A DNA stretch of 64,000 nucleotides from NCBI GenBank assembly GCA_020466095.1, contig CM035807.1, positions 42,357,725 to 42,421,724 on the forward strand, written 5' to 3'. The notes beneath the pieces were generated by a model. The model saw only the letters and a list, made by a program, of their open reading frames with translations, ran no database searches and was not told where the DNA came from. The position numbers and the translations under genes were made by a program. This document shows positions 1 through 64,000 of the stretch, piece after piece. The number at the start of each line of letters is the position of its first letter. The stretch's first letter is position 1. This DNA comes from Chlorops oryzae (taxonomy: Eukaryota > Arthropoda > Insecta > Diptera > Chloropidae).

Positions 1-128
1 TTTGGGTCGCTATCACTGACATCTTCGTTTCAAAAAGGTCGAAATGGTAATGGATAGGTGATGGATAGGAATTCCACAATGAATAAGATATCATTGTATC
101 GTAATAATTCTTTGAAGAAAATCGGGCA

Positions 129-346
129 TGTGATTGGATTCCCTTTCCCCAAATTTTGGGGAAAGGGATTTTCGTTCTTCCAATATTTTGAAGAATGTAT
201 GGCAATTTTGAAAGAAATGACATTGTCAAAAACAAAAGAGCGGCTATACGATAAAATTTTCGAATTAAAAAATTTCGAACATATTTAAATTCCCGAGTAT
301 TTATTTCAATTTCCCGGGGAAATGAATTCCCGGGAATCCAATCACA
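129..346. repeat. possible small hairpin element
   Basis: The 15-mer TGTGATTGGATTCCC at 129-143 recurs as its reverse complement at 332-346. Inside lies a second, almost perfect palindrome at about 141-167 (CCCTTTCCCC, an AT core, GGGGAAAGGG) and several CCCGGGAA blocks. This is the shape of a small MITE, but no target duplication was found. The overlapping short open frame at 58-288 resembles nothing I know and is probably chance. Confidence 0.35.
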
Positions 347-1479
347 CACCTGAATATGCATATTCGGGAAATTACATTAAATTCATAAGAATTTCAACTC
401 TTTGCGACAGAAATTTTAATACTTCGTTCTTAAAGAGTGTGTATATACATACAAATATTCTCCAGATATTGGCCTAAAAAATGAGACTGCATTAAAAGGG
501 AGTACCTATTATAAAAATGCATGAGTTCTAACGATAATTATATTAGGTTTTCAAAACATTGTTTGGTTACTAAGGTTAACCCTTTTATATGACGTACAGT
601 AATTGCTGAATATTTTGGTAAATCGGATTTGCACTTTTTAGTAACAATTTAATTCAAAATCACTACATGATTTTTATTAATAAAACAATCAAAAACAAAT
701 CAAGGAAGTTCTTATGAAAAAAAAGAAACTAAATATTGGCAGAAGCTGTTCAAAAAAAATTATGAAATTCTTCTTTCAATGTATGCTACATTACATTGTT
801 CACTTGTTGTCATAGATAAATTATTTTATATTATGAATTTTTACTTTTCTTCAAGACAACAGGTCTTACTTGTAACGATGTTGCACTTCAATTGAGAGAC
901 TTTATTTATAAAATCTTAAAACTAGAGGATTTAATGGCAATAGCAGGTAGTTGCTGAGTTGAAAGGAAACATTAATGTCGAAAAAATTCTGCAACAGAAA
1001 ATTCTGCTTGTTTGTTTTTTTTATTTTTAGTATTTAGTTCATGAGAAAAGACTCATGAATAGTAAGGAACAAATTCGGTGGAAGCGGATTCAGAAGTTTT
1101 TCAGCAGCTTTAAAGATGGCCGATTCCGCTATACACGATTTTCGATACTAATTTTTTATTTACGAGAAAAGTGTTTTTTTTTTGTCAATAGTACAAAGAG
1201 GAAAGTCGAAATTTAATATTAACTTTATTTATGTTTGATTTTACTCCATATTTCATTGATTGGCGCGTTTGAAAGTATAACTATTCGAAAAGTCTGGCAA
1301 AACTTTAAAGTCATATCTTTTTAAAATGTCACACAACAGCTGTTGCCGACAGTTTGACGTTACATTTTTCCGACTAAATTGAAGTGGGAATATTAATTTA
1401 TCCTCGCGTTGCAAAAAAAATAAAGTATATGTTGTTATTTATAAAGCATTATTGATTCCTAAAATACATTGTTGACTTG
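347..1479. other. unassigned AT-rich DNA
   Basis: No convincing gene or mobile-element end is visible here. The stretch is AT-rich with many homopolymers. A short palindrome AACAGCTGTT lies near 1335, without context to give it a meaning. Confidence 0.4.
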
Positions 1480-2647
1480 TTGCACCCGCGATACAAAAAA
1501 TGTAAAAGTTTACTTTTTTTACAGAAAAAAAAAGCTAACATTCTGAAACTTTGTGAAAGTAAGAAGAAACAAAAACTAAACATAAATTAATCGTTTTTAA
1601 AAGTAAAGTGATTGGCAGGTTAAAATAAACGATAACTTAAATTGGTTGCACCCGCGATTTTGATTTCAGATCGCGGGTGCATTTTTTTGTCATTTAACCT
1701 TTTTGTGCGATTTACTACATATTTTGTTATTATGATTTAGCTCGCAGTCACTCGCAGAGAATCTTCTTTAAATATGTGGTTAAAATAGAAATTAATGAAA
1801 AGATATCCATGTTGGATGAACAATGAGAGGGCTGAAACAAATACCAAGCATTCAATCAAAACATTTCTTCCAATTTGAAGAGACTCGTAGCATTTCTGTG
1901 GTGCGCACCTCACGGTCTTATTTTAAATGCAAATTGGTTTTGAAGTTGCCAAAAATCCCCACTAATACAGAAAGTGTTTGGAGTGATGACGACTTGGAGC
2001 CTCTTTCGAATCTCAAAATACGAAAAGAAACTCTGCATCCTGATATATCTGTGCCTTCAGTTTCGGATCAGAGCAAATTCGATTTTAACAGTGATTCAGA
2101 TACTGATTTTATAAATGACGAAACTCCATCAACTTCTTTGCAAGCTTCAGAATAATGACGATGAGCATGTCCTGAAACTCCTCCTGTCGAAATTTCTGAC
2201 TTAAAAAGATATTTTTGCGATGGCTTGTATGCTCTCGTAACATACGATTGCTCTGCAAAACCGGCAAAAAAAAGACTGGTTGCACCCGCGATTAATAAAA
2301 TATGAATAAGTCTTTGTTTATTTTTCTCTAGTTAACTCTTTTCATTTCCTGTAGTTTGTTAAATAAACATCTTTCAAAATATTAAGGCATAACACATAAA
2401 ATGTATCACAATTAGCAGATTTATGCGATTTTTGTCTCTGATCTAGAAACGTAGGGCCAAATTTGTTGCACCCGCGATGGCAATTTAAATCATTCTCAAG
2501 ACTTTAATAGTATTATTTTGAAATACTTGTGACCTTATATGCCATGCAAATATTAAGATGTAGCCCTTTCAAGACTATTTTTATTAAACATGGTTTTTAT
2601 TTAGTTTCATGAAACTAAAACATACGTGTAAATGTTGCACCCGCGAT
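1480..2647. repeat. cluster of TTGCACCCGCGAT motifs
   Basis: The GC-rich 13-mer TTGCACCCGCGAT occurs exactly at 1480-1492, 1646-1658, 2280-2292, 2466-2478 and 2635-2647. An inverted 12-base copy (ATCGCGGGTGCA) at 1670-1681 forms a 12-bp stem with the 1646 copy. Neighbouring copies are spaced about 166-186 bp apart apart from one long gap. Such spaced repeats in AT-rich DNA look like protein-binding sites, for instance subterminal repeats of a DNA transposon, but no transposase or terminal repeat is seen beside them. Confidence 0.7.
1823..2155 (+). CDS. unrecognised acidic ORF, 110 codons
   Basis: This open frame lies between two groups of the 13-mer motif. The N-terminal half is basic and the C-terminal half is acidic and Ser/Asp-rich (for example the run FDFNSDSDTDF). 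Low-complexity acidic segments of this kind are common near the N-terminus of some transposases, but no domain or motif can be named. It may be a remnant of the element that owns the 13-mers, or chance. Confidence 0.2.
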   Translation: MRGLKQIPSIQSKHFFQFEETRSISVVRTSRSYFKCKLVLKLPKIPTNTESVWSDDDLEPLSNLKIRKETLHPDISVPSVSDQSKFDFNSDSDTDFINDETPSTSLQASE

Positions 2648-2810
2648 AATGGAATCGCCCAGAAGTTCTATTTTTTATGGTTTTATAGTTCGTCAGAAAA
2701 TCGTTTGACTGCTGAAAAACTTCTTGGTCCGCTATCGCCGAATTTATTCCTTACTTATTTAAGAAAAAATTCATGTAAGAGCGAATTGCCGACTGGGATA
2801 CATTGTACAT

Positions 2811-4959
2811 TAGAGTGGCCCAAATATGAGAAGTTGCTCGAATGTTTCGGGCCAAGGCGGAAATTTGTTCGACTTTATGAGAGATTGGAAATGGTGCAGT
2901 TTCAACTAGATCGCGCAATATTTGGAGGAGCTCCAGAGGCTTGAAAGTCGGAAAAAGTTGAATTTTTCGCATATTTTTGTGTAAAACACACCCTATCTTA
3001 AAAAGTATAAGATTTTGCCAACTTTTTTTTTTGCTAAAGAAGGATTTACCAAATACACACTCAAAATGGGCTTACTCATTTAAATCGCATTACAAATACT
3101 TGTAATACGATTTTTTTTAGTGTTAGAACGAATTGTTGGCTTGACTGAGCTTTCAATAACAAAAGTGTAATTTTCTCAACTTTAGTGTAATTTTAAAGGT
3201 ATACAATATTGAGCATTCTTTTTGCCATTAAATTGCCTTTCTAACGAAATTAGTTATAATAAATTTGGTAACTACTGGACAAAGTTATGATACAAAATCC
3301 CATGATTTTTTACATTAATATTTTAACCTGTTTCCTAGGCTTGCAAAAAAGGAACTTTATGTAACTTCTGCCATCAAAACTGATCGCAATATTCAAAAGG
3401 ACCATTTATTTTTTAAAACAAGCCCAAATTGAAGAGAATCGGTTGATATTTGCCGTTGCTGGGAACATTTTCGTACTTACCTGGTTTTTTGTAATACCCT
3501 AATTTTGACTTTTTTCATTGCACAGCGTCCCTTGAAAAAAAACTTGTATGAATTTGTAAAAAAATCTTATCCTTGCGTCTTAAGAGGATAAAATAACGGT
3601 TTTATAGGAAAAAATTTTTCTGAAAACGGCTTACGAAAACCAAAGTTACAAAGGTTTTAAGTTGAGTAATTTTTCGATTTTTTCCCAAAATGCTGTTTTT
3701 AGCCCCCGATACAAGTAAGTATTCGTCATACATCGATATTGTTGTAATACATATTGTAAAAAATGTTCCGTCTCATCTTTATTCTCAGAAATTGATCCAG
3801 TTTGTTAATGATGATTTGGTGTAGTTGGGAAATTTTTTACGATATCGTTCCACAGTCAGTAACAGAAATAGTTTTTGTTCTTCGTCGTTTGTAAGAATGT
3901 TATTGAATTCTTCCATAACCTTAATGTTGCGCTCAGCCACGTCATTCACTGGCAAGATTTTCTTAACAATTTCTGCACCATGAATGTAAGATTCATTCTG
4001 CGGCCAAAGTATGTATGATGTATGATGTATGACGAATACTTACTTGTATCGGGGGCTAAAAACAGCATTTTGGGAAAAAATCGAAAAATTACTCAACTTA
4101 AAACCTTTGTAACTTTGGTTTTCGTAAGCCGTTTTCAGAAAAATTTTTTCCTATAAAACCGTTATTTTATCCTCTTAAGACGCAAGGATAAGATTTTTTA
4201 CAAATTCATACAAGTTTTTTTCAAGGGACGCTGTGCAATGAAAAAAGTCAAAATTAGGGTATTACAAAAAACCAGGTAAGTACGAAAATGTTCCCAGCAA
4301 CGGCAAATATCAACCGATTCTCTTCAATTTGGGCTTGTTTTAAAAAATAAATGGTCCTTTTGAATATTGCGATCAGTTTTGATGGCAGAAGTTACATAAA
4401 GTTCCTTTTTTGCAAGCCTAGGAAACAGGTTAAAATATTAATGTAAAAAATCATGGGATTTTGTATCATAACTTTGTCCAGTAGTTACCAAATTTATTAT
4501 AACTAATTTCGTTAGAAAGGCAATTTAATGGCAAAAAAGAATGCTCAATATTGTATACCTTTAAAATTACACTAAAGTTGAGAAAATTACACTTTTGTTT
4601 ATTGAAAGCTCAGTCAAGCCAACAATTCGTTCTAACACTAAAAAAAATCGTATTACAAGTATTTGTAATGCGATTTAAATGAGTAAGCCCATTTTGAGTG
4701 TGTATTTGGTAAATCCTTCTTTAGCAAAAAAAAAAGTTGGCAAAATCTTATACTTTTTAAGATAGGGTGTGTTTTACACAAAAATATGCGAAAAATTCAA
4801 CTTTTTCCGACTTTCAAGCCTCTGGAGCTCCTCCAAATATTGCGCGATCTAGTTGAAACTGCACCATTTCCAATCTCTCATAAAGTCGAACAAATTTCCG
4901 CCTTGGCCCGAAACATTCGAGCAACTTTAAAAAGCTCCATACGATTCTGGGCCACTCTA
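2811..4959. mobile_element. fold-back hAT-like element, long inverted arms
   Basis: Two arms of about 0.92 kb are near-perfect reverse complements (about 2811-3732 and 4022-4959), separated by a loop of about 290 bp. The ends read TAGAGTGGCC on both sides, and the element is flanked by the identical 8-mer TTGTACAT at 2803-2810 and 4960-4967. An 8-bp duplication and a TAGAG terminus are typical of the hAT superfamily. The right arm is about 12 bp longer near its tip. Each arm contains the same short open frame, which is why matching peptides appear at 2751-2972 (minus) and 4786-4983 (plus). The element has no complete transposase and is presumably moved in trans. Confidence 0.85.
3785..4012 (-). 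pseudogene. transposase-like C-terminal fragment in fold-back loop
   Basis: Read on the minus strand, the loop between the two arms is open for about 75 codons and ends at a stop at 3785-3787. It includes the segments NDVAERNIKVMEEF and LTNDEEQKLFLLLTVERYR. As I remember them, these resemble C-terminal parts of hAT-related insect proteins, which would fit the hAT-type ends of the surrounding element. The fragment has no start and its frame runs into the right arm, so it looks like the last remnant of the parent transposase, left when the arms expanded. Confidence 0.5.
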
Positions 4960-4967
4960 TTGTACAT

Positions 4968-5757
4968 GCATGCCTGTAAATAATAACTGAATTTTAGGCA
5001 TGAAGTTCAACAGTAAAAAATAAAATATTGTGTTCGAGTAGCGACTGTGGGGGAATAATGGGCTAGCAAACGCAAATCCTGCGGCTTCCTGTCAACGTCG
5101 CCGTCAATTCAGGAATTATTGAAATATAATATACCAGAATTTATATAGAAAATTATTTTAGCTGCAGTATTTCAGGAAATAAACGAAAAGGATTTTTATT
5201 TCTAGCAGAGAAAATTAAAGTACGGAACTCATTTGTTTAAAGGACAGAAAATATAAAAGTCTCAATAAGATTTTTATGCTTGAATTAAAAATAAAAGTTG
5301 AAAACTTAATCAAGCCGGAAAAAATAAAAGTCCGAAATAGATATGGTTTTTGTCCCTAAACTTAAAATCACTCTCTAGAAGTTATATTTGATTTTGATCT
5401 TTTTTTTAATCTGGCCACCTTAAGGTAAAAGTTAAGAAATAATTATTTGAAATTAAGTTTTTCAATATCACTTATAACAGTAACGGTCCCTGATAAAAAA
5501 CAGACAAACGAAAATTCACCTACAAACAAAAGTCACATCTAGGGCAACCAAAAAGTTGCTCTAAAAAATATAATTTTAGCGCTAAAAATTTGCCCTTATA
5601 CCACTTTAATTGGCAACTAAAATTGGCATTTAAAAATCTTGTTCATTGAAAATAATCACATATTTTTGATTTTGTTTATTTATTTTTGTAAAAGACATAA
5701 AAAATAATGGAAAGGAATCATGTTTCATACTTTTAATTTACTTAATTAATCATAACA
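4968..5757. other. unassigned AT-rich DNA
   Basis: No ORF, terminal repeat or RNA gene is recognisable here. A GC-richer patch lies at about 5040-5110 without a recognisable identity. Confidence 0.4.
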
Positions 5758-6813
5758 AGTAAGAAAGCTAAAGTCGGTCAAGCCCGACTTTGAAATACCC
5801 AGCGTCCCGACGTTATGAGCGCACTATGTTTTGCTTCTCTATTAATGGGCGTGGCAGTGGGAGGGCCAAATAAATTATTTCCCTACACCTTTCATTCGCC
5901 TTGGTGGACCTATGTTGCGAATTTGAAGCTTCTACACCTTTTACTTCGGAAGTTACGAAAAATCTTCATTTGTGGGCGTGGCAGTGGGCGGGCCAAATAA
6001 AATTTTTTCCTACACCTTTCATTCGCCTTGCTGAACCTATGTTGCGAATTTGAAGCTTCTATGCCTTTTACTTCGGAAGTAACGAAAATTCTCCATTTGT
6101 GGGCGTGGCAGTGGGCGGGCTACATAAATTTTTATTCCTACACCTTTCATTTGCCTTTGTCAACCTTTGTTGCGAATTTGAAGCTTCTACGCTTTTTACT
6201 TCGGAAGTTACGAAAATTCTCTATTTGTGGGCGTGGCAGTGGGTGGGCCATATAATTTTTTTCCCTACACCTTTCGTTCGCCTTGGTCAACCTTTGTTGC
6301 GAATTTGAAGCTTCTACGCCTTTTACTTCACAAGTTACGATAAACCCTTATTTGTGGGCTTATTTGTGGGCGTGGCTCACGGAGGGCGGCGTCCATTTTT
6401 TCAGGATATGACCCTTTTCGTAGTTTACCATTAAACCAAATATCAATCGAATGTGTTGAGTGGTTCGCAAGTTACAAGCATTTTACTGAAAACACATTAT
6501 ATTCATTTGTGGGCGTGGCAGTGGGCGGATGTCTCCCATTTTTACTAAGGATCATACTCGGATCCCGATATACCTGGGTGCCAAATTTCGGACTTGATTG
6601 GTCCAGCCGTTTCGGAGGAGATCCGACCACGGACGGAAGGACAGACGGATAGACGGACGGACGGACGGACAGACGGACAGACTGACATGTCTAAATTGAT
6701 TCAGTTTTTGATCCTGATCATTTCTATATATATATGTCTATATCTCCGGAGCTTAGTTCTCCCTGTTACAAGATTCGCACAAAACTAATATACCCCGCTT
6801 ACGCTGGGTATAA
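5758..6813 (+). mobile_element. mini-me/DINE-like element with tandem repeats
   Basis: The element starts AGTAAGAAAGCTAAAGTCGG and ends near CGCTTACGCTGGGTATAA. ATACCCAGCGT near the start and ACGCTGGGTAT at the end are inverted. The body is a tandem array of a roughly 126-bp unit carrying GGGCGTGGCAGTGGGCGG, the block TTTCATTCGCCTTGG and the block TTTTACTTCGGAAGTTACGA. A GGAC/AGAC microsatellite lies near the 3' end, the complement of the GTCY repeat known from mini-me elements of Diptera. A second copy with more units lies at 60029-61426. The overlapping short ORFs are repeat translations, not genes. Confidence 0.75.
6634..6690 (+). repeat. GGAC/AGAC tetranucleotide microsatellite
   Basis: An imperfect array of GGAC and AGAC units lies inside the mini-me-like element and immediately precedes its conserved 3' part. 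It is shorter and cleaner in the second copy at 61262-61300. Confidence 0.85.
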
Positions 6814-6935
6814 AAATAAAAAAAAGGTAGGTACATCACTTCAATTGTACTTAACTATAAAAACAAAAACACTCATAATATCGACGTATAATAAAGATAA
6901 TATTCACCCATTTTCAAAACATTAATTAGAGCAAG

Positions 6936-8300
6936 TTAATTAAAATTGTTGTTGGAGTAAACAACAAAAATTGCTGGCAAGTTATTAAACCGAAAACTGT
7001 GTCTGTTGTCGCGGTATACACTGTTATACATAGAGAAAGTCCTTTCTACGGCAACGGACGTTATAGGCGCATATTTAAATGCCAAAGTTTCGGATACGCT
7101 GTAGATAGAATTATAGCAAGAAGTATTAATGTCTTTTCCTTGCAATTGCTCAGATATTTTCCTTATTTGGAAGTATCCTGCGTTCTTGAGTAAAACTGTT
7201 TTTAGTTTTTCTTTTATTTCAATGCATTCCACATTTTCAATGGCTTTTCTACTTGTGCTACCATTTGTATTTGGGTTTTAGTTGCAGGCCGGAAGACTGT
7301 AGCTTTTTTATGGCATTCACCAAAAACCCAAAGTTAGCGTCGATAAATAATAGTTTTTGGCCAACTTCAGCATCATTAAATAAGTTTTTTTGAATGTTTT
7401 ATACACTGAGAGTCTTCCGAGTCCAACATGTCGAAAAATGATCGAACATTTTCAAAATAATTGGCACAGAAGCTAACAGCTTCCAACCACGTTCCCCATC
7501 GAGTGACTATTGGCTGTAGCGGGAATGGTATATCAGGCTCACACTCTCTAAATCGAGCATTCGCGGATTTTCTCGCATACTCTGCGAAGAGCATGAGCCA
7601 GACAAGTCACATGAAGTAATTTGAGGTAGATAACTTGTAGTGCCTTTGCAGCCTTCACCATGTATGGTGCAGCGTCGGTCAAAAATAGCAGTACAGCATC
7701 CTGGTTAAAATTCTCAACTAAGATCCGTATAGACTCTTCAAACAATCGAGCAATGTTGGAGTGGTTTGCTTTATTTAATAGGGCCGCGTGAAGTAAAAAT
7801 CGCTGTTTTGAAATTGTTTCATCGCTGCTTATGTTAGTATGCCCAGTACTTCATTTGCAACGTTGCGTCCAGAGGCATCAGTGGTACATTTATCTATATC
7901 CAGGCATATTGATTCTTTATGGAAGATTTTATATTTTCAATCGTACTATAGTAGATACTTCGGATGGCAGTGCGCAAAGTGGTTTCTGATCAATATACTT
8001 CAGGTTGTCATTCCATATTTTAAATACTTAGAGGAATATCAGAAGTGACAAATGCTTTTCATAAACCAAGTGTAAATTCTGCATTGCTGTTTTAACCAAA
8101 AATTGGTGTGCAAAAGGAGTGCATTTTCTCTCTTTTTCTTTATGAGTAGCACTTCCAATGTGAGATGTGAGGCTGTAGATTTCGTCTGCCGAAACTTCCT
8201 TGTAGCAAAGTTTGCAATATAGAATTTTCCCATCTGTTTTAAAGACAGGCTACTTTTCAACCTATCCCGCCAGTCTTGCAGATCTTCGTAGCTTAGGTTT
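6936..8300 (-). pseudogene. decayed hAT transposase (CGGBP1-like type)
   Basis: Pieces of one transposase appear in order on the minus strand. At about 8250-8050 is a BED-like zinc finger (LYCKLC followed by HIGSATH). At 7745-7548 are TDAAPYMVKAAKAL and HVTCLAHALRRVCEKI, from the catalytic domain. At 7594-7376 is TRWGTWLEAV. At 7232-6936 is the C-terminal dimerisation region APITSVAVERTFSMYNS. The pieces are in different frames with gaps, so the gene is dead. The zinc finger plus TDAAPYM signature fits the hAT proteins related to CGGBP1. Terminal repeats were not securely found. TAGGGATGC near 8427 is a candidate 5' tip with no visible partner. Confidence 0.75.
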
Positions 8301-8620
8301 GGGCATAATGTAAGGAATAAATTACGATATTTTTAACCAAATATCAATTTATATATAGAAATATGTTACCTCAAACAGCTTCAAACAACCACGCTTCTTA
8401 CACACACGTTTCCGTTCAAAAATTTGTAGGGATGCTCGATGATCATCGATGTTCACAGTTTAAGAGCTTAAAGCGCTACGGAGCAGGACAAATTAACTTT
8501 TTGATGAAAAAAGGAAATATATTATACTTAAATGCGTAAAGAAAGAGTTTGGTTGAATTAAGTTCATTACTTTTTCTGGCGTAATGCATTAGTTTTTCTT
8601 AATATATTCAAGCAATGGTA

Positions 8621-9357
8621 CAATGAACTCTCTGGTTGCGGACACCTTTCTCAAGCGGACGCCCCTCTTAAACGGACACTTTTTGGGGAACGTAAAAATT
8701 TGTTGGAATTTTTTCCATTTCTTCCTCTTAAACGAACAATCCTCTTGTAGCCGTACCACATATAATTTGCCTCTTATGCGGACAGTTAAGATAACTTTTT
8801 CGCCATTTTATTATGTGATCTTAACGTTTTCATTTCAGTTTAACAAGTAAAGTTTAAGCTCTCAAAAAATATTAAAAATAACGCGAATTAATAATCAACA
8901 TTTCCAAAGATGTGAAGAAAACTGTTCTAAATATAAAAGATAAATTTATATTTCTTTTAGGCCCGTTTGCTACTGTTTCCTTTTAAGTTTTTCGTAACGA
9001 TCTTCTCCCGAAATGTCAGAATGATAAAAACTTATTGTTTCTCGGAACAGAAAGTCCAGTATATTTATGTTTTCGTTTTAAGTAAGTTGAATTATTTTTT
9101 TTTTTTGCTTTAAGAAAACTTGCTATGATGAAATGCTTCAGTGTCCCTTCTTCTGTTTTTCCCCCTTAAGCGGACACCTCTCTTACCCACAGTTTCACCA
9201 AGCTATTTAAATAAAAGTTACATAAAACTTTACTTTTTTTATATGCGATTTGACAGTTCGTTTCATTTAAGTTTTATTTAAATAGCTTGGTGAAACCGGG
9301 GTTTAAAGGGATATGTTATTCGGTCCCGTAGGTGTCCGCTTAGGAGAGAGTACACTG
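8621..9357. mobile_element. pogo/Tigger-type MITE
   Basis: The left end begins CAATGAACTCTC and the right end, read inward, begins CAGTGTACTCTC. Both are followed by blocks of GCGGACACC, a terminal pattern common in pogo/Tigger elements. TA dinucleotides flank it at 8619-8620 and 9358-9359, as expected for the family. Further GCGGACA blocks lie inside near both ends. A second inverted repeat at about 9190-9300 (TTTCACCAAGCTATTTAAAT and its complement) forms an internal hairpin. No transposase is present, so it is non-autonomous. Confidence 0.7.
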
Positions 9358-9359
9358 TA

Positions 9360-9548
9360 TTAAAGAATTGCGGCATTTTTAAATGAATTTTTATATTGAT
9401 TTTTATAAATATCGAAGACTTGTTTGCGATTAAATTCGGCAATCAATGGTGGTACTTCGATGATAGTATCAATATCAAAATCGATGTTTTTCCAATATCG
9501 AGCATCCCTATTTGACAGATCCCTTTTGATGCACATGGGTGCTGCCAC
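9360..9548 (-). CDS. unrecognised ORF, 62 codons
   Basis: This short open frame lies between the pogo-type MITE and the Tc1 element. It carries the segment RDARYWKNIDFDID, which I cannot assign. It could be the end of a decayed gene or chance. Confidence 0.15.
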   Translation of the reverse strand: MAAPMCIKRDLSNRDARYWKNIDFDIDTIIEVPPLIAEFNRKQVFDIYKNQYKNSFKNAAIL

Positions 9549-9987
9549 CTTAAAATATGTTCACACGAAAAAGACTTTTCTACAGCTGTACTGCAGAGAT
9601 GCATTTAAAAAATCATTCACTTAAATTTTTCAAAATATAACATTTTTTTGTCTTTTTTAACCTTCTTTTACAAATATTTACAAAAATTATCATTTATTGC
9701 AAAATTGGCAAAAAATGGCGATAACCTACACTCATGTCCAGTGCATTAGCCGCACTATGTGTTGTTGGTGCAGCAAGACTATTAAAGCGAAACGAGAAAA
9801 ACCAAAAATTAGGAACGAAGCAGATACACATAAAACAGGTTTCTTAGTAACAACAACAAAAATAGCTCCCGCTTTTATTCCGTTACACGCATTTTTTGTA
9901 CTTTTTGGGGTGTCCATAGAATTAGCCGCAGTTCTTATTACTTCAAATAAAAGCTTAATGCTGAACAAAAAGAAGGAAAAGGTTATT

Positions 9988-11029
9988 TTAATAGTGAGTT
10001 GATCTTCCTTTCCTTTCAATTAACTCGCAAATTCTGCGCGACATGCTACCGATCAGCGATTGGAGAGTGCTCGACTCGAGAGAGTCCCAATTGGAAATTA
10101 TTGCCATTTTAAACTCCGCAATTGTCTCGAATTGCTAACTGTTGGCATAAATTTGACGCACAAGTATCCCCCAAAGATTCTCTATCGGGTTCATGTCCGG
10201 AGAGCAGGCGGGCCATATCATTGTATCGATGTTTTTACTTCTCAACCAGTTTGATGTCTGCTTACTCGAGTGTATGGGAGCATTATCGTGCTGAAAAATG
10301 AAATTTTTCCCGGGATTTCCCGACAAGTAAGGCAATAGGTTCATTTGAAGTGTCTCAATGTACTCGGAGGAGTTCAAACGAGTCTTCGAAAAACCCAGCT
10401 CCAACGTTCCTTCAACCCAAAAGCCGCCCCATACCATCAATGAGCCACCACCAAAATTCCTTTTGGAAAAAAAGCGTGGTTCCTTTCTTAAATCCCTCCA
10501 ATAATGACAGAAACAATCAGGGCCGTCCAGATTAAACTTTTTTTCATCAGAAAAAATTATCTAAAAATAGTCCCCCTAAAGTTTTGGAGCCATCAAATCG
10601 CACTTATTTTTGCTTAAATCGGACCAATCGGTAGCCATGTTTTTCTGAGCGAATTTGCGGCGGGCATTCTTATGCCGCTCCAAAAGTCTTGGAGCAGTCT
10701 TCATAGACTGCCTTTCAATAACCCGCGACTCAGATAAAGCGCGGTAAACAGTCTGGCGAGATACATTTAAGCCACAACACGCGGTTATCTGCCTAGCACT
10801 TGCGGTGCTGTTGCTTGCTTCCGAGACAATGTGTCATTTTCCCTTTTTGAAAGCTTCGGTTTGCTCCCTGAGTCTATACTTTCTATACTCACATTACTTC
10901 TTTACGAAATTTCGGATTACCTTCTCCGATTTTCCAATTTCTCTGGCAATAGCTCTGCTAGACAGGCTACTCATTTGAAAAGCAGTTATTTTGGCTTTTT
11001 CACTTTCATTTAGTCGTTTTCCTTTTCCC
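9988..11029 (-). pseudogene. Tc1-family transposase, inactivated
   Basis: The gene would start at 11029 on the minus strand with an N-terminal helix-turn-helix (EKAKITAFQMSSLSSRAIAR). It continues through a second DNA-binding part (ITACCGLNVSRQTVYRALSE) to a DDE catalytic domain. The first acidic residue lies in IIFSDEKKFNLDGPD, the second in FQHDNAPIHS and the third in SPDMNPIENLWG. The C-terminus ends RSTHY at the stop at 9988-9990. The length, about 345 codons, is normal for Tc1 transposases. An in-frame stop follows the first HTH, another interrupts the C-terminal part at 10135, and frameshifts are present, so it cannot make a full protein. Confidence 0.85.
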
Positions 11030-11214
11030 ATCGTGTTTCAAATTTGAATTTATGTTTGTGTCAACATCAATAATTTAGAAAAAAACGTGTGTTCTACTCA
11101 CAGTTAAACCACAACAACTGCGGTTAATTCTATGGACACCCCAAAAAGTACAAAAATGCGTGTAACGGAATAAAATCGGGAGCTATTTTTTTTTTGTTGT
11201 TACTAAGAAACCTG

Positions 11215-12615
11215 GGGCCCTACTCTGTATTGCGATGCGCAAATCAATGCGATGCGCAAGTCGAATGCGATGCGCAAGGAAATCGCTACCCTGAATTGCT
11301 ATCGCATTTGTTTCCGCAAAAAAAAATGAAAAGGAGGCAACACTGTTTTTCGAAGTTGAAAATGAATTTCGAAATGTCAAAATATATTGTTTTGATGGAG
11401 AAGATTTATCGGTTTCTTAACCAAAAGCAGCTAGTCAAGGTGTTTAAACAAGGTGCAAGGACTATGTCGCATGCTTCGTATTCATTTTTGTCAAATAAGA
11501 ATTGTAAATATTGACGTATGTTTGTTTACATTTCTTATTCATGATACAAGAAAACAAGATAGCGCCATTACGGGTGCCGCTATTTTGTAGCATTGGGTAT
11601 GAGAGCGAAGATGACGTATTACCTACAAGAGACATAGGCATTATTGTTGTTTTCCATACTATTAAATGATTTGTTATGTTTTAATGCCAATATAACTGTT
11701 ATTTTTATTTATTTATAACCGATTTTTACATTACTATGTAAAGAAATGTTGTAAAAAAAGTACTTAATTCTGGTTTTACAAAATAATAACTTTTTTATTT
11801 ATGATTTCTCGTGCAAAGAATCATTTGCTTGAGGTTTGAAGCATTTTGCATTGGTTTGCCTAGGCGATCACATCGTGAGCTTGAAAAATAACAAAGCCAA
11901 AACTTTTATTTTGTTTGAAACCAAAAGTTTCAATATTCCTTAAAACACTTCTTTACAAAAAAGTATAAAAATCAGTTATCTAAATTTGCAAATAAAATAA
12001 AAATTCGCATCAAAATATGAAAAGTCGGTTTAACATACAAAAAAAAAAAAAAAACAACAACGATTCTCTCTTTTGGATGTGGTACGTGAAGTTGCGCTTT
12101 CTTGTTTTCTTGTATCATGGATTTAATTAACGTTTCTTTGCTTACGGTATTTTTGAATATGAAATTTGAATTTAAAAATGAGAAAGTGTGATGTTTCCGA
12201 AAATTAAATGGACCTCGCTTTTACGTTCCTCGATGCTATATATATATGCTTCATATTATAAAAAAAAGAATAGTAAATAAAAATGAATTATGTAATTAAC
12301 AATTACATATAACCCTGTTAGCTCCTCTTTTAATAAAATAATTAAAATAAACAATGAAAGTAATTAAAAATTGCACTTATTAAGACAATTTACTCACATC
12401 GCATTACCTTTCCGCAAGCCAAACAGTTGGCGAATGAAATTTGCGACAAAAGGGTTGTTTTGACACTCGCTATCGCATTTCAGAGTACCGTGAAACTGAG
12501 GGATTAGCGGAAATTTCGAATATCGAAAATTTCAAATGCGGTTATCGCAATACAGAGTACCGATTACTCGATTTTGCGCATTTTTTTTGTCGCATCGCAA
12601 TACAGAGTAGGGCCC
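11215..12615. mobile_element. PIF/Harbinger-like non-autonomous element
   Basis: Inverted ends GGGCCCTACTCTGTATTGCG lie inside the right arm of the Tc1 element and are flanked by CTG at 11212-11214 and 12616-12618. The intact Tc1 arm on the left shows the uninterrupted sequence, so the boundaries are well supported. A 3-bp duplication and a GGGCCC tip fit PIF/Harbinger, although that family usually prefers TAA/TTA. GCGATGCGCAA blocks repeat near the left end and similar GCGATG/GCGATA blocks near the right. No transposase is recognised, and a smaller inverted-repeat element sits inside. Confidence 0.7.
11541..12118. mobile_element. MITE nested in the Harbinger-like element
   Basis: ATGATACAAGAAAACAAG at 11541 is repeated as its reverse complement ending at 12118, and the similarity extends to AGCGC. 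The interior is AT-rich and non-coding. The target duplication is too short to fix from this copy alone, so the family is left open. Confidence 0.55.
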
Positions 12616-12788
12616 CTGTTTTATGTGTATCTTCTTCGTTCCTCATTTTTGGTTTTTCTCGTTTCGCTTTAATAGTCATGCTACACCAACAACACATAGT
12701 GCGGCTAATTCACTGGACACGAGTGTATATAGCCCAAATTATTCCAAAGTAAACTTAAAAAAAAAAAATTTAAAATACAAAATCCTAA

Positions 12789-12958
12789 GGGTCCATTTAC
12801 ACTTATGACGTTTGACATCAAAAAAATTTGACTTCAACATTTAAAATGCTTTTTCGATTCAAAAAACAATTTCGATGTCAAAAATTCTTACGTGTACACT
12901 TTTTGAAGATTCTTTTGACATAGATTTTGACAAAATTGTCAAATGTGTAAATGCCCCC
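12789..12958. mobile_element. short Harbinger-type MITE
   Basis: The ends are GGGTCCATTTACAC and, inverted, GGGGGCATTTACAC. TAA flanks the element on both sides (12786-12788 and 12959-12961), the preferred duplication of PIF/Harbinger elements. The 170-bp interior has TTTGACA/TGTCAAA blocks and no coding capacity. Confidence 0.7.
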
Positions 12959-13134
12959 TAATATTGTTTCATATTTTCTTGCTATTTGTTGTCTTTTTAT
13001 TTATAAGGTATCTACTGTATATGAATCCAGGGGCAATTTATGCTGTGTTAAAAGGGAACATAAAAGCTTACTAAACCCAGAATTTCAATAATTCGATTAT
13101 AACATTTATGTTTTGAGAAATAACATATTAAGTA

Positions 13135-13380
13135 GGTAGGTAGGTAGGTTGAAGTGGCTGCCACTTAGGCCGTTAATCTGCCCATTGTGATACCATGGAG
13201 GTTTTCTTGTGTTTGTGTAAGTGTATTGTCTTATTATGTAGTGTGCCCCTAACAAGCGATTTTTGAAAAACCAGTGCTAGGCTTGGAACATTACACTCCG
13301 TTTCGCCTGTGCCAGGAATCGAACCTCGGACCCTGGGATCAAGAGCATAGCACGCATCCTCTACGATATCCCAGAGCCAC
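13135..13380 (-). mobile_element. tRNA-like SINE with target-site duplication
   Basis: Read on the minus strand, the head carries a perfect B box, GGTTCGATTCC, in a tRNA-like context (CAGGGTCCGAGGTTCGATTC). The tail is an array of CCTA repeats, seen as GGTA on the plus strand. The 13-mer AACATATTAAGTA at 13122-13134 matches AACATATCAAGTA at 13381-13393 with one mismatch, as expected after target-primed insertion. The A box is weak. The short ORFs across this region are meaningless translations of the tRNA-like head. Confidence 0.7.
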
Positions 13381-13607
13381 AACATATCAAGTAAGAAAAA
13401 CATTGACTGAACTGACAGGTTTTAAATCCGCCCTACCTGTAACCGCCTCTGCCCTACCTTGAATTCAGCTCTAGCTACGGCCCTGTCTATCGCTAGCTTG
13501 CGCCACTTTGTGGGTTGACCCTCAGCTTTGCGCAGAGCGATATCGTAAACAACGAGGTGTGAACTAGGTGAGAACTTTAACCAATACCCCGTCAAGGGGA
13601 CGTTAAA

Positions 13608-15198
13608 TTTTTTTTTTTTTTTTATAACTTCAATTTATTATATTTAATCTGTTTAATTCAAACAATAAGTACTACGTATGACTGAATAAATACCGAACTT
13701 GATCGGGGCTACCCAGTGGTAGCCACCACTACAAAAGAAAAATAAGCTCTAAATGCTTATTTTTATTTTTTTAACAATTTAAAGATTGAAAATTGAAAAT
13801 CTGTACGGCAGGTCTGATGTAGAGAAGCGTCTTAATCTGCGGATGTTGTTTGAACCGTCGACCAGTTCAAGCGCAAGAGGATTTGGATGGGCAGCAACAC
13901 GAATGCGATAGTAAGTGCTGATTTGCTGTATATACTCATATACAGCAGAAACGCCGAGGTCACGATGAAGGAGATCGTTGGTTACATATTGGGGAGCGTT
14001 TACAATTAGGCGAAGAGTTTTTGACTGAAATCTCTGTAATATACTTAGATTGGATTTGGCTGAGGTACCCCAAATGGAAATACCATATGTCCATATAGGC
14101 TTAAGTACCGATTTATAAAGGAGGACTTTGTTATCGAGAGATAGCTTTGACTTGGGGTTAAGCAACCAATATAACGACCGAAGCTTAAGCCCTAGTTGCT
14201 TTCGTTTCATAAAGATATGATGGCGCCAGATGAGACGACGATCGAAGTGTATGCCTAAGTATTTGACGTTGTCACATTGAGGAAGTTCTGCGTTGTTCAG
14301 TCTTACTGGAGGACAGTTGCCATGTCGGAGTGTAAACGTAATTTGAACCGATTTACTTTCGTTAGCTCTTATACGCCAGTCGTCAAGTTTTTGCGTAGCT
14401 GTTGCAGGGACTGTACATTTGGACATCACTACAGTATCATCCGCAAACGTTGCAGTGTGCGTATCTGAAGTAAGAGGAAGGTCAGCTGTGAACAAAGTAT
14501 ATAGAGTTGGACCCAATACACTACGCTGTGGAACTCCAGCTTCTATCGGGTATAATTGTGTTTGCTGGTCGTTGACTTTTACCATGAAATGTCTATTTTG
14601 CACATAGGACTTTAGAATCGAAAAATAGGCGTGGGGTAGCATTATTATTAGCTTATAAAACAGGCCAGGGTGCCATACTTTGTCGAATGCTTGTGCAATA
14701 TCAATGAAAGCGGCAGTGCAATATTCTTTTTTTTTCCAAGGCTGTTCTGGCATATTGATAAACTCGATTTACTTGTTCTATTGTAGAGTGTTGTTCTCGG
14801 AATCCAACTTGGTGTGCGGGTACAAGGGAACGTCGTTTAATTACGCGTTTCAATCGCTTAAGGAGCAGTCTTTTAAATACTTTTGACAACACGGGTAGCA
14901 TGCTGATGTGTCTGTAGGACCTTAATTGCTCAGCAGGATTCCCTGGTTTTGATATTAGGATAATCGTGGCCACTTTTCATTGGGAGGGGTAGTGTTCATG
15001 TGTGATAGTTGCATTAAACAATTGATTTATAAATTGAAATCCTTCATCAGGTAGCTCTTTCAGCACTTTGCCAGTTATCAGGTCGTATCCAGGGGCTTTT
15101 CTACCATGAATTTTTTTGTTAATGATGCATTTAACCTCGCGATAGGACGAAGCTGGAATCGGGAGGTCTAACTGGTGCGGAGTGTCGAGGAAGTCCAT
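13608..15198 (-). pseudogene. jockey-type non-LTR element, 3' part (RT)
   Basis: The minus strand encodes the reverse transcriptase of a jockey-clade element. Present are the palm lead-in SKPGNPAEQLRSYRHISMLP, the motif A region AFIDIAQAFDKVWH, motif B EAGVPQRSVLGPTLY and the catalytic FADD at TATFADDTVVMS, followed by the thumb and C-terminus ending near 13779. A T run at 13608-13623 is the poly(A) tail on the minus strand. A frameshift near 14730 and another near 14975 break the frame. The 5' part continues at 32627 beyond LTR element A, which inserted into the region just upstream of the RT fingers. Confidence 0.85.
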
Positions 15199-15711
15199 TG
15201 TTGTGAGGATTTTTCCGAAATCCCTCACTCGCCTATCGGACCGAATTTTCTAAAGGAAACGCTCTTTAGTTTTATAATTTATCATTATTTATTTAACGAT
15301 TATCTACAACTGTTAACTGCAACTTATGTTTAGCAACTGATTTCAACTGATTCTTAGTTTAGAATACAAAAGCTTATATACTAATTATTCTATATATTTA
15401 AACCTAAGTCTGCGCTCTGCAGACGCTGATTTGTTCTTCGGGAACGGTGTCATGGGCCTGCTGACGCATGCTGATCTGTGCAGGTGTGCTTCCGGGTTTG
15501 TTGGTCGTTTTGTTCCCACGAACATTCGATTCTCATATTCGCATAATTCGCATGCTCGGCGATTCTGCGTAAGGTCACCTATGTTGTAAAGTTGCACTTG
15601 GCACGCTTGTATGAAGGTCCAGAATGCCAGCTTGCACTTTTGGCCGTCTGCCGTCGCTAGCGGTATTTCGTAAGCTACAAGATGAGCTGCTCTGCTGTTT
15701 GACTCATAACA
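15199..15711 (-). repeat. 3' LTR of element A
   Basis: This 513-bp LTR begins TGTTGTGAGG and ends CTCATAACA in plus-strand terms. It differs from its partner at 32114-32626 at only three positions, all near its right end. A CAG/CTG-flanked GC-rich block (CTGCTGACGCATGCTGAT) is also found, diverged, at about 55725. The frame open at 15385-15828 crosses the LTR border and is probably not a gene. Confidence 0.95.
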
Positions 15712-15726
15712 TCCCTCCCCCTTTTG
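15712..15726 (-). other. polypurine tract of element A
   Basis: Immediately next to the 3' LTR, the minus strand reads AAAAGGGGGAGGGA. This is the purine run from which plus-strand DNA synthesis is primed in LTR elements. Confidence 0.8.
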
Positions 15727-16150
15727 AAGACGATGCCACGTTTTGGCATTCAAATTAACGGTGGAAGGTAAGTTTGTCATTGCTATTGTAAGGATTGCCG
15801 CAAAAGCCATCTTAGTGTTTTGAGTCATCTGTTATAGGAAGATTGGCTGCTTGTTGGGATCCGACAGGAAAACTATTTATTTGGTCCAAAATTTTAAGTG
15901 GTTTAACTTTCATATTTTTTTGTTGGTGCAACTCTGGAACTGCTCGAACTTCCGACTAACGTTTTGAGTTTTCTTGTTTCTGGTTCTGGTAGGTGATGAC
16001 CTTACGCCATATTGGTTAATTACGAAGCTTGTGGTCAGCATGGTCAGCATCCCATCGATGTCCTCTCCTGCGTCATTCTGCTATAGATTCGATTGAGACA
16101 GTTGGAGTGTGTTTTTATCACTATTTAATTTGATTTTTTTTTTCATACTT

Positions 16151-16186
<36 letters not shown>

Positions 16187-17623
16187 ATGGGTTTCTCATG
16201 TTCAATTTATTTATTATTTTTCTTTCTTTTTTTTTTTTTTTTTTTCATTAAATATTTTCTTTGTTTCAACTGTCTCCCACCTGTAATTTACAAAAATTTG
16301 ACTTACAGATTATAATCTATATTTTAATTTTATAATATAATAATTGTATAATATTCTTAATTATATAATTCAGTTTAAAGCTACTAATTTTTCGATTTTT
16401 CTTACAACTATATACATATATGTTATCGAAATTTTAGTCTTTTACTATTAGTATGATCTATTTAAATTTCATGATTTCGAACATTTTGAATTTTAAATTT
16501 TGTATGTTTTTTCCTCAGAATATTTTTCCATTCAAATATGTACAGTCGAACTTCCGTGTAGTGAACGTCTATACAATGAAGTTCTCCCTACTCTGAAATA
16601 ATTTCAAACGCACAGCTTTTTCGTTCCACTTTCAGTGTACGTGTAAATAATTTCTGTAAAATGAAATTTCTATATAATGAAGTGATTTTCTTGTCCCGTG
16701 CGACTTCATTATAAGGAAGTTCTACTGTATATATATAATATTTTTTTTTTTTTTTTTTTTTTTTAAATAATTTTGAATGATTTTATATATTTTATATTTA
16801 TAATTTTTTGAATAATTCGCTTTTCTTTTCTTTAAACTTTGAAGTGCAACTAGTGGGAAATTACTCCTTTTGTTTTATGTGAAGTGTAATGTCAAATTTT
16901 GTTAATTTAGATACTTGATTTTTTTTTATTTTATTATTTTTTTTTTTTTATATCGCAATTTTTCTCTTTTTAATTTTATTTTTCTCTTTTTTTTTTTTTT
17001 CTTACCAAACACTCTTCCCCTCTTCTTAGTTTGGTATCTAAATTGAACTTAGGAATTTCAACACTTTCAATTGAGTTTCCAAATTTTAGAAGGGAAATTT
17101 AACGTCTGATATCCATCGTTAAGCCTCATTGGTCTTCCTGAAAAGAAAAAGAAAACATGAAATTATTCCCTACCTGTGCTACAACTATTCTCTTGTCCCT
17201 GCCTTTATTTTGGCTGTCCAAATTGAACTTGACAATTTTGAATTTTTGCATAACTGCTTTCGAACTTGACCTATTTCCTTTTGACTGTCTTTTATTGGTT
17301 TGAGTTCAATTATTATTTTCTTATTTTTTCCAATATTGCAATGTCAAGTGCACTATAAAAAAATTGTGTTTGTTCATCAAGATTTAGTTCGCGGCTAGCT
17401 TCTACTATTCAAAAATTAAAAAAAAAATTATTTTGCTTTTATTGTGTCTTCGCTTGTTTTGATATGCGAGCACTTTTGTCTTGAACAGAAAATTGTTAAA
17501 TTTTTTATTTTTTTAAGATATGTAATTGTCGCGTGGTGGAGCTTAATTTCTGGTAGCGCCATTTTGAAATAGGATCGCTTCGAAAATAAGAAAAAGCAAA
17601 GAATGAATTTATTCTATAAATTT
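15727..17623 (-). other. long AT-rich 3' untranslated region of element A
   Basis: Between the PTP stop and the polypurine tract lie about 1.9 kb rich in T runs (for example near 16150, 16230, 16745 and 16990), with no credible ORF on the coding strand. No env gene is visible in the place where errantivirus-type relatives would keep one. A small TA-flanked MITE is inserted at 16543-16727. Confidence 0.7.
16543..16727. mobile_element. 185-bp pogo/mariner-type MITE
   Basis: The ends CAGTCGAACTTCCGTGTA and, inverted, CAGTAGAACTTCCTTATA are flanked by TA at 16541-16542 and 16728-16729. The interior repeats the theme ATACAATGAAG/TATAATGAAG. TA duplication and a CAGT tip fit the Tc1/mariner/pogo group. 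It lies in the 3' UTR of element A. Confidence 0.75.
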
Positions 17624-18480
17624 TCATTTAAGTAGTACTTTAAGGGCCTGGTAACAAAATATGTATTGTGTGGCGTTTGGAATTGCTTGCGCCCTTTGTG
17701 CACGTATTTTGTTTACTATTTCCCGTACCTTGATGTTCTTTTTATTTTCTTTCAAATCTAAGGCGATATTTAAAGCTATAAAAACGCATGTTCTGCATAT
17801 GCCTGCAGCGCAATGAACTATCATCGGCGGCGGATTTGTTATATTAGTAGTTAACCTCTTTTGATTTTCCTTAACTAATCTTATAAATTGCCATAATAAT
17901 TTAGCATTTGGTATGCCTTGATCGACCCAGCACCTAAATTGCCAATGGTAAATTGTTCTAGAAGTTTCTGATTTTTGATCGTATAGTTCTAATTCCGTAC
18001 AAACAAAATTCTTGTTTTCATTTTTATTGAGCGTTTTAACGCGAAATTGGGAAAATATTTTGGTGGAATTTACGTCAGCTTCCAGTATCTAGCACACTCT
18101 CTCGACTTCGTGAGCATAACTATGGTATTACAATTTTGTTCCCATACCATTTGAAATAAGTCTTGTATGGAATTTTCGAGAGGTCCCTGCGTAGCTATAT
18201 ATGACTTCGTCTTTTTGTATCCATCCACAAAACTAGCATGAATATATCCTGTCATGTTCTCGTGTTGTCGTGATATTTTTACACGACTGTGGTCAAAACA
18301 AGGCACGTTCCTATAGCGATTTTTTTCTGAATTTCTTAGAAAATGTTTAAAAGATCCCTTGACTGGAATTCGAATCAATTGTGCATGCTCTTCGGTTAGC
18401 TTGCGATTAATATCTTCTGCCTCTTTCCCTGCTTTTATGTATTGAATGTTCGCTTTTTCCTGATTGACTTTTAACAAATT
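17624..18480 (-). pseudogene. protein tyrosine phosphatase domain fused to Pol
   Basis: A complete classical PTP fold can be followed on the minus strand. In order: the KNRY substrate loop (EKNRYRNVPCFDHSRV, about 18300-18335), YIHASFVDGY, the conserved YIATQGPL, MVWEQNCNTIVMLTK, CARYW, a WPD-like loop WVDQGIP near 17920, the catalytic signature IVHCAAGICRT near 17800 and the Q-loop QYIFCYQAL. The nucleophile Cys, the signature Arg and the general-acid Asp are kept. Two glycines usual around the signature are Cys here, and Pro of WPD is Val. The frame is shared with the integrase tail upstream, so the protein would be a Pol-PTP fusion. An indel near 18072 breaks the frame in this copy. The stop is at 17624. 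Origin, host or viral, is not resolved. Confidence 0.85.
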
Positions 18481-18728
18481 TCTGTGGAAGGATTTTTCTT
18501 TGCCCTTGATTAAAATTCTAGCATTTACAGAAGTGGGGAAGTGATACAACTCTATAAGGTCCCTCCCAAATAGGCGAAAATTTATTCTTTCTGGTTTGGT
18601 TTTTCAGCCAGACCTTATGTCCTACCTTAAATTCTCTAATTTTCGATCCCTTATCATAGTATATTTTCGAATTTTGCTTTCCTTTTTCTTGATTAAGTCG
18701 AACTAATTCATGCGTTCTTTGAATCTGG
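18481..18728 (-). pseudogene. integrase C-terminus of element A
   Basis: After the B insertion the integrase of element A resumes with RTHELVRLNQEKGKQNSKIY and VGHKVWLKNQ. Then comes the GPY/F-type module WEGPYRV, continued after a one-base frame change near 18560 by ARILIKGKEKSFHRNLLKVN. That last frame stays open into the PTP domain with no stop or start between them. This part would bind DNA non-specifically and help position the integrase. Confidence 0.8.
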
Positions 18729-19274
18729 TGTAGTGTATCCTTCGCGTAGAAGAATTAATATTTTTATTTTATAGTTTTTATTTCTTTATATCCTAAAGGT
18801 TTTTATTTTGTTATGTCCCGCTATTGCTGAGCGGCAGGACTCGCAAATCTATTTGGCGGCTATCGCCCAATATCTCTATATTTATACGGCGGAGATACGC
18901 CAAAGGAGTCAGCGACTAGCGCTTAATTCACCTTTTTATATTATCCGGCGAAAGGTGCGCCAAATCGAGAATGGATAAGCAAAGGGTTTCGCATGTAAAT
19001 CCAATCTGAAGTTCCAACTGAACTTCAAGCTTTATTTATATCAAAAATATGTTAAGTAAGCATAAATGAATTACAATTGGAAAATATAGAATCTTATGAA
19101 TTAGCTTGTGAGGTATGCTGACAAAACACTTTCCCACGATTCGACGACGCTGCCTGCAAAATATGTTGCTCATGCAATGAGTGCAGCTTGCAAAGAATTT
19201 GGTCATATGAAACCATTTATGTCGTGAATGAAGTGGAAAAATGAGTTTGTGCGTTCGTGTGTATACATACTACA
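18729..19274 (-). repeat. 3' LTR of element B
   Basis: It begins TGTAGTGTATCC and ends ATACATACTACA. It is nearly identical to 24995-25541. The next bases inward, CCCTCACCCTCT at 19275-19286, are the polypurine tract when read on the minus strand. Confidence 0.95.
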
Positions 19275-19528
19275 CCCTCACCCTCTAGAGAAAAAAAAAA
19301 AATTGCTGTTTTTTTTTTGGTTTTTTTTTTGTATATACATACGAAGTAGAAAATTATTTGTGTTAAGCATCTTAGAATATAGTATTGCCTTAAAATCTAA
19401 ATTTCGCCTTAAAAGTTTAATTATCGTGTAAAATTTTACTTATCGCATGATTCTAACTAATGCTTAATATATAGTATCTATAGTTTGTGTATTTTCTTAC
19501 TCACATAGTTTTAAATTGTTGTTATGCA

Positions 19529-20628
19529 CTAGTTTCTTTTATTCTTATACAATATTACTGAATTAACACCTTGTCGTTCTAATATCTTAAAAGGACCTTC
19601 ATAAGGACTGTCTAATTTCTTACCTGCATAATTTCTTAAGAAAACTAGGCTACCTATCTTAAATTCAATAGGATTTGAAATCTTGTCATAACATTCTTTA
19701 TTTTTAATTTTTGAGTTAATCAAATACTTTCTGGCATTCTCATGTGCGTTTTGTAATCTCACTTTGAGCTCATTTTGAAAACGATCAAAATTGTAAATAG
19801 GTTCGTTACTGTAAATCTTTGTTGGCAAGCTTGGTAATCTTCCAAATATTAATTCAAAGGGGGTGTATTTTGTGCTCGTATGTGGAGTGGTATTATAAGA
19901 GAACGTATAGTAAGGTATATTCTTATCCCATTCTGCGTCTTCAGTGCAACATAAAAGATATTCGTTGAAAACTCTATGATTTCTTTCTATTCCACCTAAA
20001 GATTCGTGGTGATAGGTGTTGAGGTTTTTTGTTCAATGTTTAATAAACTACAAATTTCTGAAATAGTTTGATTTACAAATTCTTTTCCCATATCTGTTTT
20101 CATTGTTTTTAAATGACCATATTTTAAAATGAATTTTTCTACTATCGTTTTTGCTACTTCTAATGATTCTTTAGATGTCATAGGGAAAGCTTCGACGTAT
20201 TTGGTTAAGTCGCATTGTAGAGTTAAAATATATCTGAAATTATTTGATGGGCGTAAGGGTCCTATTGTGTCAATTGATACTACTTCAAAAGGAATAGAAG
20301 GGGTTTCAGTGGTTATCATCTTCTCTTTAGTATGTACGGTAATTTTATTTTTCTTGCAAATTTCGCAATTTTGTATGAATTTCTTTACCATTTTATTCAT
20401 ACCTTTCCAGACATAGCGTTGTTTCAACTTAGCTATTGTCCTGTTTACACCGGTGTGACCTCCGAGTAAAGATAAATGATTTTCTTTAATGAAACGTAAC
20501 TGATCAGGTTCGTTATTAATTGATTCGGGGGGTTTGAATAAAATAATTGTTATGGGAGTGCACAATCCCTTATTCATGTGTTTCTGCAATGTCTCTTCAT
20601 ATAAAATTTTTAATTCTTGTTGACTCAT
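19529..20628 (-). pseudogene. integrase of element B
   Basis: The N-terminal zinc-binding part has HLSLLGGHTG and CEICKKNK. The catalytic core shows the first Asp in VVSIDTIGPL and the second in MKTDMGKEFVN. A one-base deletion near 20012 then shifts the frame, so the catalytic Glu (in GGIERNHR) lies in the following frame. The C-terminal part at 19529-19828 carries the chromatin- or DNA-binding tail with PYEGPFKIL. The enzyme would insert the element's cDNA into the genome, but this copy is broken at the core. Confidence 0.85.
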
Positions 20629-20639
20629 AGATTAAAATA

Positions 20640-22031
20640 CTAGGTCCTTCTTGAAAGAGCTAGCTTACTTATGCCATTGCTTTGTAGTACTGGAATCAGC
20701 TTCTCCAAGACCTGGCTTGTGCAGTATGGTTTATCGCTTGATTCAATCAAAACAATGTTTTTAATTATGGCAAAAGTCTGCAGATTTTTACGCTTTGTAC
20801 ATTTATTCTCCCCTTGTGTTTGCACAAATTTAAGAATTGGCAAATTTCGTACATCCGAAATAGATATGCATTCCCACATGTGCGGATAGCTAATCCTCTT
20901 TGTGGGGGTAGGTGTTCTATTTGGACGGGTCACATTTTTATTTGTACTTCTAGTTATTGCTGCAATGCATGGTATCAAAGTTTTTAATTCATTAGAATTT
21001 ACTGGAGTTCTAGAAAGTGCATCAGCATTAGTGTTTAATTTTCCTTGTTTATAAATAATTTCAAAATCATATTCCATGAGATCCATTCGAATTCTGGTGA
21101 GTTTTGAAGAGGGGTTTTTGTGTTTAAACAATGAAACTAATGGTCTATGATCTGTTACTATTTTGAAAAATTTACCATATAGGTAGGGTCTAAAATGATT
21201 TATTGCCCAATGAATGGCTAAAAGTTCTTTTTCTATTATCGGTTTATTCAGTTCATGTTTGTTTAAAGATCTACTGGCATATGCAATAGGAAGATCGGAT
21301 CCTATGGTACCTTGAGAAAGTACTGAACCAAGGGCGTAGTTTGAGGCGTCTGTGGTTAGAATGAATTCTTTTTGAAGATTTGGATATTGTAAGATTGGTG
21401 GGTTAATGAGTGAGTTTTTAAGTATTTGAAATGATTTTTCACATTCAGGGCTCCAATTAAAAACTACGTTCTTTTTGAGTAAATTATTCAGGGGGTTTGC
21501 CATTTCTGCAAAGTTTTTTACGAATTTTCTATAATAATTGCAAAATGCAACGAATCTTCTTACTTCATTTGAATTTGTAGGTCTTGGAAAGTCTTTTACT
21601 ACCTTGCATTTTTCTGGGTCAGCTGTTACGCCAAGGTCTGTTATTTTATGACCTAAAAATATTACTTCGTTTTTAAAAAAGTTACATTTTGATGCATTTA
21701 ACTGTAAATTGTATTTTTGTAATCTTTGGAATACTTGTTGAAGATTTGAATTATGCTCTGATATTGTTTTGCCAAAAACTATAATGTCGTCTATATATAT
21801 AAAGCATATATTGTCTAAGCCTGAGAGTGCTATTGTCAACATTCTTTGAAAACTGTTTGAAGCTAATTTTAATCCAAATGGAACGGTTTTAAAATGATAA
21901 TGTCCGTTGTTTGTTGAAAAAGCTGTTAAAGGTCTTGATTGTTTACTGAGCGGAATTTGATGGAATGAATTTGTCATGTCTAATGTGGAGAAATATTTAG
22001 CACCTTCTAATTTATCGAGTACATCCTCCAA
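20640..22031 (-). CDS. reverse transcriptase and RNase H of element B
   Basis: This frame covers most of the RT domain, from the DVLDKLEGAKYFSTLDMTNS motif through the catalytic YIDDIIVFG, the thumb, and the RNase H domain (TTDASNYALGSVLSQG, IIEKELLAIHWAI, VTDHRPL). It is typical of Ty3/gypsy Pol. The first RT motifs are in the preceding frame at 22084-23955. The break between them is one extra A in an A run near 22098. A further frame break near 20640 separates it from the integrase. Confidence 0.9.
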   Translation of the reverse strand: MEDVLDKLEGAKYFSTLDMTNSFHQIPLSKQSRPLTAFSTNNGHYHFKTVPFGLKLASNSFQRMLTIALSGLDNICFIYIDDIIVFGKTISEHNSNLQQVFQRLQKYNLQLNASKCNFFKNEVIFLGHKITDLGVTADPEKCKVVKDFPRPTNSNEVRRFVAFCNYYRKFVKNFAEMANPLNNLLKKNVVFNWSPECEKSFQILKNSLINPPILQYPNLQKEFILTTDASNYALGSVLSQGTIGSDLPIAYASRSLNKHELNKPIIEKELLAIHWAINHFRPYLYGKFFKIVTDHRPLVSLFKHKNPSSKLTRIRMDLMEYDFEIIYKQGKLNTNADALSRTPVNSNELKTLIPCIAAITRSTNKNVTRPNRTPTPTKRISYPHMWECISISDVRNLPILKFVQTQGENKCTKRKNLQTFAIIKNIVLIESSDKPYCTSQVLEKLIPVLQSNGISKLALSRRT

Positions 22032-22083
22032 TCTTGAAATGGGAAATTTGTCATCGACTAGTTTTTTATTTAGCTGGCGAAAA

Positions 22084-23143
22084 TCAACTACTAATCGCCA
22101 TTTTTTTTTCTTGTCCTGAGTCTTTTTTTGGTACTTTTAGTAAAGGTGAATTGTAGGGGCTAGTAGAATGTTCAATAATGCCTTTGTTTAGCAGTTCTTG
22201 AACCTGTTTATTGATTTCATTTAGTTGGCTATGGGGAAGGCGATAATTTTTAATATAAATAGGACTGTTGTCTGTTAGTACTAGCTTTTGTTCATAAAAG
22301 TTATTAACTGATATTTCTTCATTGTTTAAATAAAATAGATTTTGAAATTTATTGCAAAGAGCCGTTATTGATTTGCTAGTGGAATAGTCTAAATTTTGTA
22401 AATTCAAAAGCGTTTTCAACTTTAACCATCGCAAGTTTAAATCGTTGGTGGACAAATATTTTTGTTTCCTTATATTAGTGAGAAGAACTTCTTTGGGAAT
22501 TAAATCAAAAATGTGGTCGATGCCTCTATGTGTAAAAGAAAAGGTAAAATTTTCATAGTTAATCTTTGCTCTGAACTTTGCAAAAAAATCTCTTCCTAAA
22601 ATTCCACTTGACCTTATAGGAAATGAATCATCTACAACACTGAATTTGTGTCTTAAAACACTATCCTCTATATTTATAGGCAAAATACATGTCCCTAAAG
22701 TCACAATGTCTTTCTTTGAGATTCCTGAAATTGCACATGAGTCGCTACTGTCAATGCATATATTACACAAATGTTCATATTTAATTAATGATATATCTGC
22801 CCCTGTATCTATTAAAAATGAAAGAATGTTATTATTACATTTAATATAAGCATAATTACTGTGATCAAAATTTACAGTGAAATGAAAAATTTTCATATAA
22901 TTCCCCGAGTGACCTAATCTGCTACCTGTTCGGTATCGGGGGTACTCAAGTTTCCCTGGTTGCTCTGTGCCATTTACAAAAAATGCATTATGCCTTACAT
23001 TATTTTGGCTTTGAGAGTTATTCGAATTTGAATTCGCACGAGCATTGTTGTTGTTGTGCCTTTGATTTTGGAAATTGTTGTTGTTGTTGTATTGTGCACT
23101 TTGCTGATATGCGAGACGATCGCGGGTGCCTTGTCGGTTACCG

Positions 23144-23180
<37 letters not shown>

Positions 23181-23955
23181 AGCGATTGTTGAAGCGGTTG
23201 TTGTAATTGTTGTTGTTGTTTCCTCTGCGATCGTATTGCTGCTGTCTGTTGTATGTTTGGTTGTTTTGATGACTTGAGTTTGTCGAATGATTTTGTTGTG
23301 TCTGTCTGTTGTTATCATGTCTCCTATTACAATTTTGCCTCTGCTGATTACCCTTATGCTGGTTTTTTCCGTTGCGCTGTCTATACATCATGATACGAGC
23401 TTCTTCCGTATGATCTGATTCTTGCGCTATTTGGAGAGCCTCATTAAAAGTGGTGACTCTACTTGCTGCAATTGTTTGTGCTATGTTAGCATTTGTTATG
23501 CCTCGTTTTAGCACATTAAGGGCTATCACATCATTTGATTTGATTATAGCTGCCTTTTCTGCTGGTGTTTGCAGCGTTGAAATTTGTATTGAATTTAATT
23601 CCGAAATTAAACCTTCGATGGTTTCAGCGAATTTAGATATTGGTTTTCGGCCTTGTGTTGCTCTGGATAATTCATCTAATACAGTGTTTGCAGTTTTTCT
23701 GGGCTTGAATATTGCCTTTAAATTTTGTATTAGATTTTCTATGCCAGTTGTGCCAAGTAATTCGAGTTTTGTTTTTACTTTATCTGGTATTTTGGTGTTG
23801 AAGACTAATGCAAAATAAGTGGGTTTTTTACTATCTGGAATTTCTGCGTTAAATAATTTGATTAAGTTGATAAATTTTTGAGCATCTTCTAATCTGCCTG
23901 AAAATTCTGGTATGGCCTTAGTGTACTGTATCACGTTGAAGTTTGATTCTGTCAT
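22084..23955 (-). CDS. Gag-protease-RT start of element B
   Basis: The frame starts MTESNFNVIQYTKAIPEF and has an alpha-helical capsid-like region to about residue 200. It is followed by a low-complexity Gln/Asn/Arg-rich nucleocapsid with long Asn runs at roughly residues 215-320, and no CCHC knuckle in it. The protease active site LIDTGADISLI follows, then GILGRDFF, and the first RT motifs (HSTSPYNSPLLKVPKKDSG) end the frame. Gag and Pol share one frame here. Its start overlaps the end of the upstream ORF by four bases (ATGA), which suggests termination-reinitiation. Confidence 0.85.
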
Positions 23956-24287
23956 TCTTGTTTCTTTTTATTTTTCTGGTATAATGATAAAAAGGACGAA
24001 ACGCACGTTGCAATGACTTTAAATGTTATTAATTTTCTATGGTCTTCCAATTTGCTGTTCAAAATCGTGAGGATAGCAAAATATAATTCTCTTGCTGTTT
24101 TTGTGGCTGCTGTTTGAAAATTTTCCTCCGCGTCTTTAATAGCGTCGATCAGCCCGTTGTACAATTTTTCATTTTCTTCCTTTTTACTTATGAGAGTTTT
24201 CTTTGTGTATTTTCTCGTCGGGGTCTTTTTGAGATTGGACAAGTTATGTTTTAGACGCGCAAGTATTTCTTGCGTCAATGCTTCCAT
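23952..24287 (-). CDS. small Gag-type ORF of element B
   Basis: This 111-residue, Lys-rich, helical protein carries PTRKYTKKTLISKKEENEKL, similar in style to the matrix-like N-terminal Gag module of mdg1/412 elements. A hydrophobic stretch lies near the C-terminus (VIATCVSSFLSLY). It starts 6 bases after the stop of the upstream ORF and overlaps the Gag start by ATGA. The role is inferred from position. Confidence 0.65.
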   Translation of the reverse strand: MEALTQEILARLKHNLSNLKKTPTRKYTKKTLISKKEENEKLYNGLIDAIKDAEENFQTAATKTARELYFAILTILNSKLEDHRKLITFKVIATCVSSFLSLYQKNKKKQE

Positions 24288-24293
24288 ATATGA

Positions 24294-24536
24294 TTAGTTG
24301 GATCTGACGTCAGTAAGGCATGCCACAGATCTAGCTGCTTTAAGAGCTTCTTGCCTTTTATTCTTTTTGTTTATTCTATAAATTTTAAGGGTTAAATTCA
24401 ATATGCAAATGATTAGAATTGCCCATAAAATGACTTCGTGTTGATCCAGGACTTCTGAATGATAATTTTGATTGTTGATTATCTGAACCTGCGGGTCTCC
24501 CGATTGTGTTGTTGGCTTAGAGTTTGTGGTTCCCAT
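24294..24536 (-). CDS. small membrane-anchored ORF of element B
   Basis: This 80-residue protein begins MGTTNS, which fits the N-myristoylation rule (Gly2, Ser6). One membrane span follows (VILWAILIICILNLTLKIY), then a basic tail. Similar short proteins with an MG start and a single span occur just upstream of gag in mdg1/412/blood-group elements. Its function there is not settled as far as I know. It may help particles reach membranes. Confidence 0.65.
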   Translation of the reverse strand: MGTTNSKPTTQSGDPQVQIINNQNYHSEVLDQHEVILWAILIICILNLTLKIYRINKKNKRQEALKAARSVACLTDVRSN

Positions 24537-24994
24537 GGTTTTTGGAAATGAAATGTATTTGTATTTCTCAAATGTGGATTTTTGTCTTCTAAGTATTTTC
24601 CACGAAGCATATATTTCGGTAAGCGTCTTCAGTCGTTTATGACACAGAGCAATTACAATATATTGGGAAACATATATAGATATATATATTTTTTTTTTTT
24701 TTTTTTTTTTGGGTTTTAAATATAGTCTTTTTTAATGAAAATTTTTGTATGTGATTCTCATCTCAATTTGTCTGAGCGTATAAAAAAAATTCCATGTATT
24801 TGTTCAAAGCTTTAAAATTGAGTGGAGATAAACAAAATTAATTTATGGCAAGGCTGCTAGTGCTATGGTTAAAATAAAAATTTTTTTTTTTTGGAAATTT
24901 CTGCTTAGGCAAAGGAATTGTCGATTTTTTTTTTTTTTTTTTTTTTTTAAAGGAGAGGATCAGAAGGATCCAAATTTGGTCGGCAGGATCGCCA
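24537..24994 (-). other. 5' leader and primer-binding site of element B
   Basis: The leader is AT-rich with T runs near 24690 and 24925. Directly against the 5' LTR, the minus strand reads TGGCGATCCTGCCGAC (24979-24994), which starts with the TGG expected of a tRNA 3'-end primer site. The TGGCGA start resembles the tRNA-Arg site known for 412, but the match must be checked against host tRNAs. Confidence 0.65.
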
Positions 24995-25541
24995 TGTAGT
25001 GTATCCTTCGCGTAGAAGAATTAATATTTTTATTTTATAGTTTTTATTTCTTTATATCCTAAAGGTTTTTATTTTGTTATGTCCCGCTATTGCTGAGCGG
25101 CAGGACTCGCAAATCTATTTGGCGGCTAGCGCCCAATATCTCTATATTTATACGGCGGAGATACGCCAAAGGAGTCAGCGACTAGCGCTTAATTCACCTT
25201 TTTATATTTATCCGGCGAAAGGTGCGCCAAATCGAGAATGGATAAGCAAAGGGTTTCGCATGTAAATCCAATCTGAAGTTCCAACTGAACTTCAAGCTTT
25301 ATTTATATCAAAAATATGTTAAGTAAGCATAAATGAATTACAATTGGAAAATATAGAATCTTATGAATTAGCTTGTGAGGTATGCTGACAAAACACTTTC
25401 CCACGATTCGACGACGCTGCCTGCAAAATATGTTGCTCATGCAATGAGTGCAGCTTGCAAAGAATTTGGTCATATGAAACCATTTATGTCGTGAATGAAG
25501 TGGAAAAATGAGTTTGTGCGTTCGTGTGTATACATACTACA
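24995..25541 (-). repeat. 5' LTR of element B
   Basis: A 547-bp LTR, one base longer than its partner at 18729-19274. The last 23 codons of the open frame ending at 25470 are read from this LTR and do not belong to element A. Confidence 0.95.
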
Positions 25542-27650
25542 CTGGTACTTTAATATTTTTGAATAATCATCAATATTGTATAGAGGAGCGGGCTTCCTTT
25601 TTAGATTAACAGGTACATCAAAATCAAAACCGAAAAGTGTTTTGCTAAGCGTTTGTTTCGTAGTGCTGTGTACAGTATTATTGTGTACATGCATGGCATG
25701 ATGAAGCCAATCATCCCAATTTGTACCGTCTTCTTTCGCAAAAGTTCTTAAAAATTCGGCTAATGGTCTATGGCTTCTTTCTAAAGCACCATTGGCTTGC
25801 GGATGATATGGAGAAGTTTCTATTTTCTTAATTCCCATTAGCTTGCATACTTCCTTAAAAAGTTTTGAAGTGAAGTTTGTGCCATTGTCAGTGACAAGAA
25901 TTCGTGGAATATTGAATTTTGAAATTACTTCGTTAAAGAACGCTTTTGCTACTGTCGACGATTCTGCATCGGGAATGCCTGTACATATGAAAAATTTTGA
26001 AAAATCATCTAAAAATGTAAGAATATATTTATTACCGCTTGAAGTGACTGGTAGGGGACCCACCATGTCCATATATATCTTATCAAAAGGACGTTGGGAA
26101 ATTTTTGTGAGAACCATCGGCATTTTCTCGACTTTTGAACTTTTATTTTTCTGACAGAGTTCACATGTTTTCACGTAATCTTTTATCTGTATTTGCATTC
26201 CTTGCCACTTAAATTGTTTTCTAATTCGCAAAAACGTCTTCATTGTCCCTTTATGACCTCCTATGGGTGAATCATGAAATGTTTTAAGGACCTTTACAAT
26301 CTCCTTTGGGTCAGTTAAAACTTGTGCCATGTCTTCTTCAATATTTTCATCAGTTATTTCATCAGTGTTTTCTTTAGCCTGAGCTCTTGTTACTACAGAT
26401 ATTGCGCTGTCGATATGTGGAATTCTACTCAAAGCGTCAGCATTTTGATTATTTTTTCCCGGCTTATAAAAAATTTCAAAATCGTACTCTAAAAGTTTAA
26501 GGCGAAAACGACCTAGTCTCGAATCTTGTTCCTTTAAATTGGCTATACCTTTTAATGGCTTATGATCGGTGTATATTTTGAAAGGTCTCCACAATAAATA
26601 GGTCCTAAAATTTTTCACAGCCCAAACTATTGCCAAAAATTCTTTCTCAATTGTAGAATATCGTTTCTCAGTTTCACTTAACGCTCTGCTGGCAAAATAA
26701 ATAGGCAAATCTTCCCCTGGTTCTCCTTGCGAGAGAACAGCTCCTAAGGCTTCATTACAAGCGTCTGTTGTTAGAACAAAAGTTTTCGAAAAATCTGGAT
26801 ATTGAAGTAAAGGAGGTGAGGTTACCGCAGCTTTAAGCTGTTCCATGGCCTTCTGACAATCATTTTTCCATTCAAACTTAACGTTTTTTCTTAATAATTT
26901 GTTTAGTGGAACTGAAATTTTTGCCGCATTTGGTTTAAATTTGCGATAATAATTGATTAATCCAAGGAAAGCTTGTAACTCTTTTACATTTCTGGGTGGT
27001 GATATTTTTTGTACACTTTCTACCTTTAGTGGATCTGGCAGCACGCCTGATTCCGAACATTTATGCCCTAAATATATAACTTCTTTTTTAAGAAATTGAC
27101 ATTTCTCTGTTTGAAGTTTTAAACTGTTATGTCTTAAGACTTCAAAAACCTTACATAATCTTTCTTCATGCTCTTCTTTATTCCTAGCATAAATAACGAT
27201 ATCATCAAGATAAACAAAACAATCAATTCCCTGCAAACCAGTAAGAATGCTATTCATTATGCGTTGAAAGGTTGCAGGTGCTCCCGTGAGCCCAAAAGGC
27301 ATTCTGGTAAATTCAAAATGTCCCATTCCCGTGCTAAATACTGTCTTCTCCTTATCTTTTTCTTCGATAAGCACTTGATGGTATCCGCTGGCTAAATCTA
27401 AAGTTGAAAAATACCTACTGAAACCCAACTGATCGAGAATTTCATCTATTCTCGGTATCGGAAAAACTTGTTTAACGGTAATATCGTTCAACTTTCGGAA
27501 ATCTACCACAAGTCGCCATTTCTTTTTCCCATCGGCACCGGCCTTTTTCGGTACTAACAATATCGGAGAATTCCAAGGTGACTTGCTTGGAGAAATAATG
27601 CCATCTTTAAGCATTTTGTCAACCTGTGAGGTTATTTCTGTTTTATGCAC
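25542..27650 (-). CDS. RT, RNase H and integrase core of element A
   Basis: A long open Pol segment of the gypsy group. RT motifs include KKKWRLVVDFRKLN, YFSTLDLASGYHQV, FGLTGAPATFQRIMN and the catalytic FVYLDDIVIYA. RNase H has TTDACNEALGAVLSQG, YSTIEKEFLAI and YTDHKPL. The integrase has the zinc-binding FHDSPIGGHKG and CELCQKNK. All three catalytic acids are present, in YMDMVGPL, LVTDNGTNFTS and NGALERSHRPL. The frame is cut at 25541 by element B, and the integrase tail resumes at 18728. The RT-integrase block itself has no internal stop, unlike Gag. Confidence 0.9.
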
Positions 27651-28072
27651 TTCTGGTAGTCTATATTGCCTAATATTACTGGTGGCTGCCCTGGCTCTGT
27701 TGCAATTTCGGGTTTAAGAACTGTCGTATATGAAAGCTTATCCTCACTCAAATGAAAAATATCAGAATATTCTCTGAATACGCTCTTTATTGATTTTAAT
27801 TCTTCTTCGTTTAAATTATTATCTAAACGTACTGTTTCCATAATCAATTGAAAACGATCATTCATTTTCTCATCCTTTTTGACAAAATTTATCCCTGTTT
27901 TTCCTAACTCCTCATAATCCCTAAGAAGAGTGTAATTTAGCTCCTTTAGCTGTCCAAATTTTACATTTTTTCTACTTGCATTCAGAACTGGTAAAAATCC
28001 CTTTCCCTTTTTGATTCTTGTTATTACATTTCCAACGTATACTCCTTGCATAATTTCTTGCTTACGTACCAC
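27632..28072 (-). CDS. protease-RT linker of element A
   Basis: This frame links the protease to the RT. Its C-terminal half resembles the conserved lead-in before gypsy-group RT (LNEEELKSIKSVFREYSDIF, LSEDKLSYTTVLKPEI). One-base frame changes separate it from the RT frame near 27655 and from the protease frame near 28120. Confidence 0.75.
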   Translation of the reverse strand: MVRKQEIMQGVYVGNVITRIKKGKGFLPVLNASRKNVKFGQLKELNYTLLRDYEELGKTGINFVKKDEKMNDRFQLIMETVRLDNNLNEEELKSIKSVFREYSDIFHLSEDKLSYTTVLKPEIATEPGQPPVILGNIDYQKCIKQK

Positions 28073-28120
28073 TATATCTCCTGATTCAATATTAACCTTA
28101 ATTGGAATTATTTTTGAAGT

Positions 28121-28806
28121 TCAAGCGTTTATCGTAATTGACTCAACTACGCATATTCTTCTAGTCTCTTGCTCTGAACAAAGTGGTAATCTTGTGATTT
28201 CCTTGCTATTTGCGAAAAATGAAATCGTCTTATTAACTCCATTCGTAACCGAACGGGTCCACAGTTCATCTCTACCCAAAAGTCCATCTGCTGGTACTTT
28301 GCTACCAAATGGAAGTACGTGCATATTAAAATTTAATGCTTTGTTTTCTTGGTGAGATATCCTTACAGATCCCTCTGTACTAATACTACCACCAAATGCT
28401 CCACCTAATTGCTTAACCTCTGACCTGTCAACTTCAACTTCTTCTTTTAAGACTTCAGATTTGAGCAAACTAGTGTCTGCCCCTGTATCAATAAGCAGAG
28501 TTAATTTATCATTTTTAGCTTGTCCACACGGAAATACTATAAATGCATCATCTGATCGACATCCCTCATCTATGGTTAAAGAATTTGTTGAACTGTCAAA
28601 GTTGTTTAGTTTTAGGTCTTTGAGCAGCCTTTTCTTCTTAATTGACTCTGACTTACTCAATTTTCTATTTAAATGCAATTCCATTGTTTTTCTTTCTAAA
28701 ACAACTAAACCCTTTGAAAGCGACTCTTGTAGACTAGTGCACAAAATTATCAACATACTTAATAGTATGATCCATCCCTTGGTGAAAAATTGCTTTACAC
28801 ATGAAT
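28121..28806 (-). CDS. retroviral-type aspartic protease of element A
   Basis: The active-site loop is LTLLIDTGADTSLLKSE, followed later by the second conserved region DGLLGRDELWT. This is the usual pattern of the pepsin-like retroviral protease that cleaves the polyprotein. The open frame extends to 28915, but its first 36 or so codons are read from a MITE inserted at about 28807-29096. A hydrophobic stretch (GWIILLSMLIILCTS) precedes the protease. Confidence 0.8.
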
Positions 28807-29096
28807 CACTACCCAGTCGGCATTTTAAATTGCTACAATATTTCAGCAGTATTGCTTCTGCAACATTGCATATTGCAGTAATGTTGCTGCAATATGTGAA
28901 TGTCCGCCTTTTCATTATACATTGTATATGTATTAAATATGCAATATTGCAGCAACATTTTATTATAAATATTGAAAATGCAAAGCTGCTGCAACATTAC
29001 AGCAATGTTGCACTTTCATATTACAACTTTTACATTGATATAATATTACTGCAACATTATTCTTGCAGAAGCAATATAACATGCCGTGTGGGTAGA
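28807..29096. mobile_element. MITE inserted in gag-pol of element A
   Basis: The ends TACCCAGTCGGCAT and, inverted, TACCCACACGGCAT bound about 290 bp made of many variants of GCTGCAATATTGC and CAGCAACATT. The flanking coding sequence of element A is interrupted here. The target duplication could not be fixed. Confidence 0.65.
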
Positions 29097-30054
29097 ATAT
29101 GATATTTCATAAACATCTCGTGGATAGGTATACTCAATAACTTGTTCAGAAAATGTAACCTTCTTATTATTTTCTTTTCGCTTTCTAACGGAACATATAG
29201 GCTCGCTTAGCCTAACGTATGTTTTTTCATTCTCCTTCATCTGCTCACTGCTACAGAGTGGCTGACTTTTGTTTATTTTAATAGTGGAGTCTTCGACTTC
29301 AATTTTATTTATATCCAGTTCCAATAGCGACTGTGACTGACAAGATAAGCTTGATTTTTCCTCTGTGCTTCTTTTTAAAATTTTTAATTCTATTTTCCTA
29401 AGTTCATTTTTCTGCACATTGCCGCCACCGGGTACTGGAATATGCCTTAATTTTACTAATTTATTATCGGCTTTCCGGTCTACTGGCCTTGACCGGGCCG
29501 TGTATAGTTTCCCTGACTCTGAGTTGCGGACGGACAATTTGGTGAAATATGGCCAAACTGTTTGCATTTGTAGCACTGCCTATTATCAATTCTAAGAGCC
29601 CCTTGACCATTTTTGGGTACATTTTGACGATCGTTAAACCTGCTTTGCCCTCTATTGTCGTACGGTAGTAGTGTTTTGGTTTTGTGTTTGATTTCTATTC
29701 TCTCTACTTGGATTCTGTGTTTGAAAATTATTCGCCTTCATACTGCAAAATTTATTAGCTAGGTGCCCGCCAATACGACATATGTGGCAATAGCATTTCT
29801 CTCAACTTTACTAGACAATTTTCGGCTAAATGGCCTTGTTTTTTTACAAAAATGTACAACTTAATTTTCTGAGCGTTCCTCTTGGCCGCATTGCGTTCCT
29901 CTTTCATGACCGTAAATGCTACATTTTTCGCAAAAAGGAGTATTTAATCTTGTCTTACAGTGTGCATAAAAATGTCCTGATTTTTTGCAAAAACTACAAA
30001 CGCTATCCTCTTTGAGCAGATCTTCTACTAAATTGATTTCGTTTACTTTGCAGC
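29097..30054 (-). pseudogene. nucleocapsid (CCHC) and linker of element A
   Basis: Three zinc knuckles are seen on the minus strand: CSFCKKSGHFYAHC, CEKCSIYGHERGTQC and, near 29550, CYKCKQFGHISPNC. The first and third have the classical CX2CX4HX4C spacing. Stops and frame changes lie between them, so the segment is broken. The frame at 29046-29576 covers the linker to the protease, with basic stretches such as RKRKENNKKVTF. It ends in the MITE. Confidence 0.8.
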
Positions 30055-31131
30055 CTATTCGTGACTTGGATTCTTTCGACGAAAATCTACTAACTGACCA
30101 ATGGAATCGTTTTCCCTTCCGGCCAACATTTGCTCAAGTGATCGGTCTCGCAATCCTTTAATAAAGGCATTTACCCCAAGATCCTTAAAAAAGACCTCCA
30201 TATTATCTAATCCATAGGTTTCTTTTACGAATTCATTCGCTTCTTTTAATAATTCCTCTATCCTGCTACCAAAAAGGACCACTGGCTCACTTGGGCCTTG
30301 CCTAATGTTATCTAAGTCTGCCCTTATTTGGTCTAGAGTCCTTGCTTTAGCATAATTTTGTTTTATAAATTCGCAAAATTCGTCTATTGATGAAAATTTT
30401 TTCTCCCCAACCCGCTTATGCGCCTTTCCAAACAATCTCAGCTTTATGCATTCTATTGCGAGCTCTGTGTCCCCAGGTGAGACTTCTCTCTTCACCAATT
30501 GACACCCTTGTATAAATTTATCTACTTCTATTTTAAGCTCTGGGCAAGATGTTCCTGAAAAGATTGGCACTAGCATGTCAACTACCTTTTTCATTTCACT
30601 GACTAATGTTCTCATTGATGACACGTGTATGTGGCTCGGACGATTATATTCTCTGACTGCGATGGGCTCATTTACTTTTGGAATGTTACCGAGGTGTGAA
30701 ACTCTCTCTTGTGGACTGTTATCTCTCAACCTATTGCCATTTCTTTGGTTGGCACCAAATTGAAAGAAATGTTCTAAATTAGCTCTCGCGGCTGAAAAAT
30801 TTGAATCTGATTTGGTATGTTTGTTCTGCATCATATCAGTTTTTAGTCTTAACTGATTTGATTGACCTGCTGAGGGTGGAGGCGGGGGTGGCGGTATTTG
30901 TGTAGGTGTTGGCTGTGGAGTCAACGAAGGACTTAATGAATGTTCCCGTGAATATTCTATTTGACTTGGAGTCAGTTTTGAGATTTCGATACCAGCTTCT
31001 GATAATTCTTTTGATAATGGTGTTAAGTTACCGGTCGCTTCGTTATGTACTGTTAATTCGTTATTGTTAGACATTTGAGGACGACTAATGTTATTATTTT
31101 CGTGGTTGGCACAACGTAATCTCTCCTTCAA
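30055..31131 (-). CDS. Gag capsid region of element A
   Basis: The N-terminal part is Pro-rich (PTPTQIPPPPPPPSAG). The C-terminal 180 residues form a helical Gag capsid-like domain, with segments LAIECIKLRLFGKAHKRVG, IDEFCEFIKQNYAK and ELLKEANEFVKETY. The first knuckle follows after a frame change near 30055. The frame is continuous with the coiled-coil ORF upstream except for one TAA at 31165-31167. Confidence 0.8.
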   Translation of the reverse strand: MKERLRCANHENNNISRPQMSNNNELTVHNEATGNLTPLSKELSEAGIEISKLTPSQIEYSREHSLSPSLTPQPTPTQIPPPPPPPSAGQSNQLRLKTDMMQNKHTKSDSNFSAARANLEHFFQFGANQRNGNRLRDNSPQERVSHLGNIPKVNEPIAVREYNRPSHIHVSSMRTLVSEMKKVVDMLVPIFSGTSCPELKIEVDKFIQGCQLVKREVSPGDTELAIECIKLRLFGKAHKRVGEKKFSSIDEFCEFIKQNYAKARTLDQIRADLDNIRQGPSEPVVLFGSRIEELLKEANEFVKETYGLDNMEVFFKDLGVNAFIKGLRDRSLEQMLAGRENDSIGQLVDFRRKNPSHE

Positions 31132-31164
31132 ATGCTCTATTTCTGCTTTTTGTTCAACGATCGT

Positions 31165-31590
31165 TTATCTATTTTTTTCAAATAGGTTTAACTGTCCTGC
31201 GCTAAAATTTTCTTTTAATAAAAGTTCCCTTAGTCTGTCGTTTTCTAGTTTTTGTTCTTCCAAGGATGTATCTGAACCCGCTAACGCGTCCTTTAATTTT
31301 TTGTTCTGTGATTTTAATAATTTATTGCTAAGCTGTAACTTTTCTAATTCTTTTTCGAAAGCTTTACTCTTTTTATCACTTGCGCTTTCTCTTATATGTT
31401 CAAGTACTATGTCAAATTTCTCTTCTTGAGTTTTACCTTCTATTTCACTGCGAACTAAATTTAAAAATGATCTTTTCTTATTTACTGACTCTAGGACTTC
31501 CCACAATTGTCTAAAATAACTAGCAGTTAAACGTTCATAAGTGAATACTTCTTGCTTTAAATTTTCTATAATTGCGCTATTTCCTTCCAT
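31165..31590 (-). CDS. coiled-coil N-terminus of Gag, element A
   Basis: This 141-residue frame starts MEGNSAIIENLKQEV and is mostly predicted coiled coil (for example FEKELEKLQLSNKLLKSQNK). It is in frame with the capsid ORF and separated from it by a single TAA, so the original Gag was probably one protein. Confidence 0.7.
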   Translation of the reverse strand: MEGNSAIIENLKQEVFTYERLTASYFRQLWEVLESVNKKRSFLNLVRSEIEGKTQEEKFDIVLEHIRESASDKKSKAFEKELEKLQLSNKLLKSQNKKLKDALAGSDTSLEEQKLENDRLRELLLKENFSAGQLNLFEKNR

Positions 31591-32113
31591 TTGAATTTTA
31601 ATAAATTAATATGGCTTTTCATGTACTTACCATCGTGCTTGTGATAGTTCAATTCTATGTCCGATGCGGCGGCTTCGATGAATAAAAAGTTTATTTCGCG
31701 GATAATTTTTCGTGGACAATTTTTCGCGGATTATTTTCGTGGATTATTTTTTTTTTCGCGACGAAAAGTACGTTTTACTCTTTAATATAAAAACAAAAGT
31801 CCATTTAAAGATTAATTCGCCAAGGATTCTTTATTCTCCAAACAGGGAAAACCATGCGCTCTATAAATATAGCAATACCCTCGGTGCCTGAACACAATTC
31901 CCGGGCTCTGTTAGCAGTGCCTGAACACACATCCAACAGTTAGCAACATTTAATAGTGCAACAAGGCTTACTCTTGCAAAATAATTTTGATTGAATACCA
32001 AGGACTATTTCTCTTTTTAATGTCCCTAAAGGTGCAATACTTCGCGGACGCGATGTTGTACTCGTAGGACGTCAACTACTTTGAGTAGTTGTAAAAACCG
32101 GCTGCGCCAATAA
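31591..32113 (-). other. 5' leader and primer-binding site of element A
   Basis: The leader has no clear ORF. Four bases from the 5' LTR, the minus strand reads TGGCGCAGCCGG (32098-32109), a good primer-binding site. The TGGCGCAG start resembles the tRNA-Ser site reported for 17.6/297-type elements. GTGCCTGAACACA is duplicated at about 31885 and 31920. Confidence 0.7.
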
Positions 32114-32626
32114 TGTTGTGAGGATTTTTCCGAAATCCCTCACTCGCCTATCGGACCGAATTTTCTAAAGGAAACGCTCTTTAGTTTTATAATTTATCAT
32201 TATTTATTTAACGATTATCTACAACTGTTAACTGCAACTTATGTTTAGCAACTGATTTCAACTGATTCTTAGTTTAGAATACAAAAGCTTATATACTAAT
32301 TATTCTATATATTTAAACCTAAGTCTGCGCTCTGCAGACGCTGATTTGTTCTTCGGGAACGGTGTCATGGGCCTGCTGACGCATGCTGATCTGTGCAGGT
32401 GTGCTTCCGGGTTTGTTGGTCGTTTTGTTCCCACGAACATTCGATTCTCATATTCGCATAATTCGCATGCTCGGCGATTCTGCGTAAGGTCACCTATGTT
32501 GTAAAGTTGCACTTGGCACGCTTGTATGAAGGTCCAAAATGCCAGCTTGCATTTTTGGCCGTCTGCCGTCGCTAGCGGTATTTCGTAAGCTACAAGATGA
32601 GCTGCTCTGCTGTTTGGCTCATAACA
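32114..32626 (-). repeat. 5' LTR of element A
   Basis: A 513-bp LTR equal to 15199-15711 except at three positions. It is followed by CCAT at 32627-32630, the target duplication. Confidence 0.95.
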
Positions 32627-33240
32627 CCATAACTTCAGCGTCTTTGCTTGGATTTTTGGTCGAGAACGGCTGAAATACTGTTTTCAGATGTGACGCGAAT
32701 GCAGCAGCCTTCTCAGCATTGGATTTAGCCCACTGCCCGTCCGGCCTTTTGATGGCAGGTATATGTATGGTAGGATCCTTGAACTTGCGAGTTGCCTTCC
32801 ATAGGGAGAAGTCGGTATTTACAAATGGTGTAAGATTAGAAAGGTTCTTTTCCATGCTTTCATTTTTTCTTTCAATAAGAGTTTCTTTAAGCTTCCTGGT
32901 CGCTGCATTCAAACGTATTTTATCCTCCGAATATCTTGTTATTTGCCATATACGGCGAAGTTTACGTTTCAGAATTATTAGACTTTTTATGCTGCGATCA
33001 AGGTGTTCTGTTTTATTATCTGTAACTTTCGGTGTTGATGTCCAAGCTGCGTTTTGTAAAATGCTGTTAAAATGTTCAACGGCATCCTCAACCTCCTGAA
33101 TAGTTTTGAGTGAAAAGTTGGCTGAGAGATTTTTGCTAACTATGCTGCGGAATAACTGCCAATCAGTGCTTTTGTTGTGCTTATTGTTTTTCTTCCATTT
33201 TTTGTGGTATCGTTTTCTCTGTGTACATTTTTGAAGCTAT
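32627..33240 (-). pseudogene. jockey-type non-LTR element, 5' remnant
   Basis: This continues the jockey copy cut by element A. It encodes the linker between endonuclease and RT, with STDWQLFRSIV, NSILQNAAWTSTPK and LIILKRKLRRIWQITRYSED, then SLWKATRKFKDPTIHIPAI. The endonuclease is absent, so the copy was 5'-truncated, a usual fate of jockey insertions. The exact left limit of the element near 33,200-33,240 is uncertain. Confidence 0.75.
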
Positions 33241-33529
33241 ATTCTCAATATATTTCAAAAAATAATTAAAGCGTTGAAATGATATTTCTATCATGGGTGT
33301 CTACAATATAATAACCAATTTGAAAACTGAGTTGAAAGAATAAAAACAGACAGTTACTATAATTATGAATCTATATTGAGATTGCAAAAGATTTAATAAA
33401 TTTTGCCTGCAATGGATCAAAATATCATGAACAATTTTAATAATTTTATCGATAAGAGCTTAGATTATTTGAAAAAATGGTTCGATTTAAGTATAGATAA
33501 TAGTGGTATTCATTGGTAACTGCTAATGC

Positions 33530-34575
33530 TAATGAGCACAACCGTACCCGTATGGAAAAAGAAAGCTAGCCCAGCAGATTGTTCAAATTATAAGCCGATT
33601 CGGCTCTTATCCCACACACTTAAAGTGTTTGAAATGGTACTAAGATAAACGAATTCGTGAAATATTCAGGTTAAAGATAAACCAAGCTGGGTTCGTTAAA
33701 CACTGTGGCACCACCGATGCAACTTATGCCGCTCGATTTTTAATAAAAAAACACAGGGAAAAACAAGTACCAATTCGTATGGCCTTCCTTGATTTAGAAA
33801 AGGCATTTGATCGCGTTCCTCATGATCTCATTTGGTATGCCTTGAGAAAACACGTAGTGCCGGAATAACTTATTATGTGGGTTAAACTTCTGTATGCAAA
33901 TCCCAAAAGTCGAGTACATTCTGCTGCCGGAATTTCATCTGAATTTTCAATATCTGCAGGCGTTCACCAAGGATCAGCTCTATCTCCTCTTTTGTTCATA
34001 TTAGTTATGGATTCAATTACCGATGACCTACAAATATCACCTCTCTGGACGTTATTATATGCAGGTGATGTTCTTCTTGCCTCAATCAAGAAAACTAACT
34101 TGCAGCAACAAGTACAAGACTGTCATGATAGATTGTTTATGTTTGGACTACGTTTGAATGTCGGGAAAACAGAATACATGACAACAGACAATTACGAAGC
34201 AGGGACCATCAATATAAATAACACTGACCTACCAAGGGCGGAAAAATTTAAATATCTTGGGTCGACACTTTCTGCTGACGGGACGACCACTCGCGAAGTT
34301 ACTGAAAGAGATAACGCCGATTGGCTTCAGTGGCGTTCAACGACTGGTGTTATGTGCTATAAAAAGATAAGCGACCGCTGAAAATTTCAAAATTTACCGC
34401 AATGTCATCAGACCAGTCGCGCTGGATGGACACAATAAAATGGGACCTAGAGGCTGTAGGACTTACCTCGGATGATGCAACCGACAGAACAAAATGGAGG
34501 AACTGGTCGAGTTTTTCGGACCCCGGGATAAACCGGTATAGTTAAACACGCAAGAAGAAGAAGAAGAAGAAGTGT
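33530..34575 (+). pseudogene. RTE-like non-LTR reverse transcriptase, with GAA tail
   Basis: The plus strand encodes an endonuclease-RT type of polymerase in broken frames. Segments are VWKKKASPADCSNYKPIRLL, MAFLDLEKAFDRVPHDLIWY, VHQGSALSPLLFILVMD and KYLGSTLSADG. The catalytic box reads YAGD where YADD is expected, so a metal-binding Asp is lost. A microsatellite tail (AAGAAGAAG, 34551-34573) closes the element. The 5' part is missing. The clade is likely RTE or a close relative, judged by motif style only. Confidence 0.75.
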
Positions 34576-35617
34576 AATAGCTCATAGCCTCATATTTTTG
34601 GACCCTCATAAGCCAACTGTCAAATTTTGTTTTAAAATAATTTTATGCGTTCTGCACTACGATTAGTACTACGTTTACGCCTAACTCTTAATCGCGATTT
34701 ACTGATCGCGAGTTAGCTTACCCATCGTTCATGCGGCAACTAACTCGCGATTTGTGTTGGAGCTAAATCATGATGTCAATACACGATTTATTTGCTAGCT
34801 CGCGAGTTATTTTTGGGATGTTGCCACCTAAATTAATCAATTTTGCAAATTTAAGAGTATGGTAGCGTTTAAGGCCTAGCATATTTAAATACGAATCGTC
34901 GTTTAAGCACAGATTTCCATTTTCACCATCCTAGTTGGCATCTCGTGCTTAAGTGTCCCATATCGGGCACTTAAATACAGTTTATGGACCTCTGTGAATT
35001 CCTAATCAAAATAGCTGATTGAAGACGACACTCTCTTTTTGAAGAACTACCCAGCAAACGTTAACCCTTACTAAATAAAACGAACAAAGGGTATCCATTT
35101 CAATTCAATTCGATTGAAAAATCAAAAACATTTATTTTATCAAGCATTCAAAATAAACATTTTTATGTAAGCCTACATAAGCCTATACAAACAACAAACA
35201 TTCAATGCGGCCGATTATTTTGGTTGGATTTGCTCACTTTTTGCAAATTTTTTAGGAAAATGTTTGAAAGTTTTATATAACTAGGACAACCAAATTACAT
35301 ATTTTTCTTATTTCGCAAAAAAGTAATATTTTATGACAAAAAATGGTATATGTTTTTCTTTGATTTCTTGCAAAGTCAAACAAAACTTTCGTAGCTTATG
35401 AAAACTATAAATTAATACCTGTTTAATAAAACCCTTAGACAGCCTGGGGGTAAAAGTCCCCCTATTTTCATTCCATTAAAATAAAACAAAATGCCACAGG
35501 AAGAAACTGCAAATCCGTCGAAGCTGCGTTTTTGTTTCGTTACTCCACAATTTAAAAAAGAAAATAGTACACAAACCTTCAGAGCCGTGTTTGAACCCCG
35601 TGCTCAACTTTTAATGA
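34576..35617. other. unassigned DNA with small palindromes
   Basis: No gene is recognised. GATCGCGAGTTAG at about 34697 and CTAACTCGCGAT at about 34740 form a hairpin. Another hairpin around GTGCTTAAGTG/GGGCACTTAAA lies near 34955. They could be MITE remnants, but no paired ends or duplications were found. Confidence 0.35.
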
Positions 35618-36335
35618 TTCCAAACTAGAGCTGGGCGCGTGACGTGAATTTTTCAGTGTCACGATGTGTCACTGCTACTCTTTGCGTGACGTGAAATTAA
35701 AATCACGTCACGCCTGTGAATGTGCGTGAGTTCAAATATCGTGATTTTCACCGTGAGTGAGTGAAAAATTACGCACGCACGGGCTACTCACGGAAAAACA
35801 TTAATTCATAAAACCAAAGTAGGCATTGAGTAGAAAATATCACCAAAGAAAAATTTTAAACTATTTGAGTTTGAAGCAAACTGATCTTAACGCAAAATGA
35901 ATGTACCGAACAGAAAAAAAATAATCGAAAATGATTTAAAAAAGCATCCATCAGATCCTTGGTATTCATTTTTCACTCCTCCGGAGCATAACAGTGAAGT
36001 TTGGACAGGATTTGAAGTAGTCAAATTCTAGGGCGCTTCGCACGATGCATTAAATGCAAGAAGATTTTGGCGTATTTACAGAAAAGTGGTACAGGAAGCT
36101 TATTGCGGCTTTCAAATGTCAGAAAATGCAAAAAAAAAGATGTAATTAACACGCAATTAAATTTTATTGCTAAAGATTTTGGAGCGCTTAGTGTTGCAGA
36201 AGGTAGGTATTCGCTAGAATAAATGCATACATTTTTCGCCAAACCTACCCAGGTGACGATGCACAATTTTTAATCATGCAAAATTTTAACTGCTTAAAAA
36301 TAAAGGACATTTAGATTAGTTTCACTTGGTTATGT

Positions 36336-37834
36336 TTGGCTACAAGCTTTTGGTACACCCAGTATATGTCGATAGGAATTAAAACTAAAATGATTTTTGC
36401 ATATAAAGGAGCTGGATTTCAAGAGCTAGCCCAAGCTCGCGTAAACGTTGGAGCCAAATATGGTCGGCAAAATGTGGATAGCTTATTGGCCAGCAGGCGA
36501 GCGCTAACTCGTACTTACATTCCGGAAAAATATGATGAAGTCAAAGTTGGAATGCAGATAGTCTTAAAAATCAATGATTTGGCGTTCACAACGGACATGT
36601 GGACAGATCAGTACAGAGAAGTTTTGTTACCGTAACAGTACATTATGGGGTTACCGAATTTATTTTACGAACAAATGTACTAGCGACCAAGGAATTTTTT
36701 CAAGGGAAGAAAGCAGGTTCTTATATCTACGAGGTCTTTAATGAAATTTTGGAAGACTTTGGAATTGAAGATAAAAAGAAAAACAGCTTCATTGTAACTG
36801 ATAATGGTGATAACGTTGTAGCAGCATTCAAAAACTATAAGCGTCTGTCCTGTGCTTGCCACAATTTAAATCTTGTGATGCATGATGCCCTCGAAAAAAA
36901 ATAAATTTCCTAAGTTAGGTATTTTGATTGAAGCCTCGAAAAAACTTGTTGCATATTTTAAGCATTCCGAGTTAAATAGCAAATTGTCGAAATCGCTTAA
37001 GCAATATGTGTCGACAAGATGGAACTCTGTATTCGTAATGCTTTCAAGTATTCTCGAAATGAAGGAAGAAATCATTCAAATTCTTCTTGAAAAGGGAGCG
37101 ATCTGTAAAATATCGTTACTAGATTTCAATTTACTGGGAAATATTGTTGAGTTTTTGGGTCTTTTCAAAACTTGTTTCGAAAAACTGAGTTCAGACATAT
37201 GTAGTTCCGACAATACACGAATACTCTTTGTGGTATGAAAAACCAATGAAACATTGCAAAGACGTTGCTTAGAATTCTGAAATAATGATTCAAACCTTCT
37301 ACAGTACATAATGTGGGTTTATTTTTGAACCCGCATTTTAAACAAATGCAATTTTGATACGAAACAATGCGAAACCATATAAATGAAAACGTAAAAGATA
37401 TGCTGATTGCAAACATTCACGTGCAAAACCAATTTCAAAAGGTTGCCGAAAAGGACACGAACTTTTTAGACGATAGTCCTTCAACAAGTAAAAAGGCAAA
37501 GAAGTGTGATATTTTTGAGGATTTCAAAGACAAATGTTTTGGTGTTGTTTTGAACGTTGCCAATAACGTTGATAATGAAATACAATATTATTTATCTGAA
37601 ATTGTTTATGAAACTTCCACCAATGTCTTAGATTTTTGGAAATGTGCAGTTGATTTACCCTTGTTAAGGAATCTATCAAGGAAAATCCTGAACACACCCG
37701 CCAGCTCTGCACCCAGTGAACGAGTATTTTCAGTGTCTGGTCGCATCTTAAAGAAACGAAGGACTAGTTCTTCACTCGAAATGATCTTAACGTCGAACAA
37801 ACTGTTGGTTCTTAAACAGATAATGTATAATTAG
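36336..37834 (+). pseudogene. hAT transposase, frameshifted
   Basis: Four overlapping frames give one transposase. DLAFTTDMWTDQYREV holds the first catalytic Asp region. SFIVTDNGDNVVAAFKNY and CACHNLNLVMHDAL follow, with the CxxH feature of hAT enzymes. Then YVSTRWNSVFVMLSSIL. The C-terminal dimerisation domain at 37600-37834 reads TPASSAPSERVFSVSGRILK. Frame changes near 36620, 36895 and 37240-37370 inactivate it. The pattern is typical of the hobo/Hermes-Activator superfamily. Confidence 0.85.
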
Positions 37835-38319
37835 AATTAAAAACTGTAATACAAACATGATATATTGTCATTTTAATAATATTTTTTGAGAGAGGTTTAA
37901 TTTTTTTCGAAACATAGGCAATTAAACAGGTGTACACACAAAATCTTATTGCATTGGATGCATCGTGCGAAGTTTTCGATAGCGCCCTCGAATTTGACTA
38001 CTTCAAATCCTGTCCCAAACATCATTTTTATGCTTCGGAGGAGTGAAAAATGAATACGAGGGTCCTTTTTTTAAATCATTTTCGATATATTTTTTCTGTT
38101 GGTACATTCATTTTGCTTAAACAGTTTGCTTGAAACTCAAATAGTTTAAAACTTTTTCTTTGGTGTTGTTATCTACTCAATGCCTTCTTTGGTTTAACGA
38201 ATTAATGTTTTTCCGTGGGTAGCCCGTGCGTGCGTAAATTTTCACTCACTCACGGTGAAAATCACGATATTTGAACTCACGCACATTCACGGACGTGACG
38301 TGATTGTGCGTGACTTCCC

Positions 38320-38785
38320 TGTAGTAAACAGTTGGGCAATTCTCTGAAAAGAGCTAGCACTTTTGCCAAAACTAGAAGAACCAGTGAAATTTTTGGATAA
38401 GCTTCCACCATATGTATACTAGTGATAATTGGAATAATCGTATCCGTTAATCAAAGTTGAACTACAAATCAATCGATAGTGATTGAATATAAATGTTTTT
38501 TCCCCTGTTGTGCTTACAGAAAAAGGAAAAAAAAATAAACGATTCTGGTACCTTTTTCCCGTAAACAGCACTAGTATTTAACTGGTGCAAATTTACCCAA
38601 TTTTACCCAAAAGAACTAGAATAGTTCTGGTGCATACTGCACTAGTGCTTTCCTGTACAGATGCTATACTGATTTTCTACAGAATTTTATATGGACAGGG
38701 GTATAGAAAAGAACTAGTACTGGTTTGCACTAGTAAAATACTAGTACAGCACTAGTTGAAAATTCTGGAGGGTTGTTATAAGAGC
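38320..38785. mobile_element. extra segment in hAT right arm, ACTAGT-rich
   Basis: This segment has no counterpart in the left arm of the hAT element and interrupts its right arm. It begins CCCTGTAGTAAAC and ends GGAGGG, a weak inverted tip. ACTAGT recurs at least six times in it, mostly within GCACTAGT or ACTAGTAC. It is probably a MITE of unknown family. Confidence 0.45.
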
Positions 38786-38836
38786 GTGCGTGAGCGTGCG
38801 TGAAAGATCACTCACGCGGCCAGCTCTATTACAAAC

Positions 38837-40787
38837 TCCTTACACTACGCCACAGGCACCTTATTCAACGTTAGAACTAAATAAGAACTTGAATTTTGAA
38901 TTATGTAGTATTTTTAAAATAAACAAAAAAAAATTTTTTTTTTGAATTCAATGACTTATTTTCTCGTCATATTTTCTTTTTGTTTTTTTTGTCATATTTC
39001 TGATTGCCCTATATATAAAAGATACATTTACTCGTATGCTTGAAAAGAATTTAGACAGCTTTTTCAAAACAAATGATAAAACGTTAGCACCTTTGTAAAA
39101 AGTTTATAGAAATGCTTGCTGGGTACTGTTATGGACATTTTTCATTTATTTATTTTGGTTGTAACCAGCTGATAGAGACGGTGTTGCACTAAAACTAAAA
39201 GGTGCTGCCATACTTCCGCGTTATCGAATTTTGGATTTGGTGAAATAGGATGCAAATGAAATGCGTAATCAAATGCCAATGGGTGATTCAAATTAAATGC
39301 CTTCGGTGAAATTGGCTCTTAGTCCGTTCGTTCGCTGAAATCAAATTGACGTACCTATTCTATTTGAAGAAAATGAAAGGTTACAATAAAAAAGAACCGA
39401 AAAAAGAAATAAAAGGTATGGAGTATTAAAGCTGCCATGCATATACAGATTTTTTTGTATGGCAACTAAGTACGTCTTAAATCGTAATTTTATACATTTC
39501 GCATAAATGGGTACTTATTTAAATCGTGATTTATTTGAATCATGATTTTCTGCCGCAAATCGTAGTCTAGATAGCGCAAAGCGAGCGCATAAACTCATTG
39601 ACTCGTCCCTTCAGTAATTCTGAGGTCAATTTCCACAAAGTCACTGGACCTAACGTGCCTAGTTTAAATGACGACAGTTTTTTGTATGAAATGAGACTGC
39701 AGCGGGACTAGATACTTTTTAACCAGACAATGTCTAGTTAAAAAGAGATCTATGAAGCTGAGTTTGAAAATATTTTTTTGCTTTGTGCTTACGAAGTTTT
39801 TTTTTTTCAATTACTGTTTTTTTATATTTATGTCTTAATTTATTTTTTAATAATTTTTATTGTTTTCATCCATATCTTAATTTTGAGCTCTTTTTTTAAT
39901 TATTTAAAAAATATAAGTTAAATTGGTAACTTATTTTTCAAGTAAAAAATTTTTTGAGTGCGAACTGCTTGTTTCACGAAAATCTGAGCAACCATAAACT
40001 CAAGTTAGCATATTGAACACGAACACATAGCGAGCCAGAGATCACCGGTTCGAGGCTCGGCCGAAGCAAAAGTATTAAAAAAGACAAGGAGCCAAAAGAA
40101 GAAAAACAAATATGAAAATATAAAATTAAAAAAACAAAATTAAAAATTTAATTTAAAAATGCAAAATAATAATAAAATTTAATTTTTTCATTTTTGACCC
40201 AAAATCGACCCAACTGCGTATACTCCTGGTCTAGTCCATATGGGAAAAAAGTGTGACTAGTTATTTTCCAATGACAGCACAATGTTAAATGTGTCAGTTC
40301 GTCCCATGCAAAAGTAAATTAAGTGGGACCAGTCATAGTGACTTTTGGTCTACTCCGAGGAGTAGTCTCCGGAGTAGTCTCATTTACTGCAGGGGTTGTT
40401 TTGAGGTTTTTTAAAGATATTTAATAGATCCCTGCGCAAGGATGACACGCAAAATTGTAAAAAAAAATATTTATTAAAAAATTTTGTTTTCTTGCTCAAT
40501 TTTACCATTGCTTGGATTTTCCTCCAATTTCAGATTTGATCATCAGTTTCTCACAACTGTCCACGCAGGCTGCTGATGATGTGCGCTCATGCAACATGTG
40601 AGATAAAAGTATTCAACTGTCAGTTTTGCATGCTTTACGACATTACATGAATGCCATTTATATGATTTATATCTGTTTCTGCCACTTCAGCATTCACTGG
40701 AAGATTTTTTCCAGTGATGAACCAGAAGTGGAGGGATGAAAGAATTAGAACGTCTGTTTACAAAAAAAATAGACATTTATTTATCTA
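38837..40787. other. unassigned AT-rich DNA
   Basis: No gene is recognised. A perfect small palindrome lies at about 40350-40378 (CTACTCCGAGGAGTAG followed by CTCCGGAG). ATGAGACT occurs inverted at about 39690 and 40385 and may mark the ends of an old element, but the similarity is too short to be sure. Confidence 0.35.
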
Positions 40788-41905
40788 TCTATATATATAA
40801 AAATGGATGTTTGTATATTTGTGATCGATGGACGCCGAAACCGCTCGACCGATTTTTATGAAAATTGGTATGTATACTTGGTAGGTAGTGGCGAAGGTGT
40901 ATAGGTTTATTTAATACCACTAGATGAGGTAGTTCGCGAGTAATTGGGAAGTTTTAAACCACTTATGCTTAAGTTTTGAAATGGGTATCGTTGGAAAGCT
41001 GTTTACGAGTAGATATATGTAGGCTATAATTTTAAAAGAATGACTTTACCACAAACCGCGAAAATTGAAAATTTAAAAAATATTTAAAAAAGTTGATGTA
41101 CTGAGGTGAAAATGTTTGTTAAGACTTCCTTGATATAACTGGAATAGTGGCAAAAACTTGGATGGGTAGTACGCAGAGAAATTGGCAAATTTGAAACCAC
41201 TATCCTGAAATTGTGAAGTGGGTATCGTTTTAAAGCTGGTAATACGTAGTTATATGTATGTACGGTATAATTTTGAAAGAATGGCTGCTTTATTACGGTT
41301 ATAATCGGAACACGACCATGACCCGAAATTTTGCAAAGCTTTAATTTTCAATATTTGAAAGAGGGGTGAGAGAGGGAATAGAGAGGGAAAGGTGGAAAAA
41401 GGAAGAAGAGGGAGAAAAGGGAATAAAATAAGGAAAGGGGGGAAAGGGTAGAAAATGGGTGAAAAGACTTTTTGTAATTTTCTTATAGATGAGCGGCAGC
41501 TGCTGCGCCCACAAATAACGAGTTAAGTGGACCTTGCGTTTGAATGTGGGCAGAAGATTCAAATTCAAAAGGAACGAGATATCTATATTAGAACATTGAA
41601 ATAAAGTTTTATGAAAAAAAAAAAATCAAATTCAGTTTCTGTAACAAATTTTACTACTTAGGCAATTTGTTAGCAGGCATGCATGGCATTTCATGTTTCA
41701 AATAATAAAACATTCTTCAAATAGCCTGTTTCTTGAATAATTTCTTTAGTACAACTTGCTCATACGTAAGCATACTTCCATCATTGCATTTTTGAATTTT
41801 TTTTACAGCAGCAATTTCAACGGATAATTTAGAGATATAACCCTTAAATTTAAGTGTTCAATTCCCAACTAATAATAAACTTTTAGTGTTTCAACAAATT
41901 TTTAA

Positions 41906-42157
41906 ATGCCACCAAAAAAATCCAATATTGGTAGGTCTACCAGACATGCCCGACAACAGTCATTCTTTATAGCTGCTCATCCATTTAACGAGCTAAGTGC
42001 GCAAGAGGAATCTCAAAGAATAAGAGCCAGGACTTCAAGGCCTGCTGAAACATCCGAAGAGAATTCATCTCGAGTAGAAGACATGCGAGTTCGAGCATCT
42101 ACTTCAAGAACGAGAATTAGTCTCAATAAAGCTGCATTAAACTACGATGAAAATTAG
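41906..42157 (+). pseudogene. Helitron Rep N-terminal piece, copy 1
   Basis: The frame starts MPPKKSNIGRSTRHARQQSF, the usual basic beginning of insect RepHel proteins. A TAG ends it at 42157. The downstream sequence continues the protein (LCIHCSALKFEK, a Cys-rich part), so the stop is an inactivating mutation. The same stop is found in copy 2. Confidence 0.8.
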
Positions 42158-42264
42158 GATTACGGAATGCATCGCGATGTTATCATTGTTACTATGACTA
42201 ATTTGTGCATACATTGTAGCGCCCTCAAGTTTGAAAAAAGAAACGCCTGGAATGTGTTGCTCCA

Positions 42265-44504
42265 ATGGCAAAGTTAGTTTGCCACAACTCGCTGAGCCAC
42301 CAGAACCACTTTTTACTTATTTGGCTGGAATTACTAATGAGTCTAAACATTTCCTACAACTCATGTTTTCAAATGACATCGTTTGGAGCAACGAATATTG
42401 TGAGATTTGGTAATTTCATGCCCACATTTAAAGTTCAAGGACAAGTGTACCATCGCATTGGTTCTCTTCTTCCCGTACCCGAAGGAGATCCACAGTTCCT
42501 GCAAATTTATTTTGTGGATAATGTAGAGGAAGAGATTGATCGACGATGCACATTTAGTGTGGCCACAGATAGGCAAATTATTGCTGAAATGCGATTACTT
42601 TTGCACGAACACAACTGTTTAGTACGAGATTTCAAGTCCGCAATAGAGAATGTCGGAAGAGATGATTTCAAAATCATTATCAAGGCCGACAAAACGCCGT
42701 TGAATGAGCATGAAAGAAGATTTAATGCCCCAGCAGCCTCTGAAGTAGCAGCAGTAATCGTCGGAACAGAGATTACCCGACGAGATATTGTTATTTGCAG
42801 GCGCGATCAAAGGAAGCAACGTGTTTTTGAAACACACCGATCCTACGATGCACTTCAATATCCCACACTCTTTCCGCGAAGAGAAGACGGATATCATCTT
42901 CAGTTGTACCAAATTCACCCTGTTACAAAAGCTGTGACAACGAAAAGGGTCAGTTGTATGGATTTCTATGCATATCGCATCATGATTCGAGCCGAACAAC
43001 CTAATTTTATTCTGAGAAGTCGTCAACTTTTCAAACAATTCATCGTAGATATGTACGCTAAAGTTGAAAGTGAACGCCTGAATTATATCCGCTACAATCA
43101 ATCAAAGCTACGAGTTGAAAATTATATTCATTTGCGAGATGCAATTGCTAATGACAGAGCGATATCTAATATTGGCCAAATGGTTATACTTCCAGCTTCA
43201 TATGTTGGGAGTCCAAGACACATGCAAGAATATGCTCAAGATGCTTTGACATATGTTCGAAATTTTGGGCGCCCAGAACTTTTTATCACGTTCACATGCA
43301 ATCCATCTTTGAATGAAATCAAAGATCTACTTATGCCTGGCCAACACCCATCACATCGGCATGATCTCACAGCGAGAGTTTTTAAACAAAAATTAATACG
43401 TCTTATTGATCTTATTAATAAGAATCATATATACGGGAAACCGCGCTGCTGGATGTATTCCATTGAGTGGCAGAAAAGAGGTCTTCCACATGCCCATATC
43501 TTAATTTGGTTGGTTGACAAAATTGTTCCAACTCAAATAGACGACATCATTTCCTCAGAGTTGCCAGATCCAGAAAGAGATCCACAACTATTTGAAATAG
43601 TAAAAAAAAATATGATACACGGACCATGTGGATTAGACAACCCACATTCGCCATGTATGAAAGATGGAAAATGCACCAAAAGATATCCACGTAAGATGCT
43701 CAACGAAACACAAACTGGTAACGATGGTTATCCTCTGTACAGGCGACGAAAACCAGATGACTTAACAACAGTTAAAGTCAATAACGTTGATTTTAACGTA
43801 GACAACCAATGGATTGTTCCCTACTCTCCTATTCCTTCTAAGTCATTCAACGCACATATCAACGTAGAGCTCTGCAATTCAGTTAAATCTATAAAATACA
43901 TATGTAAATATGTCAATAAAGGGAGCGATATGGCAATTTTCCAAATTGCTAATCCTAACGAATCCGTAAATGAAGTCGAACAGTTTCAAATGGGGCGCTA
44001 CATAAGTAGTAATGAAGCTGTATGGCGAATTCTTGATTCCGACATTCATAAACGTTTTCCTGCTGTCATGCATCTCAGTGTTCACTTGGAAAATGGCCAA
44101 CGAGTATACTTCGTGGACGAGAATTCACCTCAGAGAGCTGAAGATCCACCAAACACAACATTGACCGCTTATTTCCAATTGTGTACAACTGATCAATTGC
44201 AAGAACGTTGCTATACCACGAAATACCACAGTATTACACGTGGAATCAATCGACGAAGACATTTTGTAGAAGAAAAAGAGGAGCACCTCATCTTTCAACA
44301 AATGGTGTGTTTTCAACAAATACATTGGGACGAGTATATACTGTTCATCCAAGTAATAGTGAATGCTACTTTTTGAGAATGCTACTTCACATGGTCAGAG
44401 GGCCAACTTCATTTGAAGCTATCAGAACCATCGTTATGCAAGTATGTCAAACATATAGAGAAGCATGTTTCAAACTTGGATTGCTTGAAAATGATCAACA
44501 TTAG
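42265..44504 (+). pseudogene. Helitron Rep (HUH endonuclease), copy 1
   Basis: This is the Rep part of RepHel, which nicks and joins DNA strands in rolling-circle transposition. Upstream conserved blocks include DALQYPTLFPRREDGYHL and GRPELFITFTCNPSLNEI. The HUH motif is KRGLPHAHILIWL near 43480-43515, and the two-tyrosine motif is KYICKYVNKGSD near 43890-43930. A one-base deletion near 44200 shifts the frame relative to copy 2. The C-terminal part then runs at 44208-44504 and ends at a TAG shared with copy 2. Confidence 0.9.
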
Positions 44505-44513
44505 GATCAGACA

Positions 44514-46188
44514 TTGACAGAAGCATCTGAAACACGTCATGCTAACCAAATAAGAAGTCTATTTGCCATAATTCTGACAACCAGTGCGCCTTCTGATCCA
44601 AAAGATCTATGGGAAAAACATAAAGAGAGTGTGAGCGAAAATATATATCTTCGGGCGCGTCTAATTAACCCAAGCCTGGATGTAAACTATTCTGAAGATA
44701 TTTTTAATGAAGCATTGATATCTATTGAGGATATTTGTATATCTATTAACAACAAAATCCTGAATCAGCTTGGGTTACATTCACCGCAACGAGACAGAAT
44801 TATGGTTACCAAAAGAGATGTATTGCGAGAACAACAATATGACGTTGATGCGCTTAAAATTTATGTTGAGGCTCAGAAATTGCTTTTGACAAATGATCAA
44901 CGAATCGTTTTCAATTATGTTATGGAACATGGACTAGATGGAAATGGTGGACTAATTTTTCTTGACGCACCAGGAGGCACTGGAAAAACTTTTTTACTTA
45001 ATTTGATACTTGCAGAAATTCGAATGAACAATAACATTGCTTTGGGTTTAGCGTCATCTGGATTGCAGCAACACTACTTGAAGGAGGCCGAACGGCGCAT
45101 TCGGCTCTCAAACTGCCACTTAATTTAAACATAGCACCAGATCCTATTTGCAATATTGGCAAAACATCTGGAATGGCTACTGTTTTAAAAACATGCAAAA
45201 TCATTATTTGGGATGAATGTACTATGGCCCATAAGAAAGGACTTGAGGCACTTGATCGAACTCTGCGAGATTTTCGAAACAATCAACGTCCAATGGGTGG
45301 AGCTTTTCTGTTGTTCTCCGGTGATTTTCGCCAAACTTTACCAGTAATTCCAAGATCAACACGAGCAGACGAGCTTAATGCATTTCTGAAGAGTTCTAAT
45401 CTGTGGAGATATGTGAAAAAAATTACACTTATGACTAATATGCGTGTACATTTACATGGAGATGTTTCTGCACACATATTTGCAAAGCAACTTTTGGATA
45501 TGGGTGACGGAAAATTGCCGGTTCATGCTGAAACTCAGGAAATATCGTTCCCTCTTAACTTCTGCCAACTTCAGCCATCAATTGAATATCGCGAGAAGAA
45601 GGTTTTTCCAAATATTTCCAATAATTTTAGGAACACGTTTGGCTGTACGAACGAGCTATCTTAGCTCCAAAAAATGATGATGTAAATCAGATTAATTATA
45701 GGATTCAAATGCAAATTCCTGGTAGGGTTATCAAATACAAACCTGTCGGCACAACAACAGAAGAGGATCAAGCTGTTCATTATCCAGTTGAGTTTTTAAA
45801 CTCACTGGAGCCTGCTGCAATGCCATCCCATATATTGGCATTGAAAGTTGGCTCACCGATTATGCTGCTTTGCAATATCAACACGCCAAAGTTGTGCAAC
45901 GGAACCAGGCTTTCCGTGAAAAAACTGATGCCGAATGTGATTTCAGCAACTATTATTTACGGAAAATATAAAGGACAGGATGTGCTAATTCCACGGATTC
46001 CAATTATTCCCACTGACTTGCCCTTCACATTTAAACGACTACAGTTTCCTGTGCGCCTTGCTTTTCCATGTTTTTCACATAGTCAACTATACGTTGCATG
46101 CTCAAGAGTAGGAACCTCAAAATCTCTCTACATATATACACCAAACCAGAAAACTAAAAATATTGTTTATCCACTTGCGTTACGCTAA
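44514..46188 (+). pseudogene. Helitron Pif1-type helicase, copy 1
   Basis: The SF1 helicase part of RepHel. Walker A is LDAPGGTGKTFLLN, Walker B is IIWDECTMAHK, and motif III is LFSGDFRQTLPVIP. Later come SPIMLLCNINTPKLCNGTRL and SQLYVACSRVG. Between PVRLAF and PCFSHSQ the segment that normally holds TINKSQGQ is missing, in frame. A two-base difference near 45060 breaks the frame relative to copy 2, and another break lies near 45650 in both copies. The protein cannot be functional as read. Confidence 0.9.
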
Positions 46189-46693
46189 ATATTAACTATG
46201 GTAAGTATATGCATTCTTACATAATTTTTGAACATGTTAAAGGAAAAAATCAAAAATATTCGCCAATGTAATACAAATCGATCAACAATTCGATCGAAAT
46301 TGAAATCACAAAAATTTTGAAATGCTCTTAAAATCATGTCCAGCCTTCCATTTTTGCCGCGGCTTGGACTAATAGTACTATAAGGTCGAACCATTTCCCG
46401 TAATCTATTTTAACTGGATAAAAGTTGCCTAGAAACGATCTTCGAAGCATATTAAATTTCATTTAGTTTCGATTACGATCGAATTCCATTTGTGTGACAT
46501 GGGCGATTAATCATTCACATTAGTTATTAAGGGAACATGTATGTTTTTGCTAATGAAGGGAAAACAAAAAATAAAGCATACCCCAAAGCACATAAAAAAA
46601 AATTTTTTTTAACAATAGCTCAATTAGAAAAATTTTAAAAATACAAACTTCATATGTATATTTTTCATTAGTTACTAAAACAAAACTGAAAAA

Positions 46694-47149
46694 GACAATT
46701 TAATATTAAATGGAAAAAACAAATACAAATAAAAAAAAAAGGAGAAAAAATGAAGAGGATCCGTGAAAAGAAAGGTCCTCCAAGTCCTTCAGCAAAAAAA
46801 AGAAGGAGGTAAGTTTTTTATTTTGAAACGATGAAATTTTACGCACCCCTTTTCGACACGTAAATTTTAGCTTGGGAAGTGTTGAGTTTGTCGGCGAAAG
46901 GGGTGAGAGAAAATTTGTTATTGCTCTTTCTCTCACCTCTTTCACCAAAAATACTCAAGATTTTGATAACTAAAATATCCGTGTCTAAAAGGGGTGATAC
47001 AAAAAAAAAAGGAAATTTTAGAATCCTATATGAAAAAAATCTTTTTTCTTTTGTTTTAGGAGTTACCAGAAATTCCAGGAGAAATGTCGGCGGATACATT
47101 CAAAAAAATATTTGGTATAGATGCGGAAGATTTCTTTAAAGATTGTTAA
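46694..47149 (+). CDS. small spliced gene in Helitron, copy 1
   Basis: This is the counterpart of the two-exon frame described in copy 2 at 53815-54256. Here an A run near 46793 is one base shorter, which shifts exon 1 against exon 2 unless the splice site differs. The GTAAGT donor, TTTTAG acceptor and the exon 2 segment ELPEIPGEMSADTFKK are all present. Confidence 0.5.
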
Positions 47150-47179
47150 AAAATAAACGCAGTTCTATTTAATAGAGAT

Positions 47180-47760
47180 TTTTTTAATTCTTTAAATGTT
47201 GATTGTTTAGATGTTGGTTTGGCATATCCTACAATCCTGTAACGAAAACTGTCATCTTTTTGGTTTGAAGAGTGACCTGAAGATCAAAAGATTTCAACGG
47301 ATACATTCAAATAATATATCCAGATTCAATATGGAGGATTTCTTAAAGGTGTTTTAATTGTATAGATCCATTGGCAATCCTACAATCCTGTAAGGAAATT
47401 AGTCCTTTTTCCAGGAGTCGCATGAAATTCAAAATTTCTATTTAATAGAGATGTTTTTGATTGTGTAGATGATGATTTGGTATATCCTACAATCCTGTAC
47501 GGAAAACTGTCATCTTTTTGGTTTCAAGAGTGACATGAAGTTCAAAAGATTTCAAAGGATACATTCAAATAATAAATCCAGATTCAATATGGAGGATTTT
47601 TTAAAGATTTTTTAATTGTATAGATTCTTTGGCAATCCTACAATACTATAAGGAAATTAGTTCTTTTTCCAGGAGTCACCTGAGATTCCAAAGATGTCGA
47701 CGGACAAATGTAAATTGATCTTTGGAACCAATCTGAAGGTTTTTTTTATTGAATTTAAAA
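47180..47760 (+). repeat. degenerate tandem repeats related to exon 2, copy 1
   Basis: Blocks such as ATATCCTACAATCCTGTA and GGATACATTCAAATAAT recur about every 130-180 bp. In each, the sequence resembles the GTCGGCGGATACATTCAAA region of exon 2 just upstream, up to CCTGAGATTCCAAAGATGTC in the last one. They look like decayed exon duplications. The same array is at 54285-54860 in copy 2. Confidence 0.65.
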
Positions 47761-48986
47761 AAATTAAGAAGTTTGAAATCTGTCTGTCACGAAGTAAAAT
47801 ATTATAATTATCATATGCAATAAAACTACTGAGTTTCCATTAAATCGACTTTCAATTTGGTGCGTAGCAACGCGCGCCGGGTAACGCTAGTCTATATATA
47901 TAAAAATGGATGTTTGAATATTTGTGATCGATGGACGCCGAAACCGCTCGACCGATTTTTATGAAAATTGGTATGTATACTTGGTAGGTAGTGGCGAAGG
48001 TGTATAGGTTTATTTAATACCACTAGATGAGGTAGTTCGCGAGTAATTGGTAAGTTTTAAACCACTTATGCTTAAGTTGTGAAATGGGTATCGTTGGAAA
48101 GCTGTTTACGAGTAGATATATGTAGGCTATAATTTTAAAAGAATGACTTTACCACAAACCGCGAAAATTGAAATTTTAAAAAATATTTAAAAAAGTTGAT
48201 GTACTGAGGTGAAAATGTTTGTTAAGACTTCCTTGATATAACTGGAATAGTGGCAAAAACTTGGATGGGTAGTACGCAGAGAAATTGGCAAATTTGAAAC
48301 CACTAATCCTGAAATTGTGAAGTGGGTATCGTTTTAAAGCTGGTAATACGTAGTTATATGTATGTACGGTATAATTTTGAAAGAATGGCTGCTTTATTAC
48401 GGTTATAATCGGAACACGACCATGACCCGAAATTTTGCAAAGCTTTAATTTTCAATATTTGAAAGAGGGGTGAGAGAGGGAATAGAGAGGGAAAGGTGGA
48501 AAAGGAAGAAGAGGGAGAAAAGGGGAAAATAAGGAAAGGGGGAAAGGGTAGAAAATGGGTGAAAAGACTTTTTGTAATTTTCTTATAGATGAGCGGCAGC
48601 TGCTGCGCCCACAAATAACGAGTTAAGTGGACCTTGCGTTTGAATGTGGGCAGAAGATTCAAATTCAAAAGGACCGAGATATCTATATTAGAACATTGAA
48701 ATAAAGTTTTATGAAAAAAAAAAAAATCAAATTCAGTTTCTGTAACAAATTTTACTACTTAGGCAATTTGTTAGCAGGCATGCATGGCATTTCATGTTTC
48801 AAATAATAAAACATTCTTCAAATAGCCTGTTTCTTGAATAATTTCTTTAGTACAACTTGCTCATACGTAAGCATACTTCCATCATTGCATTTTTGAATTT
48901 TTTTTACAGCAGCAATTTCAACGGATAATTTAGAGATATAACCCTTAAATTTAAGTGTTCAATTCCCAACTAATAATAAACTTTTA

Positions 48987-49259
48987 GTGTTTCAACAAAT
49001 TTTTAAATGCCACCAAAAAAAATCCAATATTGGTAGGTCTACCAGACATGCCCGACAACAGTCATTCTTTATAGCTGCTCATCCATTTAACGAGCTAAGT
49101 GCGCAAGAGGAATCTCAAAGAATAAGAGCCAGGACTTCAAGGCCTGCTGAAACATCCGAAGAGAATTCATCTCGAGTAGAAGACATGCGAGTTCGAGCAT
49201 CTACTTCAAGAACGAGAATTAGTCTCAATAAAGCTACATTAAACTACGATGAAAATTAG
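48987..49259 (+). pseudogene. Helitron Rep N-terminal piece, copy 2
   Basis: Equivalent of 41906-42157. One extra A in the early A run (CCACCAAAAAAAATCC) moves the original start out of frame, and the same TAG as in copy 1 ends it at 49257-49259. Confidence 0.75.
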
Positions 49260-49509
49260 GATTACGGAATGCATCGCGATGTTATCATTGTTACTATGAC
49301 TAATTTGTGCATACATTGTAGCGCCCTCAAGTTTGAAAAAAGAAATCGCCTGGAATGTGTTGCTCCAATGGCAAAGTTAGTTTGCCACAACTCGCTGAGC
49401 CACCAGAACCACTTTTTACTTATTTGGCTGGAATTACTAATGAGTCTAAACATTTCCTACAACTCATGTTTTCAAATGACATCGTTTGGAGCAACGAATA
49501 TTGTGAGAT

Positions 49510-51609
49510 TTGGTAATTTCATGCCCACATTTTAAAGTTCAAGGACAAGTGTACCATCGCATTGGTTCTCTTCTTCCCGTACCCGAAGGAGATCCAAAGT
49601 TCCTGCAAATTTATTTTGTGGATAATGTAGAGGAAGAGATTGATCGACGATGCACATTTAGTGTGGCCACAGATAGGCAAATTATTGCTGAAATGCGATT
49701 ACTTTTGCACGAACACAACTGTTTAGTACGAGATTTCAAGTCCGCAATAGAGAATGTCGGAAGAGATGATTTCAAAATCATTATCAAGGCCGACAAAACG
49801 CCGTTGAATGAGCATGAAAGAAGATTTAATGCCCCAGCAGCCTCTGAAGTAGCAGCAGTAATCGTCGGAACAGAGATTACCCAACGAGATATTGTTATTT
49901 GCAGGCGCGATCAAAGGAAGCAACGTGTTTTTGAAACACACCGATCCTACGATGCATTTCAATATCCCACACTCTTTCCGCGAAGAGAAGGCGGATATCA
50001 TCTTCAGTTGTACCAAATTCACCCTGTTGCAAAAGCTGTGACAACGAAAAGGGTCAGTTGTATGGATTTCTATGCATATCGCATCATGATTCGAGCCGAA
50101 CAACCTAATTTTATTCTGAGAAGTCGTCAACTTTTCAAACAATTCATCGTAGATATGTACGCTAAAGTTGAAAGTGAACGCCTGAATTATATCCGCTACA
50201 ATCAATCAAAGCTACGAGTTGAAAATTATATTCATTTGCGAGATGCAATTGCTAATGACAGAGCGATATCTAATATTGGCCAAATGGTTATACTTCCAGC
50301 TTCATATGTTGGGAGTCCAAGACACATGCAAGAATATGCTCAAGATGCTTTGACATATGTTCGAAATTTTGGGCGCCCAGAACTTTTTATCACGTTCACA
50401 TGCAATCCATCTTTGAATGAAATCAAAGATCTACTTATGCCTGGCCAACACCCATCACATCGGCATGATCTCACAGCGAGAGTTTTTAAACAAAAATTAA
50501 TACGTCTTATTGATCTTATTAATAAGAATCATATATACGGGAAACCGCGCTGCTGGATGTATTCCATTGAGTGGCAGAAAAGAGGTCTTCCACATGCCCA
50601 TATCTTAATTTGGTTGGTTGACAAAATTGTTCCAACTCAAATAGACGACATCATTTCCTCAGAGTTGCCAGATCCAGAAAGAGATCCACAACTATTTGAA
50701 ATAGTAAAAAAAAATATGATACACGGACCATGTGGATTATACAACCCACATTCGCCATGTATGAAAGATGGAAAATGCACCAAAATATATCCACGTAAGA
50801 TGCTCAACGAAACACAAACTGGTAACGATGGTTATCCTCTGTACAGGCGACGAAAACCAGATGACTTAACAACAGTTAAAGTCAATAACGTTGATTTTAA
50901 CGTAGACAACCAATGGATTGTTCCCTACTCTCCTATTCCTTCTAAGTCATTCAACGCACATATCAACGTAGAGCTCTGCAATTCAGTTAAATCTATAAAA
51001 TACATATGTAAATATGTCAATAAAGGGAGCGATATGGCAATTTTCCAAATTGCTAATCCTAACGAATCCGTAAATGAAGTCGAACAGTTTCAAATGGGGC
51101 GCTACATAAGTAGTAATGAAGCTGTATGGCGAATTCTTGATTCCGACATTCATAAACGTTTTCCTGCTGTCATGCATCTCAGTGTTCACTTGGAAAATGG
51201 CCAACGAGTATACTTCGTGGACGAGAATTCACCTCAGAGAGCTGAAGATCCACCAAACACAACATTGACCGCTTATTTCCAATTGTGTACAACTGATCAA
51301 TTTGCAAGAACGTTGCTATACCACGAAATACCACAGTATTACACGTGGAATCAATCGACGAAGACATTTTGTAGAAGAAAAAGAGGAGCACCTCATCTTT
51401 CAACAAATGGTGTGTTTTCAACAAATACATTGGGACGAGTATATACTGTTCATCCAAGTAATAGTGAATGCTACTTTTTGAGAATGCTACTTCACATGGT
51501 CAGAGGGCCAACTTCATTTGAAGCTATCAGAACCATCGTTATGCAAGTATGTCAAACATATAGAGAAGCATGTTTCAAACTTGGATTGCTTGAAAATGAT
51601 CAACATTAG
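49510..51609 (+). pseudogene. Helitron Rep (HUH endonuclease), copy 2
   Basis: The Rep frame is continuous here over the HUH motif KRGLPHAHILIWL, the KYICKYVNKG two-tyrosine motif and the C-terminal part (YYTWNQSTKTFCRRKRGAPH), so it is better preserved than in copy 1. One extra T near 49533 breaks the link to the N-terminal part. The frame ends at a TAG (51607-51609) that in intact relatives would be a sense codon, because the helicase continues in the same frame. Confidence 0.9.
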
Positions 51610-51618
51610 GATCAGACA

Positions 51619-53294
51619 TTGACAGAAGCATCTGAAACACGTCATGCTAACCAAATAAGAAGTCTATTTGCCATAATTCTGACAACCAGTGCGCCTTCTG
51701 ATCCAAAAGATCTATGGGAAAAACATAAAGAGAGTGTGAGCGAAAATATATATCTTCGGGCGCGTCTAATTAACCCAAGCCTGGATGTAAACTATTCTGA
51801 AGATATTTTTAATGAAGCATTGATATCTATTGAGGATATTTGTATATCTATTAACAACAAAATCCTGAATCAGCTTGGGTTACATTCACCGCAACGAGAC
51901 AGAATTATGGTTACCAAAAGAGATGTATTGCGAGAACAACAATATGACGTTGATGCGCTTAAAATTTATGTTGAGGCTCAGAAATTGCTTTTGACAAATG
52001 ATCAACGAATCGTTTTCAATTATGTTATGGAACATGGACTAGATGGAAATGGTGGACTAATTTTTCTTGACGCACCAGGAGGCACTGGAAAAACTTTTTT
52101 ACTTAATTTGATACTTGCAGAAATTCGAATGAACAATAACATTGCTTTGGGTTTAGCGTCATCTGTGATTGCAGCAACACTACTTGAAGGAGGCCGAACG
52201 GCGCATTCGGCTCTCAAACTGCCACTTAATTTAAACATAGCACCAGATCCTATTTGCAATATTGGCAAAACATCTGGAATGGCTACTGTTTTAAAAACAT
52301 GCAAAATCATTATTTGGGATGAATGTACTATGGCCCATAAGAAAGGACTTGAGGCACTTGATCGAACTCTGCGAGATTTTCGAAACAATCAACGTCCAAT
52401 GGGTGGAGCTTTTCTGTTGTTCTCCGGTGATTTTCGCCAAACTTTACCAGTAATTCCAAGATCAACACGAGCAGACGAGCTTAATGCATTTCTGAAGAGT
52501 TCTAATCTGTGGAGATATGTGAAAAAAATTACACTTATGACTAATATGCGTGTACATTTACATGGAGATGTTTCTGCACACATATTTGCAAAGCAACTTT
52601 TGGATATGGGTGACGGAAAATTGCCGGTTCATGCTGAAACTCAGGAAATATCGTTCCCTCTTAACTTCTGCCAACTTCAGCCATCAATTGAATATCGCGA
52701 GAAGAAGGTTTTTCCAAATATTTCCAATAATTTTAGGAACACGTTTGGCTGTACGAACGAGCTATCTTAGCTCCAAAAAATGATGATGTAAATCAGATTA
52801 ATTATAGGATTCAAATGCAAATTCCTGGTAGGGCTATCAAATACAAACCTGTCGGCACAACAACAGAAGAGGATCAAGCTGTTCATTATCCAGTTGAGTT
52901 TTTAAACTCACTGGAGCCTGCTGCAATGCCATCCCATATATTGGCATTGAAAGTTGGCTCACCGATTATGCTGCTTTGCAATATCAACACGCCAAAGTTG
53001 TGCAACGGAACCAGGCTTTCCGTGAAAAAACTGATGCCGAATGTGATTTCAGCAACTATTATTTACGGAAAATATAAAGGACAGGATGTGCTAATTCCAC
53101 GGATTCCAATTATTCCCACTGACTTGCCCTTCACATTTAAACGACTACAGTTTCCTGTGCGCCTTGCTTTTCCATGTTTTTCACATAGTCAACTATACGT
53201 TGCATGCTCAAGAGTAGGAACCTCAAAATCTCTCTACATATATACACCAAACCAGAAAACTAAAAATATTGTTTATCCACTTGCGTTACGCTAA
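51619..53294 (+). pseudogene. Helitron Pif1-type helicase, copy 2
   Basis: The first 383 codons are open (51619-52770), with DAPGGTGKTFLLN, IIWDECTMAH and FSGDFRQTLPVIP. A frameshift near 52765 leads to the last frame at 52815-53294. The block with TINKSQGQ that belongs to this helicase family is missing between PVRLAF and PCFSHS, exactly as in copy 1. The frame upstream is separated from Rep by one TAG only. Confidence 0.9.
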
Positions 53295-53814
53295 ATATTA
53301 ACTATGGTAAGTATATGCATTCTTACATAATTTTTGAACATGTTAAAGGAAAAAATCAAAAATATTCGCCAATGTAATACAAATCGATCAACAATTCGAT
53401 CGAAATTGAAATCACAAAAATTTTGAAATGCTCTTAAAATCATGTCCAGCCTTCCATTTTTGCCGCGGCTTGGACTAATAGTACTATAAGGTCGAACCAT
53501 TTCCCGTAATCTATTTTAACTGGATAAAAGTTGCCTAGAAACGATCTTCGAAGCATATTAAATTTCATTTAGTTTCGATTACGATCGAATTCCATTTGTG
53601 TGACATGGGCGATTAATCATTCACATTAGTTATTAAGGGAACATGTATGTTTTTGCTAATGAAGGGAAAACAAAAAATAAAGCATACCCCAAAGCACATA
53701 AAAAAAATTTTTTTTAACAATAGCTCAATTAGAAAAATTTTAAAAATACAAACTTCATATGTATATTTTTTATTAGTTACTAAAACAAAACTGAAAAAGA
53801 CAATTTAATATTAA

Positions 53815-54256
53815 ATGGAAAAAACAAATACAAATAAAAAAAAAGGAGAAAAAATGAAGAGGATCCGTGAAAAGAAAGGTCCTCCAAGTCCTTCAGCAAA
53901 AAAAAAGAAGGAGGTAAGTTTTTTATTTTGAAACGATGAAATTTTACGCACCCCTTTTCGACACGTAAATTTTAGCTTGGGAAGTGTTGAGTTTGTCGGC
54001 GAAAGGGGTGAGAGAAAATTTGTTATTGCTCTTTCTCTCACCTCTTTCACCAAAAATACTCAAGATTTTGATAACTAAAATATCCGTGTCTAAAAGGGGT
54101 GATACAAAAAAAAAAAAGGAAATTTTAGAATCCTATATGAAAAAAATCTTTTTTCTTTTGTTTTAGGAGTTACCAGAAATTCCAGGAGAAATGTCGGCGG
54201 ATACATTCAAAAAAATATTTGGTATAGATGCGGAAGATTTCTTTAAAGATTGTTAA
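53815..54256 (+). CDS. small two-exon gene inside Helitron copy 2
   Basis: Exon 1 (53815-53913) starts ATG and encodes a Lys-rich basic segment including KRIREKKGPPSPSAKKKK. A GTAAGT donor follows at 53914 and a TTTTAG acceptor ends at 54166. Exon 2 (54167-54256) continues in frame with ELPEIPGEMSADTFKKIFG and stops at 54254. The predicted product is 62 residues. An internal ATG in frame at 53854 could also start it. I do not recognise the protein. It may be a captured host fragment, since Helitrons are known to pick up exons. Splicing is inferred, not shown. Confidence 0.5.
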
Positions 54257-54284
54257 AAAATAAACGCAGTTCTATTTAATAGAG

Positions 54285-54860
54285 ATTTTTTTAATTCTTT
54301 AAATGTCGATTGTTTAGATGTTGGTTTGGCATATCCTACAATCCTGTAACGAAAACTGTCATCTTTTTGGTTTGAAGAGTGACCTGAAGATCAAAAGATT
54401 TCAACGGATACATTCAAATAATATATCCAGATTCAATATGGAGGATTTCTTAAAGGTGTTTTAATTGTATAGATCCATTGGCAATCCTACAATCCTGTAA
54501 GGAAATTAGTCCTTTTTCCAGGAGTCGCATGAAATTCAAAATTTCTATTTAATAGAGATGTTTTTGATTGTGTAGATGATGATTTGGCATATCCTACAAT
54601 CCTGTACGGAAAACTGTCATCTTTTTGGTTTCAAGAGTGACATGAAGTTCAAAAGATTTCAAAGGATACATTCAAATAATAAATCCAGATTCAATATGGA
54701 GGATTTTTTAAAGATTTTTTAATTGTATAGATTCTTTGGCAATCCTACAATACTATAAGGAAATTAGTTCTTTTTCCAGGAGTCACCTGAGATTCCAAAG
54801 ATGTCGACGGACAAATGTAAATTGATCTTTGGAACCAATCTGAAGGTTTTTTTTTTATTG
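54285..54860 (+). repeat. degenerate tandem repeats related to exon 2, copy 2
   Basis: Same array as 47180-47760 in copy 1, lying directly downstream of the small spliced frame. Repeats share ATATCCTACAATCCTGTA, GGATACATTCAAATAAT and TTCAATATGGAGGATTT. Confidence 0.65.
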
Positions 54861-54927
54861 AATTTTAAAAAAATTAAGAAGTTTGAAATCTGTCTGTCAC
54901 GAAGTAAAATATTATAATTATCATATG

Positions 54928-55501
54928 CAGGTATGGGCACCACAACATTGTTGTTTTGCGTGCATATTTGTATGCGTGGCACTGGGAAAAATATTTTGCA
55001 TGAAATAAAAATTTATAAAACAGATTTGCTTTTTTCCTAACTGTAACAGGAAAAGGCTTTTGGTTGTTTTTGAAACATTTGGATGGTTTTGAAAACCTTA
55101 TAATCTCATCGAAATCAATATTTGCAGTATAAGTTTTTATTCTTAATAGGTTTTCCAAATGTTGGTCCGTCAATAAATGTCTGTATTTGTTTTTTTATAT
55201 AAACCATTAAATATTGAAAAAAAAAACGTGTAATGTTACAATATTTCTTTAAATTAACGCGCATAAATGAAGCGATATGAGCAACAAACGCAGTCAAAAA
55301 ATTTTCAATTCGCTTTTCTACAATGTACTTTTTCGTCTATTTATATTCTCTCTATTCGCGCGATGCGGCACACGTCTGACTTGCTTCGAGTTTTAAGTCA
55401 GACTGAATCAATTTTCATTACTCTGCTTGCTTTTTCGTTTTCGTGTACGTATACATGAGTGAGAGAGCGCGGCTCCGAATCAGCTTCCGTGCCCATAGCT
55501 G
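54928..55501. mobile_element. hAT MITE inserted in Helitron copy 2
   Basis: The tips are CAGGTATGGGCAC and, inverted, CAGCTATGGGCAC. The 8-mer ATCATATG flanks it at 54920-54927 and 55502-55509. Helitron copy 1 has a single ATCATATG at 47810-47817 in the same place, which is the empty site. An 8-bp duplication and a CAG tip indicate hAT. The 574-bp interior has no convincing transposase. Confidence 0.9.
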
Positions 55502-55714
55502 ATCATATGCAATAAAACTACTGAGTTTCCATTAAATCGACTTTCAATTTGGTGCGTAGCAACGCGCGCCGGGTAACGCTAGTTTTAATATAAATTATCA
55601 CTGTAAAACTCTTTTTAACCAGGTAGAACAAAATAAAAATCTACTGCTATGTTGCAAAAGCACAGAAGAGCAGAAGAGAAGAGAGAAGGTTTGTTATGTT
55701 GTTAGTTGGCAGCC

Positions 55715-55835
55715 CTAGTCATAGGTCTGCTGACGCATGCTGACTTGTGCAAGTGTGCTTCCGGGTATCATGGTCGTCTTGTCGCGTGTGGTGACTAATA
55801 TCTGATTGTGCATATTCGATACTGTAAGCTCACCT
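55715..55835 (+). repeat. diverged fragment related to LTR of element A
   Basis: The stretch CTGCTGACGCATGCTGACTT, then GTGTGCTTCCGGGTAT and a later ATTC-ACTGTAAGCTCACCTA block match the middle of the 513-bp LTR in the same order, with many differences. It is an older relative of that LTR, perhaps a solo LTR fragment. Confidence 0.55.
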
Positions 55836-55839
55836 AAAA

Positions 55840-56297
55840 AGGCTGATAGAACAATCTATTCTGATCATACGAGACTGCATAATAGGCCGGATATAACAAT
55901 AGTGGAAAAAAAAACCCGGAAATGCTTATTTATTAACGTAGCTGTTCCTCTAACAAAAAATTTGAACCGGGCAAACAATGAGAAGAGCAGCAGATATGCA
56001 GAACTAGCTGTGGAGACCAAAAGGAACTGGAACCTTAGCAATGTTACTGTTATACCAGTTATTGTAAGCGCTGAAGGTGTCATCCCAAAATCCCTGGTGG
56101 AAAATATTTATAGAATGGGTCTACCCATCCACACTATAGCAACGATTCAAAAAAGTGTTATCATTGATTCCTGTCATACAACCCGAAAATTTTTAAACCT
56201 TAATTAGAGTCAATAGAGAAATGTTCAATATACCGTGTATTTTGTATTTAGCTTAGGCTTCCAAAATGCACTATTTAACCCTTAAAGGAGAATCAAT
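55840..56297 (+). pseudogene. Dong/R4-like element I, 3' end (endonuclease)
   Basis: The open frame to 56207 encodes the C-terminal restriction-like endonuclease of an R2/R4-type non-LTR element. It holds RPD (HTRLHNRPDITIVEKK), 12 residues, then a position that is Asn (FINVAVPL) where an acidic residue is usual. The conserved tail is SVIIDSCHTTRKFLN. The 3' UTR runs into a TAA array at 56298. The Asn suggests a dead nuclease. The element is strongly 5'-truncated. Confidence 0.75.
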
Positions 56298-56300
56298 AAC

Positions 56301-56343
<43 letters not shown>

Positions 56344-56365
56344 TTAATAATAATAATAATAATAA
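56298..56365 (+). repeat. (TAA)n array, first
   Basis: An almost pure AAT/TAA array. It separates Dong-like fragments I and II and is the kind of target that Dong is known to use. Confidence 0.9.
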
Positions 56366-58326
56366 AGGAAAATTCTACGAAATAAAGGACGGTAAACGCC
56401 AAGCCCTAGCCGTATATAGTAAAAGGGCTGGCGCGGTACAGAGAGAGTCGAGATAGAATATACCAAAACAAATTATTTTCAAGAAATCAAAAGATGTTTT
56501 ACCGCAAGCTTGGGAATCAGCAATCCTTTGTGCATGCAGTTCCACCTATGGCAGAGATGAGTAACTTTTAGGCTTCCATATGGGGTGTAGAACCCTTTGA
56601 CAAATGCAACATCCTAATTCGAAGTGAGGAAAATGAAAATGAGAACCTCAGTTCCATGGTTTCAGGTAGTATATCTGTGGACGAAGTAAAGAATGTAACA
56701 AACAGACTTCAAAACTGGAAAGCCGCCGGACCGGACAAGATACAAAATATATGGATAAAAAAATTTCACAATGTCCACCAGCACCTAGCGAGGTGTTATT
56801 CAGATTTCTTGGAACAACCAACAAATGTGCCTAGTTTCATGCTTTGAGGAACAACACATCTTTTACCAAAAACAGAAAATGCATCAGTTCCATCGTTATA
56901 CAGGCCTATCACTTGCCTTTCTGTTCTGTATAAGACTCTGACAAAGATATTTTCAAACAGAATTTATGAATATTGCCAAATAAATCACATCATATCAGAC
57001 GAACAGAAGGGATGTCAGAGGAGCTCTCAGGGATGCAAGGATCAAGTAACTATTGATAGTGTGGTTGTAAATCAGGCAAAGATGGGACATAGAAACCTTA
57101 GCATGGCGTACATTGATTACAGGAAAGCCTTCGATTCAATGCCACATGCGTACTTACTCTATATATTAGATCTTTACAAAATTGACCCAAGAATAGTTCA
57201 GTTCATGGAATCTGTTATGCCGAGATGGAATGTAAGACTTCAAATGAAGTCCGATGAAAGTGAGCCGATACCAATAAGATGTGGTATATTTCAAGGAGAC
57301 GCACTGAGCCCACTGTGGTTTTGCCTGGGCTTAAATATTTTGAGCAAACAGCTAAATAAAATAGCAAGAAATGTAGGTTTTCAGCTTAAAACACCAGAAG
57401 GTGGTATATATTTGAACAACCTCTTATATATTGATGACATTAAATTGTACGCAGCTAGTCGAGAAAAACTAGCAAGAACGTTGGATATAGTGCTTATACA
57501 GGGTGTCCCGTTAGGTAGTACATTCCTTTACAGGGGTGGTAGGGGAGTCCAAGATGAACAAAAAATCGTATATGAGGTGGGGGCCCAAATGCACCCCTGA
57601 GGAGTTATAGGGCCTTAAAGTTTTTTGGCACAAAGTCCAGAAAAAAAATTCTCTCACGCTAGTGGCTTACTGTAGAAAAAAAATGTTATGCGGTTTGAAA
57701 GCCAATTGTACAGGCTTTTGGGCAAAATTGAATTGATGGTCAAAACTGCAGTTATTGTGTGAAAAATAAACGCTCAAAGTCAAAAATTCTGAAAAAATTT
57801 TCAATTATTTTACTTTAGGAGCCATTTTGGTATGGAAAAGGTCCAATTAACACATGCTTTTTTAATTTTTTTTTAACTCTTCGATTAATTAACTTCAAAT
57901 CTGTGGTACATTTGCTATACCTTATTAACGGTTTAACCTCAGGAAAAATAGGATTTAAAAAAAGCTTGATTGAATTAGCGAGCCTACTTCATAAACAAGT
58001 ATTGTCGTTAAGGAAATACGTCTGTGGAGAAGAGTGATCGCAATTAATTAGGGCTGTCGTGGTGGCTGATCAAGACTTCTCCCCTTTAAACTTGTCTGCA
58101 GAAATATTAGACGCTCCACCGAATGTAACAAGCATACAGGAGAGAAGAAATAGATGGCATACAAAGAAATTCATGGAGCACACGCACGCGAGCCTACTCG
58201 CCCAGAAGTTGACATTCGATTATCAAATTTGTGGCTAGTTAAAGGGAAACTTCATTCTGAGACTGAGGGCTTCATGATAGCAACACAAGACCGAGTTATA
58301 GCAACGAGGAATTACAGAGTGGCGTG

Positions 58327-58328
<2 letters not shown>
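56366..58328 (+). pseudogene. Dong/R4-like element II (RT part), interrupted
   Basis: The RT lead-in QNWKAAGPDKIQNIWIKKFH at about 56710 is followed by YRPITCLSVLYKTLTKIF. Then MAYIDYRKAFDSMPHAYLLY holds motif A, IRCGIFQGDALSPLWFCLGL motif B and LLYIDDIKLYAASRE the catalytic YIDD. This style is that of R4/Dong elements. At about 57495 the frame is replaced by unrelated DNA starting CAGGGTGTCCC, and Dong sequence resumes near 57965 (ASLLHKQVLSLRKY) up to FMIATQDRVIATRNY before the next TAA array. Stops and frameshifts are present. Confidence 0.8.
57496..57965. mobile_element. unassigned insertion in Dong-like element II
   Basis: About 470 bp of foreign sequence starts CAGGGTGTCCCGTTAG within the Dong-like RT gene. 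The opening looks like a DNA-transposon tip, but no inverted partner was found at the other side. It has no ORF I can name. Confidence 0.4.

Positions 58329-58404
<76 letters not shown>
58329..58404 (+). repeat. (TAA)n array, second
   Basis: A pure AAT array of about 25 units joins the end of Dong-like fragment II to the 5'-truncated start of fragment III. Confidence 0.95.
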
Positions 58405-58406
<2 letters not shown>

Positions 58407-59827
58407 GTGACATTAAATAACGAAATCCTAGAAAACATGAACCGTGGAGAGGAATACAAATACTTAGGTTTCCAGCAAAATACAAAAATAAATCACACTA
58501 CTATCAAAAAGCAGCTTACACAGATATACATACAAAGACTTAAACACATTTTAAAATCCTACCTCAACTCTAGAAACCTTTTTAAAGCCATAAACACATA
58601 TGCCATCCCGATTCTTACATTCTCGTTTGGGATAATAAAATGGTCAAACACCGATTTAAATAACCTGGAAATAACAACGAGAACATTACTGACCAAAAAC
58701 CGGAAACTTCACCCAAATTCGTGCATCCAGAGAATATCACTTCCACGGTCAGAAGGCGGAAGAGGAATGATAGACATACTCAACCTTCACAATAGCCAAA
58801 TCTCAAACCTTCGAGCTTACTTCCATCGCAACTCATCTAACCTACATCGTGCAACAGTTCTAGCAGATAAAAAGTACACACCACTTAACCTTAAAGACCA
58901 TGAATATACACTAACCAATAGAACAATACAGACCAAAAGAGATGCATGGGCAGGAAAAGAACTACATGGTAAGCACCCTTTTATCATGCAGAGCAGTAAT
59001 ATAGACCGCAAAAGCTCGTACACGTGGTTAAAGAAAGGGGAGCTTAACCCAGAGACCGAAGGGTTCCTCATAGCCATTCAAGACAATGTCATCGCTACAA
59101 AAAATTATGTCAAATACATACTCAAAGACCCCAATACAGTATCCGATAAATGTAGAAAATGCCATCAAAAGCCAGAAACAATAGACCATATAATTACAGG
59201 ATGCCAAATACTAGCAGGAACACAATACACAGAGCGACATAACATAGTTGCCAAAATAATCCACCAACAAATAGCCCTCAAATCCAAACTACTGACTGAG
59301 TACACACCATACTACAACTACACTCCCCAGAATATTCTTGAAAATGAAACCTTCAAAATATACTGGGACAGAACCATTCAAACAGATCACACTGTAGCAC
59401 ACAATAGACCAGACAATACCCTCATTAATAAAATCAATAAAAAAACATTTTTAATAGAAATAAGCACCCCATCCGATCATAACATACACCGCAAATATAC
59501 AGAAAAACTAGAGAAATACTTCGACTTAGCACAAGAAATAAAAAGAATCTGGAACCAAAAAACTGTAGAAATAGTCCCTTTTATAATATCACCGACCTGT
59601 ATACTTCACAACACATTTATAGCCAACCTAGAGAAACTAAACATACCCCTTAACTACCACTACTTCATTCAAAAAGCAATAGCCTTAAAAACGTGCAACA
59701 TAGTACGTAAATTCCTAGCCCAATAGAAACTGAAATAGAAACAACTTCCGACTTGCAGAAAATAAATCTGCCGTCGGATTGTTGTAAACAAAAGGTCCCT
59801 CGAACAAATATGAATGGGGTGAGAACA
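58405..59827 (+). CDS. Dong/R4-like element III, RT thumb and endonuclease
   Basis: An uninterrupted 439-codon frame (58407-59726) covers the C-terminal half of a Dong/R4-like protein. After the RT thumb (KYLGFQQNTKINHTTIKKQL) come the linker (WLKKGELNPETEGFLIAIQD), a zinc knuckle CRKCHQKPETIDHIITGC and the restriction-like endonuclease RPDNTLINKINKKTFLIEIS, in which RPD and the later Glu are both kept. The end is TCNIVRKFLAQ. A 100-bp 3' UTR leads to the next TAA array. It is 5'-truncated, but the endonuclease looks intact. Confidence 0.85.
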
Positions 59828-59831
59828 ATAA

Positions 59832-59873
<42 letters not shown>

Positions 59874-59874
59874 C

Positions 59875-59923
<49 letters not shown>

Positions 59924-59940
59924 TAATAATAATAATAATA

Positions 59941-60028
<88 letters not shown>
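59828..60028 (+). repeat. (TAA)n array, third and longest
   Basis: About 200 bp of AAT units with a few single-base interruptions follows Dong-like fragment III. The mini-me-like element begins at its right end and the array resumes after it at 61427. Confidence 0.95.
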
Positions 60029-60031
<3 letters not shown>

Positions 60032-61426
60032 GTAAGAAAGCTAAAGTCGGTCAAGCCCGACTTTGAAATACCCAGCGTCCCGACATTATGAGCGCACTTT
60101 GTTTTGCTTCTCTATTTGTGGGAGGGCAACATAAATTATTTCCCTACACCTTTCATTCGCCTTGGTGAACCTATGTTGCGAATTTGAAGCTTCGACGCCT
60201 TTTACTTCGGAAGTTACGAAAAATCTTTATTTGTGGGCGTGGCAGTGGGCGGGCCAAAAAAAAATTTTTCCTACACCTTTCATTCGCCTTGGTGAACCTA
60301 TGTTGCGAATTCGAAGCTTCTACGCCTTTTACTTCGGAAGTTACGAACAATCTTCATTTGTGGGCGTGGCAGTGGGCGGGCCGCATAAAAATTTTTCCTA
60401 CATCTTTCATTCGCCTTGGTGAACCTATGTTGCGAATTTGAAGCTTCTAGGCCTTTTACCTCGGAAGTTACGAAAAATCTTTATTTGTGGGCGTGGCAGT
60501 GGGCGGGCCACATAAAATTTTTTCCTACACCTTTCATTCGCCTTGGTGAACCTATGTTGCGAATTTGAAGCTTCGACGCCTTTTACTTCGGAAGTTACGA
60601 AAAATCTTTATTTGTGGGCGTGGCAGTGGGCGGGCCAAAAAAAATTTTTTCCTACTCCTTTCATTCGGCTTGGTGAACTTATGTTGCGAATTCGAAGCTT
60701 CTACGCCTTTTACTTCGGAAGTTACGAAAAATTTTCATTTGTGGGCGTGGCAGTGGGTGGGCCATAAAAAAATTTTCCTACACCTTTCATTCGCCTTGGT
60801 GAACCTATGTTGCGAATTTGAAGCTTCTACGCCTTTTACTTCGGAAGTTATGAAAATTCTCTATTTGTGGGCGTGGCAGTGGACAGCCTACAAAAATTTT
60901 TGTTCCTACACCTTTCATTTGCCTTGGTCAACCTATGCTGCGAATTTGAAGCTTCTACGCCTTTTACTTCACAAGTTATGATAAGCCCTTATTTTTGGGC
61001 TTATTTGTGGGCGTGGCTCGAGGAGGACGGCGTCCATTTTTTGCCAGGATATGTCCCTTTTCGTAGTTTACCAGCACACCAAATATCAATGGAATGTGTT
61101 GAGTGGTTCGCAAGTTACAAGCATTTTATTGAAAACACAATAAATTCATTTGTGGGCGTGGCAGTGGGCGGATGTCTCCCATTTTTACTTAGGATCATAC
61201 TCGGACCCCGATATACATGTGTGCCAAACTTCATTGGTTCAGCCGTTTCGGAGGAGATCCGACCACGGACGGACGGACAGACGGACAGACGGACAGACGG
61301 ACATGTCTAAATCGATTCAGTTTTTGATCCTGATCATTTCTATATATATTTTTCTATATCTCCGGAGCTTAATTCTCCCTGTTACAAGATTTGCACAAAA
61401 CTAATATACCCCGCTTACGCTGGGTA
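60029..61426 (+). mobile_element. mini-me/DINE-like element, longer copy
   Basis: It has the same start (AGTAAGAAAGCTAAAGTCGG), the same 126-bp tandem unit and the same end (CGCTTACGCTGGGTATAA) as 5758-6813, but about seven units instead of four to five. It sits inside a TAA array, with TAA units on both sides. The several short ORFs over it are repeat translations. Confidence 0.8.
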
Positions 61427-61587
61427 TAATAATAATAATAATACAAATATTTAGGATTTGAACAGAACACAACCATGATGTACAAAAATATAAAGAACAA
61501 ACTTACTTCAGAGTATAAAACAAGATTAAGAAACATAGCCAAATCAAAACTCAACTCCAGAAACATGACTAAAGCAATAAACACATA
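61427..61587 (+). pseudogene. Dong/R4-like element IV, fragment
   Basis: After a few TAA units the sequence encodes YLGFEQNTTMMYKNIKNKL and SKLNSRNMTKAINTYT, matching the RT thumb of element III. It is cut at 61587 by a Tc1-like element. Confidence 0.75.
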
Positions 61588-62420
61588 CACTCCCTTTCAA
61601 TGATTTAGACGCACCCTTACCTTGCAAACTAATTCCAATATATCTTCATTTATTCAAGTGAATTAAAAATAAAGAGTATGTCTTCTTTATTTAATACTTC
61701 CACACATAAAATACCAAAACAAAATTTAAAACGAAAAACAAACAATTTTTTCTTACTTCATATGAAGGCACTTGAAAAAAAAACATATTTTTGCATTTCA
61801 ATAGAATAGACGCAGTATCAAAAAACTTAAAATTTCTTAAAAAGACATAAATTTTTTTTTTACATTGGTTTTAAATAAGATGAGTACAACTAAAAAATCG
61901 TGTTTTAGTAGTGTGTACTTCCTTCATTTTTGTTAATTACCTCAAAAAGTCTGTCTTTTAAAGAAGAATATAAGGATTGGAGGTAATCCAAAGAAATGTC
62001 GCTCCATGCGGATTTAATTGCTGAAATTAGGGACTCCTTATCATCATATTGTTTTCCTCCTTCATAAATTTTTCGTAATAGCCAGCCCCAAACGTTTTCA
62101 AAAATTTTCAGATCCGGAGAATATGGTGGCCAAGACAATATTTCAACATTTTGACTTGAAATGTATGACTTTACGATTCGCGCGTTATGAATGGGAGCAT
62201 TGTCTTGTTGGAAAATCCAAGGCAAAGGACCAAAGAGGTTATTTAGCTTAGGAAATACCGATTCAAGCAAAGATTTGAATCGAGTTCCATTCATGGTTTG
62301 CTCGACAAAAGTCAATTCAATTGTCCCATAAAATGTTATCGCTCCCCATATCATAACACCACCCTCTCGGCTGTGGTGACGACTTCGAAAAATTTCTTCC
62401 TTTTGTAGTGGAGGTATAAA
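61588..62420 (-). mobile_element. Tc1-like element, 5'-truncated
   Basis: The left end CACTCCCTTTCAATGATTTA follows TA (61586-61587) in the Dong-like fragment. Transcription is on the minus strand. The right part and the right inverted repeat are missing. It is a different Tc1 family from that at 9729-12725. Confidence 0.7.
61905..62420 (-). pseudogene. Tc1 transposase, C-terminal half
   Basis: The frame 61905-62354 starts in GGVMIWGAITFYG and includes the second catalytic Asp in FQQDNAPIHNARIV and the third acidic residue in SPDLKIFENVWGWL. It ends EGSTHY. The region upstream to about 62420 still encodes EEIFRSRHHSREGG. The DNA-binding half and the first catalytic Asp are gone. Confidence 0.85.
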
Positions 62421-63390
62421 TAAAAATGCGATGTGTTATGTGCTCCTGCCAAAGTCGTACTCGGAAGGTAGTGAAATGAGTGGTTCTGTGAGGAGATTCT
62501 GAGCTGCCTCGTGTGCACTCGCATTCCAGCTGCTGTAGTCGTGTCGTGGGTTCATAATAAAGACCCCTCAGAATCTATGCCTTCGACTGGACCGGAGAAC
62601 AAACAAAAAAATTTGCACACGCTTACTATCGATTATACTGAAACAGTACCGCGGAAGCAAGTCAAATGCTACATTACCGAACGTAGCGCTATTGAAGGTT
62701 TAAGGCTACGCCGTGCCCACCCTAGCCATGGCCCTTCAGATCTCCTAGAGCCCCAGGTTCGCCAAAATTAAATAATTAGGTTTCAGACCAGTATAAAATA
62801 TTTATAGCAACATCTTTAATTAGATTCTTATTCTAAATTATCAAATTATAAATTCATTCATAAAGAGGATATCCGCAAAGCTTAGTATCATTTAATTGCA
62901 AGCAAAAACAAAGGAATCATTCGACTAGGCTTAAGCTATCTACATGAGACATAGTTTTCTTTTCTTTTTTTTTTTTCTTTGCACGAATTTCAAGGCAGGC
63001 GAACGAAACAAAATAGACCCAAAACAAAAACACAACTAAATTTCCAAGCGCGACTTGAATTGCTATGACTTCAGCTGCAATTGCTTCGGTTACAGATCAT
63101 AGCTCATAGGCTATGAAATAAACCAAAAAAAATTGTAAACAAAATCGACTTCGTACAATCATATAACCTAACCTGAATTATATACGCTATTGACTCATAT
63201 GCCACAAAAAAAAATGCAAAAAAAATTTAAGAAATATAAGAAAAATCATTTTTGTGGAACTTACATAAAATCGTAGTAGTATAGCACTTACGCACTTACT
63301 CCTTTTCAGCCTAAATAATTATTTATTATTTATTAGATAACAATCTAAGAAATATTTCTAACAATAAGAACCATCCATTTCACCAAGCAA
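62421..63390. other. unassigned DNA with one unrecognised ORF
   Basis: The frame 62511-62771 (86 codons) is GC-richer than its surroundings and encodes segments such as DYTETVPRKQVKCYITERSA and LRLRRAHPSHGPSDLL, which I cannot assign. It might be part of a retroelement gag or the end of another insertion. The rest is AT-rich with no features. Confidence 0.3.
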
Positions 63391-64000
63391 TAACCCAAGC
63401 TGACACAAATTACAACACCTCTAAACTTGAAAGACAACACAATAATTATAGATAATAACATAATCAGAAACGCAATACAACGGAAAAAAGAGTCATGGGC
63501 CAGCAAACAACTACACGGAAGACACTTCAATATAATGCTTAACCAAAACATAGACAAATCATTATCATATAAGTGGCTCAAAATGGGTGTTATCTATCCA
63601 GAAACAGAAGGCTTCATAATGGCAATACAAGACTGTGTTATAGCCACGAGAAACTACAGGAAGCATATTTTAAAAGAACAAATGGAAACTGATACATGCA
63701 GGCGATGCCATCAATACCGGGAAACCATAGAACATATAGTGGGAGGATGCAGACTACTCGCAGGAACGGAATACACCGAGAGACATAACATAGTAGCAGG
63801 AATCATACACCAACAATTGGCAATAAAACACAAACTTTTACAACAAGAAGCACCTTACTACCAATATAAACCAGAGAATATATTAGAAAACCGAAATATA
63901 AAAATATATTGGGACATGGAAATTCAAACAGACAGAAGAATAGGAAACAACAGACCCGACATCACTATGATAAATAAAACAGACAGGACCACATTCCTCA
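63391..64000 (+). CDS. Dong/R4-like element V, partial at window end
   Basis: From about 63394 the plus strand is open to the last base. It encodes the linker and endonuclease of another Dong/R4-like copy: KKESWASKQLHGRHFNIM, GVIYPETEGFIMAIQDCVIA, the zinc knuckle CRRCHQYRETIEHIVGGC, LLAGTEYTERHNIVAGI and NNRPDITMINKTDRTTFL. It matches element III through most of its length but clearly differs in sequence. The upstream part to about 63340 belongs to it in another frame. The end lies outside the window. Confidence 0.85.

What the first reader, a model, noticed from the sequence alone, without database searches (positions are those of the whole stretch)
17624..18728. LTR retrotransposon with a protein tyrosine phosphatase fused to Pol
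The frame that ends the integrase of element A (ARILIKGKEKSFHRNLLKVN) continues without a stop into a PTP domain with the KNRY loop, YIATQGP, WVD loop, HCX5R and Q-loop. Both lie between the LTRs, in the position where related elements may have env. The sequence shows the fusion directly. That a PTP is not a normal part of gypsy-group elements is established family knowledge. Capture of a host or polydnavirus-type PTP is inference. A secreted or cytoplasmic phosphatase could alter host signalling in favour of the element, much as acute retroviruses carry captured signalling genes.
Basis: partly seen in the sequence, partly recalled or inferred. Interest (0 to 1): 0.93.

Follow-up and report, generated by a model that had tools for sequence, protein, structure and literature searches.

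The report
Fly retrotransposon carrying a tyrosine phosphatase
A group of jumping genes in a fly genome has taken up a host-type enzyme that removes phosphate from proteins and makes it as the tail of its own copying and inserting machinery; why it does so is not known.

Summary
The window has two nested LTR elements. The outer one (15199-32626, minus strand, target duplication ATGG) carries RT-RNaseH-integrase and then a classical PTP. A second LTR element (18729-25541) lies inside its integrase. The window copy is broken: frame changes before and within the PTP, and an altered catalytic loop.

Related copies settle the biology. In the same fly genome Pol and PTP form one open frame of about 1500-1850 aa in 31 of 150 listed PTP matches. 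They span at least seven subfamilies; some are bounded by near-identical LTRs. Catalytic Cys, Arg and Asp are kept in 26 of 26 loci (25 distinct copies, picked from the best-scoring matches) and in three fused proteins from other sources. PTP dN/dS is about 0.2. The PTP looks PTPN9-like, but is only 35-44% identical to the host's own PTPN9. Close relatives in the same genome lack it, so it is a facultative module. Sibling subfamilies also carry Env-like and Ulp1-type protease ORFs.

Ten searches of one open-access library showed no published account. Most likely role (inferred): an accessory phosphatase delivered with Pol that acts on host phosphotyrosine targets.

The parts
32114..32626 (-). 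5' LTR of the outer element B (starts TGTTATGAG, ends CTCACAACA)
   Evidence: 513 bp, 3 mismatches to 15199-15711
15199..15711 (-). 3' LTR of the outer element B; its partner is 95.3-96.1% identical to the LTR downstream of eight sibling copies with open Pol-PTP frames
32627..32630 (-). target-site duplication ATGG (5' side), matching 15195-15198 on the 3' side
30055..31590 (-). Gag region of B (ORFs 31165-31590 and 30055-31131; weak Retrotrans_gag PF03732, below the curated cut-off)
28121..28915 (-). aspartic protease of B (PF00077, above the curated cut-off)
25542..27650 (-). RT, RNase H, integrase zinc-binding and core domains of B, cut near the integrase C-terminus by element A
24995..25541 (-). 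5' LTR of the nested element A (547 bp; 1 mismatch and 1 gap to its partner); target duplication CCAG at 25542-25545 and 18725-18728
18729..19274 (-). 3' LTR of the nested element A; no PTP match among A's ORFs scanned
18550..18728 (-). C-terminal part of the integrase of B, resuming after element A (frame 1)
18070..18549 (-). open stretch with the end of the integrase tail and the first part of the PTP (Pfam match at 18079-18333: KNRY, YIATQGP)
   Evidence: PF00102 E 4.9e-32; PDB PTP matches
17627..18088 (-). second part of the PTP in another frame (WVD, HCAAGICR, Q-loop region); stop at 17624-17626
   Evidence: PF00102 E 2.2e-32
17792..17815 (-). catalytic loop HCX5R of this copy (HCAAGICR; open siblings of its subfamily have HCAAGIGR)

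Best explanation
Shown: the window holds a broken copy of a Ty3/gypsy-type LTR element whose Pol polyprotein carries a classical, PTPN9-like protein tyrosine phosphatase as its last domain (protease-RT-RNaseH-integrase-PTP). The fusion is shared by many subfamilies, kept under purifying selection, and its presence has changed several times among close relatives. Inferred: the PTP is made in fixed proportion to integrase as part of Gag-Pol and enters the particle with it. It then acts as a slow phosphatase (or phosphotyrosine trap) on host proteins near the particle or preintegration complex, as an optional aid to host interaction and not as part of core replication. I put the fusion and its retention by selection at about 0.95, and the catalytic host-directed role at about 0.5.
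For: One open frame RT-RH-IN-PTP in six of six ORFs scanned by Pfam, one per subfamily, with a protease match in five of them. 31 of 150 listed PTP matches (151 reported) have an open frame of at least 1500 aa with no stop inside the match (my count). LTR pairs 99.7-100% identical around four copies, three with full 4-bp target duplications. Catalytic Cys, Arg and WxD Asp kept in 26 of 26 element loci (25 distinct copies, L004 and L026 overlap) and in 3 of 3 outside fused proteins. PTP dN/dS about 0.2, integrase 0.06-0.09, linker 0.5-2. PTP-less sibling subfamilies in the same genome suggest that the core machinery does without it. The PTP diverges far faster than integrase between subfamilies (e.g. 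L010/L017 dN 0.37 vs 0.10), as expected at a host interface.
Against: No activity, expression or protein data. The PTP1B Gln262 equivalent is lost in 24 of 26 loci and in 3 of 3 outside fused proteins, and the window's own subfamily has WAD for WPD and Ala after the catalytic Cys, so turnover may be poor. The loci were picked from the best-scoring PTP matches and mostly for long open frames, which favours conserved residues; the dN/dS pairs are not independent and a few are high (0.85 in L024/L027 on nine differences; up to 0.49 with L025). Where the PTP acts, and whether it is cleaved from integrase, is unknown.
Confidence: 0.6

Rival explanations
1. The PTP is kept as a binding or structural module, not as an enzyme: it holds Pol/integrase to a phosphotyrosine-bearing host protein or to the particle, as a chromodomain at the end of integrase tethers chromoviruses to chromatin.
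For: C-terminal position on integrase; Gln262 equivalent lost almost throughout; altered P-loop and WPD loop in the window's subfamily. The baculovirus PTP is needed as a virion protein without its activity (PMC3320614, abstract and outline seen).
Against: Catalytic Cys, Arg and Asp are kept in all 26 loci compared and in the 3 outside proteins; a pure binding domain would be expected to lose some of them. The loci were chosen from high-scoring matches.
Confidence: 0.3
2. Passenger DNA: a host cDNA was trapped by chance and is carried without function.
For: It is absent from sibling subfamilies (5 of 8 checked loci lack it), and dN/dS is weaker than for integrase.
Against: dN/dS about 0.2 within and between subfamilies, and retention in one frame across at least seven subfamilies and in metagenomic relatives.
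Confidence: 0.06
3. The PTP came from a bracovirus (polydnavirus) and not directly from an insect PTPN9 gene.
For: A bracovirus/Cotesia PTP pair falls next to six element PTPs in one tree (84/70, unstarred, on a branch of about 2). The bracovirus PTP P0252 also lacks the Gln262 equivalent (Met). Bracovirus PTPs are mostly single-exon (PMC2646287, passage), like the element PTPs.
Against: In the larger tree it does not group with them. Among 40 proteins scored per domain, fly PTPN9 scores higher (Bactrocera 310) than the bracovirus domain (273), and the fold ranks human PTPN9 entries 1-11.
Confidence: 0.07
4. Assembly joint or chance neighbour of a host PTP gene.
For: The window copy's frame is broken at the joint.
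Against: The same joint occurs in frame in many loci and in three database proteins from other sources, between LTRs with target duplications.
Confidence: 0.01

Closest known systems
Ty3/gypsy LTR retroelements of insects, errantivirus-like
   Same: LTRs, 4-bp target duplication, RT-RH-IN order; Baculo_F-type Env ORF in several sibling subfamilies
   Different: PTP fused to the end of Pol; Ulp1-type protease ORF in some subfamilies; no Env found in the ten copies of the window's subfamily examined
Orchid Ty3/gypsy elements with an m6A RNA demethylase (PMC9289625; introduction and passages seen)
   Same: A host-derived enzyme acquired by a gypsy element and kept through subfamily radiation
   Different: There a separate ORF in giant plant elements; here a domain fused to Pol in a fly, of another enzyme class
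Chromoviruses (chromodomain at the end of integrase; position recalled)
   Same: Extra domain C-terminal to integrase in the Pol frame
   Different: No chromodomain found in six ORFs scanned; a phosphatase instead
Planarian Burro elements (PMC6431247, passages seen)
   Same: Gypsy-like element with several acquired domains thought to meddle with host pathways
   Different: Different domains; the words phosphatase and Ulp1 do not occur in that text
PTPN9 / PTP-MEG2
   Same: Closest PTP type by domain score, tree neighbourhood and fold
   Different: No CRAL-TRIO part in the elements; Gln262 equivalent mostly lost; about 40% identity
Baculovirus ptp (PMC3320614, abstract and outline)
   Same: An insect parasite carrying a captured PTP
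   Different: Large DNA virus and a separate gene; that it belongs to another PTP class is my recollection

Membership tests
Ty3/gypsy LTR retrotransposon | Direct LTRs with TG..CA ends and a target-site duplication | tested here: met
   Window B: 513-bp LTRs, ATGG; L012, L017, L024 likewise
Ty3/gypsy LTR retrotransposon | Pol order PR-RT-RH-IN | tested here: met
   RT-RH-IN in six of six ORFs; PR by PF00077 or PF13650 in 5 of 6, above the curated cut-off in 2
Errantivirus-like (with Env) | Env-type ORF after pol | tested here: inconclusive
   Met in L010, L014, L019 by Pfam and in L022, L023, L026 by tblastn. No Env or Ulp1 hit in window B or the nine other loci of its subfamily examined
Classical PTP | Cys and Arg of HCX5R, general-acid Asp of the WPD loop, Tyr of the pTyr loop | tested here: met
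   Cys, Arg, Asp in 26 of 26 loci; Tyr in 24 of 26, Phe in L024 and L027
Classical PTP | Q-loop Gln equivalent to PTP1B Gln262 | tested here: not met
   Gln only in L019 and L022, 2 of 26 loci; lost in 3 of 3 outside fused proteins; kept in 4 of 4 PTPN9 rows
PTPN9 subfamily | Catalytic domain groups with PTPN9 | tested here: inconclusive
   Receptor PTPs split off as a starred group, but element PTPs are not placed inside PTPN9 with support
PTPN9 subfamily | N-terminal CRAL-TRIO (Sec14) domain | tested here: not met
   No such Pfam match in six Pol-PTP ORFs
Bracovirus PTP | Supported grouping with bracovirus PTPs | tested here: inconclusive
   84/70 in one tree, absent in the other
Chromovirus | Chromodomain at the end of integrase | tested here: not met
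   None in six ORFs

The most novel reading that the evidence does not exclude
This fly retroelement lineage carries a kit of enzymes that erase host protein modifications: a Pol-tethered tyrosine phosphatase and, in sibling subfamilies, an Ulp1-type (SUMO-protease-like) enzyme, beside an Env. Together they could work as counter-defence against SUMO-dependent and phosphorylation-dependent silencing or sensing of the element. They would be swapped and lost as modules in an arms race, with the PTP working as a slow or trapping phosphatase because its Gln262 equivalent is gone.
Probability: 0.2. Interest if true: 0.95.

Novelty: new variant of a known kind. Interest (0 to 1): 0.83.

Why it matters
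Extra enzymes in LTR retrotransposons are held to be rare (PMC9289625, abstract), and each one points to a host process the element may need to influence. A phosphatase made as part of Pol, kept under selection across many subfamilies yet absent from close relatives in the same genome, gives a natural with/without comparison. With Ulp1-type and Env ORFs in siblings, it suggests that insect retroelements carry accessory enzymes against host regulation, as exogenous retroviruses carry accessory genes. It also warns genome annotators: such genomes can show well over a hundred spurious 'PTP genes'.

Tried and rejected
A protein search with the PTP part of the L009 ORF was swamped by two-domain receptor PTPs, so I searched integrase plus the start of the PTP instead and then an alignment of PTP domains.

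A single PTP origin: the nine-row test including long branches rejected it (p-AU 0.022). With long rows removed and a tenth fused protein added it was not rejected (0.40). I leave this open.

On the first integrase tree PTP presence needed 2 changes; on the RT tree 3, of which starred branches force 2. Adding PTP-less siblings from the same genome raised this to 4 (starred branches force 2), and a single PTP+ clade was rejected (p-AU 0.003). One search, the same tree with one row mis-cut (L046), is discarded.

I first suspected the PTP lay outside the LTRs, because element A's LTR abuts it; the outer LTR pair disproved that. Counts of PTP-bearing and PTP-less copies rest on the best-scored candidates only (150 of 596, 143 of 5365). 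Paper search read its first term without the underscore and was useless.

Full report
WHAT IS IN THE WINDOW. Three levels of nesting, all read on the minus strand. A non-LTR (jockey-like, my label) element around 13.8-15.2 kb and 32.6-33.3 kb is split by LTR element B. B has LTRs 32114-32626 and 15199-15711: 513 bp, 3 mismatches, TG..CA ends, ATGG target duplication, a TGGCGCAGCCGG primer-site-like stretch after the 5' LTR and an AAAAGGGGGAGGG purine tract before the 3' LTR. B is split in its integrase by LTR element A: 18729-25541, LTRs of 547 and 546 bp with one mismatch and one gap, target duplication CCAG. After A, B's integrase tail resumes at 18728 and leads into PTP sequence. Pfam PF00102 matches the two halves at E 4.9e-32 and 2.2e-32. 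In this copy the halves and the integrase tail are in frames that change twice, so the copy is broken. Its catalytic loop (HCAAGICR) has a Cys not seen in the 26 other loci compared. No Env-like or Ulp1-like remnant was found between the PTP and B's 3' LTR (tblastn).

THE FAMILY IN THE SAME GENOME. The own genome (442 Mb, 1044 contigs) gave 151 PTP matches, with 150 of 596 candidates scored and 150 rows listed. By my count 31 of these 150 have an open frame of at least 1500 aa and no stop inside the match; a few of the 150 are host PTP genes (L001 and L002 look so). I fetched 20 loci, chosen mainly for long frames and for spread of scores. In 18 of 20 the frame holding the PTP is 1513-1849 aa long, in two it is shorter (L026 822, L027 1065 aa). 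Six frames, one per subfamily, were scanned: RT, RNase H, integrase and PTP in one frame in 6 of 6, with a weak protease match (PF00077 or PF13650) in 5 of 6, above the cut-off in 2. At least seven subfamilies differ in their PTP (41-49% identity to the L009 PTP): represented by L009, L010, L012, L014, L017, L019, L024. The window copy belongs with L012: the same LTR at 95.3-96.1% downstream of L011, L012, L013, L015, L016, L020, L021, L028, and a partial match (99%, 290 bp) at L025, whose PTP end is cut. LTR pairs around fetched copies: L012 99.8% over 503 aligned bp (target duplication GGGG), L017 100% over 844 bp (CGTC), L024 99.7% over 754 bp (GGTC), L009 100% over 527 bp (3' end off the locus). 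Of the seven tried, L019 gave only 38 bp and L010 and L014 none, probably because their 3' ends lie off the loci. In these copies the PTP thus lies inside the element, and the insertions are recent.

SELECTION AND CATALYTIC RESIDUES. Nei-Gojobori estimates over 20 open copies (190 pairs): in 31 pairs with RT dS 0.02-0.3, mean dN/dS is 0.23 for the PTP, 0.06 for integrase, 0.08 for RT-RNaseH and 2.0 for the linker. In 13 closer pairs the values are 0.28, 0.09, 0.30 and 0.46. The L010/L017, L010/L018 and L010/L023 pairs, with PTP dS 1.6-1.8, give 0.21-0.24. Weaker cases are L024/L027 (0.85 on nine differences) and pairs with L025 (up to 0.49). 145 pairs with RT dS of 1 or more, or saturated, were not interpreted. 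Pairs share branches, so these are not independent tests, and the copies were picked for open frames. Catalytic Cys, Arg and the WxD Asp are present in 26 of 26 element loci (L003-L028; L004 and L026 are one copy), in P0121, P0123 and P0267, and in the window's second piece. These loci come from the best-scoring matches, so conservation is favoured by the choice. The Gln262 equivalent is lost in 24 of 26 loci, in all three outside proteins and in the bracovirus row P0252, while 4 of 4 PTPN9 rows keep it. The L012 subfamily has WAD and HCAAGIGRTC. That Gln262 loss slows phosphoenzyme hydrolysis in PTP1B is recalled; PDB titles seen use D181A/Q262A/C215A forms for peptide complexes.

OTHER SOURCES. 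A search with residues 940-1340 of the L009 frame returned two fused proteins, P0121 (1622 aa, 54%) and P0123 (1789 aa, 50%), both with PF00665 and PF00102, from JGI contigs of about 7 kb. The closest integrase, P0122 (73% over 70% of the query), ends just after the integrase tail and has no PTP. P0267 (362 aa, ENA) is an integrase tail plus PTP. Only 120 of 4712 hits were listed, so more may exist. Fold: AlphaFold model of P0267 (mean pLDDT 81.7). PTPN9/PTP-MEG2 entries take Foldseek ranks 1-11, with the caution that the alignment supplied was mostly PTPN9-like.

ORIGIN. Scored per domain against a profile of seven element PTPs, among 40 chosen proteins the fusion fragment P0267 scores 323, fly PTPN9 294-310, the bracovirus domain 273 and receptor PTP domains at most 259. 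Bactrocera PTPN9 is 42% identical over 91%. Trees split receptor PTPs off as a starred group but do not resolve whether all element PTPs are one clade or sit within PTPN9 (see Tried and rejected). The host's own PTPN9 (L039, found) has apparent introns within the PTP domain, while the element PTPs are uninterrupted. This fits capture through a spliced RNA, but bracovirus PTPs are mostly single-exon as well. Three joined exons of host PTPN9 (221 aa) are 90% identical to Bactrocera and join it in the tree (96/89), so the source is a higher fly, close to tephritids among the species sampled. Element PTPs are only 35-44% identical to it, no more than the host's Lar-type domain is (40%), so the capture is old or came from elsewhere, and identity alone does not prove the PTPN9 link.

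A FACULTATIVE MODULE. An integrase query found 5365 candidates, 143 scored. Of eight loci picked for open frames of 1302-1484 aa, five (L040, L041, L042, L044, L045) end just after the integrase tail with no PTP match in the rest of the 2.4-kb stretch (about 1.5 kb), and three (L043, L046, L047) have PTP sequence. L042 has the start of an Env-like ORF further on. On the integrase tree PTP presence needs 4 changes, and one PTP+ clade is rejected (p-AU 0.003; 12 rows with, 15 without). A PTP-less group is sister to the window's subfamily (92/86, unstarred). In L010/L017, RT dS is 0.27 but integrase dS 2.3, so segments appear to be exchanged between subfamilies. Loss and recombination are both plausible.

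FURTHER GENES IN SIBLINGS. Downstream of the PTP stop, Pfam finds Baculo_F-type Env ORFs in L010, L014, L019 (E 6e-7 to 7e-9) and Peptidase_C48 (Ulp1) ORFs in L009, L014 (cut), L017, L019 (E 2e-7 to 2e-15). By tblastn, Env or Ulp1 matches occur in 11 of 20 downstream regions, and none in window B or nine loci of its subfamily. For L009 and L017 the Ulp1 ORF lies before the mapped 3' LTR.

HOW IT MAY WORK. Shown: an in-frame domain of Pol, selected, with catalytic residues kept. Inferred: made with Pol, packaged with it, acting on phosphotyrosine targets of the host. Its fast divergence and patchy presence fit a host-facing accessory factor better than a core replication role. A non-catalytic tether is the main rival.

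LITERATURE. Ten searches of the open-access PMC library showed no account of a PTP in an LTR retrotransposon; most hits were judged by title and abstract only, and subscription papers and repeat databases were not searched. Seen in part: PMC9289625 (introduction and passages), PMC6431247 (passages), PMC11952523 (outline and passages), PMC3320614 (abstract and outline), PMC2646287 (passages), PMC9962485 (one passage, on a SUMO protease gene as a piRNA target), and passages of PMC5704228, PMC3573978 and PMC8549517, which treat viral PTPs and retroelements separately. That SUMO is needed for piRNA-guided silencing in flies is recalled.

Noticed in passing
L009 6962-7849 (+), L017 1741-2436 (-), L019 944-1795 (-), L014 9519-9899 (+, cut): Ulp1-type (Peptidase_C48) ORFs downstream of the PTP in sibling LTR elements, a second possible modification-removing enzyme.
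   Followed up: partly
L010 7885-9396 (+), L014 7642-9168 (+), L019 2069-3601 (-): Env-like Baculo_F ORFs in the same elements, so some subfamilies look retrovirus-like.
   Followed up: partly
L010 versus L017: RT nearly shared (dS 0.27) but integrase and PTP strongly diverged (dS about 2): exchange of segments between subfamilies.
   Followed up: no
window 2831-4927: Large palindrome: inverted arms of 334, 323 and 176 bp, 99-100% complementary.
   Followed up: no
window 40788-54799: Head-to-tail duplication of a block of about 7.1 kb with Helitron-like ORFs (label by eye), 94-100% identical in the repeat pieces listed.
   Followed up: no
window 5709-6401 and 60097-61042: Arrays of a 127-bp repeat near both ends of the window, about 54 kb apart.
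   Followed up: no
window 18729-25541: The nested element A is itself a young LTR element (one mismatch and one gap between LTRs); no PTP match in its three ORFs scanned.
   Followed up: partly
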